DNA from: Opitutaceae bacterium
GTDB lineage: Bacteria > Verrucomicrobiota > Verrucomicrobiia > Opitutales > Opitutaceae
Length of the DNA stretch: 17,433 nt
Direction of reading: 5' to 3'
NCBI GenBank assembly: GCA_031254955.1
Contig: JAIRTK010000398.1
Location: forward strand, 1 to 17,433
The notes under the pieces were generated by a model. It worked only from the letters and a program-made list of their open reading frames with translations, was not told the DNA's origin and made no database searches. The translations under genes were made by a program, and so were the position numbers. Shown here piece by piece: positions 1 to 17,433 of this stretch (positions are counted from its first letter, which is position 1; each line of letters starts with the position of its first letter).

Positions 1-699
1 CCCCGCCCACGACAGATACCCGCGCGCCCACCGGTATGCCGGGTTGCGCGCCTTGAGCACTTCGAGCAGGCCGAGTCGCGCGTATTCATAACTTGGAGAC
101 AGCCGCAGCGCTTCCGCAAAGTGTTCCCGCGCGCCCTTGTGGTTGCCGCATTTCAGTTCCAGCCATCCTCGCGTCGCGTGCGAACGCGCGTCTTCTGGCT
201 CCGCCCGCAACGCTTGATCGCTCGTGGTTTTCGCCAGCGGTATTTTGTTCAGGTTTTCGAGCGCCCTTGCGCGCGCATTCAGGGATTCGGCGTGGGTCGC
301 GTTGATCGCCAGTCCGCTTTCCGCAAGGGCAAGGGCCTCCTCCCAGCATCCTGTGTCGCCTTTCAGATCGCTCAGAAAACTGAAATAGTCCGGGTCGTTT
401 GGGTCCAGCCGGACGGCCTCCCGCATCGACTCGATGGCTTTTGTCTCCTGGTCGTCCCATGACCAGATGACCGCGGCCCGGTAGTGGTGGTGCGCCACAT
501 CGGGGGCCATCGAAATGGCCTCCTGGATTTTTGCGACCGCCTCATTTCTCCTCCCTTGGCTGCCGAGGCTCAACGCCAGCATCGCCATGCTTTCCGAGTC
601 CGCCGGGTCGTCCGCCAGCGCCAGCATGAATTCCTCGCCGGCGGGCGCATGGCGCCCCTGCCGGTATAAAACCTTGCCCCTTTCAAGATGCCGGTTCAT
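1..699 (-). CDS. TPR-repeat protein, 3' end cut by the window edge
   Basis: An open frame of 233 codons runs from an ATG at 699 to the window edge with no stop. The product begins MNRHLERGKVLYRQGRH and is built of helical pairs of TPR type, for example around EAVAKIQEAISMAPD, SMREAVRLDPNDPD and AREHFAEALRLSPSYEYA. TPR proteins act as protein-interaction scaffolds; no catalytic domain is visible. The start overlaps the stop of the upstream TPR gene as ATGA, so translation is probably coupled. The visible part is clearly related to the neighbouring gene at 696-1943. Both end their TPR region in nearly the same stretch (EYARLGLLEVLKARNPAY here, EYARRGMLEALKARNPVY there), so this is a tandem duplicate. 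By analogy a C-terminal membrane region is expected beyond position 1. Confidence in the gene is high; its exact role is unknown. Confidence 0.85.
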   Translation of the reverse strand, partial: MNRHLERGKVLYRQGRHAPAGEEFMLALADDPADSESMAMLALSLGSQGRRNEAVAKIQEAISMAPDVAHHHYRAAVIWSWDDQETKAIESMREAVRLDPNDPDYFSFLSDLKGDTGCWEEALALAESGLAINATHAESLNARARALENLNKIPLAKTTSDQALRAEPEDARSHATRGWLELKCGNHKGAREHFAEALRLSPSYEYARLGLLEVLKARNPAYRWARGYLSWAG

Positions 700-1943
700 G
701 CGCGCCGCGCCAAAATCATGGCGAGAAATTGAAACGCGATGAAGCCGCCCATGAACGACGCCACGCAGCCGGACGGGTCGGGCGGCGGCTCGCTGAAAAA
801 AAACAACGCCCATGCGCCCGTGCCGCACGCGAACAACACCGCCGACGCGCCCGCGAGGATTTTTCGCGGACGCCCTTCCATCGCGAAAGTCGCGGCCACG
901 CATACGGACGCCGCCGCCAGCACCAGCGCGAGAGGCAGCCCGGGCGCCCACCCGAATGCGAATCCCGCCAGCGCGCCCAGCGCGCCGAAAAACGCCGCGC
1001 CGAACCAGTTGCTCGCGCGCCGCTCGCCCGCCGACAGCACCAGCCGTCCGAAGCGGTCGAGGCGCAGCAGGAGGTTGAACATCGGCACGGCCACCCATGA
1101 CAGATAGATGAACAGATAAAACAGGATCAGCAGCGGCCAGATCACGGCGCCGAGGCCCGGCACGCTTTCCGCCGCCACCCGCAGCACCCGCTGCGCCGCA
1201 AGCGTGCCCAGGACAAACACCCATTGCATGCGGCCGCTCTGCCGGCCCATCCACAAGAAATACGCGAGCATTCCGCGATACACCGGGTTGCGCGCCTTGA
1301 GCGCCTCAAGCATTCCCCGGCGCGCGTATTCAAAATCCGGATGCAGCCGCAGCGCCTCCTTGAAATGCTCCTGCGCCTTGCGCGGGTTGTTCAGGTGAAG
1401 CGCGTTCCAGCCTTGGTTGGCGTGCGAGAGGTGATTCTCCGGCTCCCTCTCCAGCGTGTATGAAACCGTGTCCGCCGCCTCCTTTTTTCGGCCGAGTCGC
1501 ACCAGCGCCATTGCCCGCAGATTCGCAGCGCGTGTGTTTTCGGGATTCAGTGCCATTGCCTGTTCCGCCGAGCGCAACGCCGCCTTGGCATCACCGCAAG
1601 TCAGGAGAATCGCCGCCTGTTCCGCGAAGTATTCGTCGCTTTCCGGGGCGAGGCGGATCGCCTCCGCGATTGGGGAGCGTGCCTCCGCGGCGCGGTTCGC
1701 AAGCAGGAGCGCAAGCGCGTGCGCATGGTGCGTGCCCGGTTCGTCGGGTGCGAGTCCGACCGCGCGCTTTGCCATGGAGACAGCGTCGTCGTGCCTGTCT
1801 TGCGCGCCAAGGCAGCCGGACAGCATCGTCAGGCTCCGGACATCCTGCGGATTCGCCACGAGGGCCTTGCGAAATTCGCCTTCGGCCTCCTTGTATCGCT
1901 CTTGAACATACAACAACTGGCCGCGCTGGAAATGGGGGGTCAT
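696..1943 (-). CDS. TPR protein with C-terminal multi-pass membrane region
   Basis: The product has 415 residues. Residues 1 to about 215 are TPR helices (for example KEAEGEFRKALVANPQD and RKAQEHFKEALRLHPDFEYA). Residues about 224-415 hold several hydrophobic segments, roughly 262-290, 313-333, 335-355, 362-383 and 393-412, so the TPR part should be anchored at the inner membrane. No enzyme motif is seen. The ATG at 1943 overlaps the TGA of the AAA+ gene (ATGA), and its own TGA overlaps the ATG of the next TPR gene in the same way. The three are therefore almost certainly one operon with coupled translation. A likely role is a membrane-bound adaptor or docking platform for the AAA+ ATPase, which itself has a TPR-like N-domain. 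That role is inference from context. No Shine-Dalgarno motif precedes the start. Confidence 0.9.
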   Translation of the reverse strand: MTPHFQRGQLLYVQERYKEAEGEFRKALVANPQDVRSLTMLSGCLGAQDRHDDAVSMAKRAVGLAPDEPGTHHAHALALLLANRAAEARSPIAEAIRLAPESDEYFAEQAAILLTCGDAKAALRSAEQAMALNPENTRAANLRAMALVRLGRKKEAADTVSYTLEREPENHLSHANQGWNALHLNNPRKAQEHFKEALRLHPDFEYARRGMLEALKARNPVYRGMLAYFLWMGRQSGRMQWVFVLGTLAAQRVLRVAAESVPGLGAVIWPLLILFYLFIYLSWVAVPMFNLLLRLDRFGRLVLSAGERRASNWFGAAFFGALGALAGFAFGWAPGLPLALVLAAASVCVAATFAMEGRPRKILAGASAVLFACGTGAWALFFFSEPPPDPSGCVASFMGGFIAFQFLAMILARRA

Positions 1944-3385
1944 TTTTTGATTTTGAGATGGGCCAGAATGTCGTCATAGAGGCCGCTCTGGTTTGAATAG
2001 AGCGCGTAGTTGCGCGCGGTTTCAAACCAATCGCGCACCGAGGGGCGATGGCGTTTGGCGGCGTCGGCGAGGTCTCCCGTGCGCAATGGAAAAAGTTTTC
2101 CGCTCTTCATCGCCTCGCGCAGTTTCGCTTCGACCGCTGTCTCGACCACGGCGCGCAGGTCGGCGCCGGAGAAACCGTCGGTCCTTCTTGCAAGCCCGTC
2201 GAAATCAATGTCGTCCTGGGGCTTTCCCTTCAGGTGAATGCGCAGGATGGATGCGCGCGCGGAGGCGTCGGGTGGCGGCACGAAAAGTATCCGGTCAAAG
2301 CGCCCCGGTCGCCGGAACGCCGGGTCGAGATGCCAGGGCGTGTTGGTGGCCGCGAGGATGAGCACGCCTTCGTTCGAGCTGCCCACGCCATCAAGCTCCG
2401 AGAGAAATTGGTTGATGATTTGCCGCCCGCCGCTCTTGAGCATGTCGCTGCGGTTTGCGCCGAGCGCGTCCACCTCGTCGAAAAATAAAACGCACGGGCG
2501 GTGCGACCGCGCCTGCTCGAAAATCGCGCGCAGGTTTTTCTCGCTCGCACCGATCCACATGTCGAGCACGTCGCTGATGCCGACGGCGAGAAAGCCCGCC
2601 TTTACCTCGCCGGCGGTGGCCCGTGCCAGAAATGTCTTTCCGCATCCCGGCGGCCCATACATCAGGATGCCGCCACCCACCTTTTTCCCATAGGCCTTGA
2701 ACAATTCCGGCTGCTTCAACGGCAGGATGATTTTCATGCGAATCTCCTCCTTGACCGCATCCATGCCGCCGACGCCGTCGAAGCCTTCCGCCGGTCTTTC
2801 GACATCCACCACCGGCGAGCCTTGCGGCAACTCACCGGCAGGCATGCGCTCCCGCTCGTCGCTCCGCCCGCCGCCATCGTCCTCGTCGTGCTTTCCGTCA
2901 AACACAGGGGCCGGTGCGTCCGGCTGTTGTCTGTCAGGCAGGGAAACGGGTGGAAGCGATTTCAACCAAGCTCCCAACTCCTCCTCAAATGCTGAATCAG
3001 TCTGTGACAAGTCGGCGGTTTTTGCCTGTGAATAAAGTCGCGCCGCCAGCGCGCGCTCTCCGGCATGGAACGCCAGCCTCGCGTGAAGCAGGTGCACGCG
3101 TGGCATGACGGGAGGGGTTTTTTCGATTTGCTCGACAATCACGAGCGCGGCGGAAAATTTTCCAAGCCGGTAAAACGCGCCCGCCAGCCCAATTTGCGCG
3201 GCAGTAAACTCCGGCTGGCAAGACAGCGCCTGTTTAAAAACCACTTCAGCGGCCTCGGTCGCGCCTGCATTGAGCAGCGTCTCGCCAATGTGAGAGAGCA
3301 ATGGGGCATTTTTCGGAGTGACGCTAATTGCGTCTCGCAAAACTTGCGGAATGAGGGGGGAGGAAAGTGCTTCGGTGATGTCCAT
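1940..3385 (-). CDS. Cdc48/FtsH-type AAA+ ATPase with TPR-like N-terminal domain
   Basis: The product has 481 residues and one AAA module. Residues about 25-125 look like TPR helices (EAAEVVFKQALSCQPEF, ALAARLYSQAK). A low-complexity acidic linker follows at about 145-200. The ATPase core shows Walker A GPPGCGKT (244-251), a pore-loop-like MWIG (276-279), Walker B VLFFDE (299-304), sensor 1 Asn348, an RRPGRFDR arginine-finger box (358-365, likely Arg359 and Arg362) and a sensor-2 region GFSGADLRAV (404-413). All key residues are present, so it should hydrolyse ATP, form a hexamer and thread or remodel proteins. It lacks the membrane segments and the HEXXH protease domain of FtsH, so it is not a protease alone. 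Its stop overlaps the next TPR gene, and a rhomboid-like gene lies 113 nt upstream on the same strand. Substrate and cellular role are unknown. Confidence 0.93.
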   Translation of the reverse strand: MDITEALSSPLIPQVLRDAISVTPKNAPLLSHIGETLLNAGATEAAEVVFKQALSCQPEFTAAQIGLAGAFYRLGKFSAALVIVEQIEKTPPVMPRVHLLHARLAFHAGERALAARLYSQAKTADLSQTDSAFEEELGAWLKSLPPVSLPDRQQPDAPAPVFDGKHDEDDGGGRSDERERMPAGELPQGSPVVDVERPAEGFDGVGGMDAVKEEIRMKIILPLKQPELFKAYGKKVGGGILMYGPPGCGKTFLARATAGEVKAGFLAVGISDVLDMWIGASEKNLRAIFEQARSHRPCVLFFDEVDALGANRSDMLKSGGRQIINQFLSELDGVGSSNEGVLILAATNTPWHLDPAFRRPGRFDRILFVPPPDASARASILRIHLKGKPQDDIDFDGLARRTDGFSGADLRAVVETAVEAKLREAMKSGKLFPLRTGDLADAAKRHRPSVRDWFETARNYALYSNQSGLYDDILAHLKIKK

Positions 3386-3410
3386 GTCGCGAGGGAGTAG
3401 CTAAAACAAT

Positions 3411-3433
3411 TTTCACAGAGCCTTCTGTGGAAA
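3411..3433 (-). terminator. Hairpin between rhomboid-like and AAA+ genes, possible weak terminator or attenuator
   Basis: CACAGA (3414-3419) pairs with TCTGTG (3424-3429) around a 4-nt loop, with partly pairing T/A runs outside. On the minus strand the hairpin follows the stop of the rhomboid-like gene and is followed by AAAATTGTTTTAG, a broken U-run. It could partly terminate the upstream transcript or mark an RNA-processing site ahead of the AAA+ gene. The short stem and imperfect U-tract keep confidence low. Confidence 0.35.
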
Positions 3434-3498
3434 ATCAGAAGCTTTTGAAAGAGAAATGGATGGCGCCATGTCGAACGGCATGTGATGGGCGGGAAGGC

Positions 3499-4314
3499 TC
3501 AGGATTTGGCCGGCGGCTCGACGACGATGTGTTCGTGGTTGCGGATATGCTCGGAGCAGTAGCAGTAGTCGCCCGCGCACTTGGAGCAGTAGCGGAAGTC
3601 CTCCTGCGGATGGGTGCGGTCGGTCTTGCCGCACACGTGGCAGCGGTGGCGGGGTTCGTTGGCCTCGGCGATGCGCCGCGCCTGCTCGGCCATGCGGCGG
3701 CGGCCGTGCCGCGCGTTTTGCCAGATGGCGCGGGCAAAGAAGAGAAGGAAGTTTCCGACCGCTGCGATGATGGTGAGCCGTGTCGCGAGGCCGCCCGTGA
3801 TGAAGCTGCAGCCGTATACAATCCACGTGAAGAGCGCGATCCACTTGATGCGCACCGGCAGGATAAAAAACAGGTGGAGCGTGAAGTCCGGGAAGAGAAA
3901 CGCAAAGGCGAGAAAGAGCGAGCCGGCGATGAAGGTGTTGCTGGCGGGATAGTCGGGCGTGATAAAGGACAGCCCGACGGTGAGCGCGTAGCCGATGAAA
4001 AGGAAAAGGTTGTAGCGGACCGTGCTCCAATGGTGCTCAAGCGCGGTGCCGTAGAGGTAGAGCAGGTAGAGCGCAAACGCCGCCCCGATGACGCCGAAAG
4101 TCGAGACGGGAATCGGCGGCAGAAACACAAACGTGACGAGCCGCCACCACTGCCCTTCGAGCACGAGCGCGGGATAAAGTTGCAGCAAAGACGGATCGAT
4201 CCGCCTGAGCATCGCCGCGCCGAGCGCGAGAAGCTGCCCGGCGACGATGTAGATCGTGATGTTGCGGATGGCGAAAGGTTCGAGCCAGCGCTCGATGCGA
4301 TGGAGCCATGACAT
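3499..4314 (-). CDS. Rhomboid-fold membrane protein, predicted pseudoprotease, with C-terminal Cys/His zinc-binding tail
   Basis: The product has 271 residues. Hydrophobic segments occupy about residues 17-36, 55-90, 100-118, 124-142, 145-170 and 172-194. EGQWWRLVTFVFLPP (53-67) matches the WR loop of rhomboid proteins, and SNTFIAGSLFLAFAFLFPD (125-143) sits where active rhomboids carry GxSG. The GxSG motif is absent, and the TM6 segment reads IAAVGN where active enzymes have a His-Gly-Gly type motif, so the Ser/His dyad seems lost. The tail has Cys225, Cys228, Cys243, Cys246, Cys251, Cys253, His256, His260 and His262, a likely zinc-binding module in a soluble tail. Inactive rhomboids such as Derlins bind and thin membranes to help extract client proteins. 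The gene lies just upstream of a Cdc48-like AAA+ gene on the same strand. Calling it a protease would be unsafe. Confidence 0.82.
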   Translation of the reverse strand: MSWLHRIERWLEPFAIRNITIYIVAGQLLALGAAMLRRIDPSLLQLYPALVLEGQWWRLVTFVFLPPIPVSTFGVIGAAFALYLLYLYGTALEHHWSTVRYNLFLFIGYALTVGLSFITPDYPASNTFIAGSLFLAFAFLFPDFTLHLFFILPVRIKWIALFTWIVYGCSFITGGLATRLTIIAAVGNFLLFFARAIWQNARHGRRRMAEQARRIAEANEPRHRCHVCGKTDRTHPQEDFRYCSKCAGDYCYCSEHIRNHEHIVVEPPAKS

Positions 4315-4475
4315 GATTGGGGTTCGTCTTTAACGGCTGAACCCGGCGGCGCGAAGGGAAAAGCGCGGGACGGGAAATTTTTTCGGCAGCGCCACCGTCG
4401 CATTGGGCCGCGCCGCGCGGCCCAATGCGGGCGGGCAATTTGTCGCCGGCGTCCGTGGCACTCGATTCGCCTGCG

Positions 4476-4642
4476 TCATACCCTTTCCCAGTGAACAGGA
4501 CACTTTAGAAGCAGCGCCATGTAGGGGCTTCGCTTGCGAAGCCCGTTGCTGGTGCACGGCCTTTGCTGGCGCACGGTTATCAATCCGGGCGTCGCAAGCG
4601 ACGCCCCTACAAAAGTGTGATTTTCATTGGGAATGGGTATCA
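4476..4642. repeat. Composite nested-palindrome element A
   Basis: The outer arms are a diverged inverted repeat. The left arm starts TCATACCCTTTCC (4476) and ends ACACT (4504). The right arm starts AGTGTGATTTTCATT (4614) and ends GGGTATCA (4642). Between them lies an inverted pair of small GTAGGG-ended hairpins (4521-4610). The layout matches element B directly downstream. No open frame lies inside. It resembles a non-coding REP or MITE-type unit. Confidence 0.7.
4521..4610. repeat. REP-like inverted pair 1 (GTAGGG...CCCTAC)
   Basis: Two hairpins face each other: GGGCTTCGCTTGCGAAGCCC at 4525-4544 and GGGCGTCGCAAGCGACGCCC at 4588-4607. Each has a perfect 9-bp stem and a 2-nt loop. The left one is bounded by GTAGG and the right one by CCTAC. 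The spacer holds a 14-bp tandem duplication, TTGCTGGYGCACGG, at 4546-4559 and 4563-4576. This is typical of REP/BIME sequences mobilised by RAYT transposases in other bacteria; no transposase gene is in the window. Confidence 0.75.
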
Positions 4643-4668
4643 TACCCTTTCCTAATGAAAATCACACT
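4614..4668. repeat. 55-bp near-perfect palindrome at the junction of elements A and B
   Basis: Arms of 27 bp surround a single central base at 4641. The outer 15 bp (AGTGTGATTTTCATT at 4614 and its complement ending at 4668) match perfectly, as do the GGAA/TTCC and GGGTAT/ATACCC blocks; only two positions per arm do not pair. It is formed where the right arm of element A meets the left arm of element B. It is unlikely to be a terminator because no U-run follows it on either strand. Confidence 0.85.
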
Positions 4669-4782
4669 ATGGAAGCCGTTAAAGGTAGGGCGAGGCGTCC
4701 CGCCGAGCTGCGAGCGCTTCCCACGGCTCGGCGGGACGCCTCGCCCTACCTGGAGGGGGATTTTCATTCGCAAAGGGTGTCA
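4640..4782. repeat. Composite nested-palindrome element B
   Basis: The left arm (TCATACCCTTTCC from 4640, ending with ATCACACT at 4668) is repeated inverted and degenerate at 4759-4782 (GATTTTCATTCGCAAAGGGT and on). Inside lies a perfect 25-bp inverted repeat, 4684-4708 and 4726-4750, with a 17-nt loop. It begins GGTAGGGCGAGGCGTC and ends GCCTCGCCCTACC. The architecture is the same as element A but the inner hairpin sequence differs. Confidence 0.75.
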
Positions 4783-4823
4783 CTCGGGCCGCAGGGTCTC
4801 GCGTTAGTCTCAGTGGCATCAGT

Positions 4824-4855
4824 AAAAAACCTCCGGGCGGGCGGGCCGGAGGTTT
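4824..4855 (-). terminator. Rho-independent terminator of the dnaB-bamA-skp operon
   Basis: AAACCTCCGG (4827-4836) pairs with CCGGAGGTTT (4846-4855) around a 9-nt G-rich loop. Read on the minus strand, the stem is followed at once by TTTTTT (4829-4824). The GC-rich stem plus U-tract is canonical. It lies about 185 nt after the skp stop, so it is the likely end of that transcript. It also stops readthrough towards the rhomboid/AAA genes. Confidence 0.85.
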
Positions 4856-4881
4856 GATGTTTGGAGGGGGAGGGCAGGTGC

Positions 4882-4958
4882 CTCGCTACTTGTTGCTTAC
4901 TCTTTTCCCGTTACTTTCTCTCTACCAGCCACTCATTCTCTACTCGCTACTCTTCACC
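4882..4958. other. Pyrimidine-rich low-complexity tract
   Basis: The plus strand is almost all C and T here, with loosely repeated words such as TTACTCTTTTCCC, TTACTTTCTCTC and CTACTCGCTACTC. No open frame or stem is seen. It lies in the untranslated 3' region of skp, where the transcript is purine-rich. Confidence 0.5.
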
Positions 4959-5062
4959 GCGCGGGGGAGGACGGGATTTTATTGTCGGGGCGGTAGCTCC
5001 GCGTCATGCCTTTTCTCGTTTCAAACCGCGCGGGGGGGTCAGAATTTTATTGCCGGGGAGGT
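4956..5062. repeat. Degenerate direct duplication of the skp 3' end
   Basis: A 39-bp segment at 4956-4994 and a 38-bp segment at 5025-5062 share ACCGCGCGGGGG, then ATTTTATTG, then CGGGG and GGT, offset by 69 bp. The second copy contains the skp stop codon (5039-5041) and its last codons. The first is an apparent untranslated relic. Confidence 0.55.
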
Positions 5063-5671
5063 GCCGGTGGCGGCGGTGCCGGTGGCGGTGCCGGTCGCGG
5101 CGGTCGCGGGGCGGTCTTTGTTCAGGTCGGTGATGACCTCGTCGGTGATGTCGAAGCCGGGGTCGGAATAGACGACTGTGATCACGGCGCCGTTGGATTT
5201 TTCAAGGAGCAGGGTGATGCTTTTCTTTTTGGCTATGCCCGAGGCGATTTCGGTGATTTTTTCAAGGAGGCTCCGGCGGGAGCTTTCGAGCTGGTTCTGG
5301 ATGGTCTGGTTTGCGTTGGCGATGTATTGCTGGCGCTCTTGCTCTTTTTCTTGGAGTCGTTGGAGCATGGCTTGGGCGGCGATGGCGGCGTCTTTGCGGG
5401 CTTGTTCGCTGGCGATGGCGCTTTCGGAGCGGGTCTTGGCTTCTTCAAATTCCTTGGCGAGTTCGCGGCCTTCGTTGACGATTTTCTCGGTGCCTTCGCG
5501 GGCGCGTTGCTGGTATTGTTCGATGACGGCGCGTTCTTCTTGGGTTTTCCAATAGCCGTCGAGGGCTTTGTTGATGTCGATGGTGCCGACTTTCAGCGTT
5601 TGGGCCGGGGCCAGGAGCGCGGTTGTCCCGATGGCGGCGATTGCGATGAGGGTTTTGATGGAGATGTTCAT
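5039..5671 (-). CDS. skp: OmpH/Skp family periplasmic chaperone
   Basis: The product has 210 residues. A signal peptide is clear: MNISIKTLIAIAAIG, then a hydrophobic core, with likely cleavage near APA-Q (23/24). The mature start LKVGTIDINKALDGYWKTQEE is the typical first strand and helix of OmpH/Skp. Residues 45-150 are charged Gln/Glu/Arg/Ala-rich helix, the tentacle coiled coil that forms the trimer cavity. ITLLLEKSNGAVITVVYSDPGFDITDEVI returns to the body domain. The C-terminus adds a short Ala/Thr/Gly repeat tail (AATGTATGTAATGT) not usual in Skp. Skp carries unfolded outer-membrane proteins across the periplasm to the BAM complex. It lies 58 nt after bamA on the same strand, the same bamA-skp order as in many Gram-negatives; a lipid A gene (lpxD) does not follow. 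No Shine-Dalgarno motif is visible. Confidence 0.92.
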   Translation of the reverse strand: MNISIKTLIAIAAIGTTALLAPAQTLKVGTIDINKALDGYWKTQEERAVIEQYQQRAREGTEKIVNEGRELAKEFEEAKTRSESAIASEQARKDAAIAAQAMLQRLQEKEQERQQYIANANQTIQNQLESSRRSLLEKITEIASGIAKKKSITLLLEKSNGAVITVVYSDPGFDITDEVITDLNKDRPATAATGTATGTAATGTSPAIKF

Positions 5672-5729
5672 GGTTGTTTCAGGAGGCGTGAAAGTCTGCT
5701 GGTTTTAGGATGGGAAAAGACGGAGTAAA

Positions 5730-8144
5730 TCAGAATCGGGTGCCAAAAGAAAAGTTAAATTGGTTGCCCTTGCTGTTGAATTTGTCGCGGGTGAGGGGGA
5801 TGCCGAAGTCGAGGCTGAGGGGCGCGCCGGCCACGAAGAGGCGGAGGCCGAAGCCGAAGTTGTCGTTGTAGGCGGCGGGGGTGAAGTCGTAGGAGCGTTC
5901 GTTGACGAAGCCGGCGTCGTAGAAGAAGGCGAAGCGCACGGGGCTGACGATGTCGAACGAATACTCAAGGCTGAGCATGCCGTAGGTGTTTCCGCCCATG
6001 ATGTTGCCGTAGGAGTCTTTCGGGCCGACGTCGCGGTTTTCAAAGCCGCGCAGGGTGTAGGGGCCGCCGAGGGTGTATTTTTCGCTGTAGGGGACGCCGC
6101 CGTCCCGGTAGCCGGGAAGGGCTTTGTCGCGGGTGCGTCCGTAGCTTTCGATGACGCCGGCGCGGGCGATGATGGCGATGGTCTGGGCTTGGGCGCGGAA
6201 GATGGGGAAGAATTGGGAGCCGCGAAATTCGACGCGGTAGTAGTCTTCGCTGCCGCCGAGGGGGCCGCCGGTGTGGGAGTAGTTCAGTTCGATGCGGCCT
6301 CCGTCGGTGGTGTTGATGATGCGGTCGCGGGTGTCGCGGAGGAGTTGGAAGGAGATGGTGGAGGTTTTGTAGCGGTCGCGGAGTGTGCCGTCGGCGTTTT
6401 GAAAGTAGCCGATGTAGGCGGATTCGATGTCCTCGTATTTGACGTTTTCGTAGGTGTAGGAGAGGGTGCCTTCGAAGAGTTCGAAGAGGCGTTTGCGGAG
6501 GTAAACTTGGCCGCCGGTGCGGACTTCGTCGTAGTAGGAGTTGTCGTAGTTGGAGCTGGTGCGGTAAACGGAGAAGCCGAGGGCGAGTTCTTTTTGCAGG
6601 AACCAGGGTTCTTCAAAGGAGAGGATGGCTTCGCTGGAGTTGGAGCCGACTTGGAGGCGGATGCGGAATTTCTGGCCGCCGCCTTGGAAGAAGGATTTGC
6701 GGTTGAAGAGGTCGAAGTTGGACTGGGTGAGTTCGGCGAAGACGACGGCTTTTTCGAGGGAGCTGAAGCCGGCGCCGAACTGGAGGTTGCCGGTGCGGCC
6801 TTCGGTGACGGTGATCTTGAGGTTGCGGCGTCCGGGGATGTTGGTCGATTCGGGGGTGAGGTTGGTGTCTTCGAAGAAGCGGGTGTTGTCGAGGCGCATT
6901 TTGCTGCGTTTCATGCTGACCATGTCGAAGACTTCGCCGGGGCCGAGCGTGAGTTCGCGGATGATGACGATGCTTTTGGTCTTGGTGTTGCCTTCGACTT
7001 GGATGGATTCGACGTAATACTGGTCGCTTTCGGCGACTTCGTATTCGATGTCGATGTTGCCGGTGGCGATGTTGGGTTTGCGGATGGGGCGCACGCGGGC
7101 GTCGAGGTAGCCGTCTTTGCCGTAAAAGTCTTCCATGGTGGAGACGTCTTCGTCGAGTTTGGAGGGGCGGAACACCATGCCGGAGTGCTGCGAGATGATG
7201 AGCATGAGCAGCGGGGTGGGGTAGAGTTTGTTGCCGGTGAAGGTGATTTGGCCGATGCGATACTGGCGGCCTTCGTCCACTTGGATGGTGAGGAGGAGTT
7301 TGTTGTCGGTCGGGTATTCGTAGGTGACTTTGTCGGCGGGGATTTCGATGTCGAGGAAGCCTTCTTCGCGGTAGTAGTCGCGGAGTTTGTTGAGGTCGTC
7401 TTCGAAGAGTTCGTCTTTGAAGCGGCCCGAGCCGGTCAGCCAGGAGAACATCCAGCGGCGGCGGGTTTCCATGACGCCGCGCAGTTTCTTGGCTTTGACG
7501 CTGTGGTTGCCGACGAAGTTGATTTCGGAGATTTTGACTTTGTTGCCTTCGCGGATTTTGAAATACACGGTGCCGTAGCCGGTGGCGCGGTCGCGTTCGA
7601 TTTCGTAGCTGATGTAAACGCGGTTGTAGCCTTTTTTCTGGTAGTATTCGCGGATTTTTTCGGCGTCTTCTTTCACTTGGCGTTCGTCGAGTGCTTGGTT
7701 CTGGCGGGTTTTGGTCTCTTTTTCGAGGGTGCCGGACTTGATTTTTTCGTTGCCGGAGAAGACGACTTCTTGCACGCGGTATTTCGGCGTGACTTCGATG
7801 ACGAGGTTGACGACGCGGTTCGGCAGCACTTCGCGTTTTACTTCGATGAACTCGAACAGGCCCGTGCGGTAGAGTGAGCGGATGTCGCGGTCGATCATCG
7901 TGTCGTCGAGTTCGCCGCCGGGTTTTACCTGCATGTTGGCGCGGACGATTTGTTCGTTGACGTTGGCGGTGCCCACGAAGCGCACGGTGACGGTGCCGAC
8001 TTTGTAGGGTTGGTAGGGCCGGGGGCCGGGGCCGGGAACGCCGCCCATCTGGGCAAGGGCTTGCGCGCCAATCCAAGTGGCGAGGAGGGCATTGAGTAAG
8101 AAACGGATGGCCCGGGCCGTTGGGCTACTGGGTGTAGTTTTCAA
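5730..8144 (-). CDS. bamA: Outer membrane protein assembly factor BamA (Omp85)
   Basis: The product has 804 residues, the usual BamA length. A signal peptide (AIRFLLNALLATWIGAQALA, 12-31) is followed by five POTRA domains at about 47-122, 123-203, 204-295, 296-376 and 377-450. Several begin with the characteristic pattern of strand plus GN (EVVFSGN, EINFVGN, QITFTGN, SIQVEGN). The barrel covers about 451-804, with the conserved loop-6 motif LRGF (698-701) and a terminal Phe. BamA inserts beta-barrel proteins into the outer membrane. The frame's best start is TTG at 8144, because it keeps a full signal peptide. The next in-frame ATG (residue 33) would delete it. The start overlaps the dnaB 3' end by 20 bp, so initiation is probably coupled to dnaB translation. 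skp follows 58 nt downstream. Confidence 0.96.
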   Translation of the reverse strand: MKTTPSSPTARAIRFLLNALLATWIGAQALAQMGGVPGPGPRPYQPYKVGTVTVRFVGTANVNEQIVRANMQVKPGGELDDTMIDRDIRSLYRTGLFEFIEVKREVLPNRVVNLVIEVTPKYRVQEVVFSGNEKIKSGTLEKETKTRQNQALDERQVKEDAEKIREYYQKKGYNRVYISYEIERDRATGYGTVYFKIREGNKVKISEINFVGNHSVKAKKLRGVMETRRRWMFSWLTGSGRFKDELFEDDLNKLRDYYREEGFLDIEIPADKVTYEYPTDNKLLLTIQVDEGRQYRIGQITFTGNKLYPTPLLMLIISQHSGMVFRPSKLDEDVSTMEDFYGKDGYLDARVRPIRKPNIATGNIDIEYEVAESDQYYVESIQVEGNTKTKSIVIIRELTLGPGEVFDMVSMKRSKMRLDNTRFFEDTNLTPESTNIPGRRNLKITVTEGRTGNLQFGAGFSSLEKAVVFAELTQSNFDLFNRKSFFQGGGQKFRIRLQVGSNSSEAILSFEEPWFLQKELALGFSVYRTSSNYDNSYYDEVRTGGQVYLRKRLFELFEGTLSYTYENVKYEDIESAYIGYFQNADGTLRDRYKTSTISFQLLRDTRDRIINTTDGGRIELNYSHTGGPLGGSEDYYRVEFRGSQFFPIFRAQAQTIAIIARAGVIESYGRTRDKALPGYRDGGVPYSEKYTLGGPYTLRGFENRDVGPKDSYGNIMGGNTYGMLSLEYSFDIVSPVRFAFFYDAGFVNERSYDFTPAAYNDNFGFGLRLFVAGAPLSLDFGIPLTRDKFNSKGNQFNFSFGTRF

Positions 8145-9567
8145 AGCGGGTGATGTCTCGAAGGAAGGTGAGTTTCAGTTCTCCTACCGGGCCGTTTCGT
8201 TGCTTGGCAACTATTAACTCGGCGGAGTCGGCGGCGACTTGGAATTTCTCGTCGGCGTCTTTCGGGCGCGCGAGCATGAGGACCACGTCGGCGTCCTGCT
8301 CGATGGAGCCGGATTCGCGGAGGTCGGAGAGTTTGGGTGTGCGGTTTTCTTTTTCGGCGGCACGGTTTAACTGACTTAATACAAGCACGGGCACGTCGAG
8401 TTCCTTTGCGAGTGCTTTTAGCCCGCGCGAAATTTCGGACACTTGCTGTTCGCGCGGGATTTTCGGGTCGGTCGGGCTGAGGAGTTGGAGGTAGTCCACT
8501 ATCACAAAGCCCAGCGGGCTGCGCGCGTGCAGGCGGCGGGCCTTGGCGCGGAGTTCCATGATGGTCATGTGGCTGGAGTCGTCGATGTAGAGCGGCGATT
8601 TGCTGAAGTCGTCCGCCGCTTGGAGCAGTTCCTGTTGTTCCTGGCCGTTTTTGGACAGCAGGCCGTCGCGCAGGCGTTTCATGTTTACCCGCGCGCGGGA
8701 GCAGAGCATGCGGAGCGCGAGTTGCGCCGCGCTCATTTCGAGCGAGAAGACCAGCGTGGTGACGCCGCGGCCGGTCTTCGGCATCGCGGCGGCCTCGGCG
8801 AAGTTGAGCGCGAGGGAGGTTTTGCCCATCGAGGGGCGCGCCGCGAGGATGATCATTTCCTGGCGCTGGAAGCCGTAGGTGAGGTTGTCGAGGTCCTTGT
8901 AGCCTGAGCTGATGCCGGTAAGCTCGCCTTTTTTGGTGAGCATCTTGGTGATGACGCCCATGGCTTCGTTGACCGGGCCTTTCATGGGCTTGGCGGCATC
9001 GGAAATGCGGTCTTGGGTGACGGCAAAGAGTTCCTGCTCGATTTTGTCGATGAACTCTTCCAGGCCGCCGCTGTAGTCGTAGCATTTTTCGACCGCGCCG
9101 GTGGCGACTTTGATGATCTCGCGCAAAAGAAAAAATTCGCGGATTTTCTCGATGAAATAGGGCGCTTGGGCGGTGGTCGGGATGCGTCCGCTGATTTGCG
9201 TGAGGTAGGCGTAGCCGCCGATTTCGTCGAGCTGGCGCGTGGTTTTCAGTTCCTCGGCCAGGACGGCGAGGTCGATGGCCGCGCCTTTGTTATACATCTC
9301 GACGAGTTGCTCGAAAATGACGCGGTTGGCCGGGCCATAGAAGGCGGAGGGCGCGATTTTGCCTTCAAGGCAGCGGGCGACGGTGTCGTTGCCGTCGATG
9401 AGGCAGCACGAGAGCAGGTATTCCTCGGCCTCGATGCTGTGCGGCGCGGAGCGTCCGATCAAGGGCGTGGCCGCCGCCGCCGCGTGCGCGGAATCGCCGC
9501 CGTTGGCCCCGTCGAAACGGGGGCGCCGGGATGAGGTGCGTGAGGTTTTGCCGTCGTCGTCAGCCAT
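8125..9567 (-). CDS. dnaB: Replicative DNA helicase DnaB
   Basis: The product has 480 residues, normal for DnaB. Residues 1-40 form a low-complexity basic/Ala-rich extension. The N-domain begins at APHSIEAEEYLLSCCL (41-56). The RecA-like helicase domain has Walker A ARPSMGKT (243-250), catalytic Glu277 in FSLEMS, Walker B VIVDYLQLL (355-363, Asp358), the SQLNR motif (398-402), LRESGSIEQDADVV (416-429) and AKQRNGP with the likely arginine finger Arg457 (454-460). It unwinds DNA ahead of the replication fork as a hexamer and recruits primase. Linkage to bamA is unusual compared with the rplI-dnaB or dnaB-alr orders familiar elsewhere. The two genes overlap, so essential replication and outer-membrane assembly genes share a transcript. 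No intein is present and no Shine-Dalgarno motif is visible. Confidence 0.97.
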   Translation of the reverse strand: MADDDGKTSRTSSRRPRFDGANGGDSAHAAAAATPLIGRSAPHSIEAEEYLLSCCLIDGNDTVARCLEGKIAPSAFYGPANRVIFEQLVEMYNKGAAIDLAVLAEELKTTRQLDEIGGYAYLTQISGRIPTTAQAPYFIEKIREFFLLREIIKVATGAVEKCYDYSGGLEEFIDKIEQELFAVTQDRISDAAKPMKGPVNEAMGVITKMLTKKGELTGISSGYKDLDNLTYGFQRQEMIILAARPSMGKTSLALNFAEAAAMPKTGRGVTTLVFSLEMSAAQLALRMLCSRARVNMKRLRDGLLSKNGQEQQELLQAADDFSKSPLYIDDSSHMTIMELRAKARRLHARSPLGFVIVDYLQLLSPTDPKIPREQQVSEISRGLKALAKELDVPVLVLSQLNRAAEKENRTPKLSDLRESGSIEQDADVVLMLARPKDADEKFQVAADSAELIVAKQRNGPVGELKLTFLRDITRFENYTQ

Positions 9568-9721
9568 GCGGTGAAGCGGTTGAGAGAAAAGTGTTGCCGC
9601 GCGAAAGCAAGGCGGCGTTGCGGGAAAATATTCCCAGATTATTCACCGGCGGTTTCACCGGAGGTTGCGTTTTGCGGCCTATTTCCAGCCCGGCGGGGAG
9701 GGAGGGACTCGCGCACGCGCG

Positions 9722-9769
9722 CATGTTGCGCGCATGTTGCGGCGTGCATGTTGCGGCGCGCATGTTGCG
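9722..9769. repeat. Four-copy CATGTTGCG array
   Basis: CATGTTGCG occurs at 9722, 9733, 9747 and 9761, spaced 11, 14 and 14 bp. The last two units form a 14-bp tandem repeat (GGCGTGCATGTTGC then GGCGCGCATGTTGC, 9741-9768). The array lies about 155-200 bp upstream of dnaB. It may be a protein-binding array or a simple-sequence expansion. Confidence 0.7.
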
Positions 9770-9789
9770 TTTGCGAAAGAGCAGGCCGG

Positions 9790-9836
9790 CAGGCCGCCGG
9801 GTCGCCGGGCCACCGGGCCACCAGGCCGCCGGGTCG
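9790..9836. repeat. GC-rich compound repeat
   Basis: CAGGCCGCCGGGTCG occurs at 9790-9804 and 9822-9836, enclosing two direct copies of CCGGGCCAC (9805-9813 and 9814-9822). It directly follows the CATGTTGCG array. No coding potential was found. Confidence 0.7.
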
Positions 9837-9943
9837 AGATGCCGGTCAAGGCAAGGATTGCGGGATGGATTAAGCCTATGGTTGTTAATAACTGATGTTA
9901 CGCGGACGGAGATATTTTGAACCACCCAACGCAATCCGTCCCC

Positions 9944-10048
9944 GGTAGGGAGGTCTCTCCGAGACCTCCGTCGGACGGGGCTGGCGGTTTGAATTTTCAT
10001 GGGGGAATCGGAGTGTTCTCGCGGAGGCCTCGGAGAGGCCTCCCTACC
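9944..10048. repeat. REP-like inverted pair 3 (GTAGGG...CCCTAC)
   Basis: The left hairpin, GGAGGTCTC-TCC-GAGACCTCC (9949-9969), is preceded by GGTAG. The right hairpin, GGAGGCCTC-GGA-GAGGCCTCC (10023-10043), is followed by CTACC. Both have 9-bp stems and 3-nt loops, and they face each other across a 53-nt spacer. The ends match the REP pairs at 4521-4610 and 4684-4750 although the inner sequences differ. Confidence 0.8.
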
Positions 10049-10093
10049 GGCGCTCCCGCGCCCAATGATCGTTTCCCATGCGACAGAATAACC

Positions 10094-10275
10094 GAGGTTA
10101 TGCGCCGCCTCTGTCGTAACGCAGACTGGCGGACTGTCGCTTCGCTCGAAATCCAGTCTGCTTCAGGGCGGGCCTGCGGTCTGTCAGCAGGTTGGGGGCC
10201 GAGCGAAGCGAGAAGCCTGTCAACCTGCGCTACGACGGCAGCGCGTAACCTCAGTGACCAGCGGCGTATAGCCTC
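10094..10275. repeat. Cruciform-type composite palindrome of about 180 bp
   Basis: The outer arms are 10094-10124 (starting GAGGTTATGCGCCGCC, ending CGTAACGCAG) and 10225-10252, its diverged inverse. The first 15 bases are repeated inverted once more at 10261-10275 (GCGGCGTATAGCCTC). Inside are two side hairpins, CAGACTGG (10122-10129) with CCAGTCTG (10153-10160) and CAGGTTG (10188-10194) with CAACCTG (10221-10227). CGCTTCGCTCG (10138-10148) is also complementary to CGAGCGAAGCG (10200-10210). No open frame is convincing; it looks like a non-autonomous repeat element. Confidence 0.75.
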
Positions 10276-11099
10276 AATGAGTAAAACTCCCCGGCGCAAA
10301 CTCCGGGGCCTCTGAAATCAGCGGGGGAGATTTCTCCTCGGAGCAAGTCCCGAGGCATTCTCTTTTTCGATGGGGAAAGCAATCGCCCTTCATTTGCATA
10401 ATTATTTTTAATAAAGATATTGACTTCCTGATTTTTCTCCTCATCCCAATCACCAACAAGTCGCCAACGCCCAAAACTGACAAGCAGCCCCTCACACCTT
10501 TCTCCCCGGCGCCCACGCCTCCCCTAATCCGTCTCTTATGAAAACTCCCACGAACTTCCGCGCCCTGCCTCCGTGCTTGGGCTTGCGCTGTCCGCCTTTG
10601 GTGGTTGCGGCGGCCCGGGAGCGGCGTGTCCGCCGGGGTCTTGTGTCCGCCTGCGTTTCCGCTGGCGTTTATTCGCGGACGGGCATGATTTTTTCGCGGC
10701 ATCTTAATAAAACAACCGGAACTCTGATACCCCCCCCCTGATATTTACAATCGGTTGACGATTGCCTGATTGCGGCATTTTTTGGCAAGGCTTGGTTGTG
10801 CCGGACATCGTTTGTGATGTCGCTGCGTCCCGCGAGTATTCCGCACGGGAATACAACTCCTGCAAAAAACCGCCTGCACGCCAGAAGCACGGACGGCCCG
10901 TCCATGAACGGAACACGCCCATCCCGTTGTGTCTCGTTTTTGCGGCTTCAAGGCTCGGGAATTTGGGGGCGTTCGGTGCCCGGGTTTCCTGGATTTTATT
11001 CCACGGCCAGCCCGTCCGCCCCCGCCCGCGAATGCGCGCCCGAATGGAAGGAGGTCGTCTTGAAGCCATCACCCACCGGGGCCGCGAACGGCCTGATTA
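10276..11099. other. Intergenic region with an AT-rich island, a possible gene relic and a hairpin series
   Basis: No gene can be supported. An AT-rich island at 10395-10430 (TTGCATAATTATTTTTAATA and on) stands out from the GC-rich surroundings and may hold a promoter. At 10538 an ATG after a pyrimidine-rich leader starts MKTPTNFRALPP. A second frame then reads LGLALSAFGGCGG, like a broken secretory signal. A run of nine C occurs at 10730-10738. Small inverted repeats follow at 10748-10764, 10804-10821, 10836-10854 and 10891-10903. Confidence 0.45.
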
Positions 11100-11132
11100 T
11101 TTCAATAATTATTCACAATAATATTATTGAAA
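11100..11132 (+). promoter_or_regulatory. AT-rich palindrome upstream of the autotransporter, candidate operator or promoter
   Basis: TTTCAATAAT (11100-11109) is inverted as ATTATTGAAA (11123-11132) around an AT-rich core with TAATAT. It is the only strongly AT-rich site in the 200 bp before the autotransporter start (153 bp downstream) and could be a promoter with an overlapping regulator site. No consensus -35/-10 pair with standard spacing is evident. Confidence 0.4.
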
Positions 11133-11285
11133 ATGGGCGCCCTCTTATTATCATGAGCCTAGCGTCCGGGCGTTGGCGGCCTTCCGGGAAGGTTCCGCTG
11201 ACCCTGCCTCAAAATTGCCTCAAATCACTCCCACCACTCCATCCCCGCCATTTCCCCCGCCGGACGCCTCCCCTTTTTCCCCGTC

Positions 11286-13931
11286 ATGCATAATCCTATC
11301 CCCTCCCATAACCGCCCCGCCCGTCACCCGCAATACCGCCGCGCCACGCGCGCCTGCCTGCCCGGTCTTCTGGCCCTCCTGACCCTCACCGCCGCCTTCG
11401 CGCCCGAGGTCTCCGCCCAGCGCGACGACAACCGCCGCCTCGCCTGGACCGGCTCCTTCGGCGCCGAGTGGAGCGGCTCGTCGTGGAAAACCTCCGACTA
11501 CTATTTGAGCAAACTGAACGCCACCGAGGCCCAGTGGACCGGCCCGATTCCGGGCTTGGGCGAACCCTCGGTGGCCTTCCTTGCCGGCGATTCCGTCCTC
11601 TTCGACAGCACCGGCGATGTCGTCGCCTCCCGCGTCGTCGCTATCGCCAGCGGCGGTGTCACCGCCTCCGATGTCGTCGTCTCCGGCGCCGGCGACTACA
11701 CTTTCACCGGCGGCGCGATCACCGCCGACGGCGGCGCCTTGATGCCGACGACCTACCAGCTTGCCGGCTCCGGCGTCGCGCCCGGCGGGCGGCTCGTCAA
11801 GACCGGCGCCGGCACGCTCACGCTCTCCAACACCGCCGCCAATACCTTCAAAGGCGGCATCCTCTTCACGGAAGGCAACCTCGTCGTCACCGACAACCGC
11901 GCCCTCGGCGACAACAACCTCTCCGTCATCGCCGCCACCACCTCCGGCGCCACGAACCACCTGCTGCCCGGCATCGTCACCCATGCCGGCGGCGCGCTGC
12001 TCCGCATCGGCAGCAACACGCTGCTCAACACCTATCTTGCCGTCGCCGCCTCCGCCTCCGGGCTGGACATCACTGGCGACATCTACTTCGGCCCGACGGC
12101 GGCGCTCCACATCCGCACCGAAGGCGACACCACCATTTCCGGCCGCATTTACGGCGACCAAGCCATCCCCGCCGGCGCCTCCACCGGCGCCATCTCAAAA
12201 AGCGGCGCCGGCACCCTCACCCTCACCGGCGCCAACAACTGGCTCGGCGGCACCATCACCGGCACCTGGAACAACATCGCCTACACCGGCGGCGTTGTCA
12301 TCTATGAAGGCAAAGTCGTCGCCACCACCGCCGGCGCCCTCGGCGGAAACAACATCGCCATCACCCCCGACGGCACGCTCGCCATCCAAGGCGTTCGCGG
12401 CGCCACCTACCCCATGTCCCTCGTCGGCGGCGGACGCGTCGAAGTCGTGGACAGCGACATCACCTTCAACTGGCGCAACGGCTCCCTCATCAACGTCGGC
12501 GCCGCCAACAACAACGACATCGCCCACCTCGTCGTCACCGCCACCTCGCGCCTCGCCGCCATCGCCAGCGGCACCCTCTCCACCGTGCTCGGCGGCCCCG
12601 CCGTCACCGTCACCGTCAGCGACCACTCCGCCCTCGTGCTCGGACGCGAAGGCATCACCCACATCAGCATCAACGGCACAAACCCGCCCATCGCCTACCG
12701 CATCGACGCCGGCAACATCGCCCTCACCGACGGCAGCGCCCTCGTCTTCCTGCCCAACACCTACCTGAAAGTCGGCGGCCTCCTCACCCTCGACGCCGAC
12801 TCGAAAATCGCCTTCGCCGGCTCCGGCGTCTCCCGCCTCGATTACCTCTCCGGCGACATTCCCGCCGCCGCCGCCCACCTCGTCCCCGACGGCATGACCC
12901 TCGAACGCCGCGTCGATACCGGCGCCGGACGCGTGGACTACATCGTCGTGAACCAAGGCGCCAACCCCCTGATGGACATCGCCATGACCCTCGCCTCCAT
13001 CGACGCCGCCCTGGACACCGTCTCCGCGCGCCTCCACGAAAACCTCCTCCAACCCGTCGCCCGCCCCGAAGGCGCCCGCAACTGGAACCATGCCGCGTGG
13101 TCGCGCTATTTTGCCAGCGACTTCACCCACGACGCCGACACCGCCTTCCACCCCGGCTGGGACGGACGCCTCTCCGGCCTCCTCGCCGGCATTGCCAGCA
13201 CCCACGGACAAAACACCCAACTCGGCCTCTACGCCGGCATGACCGAAAGCAACCTCACCACCACCAACAACACCAGCCTGCAATCCAAACAACGCGTCCT
13301 CGGCCTCCACGCCGCCCAACGCTTCGACTGGTTCTACGCCGGCCTGCACCTCGCCCGCGTCACCGCCCACACCGACTCCTGGCGCCGCGAATCCTCCACC
13401 TGGCGCAGCGCCCCCCTCGTCACCCACGGACGCTGGCGCAACGCCGGCTTCACCGGCGGCGGCGAAATCGGCGCCCTCCTCGAACCCTGGAAAAACGGCT
13501 ACCTCAAACCCTTCGCCGGCCTGCGCTACACGCAAATCGACCTCACCGGCTTCACCGAACGCAGCAACACCGAACACAACAGCAACTCAATGGAAGTGGA
13601 AAACTTCACCGACACCCTCATCCAAGTCACCGGCGGCGTGCAAGCCGGCCAACGCTTCAAACTCCTTGGCCGCGACGCCGCCCTCTCCCTCTCGCTCGCC
13701 GGCAAACACGCCGCCCGCTCCCCCCGCGAGACCCTCTCCGCCACCTACCGCGGCACCGGCTGCTCCTTCACGCTCTCCCGCGACGACTACTACAAAGACA
13801 CCGCCGCCATCGGCCTCTCCCTGCGCGTGCTCCTCCCCCGCCGCGTCCAAGCCGGCCTCGATCTGGAACGCGAAACCGGCTCCAAACGCACCCGCGACAC
13901 CCTCGCCCTCCTGCTCGGCGTCACCTGGTAA
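11286..13931 (+). CDS. Autotransporter (type V secretion) with PATR beta-strand repeats
   Basis: The product has 881 residues. An extended N-terminal signal (basic residues 10-23, hydrophobic LPGLLALLTLTAAFA, likely cleavage after VSA at 44) directs export. The passenger (about 46-590) is Gly/Thr/Asp-rich beta-helix. It carries two recognisable autotransporter-associated repeats: KTGAGTLTLSNTAANTFKGG (172-191) and KSGAGTLTLTGANNWLGG (305-322), each followed by EGNLVV or EGKVVAT. Residues about 595-881 form the C-terminal translocator barrel (starts NHAAWSRYFASDF, contains GLYAGMTESNL and KPFAGLRYTQ, ends LLLGVTW with a terminal aromatic). The barrel inserts with BAM help and displays the passenger on the surface. 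No protease triad or adhesion motif was recognised, so the passenger's function is unknown. The start follows a pyrimidine-rich leader without Shine-Dalgarno. A TonB-dependent receptor follows after 44 nt. Confidence 0.93.
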   Translation: MHNPIPSHNRPARHPQYRRATRACLPGLLALLTLTAAFAPEVSAQRDDNRRLAWTGSFGAEWSGSSWKTSDYYLSKLNATEAQWTGPIPGLGEPSVAFLAGDSVLFDSTGDVVASRVVAIASGGVTASDVVVSGAGDYTFTGGAITADGGALMPTTYQLAGSGVAPGGRLVKTGAGTLTLSNTAANTFKGGILFTEGNLVVTDNRALGDNNLSVIAATTSGATNHLLPGIVTHAGGALLRIGSNTLLNTYLAVAASASGLDITGDIYFGPTAALHIRTEGDTTISGRIYGDQAIPAGASTGAISKSGAGTLTLTGANNWLGGTITGTWNNIAYTGGVVIYEGKVVATTAGALGGNNIAITPDGTLAIQGVRGATYPMSLVGGGRVEVVDSDITFNWRNGSLINVGAANNNDIAHLVVTATSRLAAIASGTLSTVLGGPAVTVTVSDHSALVLGREGITHISINGTNPPIAYRIDAGNIALTDGSALVFLPNTYLKVGGLLTLDADSKIAFAGSGVSRLDYLSGDIPAAAAHLVPDGMTLERRVDTGAGRVDYIVVNQGANPLMDIAMTLASIDAALDTVSARLHENLLQPVARPEGARNWNHAAWSRYFASDFTHDADTAFHPGWDGRLSGLLAGIASTHGQNTQLGLYAGMTESNLTTTNNTSLQSKQRVLGLHAAQRFDWFYAGLHLARVTAHTDSWRRESSTWRSAPLVTHGRWRNAGFTGGGEIGALLEPWKNGYLKPFAGLRYTQIDLTGFTERSNTEHNSNSMEVENFTDTLIQVTGGVQAGQRFKLLGRDAALSLSLAGKHAARSPRETLSATYRGTGCSFTLSRDDYYKDTAAIGLSLRVLLPRRVQAGLDLERETGSKRTRDTLALLLGVTW

Positions 13932-13975
13932 ACCCCGCCCCGCCCCGCTCCCCCATCCTTAACCTCTCCCCTGCC

Positions 13976-16900
13976 ATGAAACTCAAAACCCACCTCGCCC
14001 ACCTCGCCGCCCTCCCCGCCCTCTTCATCGCCTGCACCTCATTCGCCGCACCCGCCGCGCCCGATACGCCCGACACACCCACCGCCGCACCAGCCACCCC
14101 ATCCGCACCCGCCGCCCCCACCACGCCACCCGCCGCGCCCGCCGCCACGCCCGCCCCGGCGCCCACGCGGACCGTCACCATCACAGGCCGCGTCCTCAAC
14201 ACCGTCTCCGGCTACTACGTGCGCAGCGCCGAAGTCCGCGTCGCCGGCACCAACCACTTCGTTTACACCGAAGACGGCGGCACCTACCGCATCGACGTTC
14301 CCGCCGGCCCCGTCACCCTCACCGCCAGCTACGCCGGCGTCCAACCCTCCACCCTCACCCTCGACGCCGCCCCCGGCGCCCCCAACACCCTCGACTTCGA
14401 ACTCCAGCCCCTCGGCGCCCTCGCCACCCCCGGCGCCCTCCCCGCCGGCCAAGAGGAAATCATCATGCTCGAAGGCATCACCGTCTCCGAAGAACGCATC
14501 GGCCAAGCCAAAGCCATCATGGAACAACGCGCCGCCATCAACGCCAAAACCGTCATCGCCACCGACAACTTCGGCGAACTCACCCAAGGCAACATCGGCG
14601 AATTCATGAAATACATGCCCGGCCTCGCCCTCGACTACACCGAAGTCGAGGCCACCGGCATCCGCATCGGCGGCCTCGACCCCAAATACACCGGCTTCTC
14701 CACCGACGGCATCAACCTCGCCTCCGCCAACGCCTCCAGCGGCGCCTCCACCGCCGGCGCCACCGCCACCCGCGCCCTCGACATCGCCGCCGTCTCCATC
14801 ACCGGCATCGAATCCATCGAATTTAACCAGACCCTCACCGCCAGCATGGACGCCGGCGCCGCCGCCGGCCTCATCAACATGAAAAGCAAATACTCCTTCA
14901 ACATCCGCAAAAACACCCTCCGCTACCAATTCGGCCTCGACGCCTCCAGCGACGCCCTCGACCTCGGCCGCGACTACATGCCCGACGACCGCCTCCACCG
15001 CCGCGTCTTCCCCGGCGGCATGCTCAACTACGGCGGCGTCTTCTTCGACCGCCGCCTCGGCATCGAAGCCAGCGCCAGCCGCTACACCGGCTACACCCTC
15101 CAGCACTACACCCAAGTCGTCTACGCCTACTACGTCGGCGGCCCCGAAGCCGGCGCCATCCTCCCCGGCAGCCCCACCATCAACAGCATCCAATGGCGCC
15201 CCGGCCCCAAATACTACAAACGCACCGCCGCCAACCTCAGCCTCGACTTCAAAATCACCCCCGCCCTCATCTTCTCCCTGCGCGGCAACTGGAACAAAAG
15301 CGAAGGCGAATTCTTCAACCTCTACACCCGCCTCACCGCCGAAAACTACTCCAGCGCCTCCGGCGGCTACACCGGCCCCTCCGCCGGCCTCCAACGCGGC
15401 TCCAACCTCACCACCTGGACCGTCCGCCCCACCTCCACCACCAGCAACGAAACCCGCCTCTACACCGACTACTCCCGCCGCCAAACCAAATCCATCAACC
15501 AACTCCTCTCCCCCCGCCTCACCTACAAACAAGGCCCCCTCAACATCGAACTCCGCGCCGCCTACACCAAAGCCCGCAACCAACTCTCCGAAGACGACGA
15601 AGGCTACTTCCGCAACACCGGCAACCGCCTCAACGGCATCGGCTGGACCGCCACCCGCTCCAGCGAAAGCTCCCCCTCCTGGACCCTCACCCAAACCGAC
15701 GGCATGGACTGGTCCCTCCCCCAAAACTGGAACCGCGCCGGCACCTACGACTCCGTCCTCCGCGCCACCCCCGAAACCACCCAAAACACCCAATACTCCG
15801 GCAACCTCGACATCACCTACGCGCGCCGCGTCCTCGGCCACCCCGTCACCTTCAAAACCGGCGGCGGCCTCCGCCGCAACAAATTCTCCTACGACGGACG
15901 CTACGACCGCTACAACTACCTCGGCCCCACAGGACGCCAGATAGAAAACACCATCCCCTGGACCCAAAATTACACCTTCGACTTCGATTTCGGCAACATC
16001 CGCGACCAAGGCTGGCGCGCCGACAACCACTACGAAATGGCCCGCCTCTACCGCGAAAACCCCACATGGTTCCAATACGACGCCATCCGCAGCCACGGCT
16101 ACAACCTCCTCAAACCCCGCTACGCCACCGAACGCGTGGACGCCGCCTACCTCGAAGCCACCACCCGCCACGGCCGCTGGCAATTCAACGCCGGCCTCCG
16201 CTACGAAGGCACCCACACCGAAGCCCAAGTCACCAAAATGCGCCCCAACGAAGACATCGAACTCGCCAAATCCCTCGCCACCCCCGAGCAAATCGCCACC
16301 GGCATGTTCGACGGCAGCGCCTCCATCCCCGGCATCGACTACAAATACTACAACGGCCAACGCTTCTCCCGCAAACGCTCCTACGACAACCTCTTCCTCT
16401 CCGGCGGCCTCAAATACGACATCACCAAAGACCTCCGCTTCCAACTCTCCGCCTCCCAGTCCATCCTCCGCCCCAACTACAACAACATCGCCGGCGTCAT
16501 CCAATTCTACAACGAAACCTACTCCTCCGACATCTGGGTCCCCAACCCCATCCTCAAACCCGAACGCACCACCAAATACTACGCCGGCCTCCAATACTAC
16601 CTCAACCCAGCCGGCATCCTCGGCCTCTCCGTTTACCGCCTCGACATCCGCGGCAAACAAATCAACGGCATGCAAATCACCCAGGAACAAGCCGAAAGAC
16701 AACTCGGCTTCCCCCTCCGCGACGCCCTCGACATCAACACCGACGCCCCCATCGACCCCGGCGGCGACACCGGCGACGACCCCGACGAAAGCGGCGACGA
16801 AGGCACCGACATCACCGTCATTTACGTCCCCATCAACTACCGCTCCACCATCAACGTGGACGGCACGCGCACCGTTTACGGCGTCACCCTCGAATACAAC

Positions 16901-17338
16901 CAGCAACTCACCTTCCTCCCCGGCCCCCTCAAAGGCCTCGGCGTCTTCGGCTCCTACACCTGGTCCGACATGCAAAACGCCCACGAAGACGAAGAACTCA
17001 TCGGCGTCATCGAACGCTCCGCCAACGGCGGCGTGAAATACCGCTACAAACGCTTCAACATCCAACTCCGCGCCTCCTGGCAGGACGACCAACTCAAAGC
17101 CGTCACCCGCCCCATCCCCGGCCGCAACTGGCTCCTCACCGACCACCGCTACCTCAAATCCCGCATCATCTTCGACCTCTCCGGCGGCTTCAACCTCGGT
17201 CGCGACCTCGACATCGTCTTCAGCATCCGCAACCTCTTCAACGCCCCCCAAGTTTACTACTCCAACACCCGCGGCCGCATGACCGAATATTTCGTCAGCG
17301 GCGCCATCTGCAGCGTCAGCCTCAAAGGCGCCTTCTAG
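13976..17338 (+). CDS. TonB-dependent receptor with carboxypeptidase-regulatory-like N-domain
   Basis: The product has 1120 residues. A signal peptide (MKLKTHLAHLAALPALFIA..., cleavage near SFA-A, about 24) precedes a Pro/Ala/Thr linker (26-63). A carboxypeptidase-regulatory-like beta-sandwich follows at about 64-146 (TITGRVLNTVSGYYVRSAEV). A plug begins near EGITVSEE (166-173, possible TonB box) and includes MKYMPGLALDYTEVEATGIR (211-230). The 22-strand barrel spans about 310-1120 and ends in SLKGAF, with the terminal Phe read by BAM. It imports a scarce ligand across the outer membrane using TonB/ExbBD energy. The layout resembles Caulobacter/Xanthomonas-type receptors, often for glycans; the ligand cannot be told here. 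Residues 923-945 are a very acidic loop. The frame stays open upstream to 13097 but that part only shadows the autotransporter. The ATG at 13976 gives a proper signal peptide. Confidence 0.95.
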   Translation: MKLKTHLAHLAALPALFIACTSFAAPAAPDTPDTPTAAPATPSAPAAPTTPPAAPAATPAPAPTRTVTITGRVLNTVSGYYVRSAEVRVAGTNHFVYTEDGGTYRIDVPAGPVTLTASYAGVQPSTLTLDAAPGAPNTLDFELQPLGALATPGALPAGQEEIIMLEGITVSEERIGQAKAIMEQRAAINAKTVIATDNFGELTQGNIGEFMKYMPGLALDYTEVEATGIRIGGLDPKYTGFSTDGINLASANASSGASTAGATATRALDIAAVSITGIESIEFNQTLTASMDAGAAAGLINMKSKYSFNIRKNTLRYQFGLDASSDALDLGRDYMPDDRLHRRVFPGGMLNYGGVFFDRRLGIEASASRYTGYTLQHYTQVVYAYYVGGPEAGAILPGSPTINSIQWRPGPKYYKRTAANLSLDFKITPALIFSLRGNWNKSEGEFFNLYTRLTAENYSSASGGYTGPSAGLQRGSNLTTWTVRPTSTTSNETRLYTDYSRRQTKSINQLLSPRLTYKQGPLNIELRAAYTKARNQLSEDDEGYFRNTGNRLNGIGWTATRSSESSPSWTLTQTDGMDWSLPQNWNRAGTYDSVLRATPETTQNTQYSGNLDITYARRVLGHPVTFKTGGGLRRNKFSYDGRYDRYNYLGPTGRQIENTIPWTQNYTFDFDFGNIRDQGWRADNHYEMARLYRENPTWFQYDAIRSHGYNLLKPRYATERVDAAYLEATTRHGRWQFNAGLRYEGTHTEAQVTKMRPNEDIELAKSLATPEQIATGMFDGSASIPGIDYKYYNGQRFSRKRSYDNLFLSGGLKYDITKDLRFQLSASQSILRPNYNNIAGVIQFYNETYSSDIWVPNPILKPERTTKYYAGLQYYLNPAGILGLSVYRLDIRGKQINGMQITQEQAERQLGFPLRDALDINTDAPIDPGGDTGDDPDESGDEGTDITVIYVPINYRSTINVDGTRTVYGVTLEYNQQLTFLPGPLKGLGVFGSYTWSDMQNAHEDEELIGVIERSANGGVKYRYKRFNIQLRASWQDDQLKAVTRPIPGRNWLLTDHRYLKSRIIFDLSGGFNLGRDLDIVFSIRNLFNAPQVYYSNTRGRMTEYFVSGAICSVSLKGAF

Positions 17339-17433
17339 CCCCCACCCATTCTCTCTCTCCCCCCCATCCCACTCGTTCTCGTTCTCGTTCTCGTTCTCGT
17401 TCTTCTTTCCTCTTTATCTTTATCTTTCTCTTT
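17339..17433 (+). repeat. Polypyrimidine tail with (CTCGTT)5 hexamer repeats
   Basis: The whole stretch after the receptor stop is C/T-dominated. It contains five exact tandem copies of CTCGTT (17372-17401) and a degenerate TTTATC repeat towards the window end. No terminator hairpin is seen before the edge. Hexamer arrays can expand or contract by slippage. Confidence 0.8.

Follow-up and report, generated by a model that had tools for sequence, protein, structure and literature searches.

The window, i.e. the whole 17,433-nt stretch of Opitutaceae DNA that was analysed, starts with a rhomboid-like gene (RHO), an AAA+ ATPase gene and two TPR genes (Table 1). The parts listed in an earlier note on this DNA are all confirmed: a rhomboid pseudoprotease with a Cys/His tail, an AAA+ protein whose N-domain is TPR-like, and a pair of TPR genes that overlap. 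A terminator between RHO and the AAA+ gene was considered, but the hairpin there is weak and was given no weight.

Table 1. Genes and features of the RHO and AAA+/TPR region of the window
Feature	Position	Strand	Basis or remark
RHO, Derlin-like rhomboid pseudoprotease, 271 aa	3499..4314	-	rhomboid-fold membrane domain + zinc-ribbon-like tail
Loop-1 WR motif (rhomboids and Derlins), RHO codons 57-58	4141..4146	-	alignments A1, A4
Cys/His (zinc-ribbon-like) C-terminal tail of RHO, residues about 220-262	3529..3657	-	A1, A4 conservation
Weak terminator-like hairpin, RHO-AAA+ spacer	3414..3429	-	spacer fold z -0.93
AAA+ ATPase, p97-D2-like, N-terminal TPR, 481 aa	1940..3385	-	profile searches
TPR1, TPR domain + polytopic membrane domain, next to the AAA+ gene in all fetched loci	696..1943	-	
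TPR2, 5' part of gene, TPR1 paralogue (39% identical), truncated at contig end	1..699	-	

RHO has a rhomboid fold, and its homologues occur under the names of several phyla. Its relatives were compared in two alignments, A1 (42 sequences) and A4 (47 sequences), together with 15 rhomboids chosen for carrying GxSG (A5). The GxSG motif that provides the catalytic serine of TM4 is absent from every relative (0/42 in A1, 0/47 in A4), and a histidine occurs at any TM6 column in at most one of the 42 or 47 sequences, whereas the Ala-His pair of TM6 is invariant in the rhomboids of A5 (15/15). In a profile alignment of the RHO family with its active relatives, the catalytic serine of the latter faces a gap. 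The lack of GxSG and of the TM6 histidine, first remarked on in the window's own protein, thus extends to its relatives and, as judged from these residues, RHO is a catalytically dead rhomboid. In A4, neither His nor Cys is conserved in TM6, which offers only an acidic residue at its far end (position 196, Asp in 34/47). Conserved, on the other hand, are Trp57 and Arg58 (both in 42/42 in A1; Arg58 in 47/47 and Trp57 in 44/47 in A4), as well as His223, Cys225, Cys228 and Cys253 of the tail (47/47 in A4, with His223 in 40/42 in A1), a tail that would be cytosolic.

RHO shows some affinity with Derlins. In Foldseek, the top match (24% identity) is to the human ERAD complex 7y4w, namely to its chain W, which we take to be Derlin-1, and a single homologue (L209, 38.5 bits) exceeds the cut-off of 26.6 bits of the DER1 profile (PF04511), another (L228, 26.2 bits) falling just under it. 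The window RHO itself gives no match to DER1 at E<=1, and at E<=0.1 this profile is matched by 6/47 RHO relatives versus 1/15 GxSG rhomboids, the Rhomboid profile also being matched by 6/47. Beside these DER1 matches have to be set searches in which profiles of A1 and A4 were run against solved structures; GlpG was best (E 0.0048 and 0.045, respectively) and no Derlin was found up to E 1 and 5, and a phmmer search with L209, which found GlpG alone (E 0.37); that such searches yield GlpG and never a Derlin is evidence against Derlin kinship. A GxxxG in TM6, a Derlin feature, is absent from the RHO relatives, and none of the tails (42 in A1, 47 in A4) has a string like FxGxGxxL, the pattern of the SHP box which recruits Cdc48. 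PMC8641752 gives as another Derlin feature the WR of loop 1, which RHO carries, and describes yeast Der1 as likewise devoid of GxxxG, and also of WR. RHO may be called Derlin-like, yet it lacks the GxxxG and SHP features of Derlins, has a zinc-ribbon-like tail instead and is bacterial. From rhomboid proteases such as GlpG (PF01694), to which it is 12% identical, it is set apart by its missing catalytic motifs.

The AAA+ core best matches the D2 ring of p97/Cdc48 (381 bits), in keeping with its earlier description as Cdc48-like. This likeness concerns the AAA core. The window protein has a single AAA domain behind a TPR N-domain rather than tandem AAA rings with a Cdc48 N-domain, and reaches only 233 bits against the CDC48 family model TIGR01243 (cut-off 802.65). 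No protease domain was matched in the AAA+ protein in a profile search. The AAA+ and TPR1 genes are adjacent in 46/46 fetched loci, which represent 45 genomes (L039 and L251 both come from G081), and the polytopic TPR1 protein probably anchors the AAA+ at the membrane. An anti-phage system was also considered and rejected: the IetA models of PADLOC (best 127.9 bits) and the NCBIfam model IteA (126.2 bits, cut-off 510) match the AAA+ protein across its AAA core only, and no fitting partner was seen.

In Opitutaceae, the usual home of RHO is a slot upstream of prmB (TIGR03533, 309.9 bits, cut-off 229.7), in which either RHO or a gene for an M50 site-2-protease homologue stands between TPRsp and prmB. 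Of the 89 RHO genomes that have both genes on one contig, 87 have RHO directly beside prmB on the same strand, the remaining two having an M50 gene in between; this count starts from 91 RHO genomes for which the coordinates of RHO and prmB are listed, two of which have them on different contigs, 46 without a listed prmB row being left out. Variant RHOs of some genera lie elsewhere: neither neighbour is present at five of the 25 family RHO loci examined for this (G015, and G014, G021, G049 and G058, whose RHO variants are 37-40% identical). Outside the phylum, RHO has no TPRsp and no prmB within 4.5 kb. Where RHO is missing, an M50 homologue fills the slot in 59/60 genomes (58/59 fetched loci plus G252), the sole exception being a 386-bp contig end; these 60 genomes are part of 93 RHO-less ones, 33 being left out. 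M50 (PF02163) is a family unrelated to RHO, and four loci (G002, G158, L226 and L183) have the two in tandem, the M50 copy of G002 scoring 60.6 bits against a cut-off of 27.2. In total, 82 distinct testable loci hold two folds only, both of intramembrane proteases. A tree of TPRsp was built by a quick search, with long branches flagged, from 91 of 99 candidate loci, the other 8 having no TPRsp match of 120 aa. On this tree, the RHO label changes at least 16 times, nine of these changes being forced by well-supported branches, and the three kinds of occupant undergo 23 changes overall. Even close relatives differ, G277 having M50 and G274 RHO.

The M50 occupants are frequently dead as well. Read by alignment in 59 RHO-less slots, the catalytic motif (HExxH, LDG) is intact in 34, while the His-Glu-His triad is lost in 25, with HExxH mostly replaced by RAxxQ and LDG by LPG. 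In an M50 tree (from which L402 was omitted, L398 and L402 both belonging to G001), 23 of the 25 dead forms fall in one clade, so that some two or three losses of catalysis would suffice. Among dead pairs, the ten closest (dS 0.08-0.54) gave dN/dS values of 0.01-0.31; values of up to 0.80 were found for more distant pairs, for which dS is unreliable. That RHO is dead and its M50 counterpart often dead too suggests that the job done at the slot needs no cutting, although proteolysis may matter in the many genomes where M50 is intact.

The earlier note had read the four genes of the window as one Derlin-Cdc48-like system, and linkage in relatives, the test set for it beforehand, largely fails. 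While AAA+/TPR1 is constant, RHO lies mostly elsewhere: none of the 46 AAA+/TPR1 loci has RHO at 1.5 kb or less from the AAA+ gene, and of 80 named RHO loci, viewed with as much as 10 kb of flank, one contains the AAA+/TPR pair. Twenty family genomes hold both RHO and AAA+, and in six of the 19 for which the coordinates of both are listed the two genes are within 5 kb, convergently in five. G002, a genome of the same genus (96% completeness) with a RHO 97% identical to that of the window, yields no match to the AAA+ protein at E<=1e-50, and its 16-kb locus shares with the window 892 bp around RHO (96.3% DNA identity) and otherwise two pieces of ~30 bp. A Derlin-Cdc48 operon was therefore rejected, and the position of RHO beside the AAA+/TPR genes in the window genome is probably due to a rearrangement. 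Two other AAA matches near RHO (L210, 704 aa; L188, 971 aa) differ from the window AAA+ gene.

The explanation we favour, and consider reasonably probable, is that the window combines two independent units, and that the non-catalytic job of the slot protein can be served by either fold. The first unit would be an unfoldase with a single p97-D2-like ring and a TPR N-domain, held at the membrane through TPR1. The second would be a dead, Derlin-like RHO with a zinc-ribbon-like tail, at home in the prmB slot, where it is repeatedly exchanged for the unrelated intramembrane metalloprotease fold of M50. The slot protein would form a hydrated cleft that thins the membrane and in which transmembrane segments are held or presented, with TPRsp perhaps as the partner served. 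More tentatively, the rhomboid and M50 folds might have come to replace each other, without proteolysis, as components of a single bacterial membrane system, in which a selected non-cutting function, probably bilayer thinning and the holding of transmembrane segments, would be conserved at one locus while the fold is swapped repeatedly. Two points weigh on this account: a common slot is no proof of a common job, and the nearness of RHO and AAA+ in 6/19 family genomes exceeds random placement, which counts against two independent units.

Alternatively, the slot could be a site of cassette exchange under diversifying selection, for example for a membrane protein that phages or the toxins of rivals attack, its occupants sharing a place and not a function. 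The swap between the close relatives G277 and G274 and the 23 changes of occupant would fit, as would a RHO gene shared at 96.3% identity by two genomes with unrelated flanks, so far as these were compared. However, free exchange of unrelated cargo should bring in other genes, and two folds, both of intramembrane proteases, are all that 82 loci contain, which makes this scenario rather unlikely.

A bacterial analogue of Derlin-Cdc48, in which RHO would recruit the AAA+ via TPR1 so that membrane proteins are pulled from the bilayer, appears less likely still. In accord with it, a Derlin-like pseudoprotease and a p97-D2-like AAA+ are neighbours on one strand in the window, the same adjacency is suggested by a RHO (P0003, 73% identical) and an AAA+ (P0121, 96%) from Opitutaceae bacterium MAGs (longest contig 2,587 bp for both), and the proximity in 6/19 family genomes has been noted above. 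In the phylum sample, RHO is found in 20/23 AAA+ genomes versus 54/265 others, a difference of which kinship and genome size may be the cause. There is also a published precedent in Bacillus subtilis where, according to PMC7231995, the rhomboid YqgP hands a membrane client to the AAA machine FtsH, its own catalysis being dispensable. The active site of YqgP is intact and its partner is FtsH, whereas the window AAA+ is p97-D2-like without a protease domain match and its linkage to RHO is unreliable. Moreover, where the AAA+/TPR pair is found convergent to prmB, the slot is as likely to contain M50 as RHO (seven versus five genomes), SHP-like strings are found in 0/47 tails, co-occurrence is absent within the family (RHO in 20/37 AAA+ genomes versus 139/215 others) and the 14 non-family genomes with both have them on different contigs, which in draft assemblies is not final. 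A working link in trans might nevertheless exist. Finally, it is very improbable that RHO is a cryptic protease with another nucleophile or a metal, truly replacing an active M50, for although it alternates with intact M50 in 34/59 RHO-less slots and residue 132 is Ser in 40/47 relatives, this residue is Thr or Ala in the other seven, TM6 offers no conserved His or Cys, the catalytic Ser of active relatives is opposite a gap and 25 M50 occupants are dead too.

Among the matches listed in a search of literature titles and abstracts, there was neither a bacterial Derlin family nor a rhomboid/M50 exchange. The frequent loss of catalytic residues in conserved rhomboid-fold proteins is an open question that has been studied mainly in eukaryotes. 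The RHO/M50 swap amounts to a natural experiment on this question, a pseudoprotease being replaced by a different protease fold that is dead, too, in 25/59 cases, and it makes the question testable by complementation. It also corrects the tempting reading of one local neighbourhood as a bacterial ERAD module.

In Opitutaceae, most genes encoding the rhomboid-fold protein (RHO) lie between a TPR gene (TPRsp, with an apparent signal peptide judged by eye) and prmB, whose product scores 309.9 bits against the L3 glutamine methyltransferase PrmB (cut-off 229.7), and at this one slot RHO has repeatedly been exchanged with M50, a site-2-protease homologue. RHO is present in 159/252 family genomes (E<=1e-10), of which 137, those with main-type places listed, were used for a slot test; 91 of the 137 have a listed prmB. 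RHO and prmB are adjacent on one strand in 87/91, have an M50 gene between them in two (G002 and G158) and are on separate contigs in two. Tandems of RHO and M50 also occur at loci L226 and L183, and the G050 locus has an M50 match as well. Five of 25 family RHO loci are without both TPRsp and prmB (G015, plus 37-40% identical RHO variants of G014, G021, G049 and G058). Among RHO-less genomes, where the region 5' of prmB was examined in 59 plus G252, M50 fills the slot in 58/59 (TPRsp within reach in 53) and in G252, the exception being a contig that ends after 386 bp. The 30 best prmB loci, for which slot content was not a criterion, comprise 24 with RHO, five with M50 and one contig edge, and no third kind of occupant was found among 82 distinct testable loci. 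On a TPRsp tree of 91 rows (a quick search, with long branches flagged), the RHO label requires at least 16 changes, nine of them forced by well-supported branches, versus 28.6 in shuffles, and all three states together require 23 versus 41.6. Sister genomes can have different occupants (e.g. M50 in G277, RHO in G274).

When M50 motifs were read from an alignment with the M50 of G002, itself a clear Peptidase_M50 member, the His-Glu-His set was found to be missing in 25 of the 59 slot M50s of RHO-less genomes: 20 display R-A-Q with LPG and two R-T-Q with LPG; R-A-Q with LPS, R-A-Q with LDG and R-E-R with LDG occur once each. One supported clade contains 23 of these 25, and the dead label changes at least twice on the tree. 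The ten closest dead pairs, which are not independent, have dN/dS of 0.01-0.31 (dS 0.08-0.54), while distant pairs reach 0.80 where dS is unreliable; the dead copies are apparently under purifying selection. Judged by its motifs, the clade of loci L340-L398 (see table) is one of bacterial M50 pseudoproteases.

RHO itself had no Pfam match at E<=0.01 and reached E 0.2 with the Rhomboid profile, under its cut-off. Its structure is predicted with confidence (pLDDT 89.8), and the proteins that match it strongly in structure have the rhomboid fold. In the human ERAD complex 7y4w, chain W, which we take to be Derlin-1, is the top Foldseek match (E 9.7e-4, 24% identity); by structural Z this chain (13.4, rmsd 5.2, 182 residues, 20% identity) is tied with GlpG (13.3, rmsd 3.8, 160 residues, 12% identity). 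In alignments of 42 and 47 sequences, GxSG is absent from every relative and TM6 is without a conserved His, versus an invariant Ala-His in 15 rhomboids of related genomes picked because they have GxSG. In the tail, His223, Cys225, Cys228 and Cys253 are invariant (47/47 in the larger alignment). Structural matches and both alignments thus bear out the earlier note's description of a rhomboid fold without GxSG or the TM6 His and with a Cys/His tail. Homologues are encoded by at least 537 stretches in named genomes, and among the best 80 are ones from Geobacter, Geomesophilobacter and Geomonas isolates and from MAGs under the names Nitrospirae, Nevskia, Planctomycetaceae, Elusimicrobia, Chitinivibrionales and Syntrophus, 46-54% identical to RHO of the window. 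RHO is a real and broadly distributed bacterial pseudoprotease.

The likeness to Derlins proposed earlier stands in part. In its favour, homologue L209 scores 38.5 bits against DER1 (cut-off 26.6) over nearly the entire profile, L228 scores 26.2, and the WR motif of Derlins is kept. Against it, their GxxxG and SHP-like box are absent from the RHO family in both alignments, and sequence searches of solved structures with the family found GlpG and no Derlin. Also on the side of Derlins, DER1 gave five matches at E<=0.01 in 57 related genomes, all below cut-off and four of them members of the RHO family, and its precomputed label is on 5/120 RHO homologues among the matches listed. On the opposite side, at E<=0.1, DER1 and Rhomboid each match 6/47 of the family, and DER1 matches one of the 15 GxSG rhomboids. 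RHO is best called Derlin-like and is not filed as a Derlin.

The four open reading frames were recovered at the positions previously assigned (see table), TPR2 being cut off because the window is an entire 17.4-kb contig; the source MAG is 68.7% complete, and prmB was not found in this incomplete genome. The AAA+ core is nearest p97 D2 (381 bits), although, unlike p97, the protein has a single AAA domain and a TPR N-domain. In TPR1 a TPR domain precedes six long, probably membrane, helices, in agreement with the multi-pass region noted before. AAA+ and TPR1 are side by side in 46/46 fetched loci (45 phylum genomes), and the two genes are sparse, in 37/252 family genomes (E<=1e-80) and 23/288 of a phylum sample (E<=1e-75; G422 by a partial match only).

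Features of the window and related loci
Feature	Position	Strand	Observation
TPR2	1-699	-	
TPR1	696-1943	-	
AAA+	1940-3385	-	
RHO	3499-4314	-	
RHO region	3487-4377		96.3% DNA-identical to L071 7789-8680 (same genus), compared flanks unrelated
Intergenic	4399-4778		six clustered inverted-repeat pairs, REP- or MITE-like
Repeat arms	4683-4708, 4726-4751		perfect, 26 nt; remaining arms 15-34 nt
Genes 5' of RHO	5039-9567	-	OmpH-like chaperone, Omp85/BamA-like protein (five POTRA matches), DnaB helicase
Distal genes	11286-17338	+	autotransporter beta-domain protein, then TonB-dependent receptor with carboxypeptidase-like N-domain
M50 clade, L340-L398	slot 5' of prmB		RAxxQ for HExxH, LPG for LDG

That these genes form one module, as the earlier note suggested, is not supported by comparison with relatives, where linkage is largely missing. 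RHO and AAA+ are both found in 20 family genomes, 19 with coordinates of both (the RHO place is unlisted in G233), and lie within 5 kb in six (G000, G005, G036, G140, G145 and G250), on separate contigs in 11 and far apart on one contig in G006 and G239. Five of the six close cases are convergent with prmB between (AAA+ > TPR1 > < PrmB < RHO < TPRsp). Of the best 80 named RHO loci, taken with as much as 10 kb of flanking DNA, one has the pair near RHO (L157, whose layout matches that of G145), and the 14 non-family genomes of the phylum sample with both RHO and AAA+ have them on separate contigs. RHO does occur in 20/23 phylum-sample genomes with the pair versus 54/265 without it, which kinship and genome size may explain. 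In G002, of the same genus and with a 97% identical RHO, AAA+ has no match at E<=1e-50, and the 16-kb locus of G002 aligns to the window over 892 bp spanning RHO (96.3%), otherwise in two ~30-bp pieces only. This identity amid unrelated flanks, and a contig on which P0003 (RHO, 73% identical) seems to lie together with P0121 (AAA+, 96% identical), are signs that RHO alone moves between genomes. The pair is convergent to prmB in at least 12/37 AAA+ family genomes, five with RHO in the slot and seven with M50 (G252, G171, G150, G156, G267, G166 and G256). By position it is a neighbour of the prmB locus and no special partner of RHO, and the tempting neighbourhood of the window is not a module.

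Alongside the observed folds, loss of catalytic residues, constraint on dead copies and repeated exchange at the slot, a common job may be proposed from rhomboid and Derlin biology (PMC8641752, PMC7231995): both folds would perturb the bilayer and hold transmembrane segments, M50 by analogy. TPRsp and the zinc-ribbon-like tail are candidates for binding a client or partner, and proteolysis by intact M50 may be an extra. The exchange of RHO and M50 is the finding to follow.
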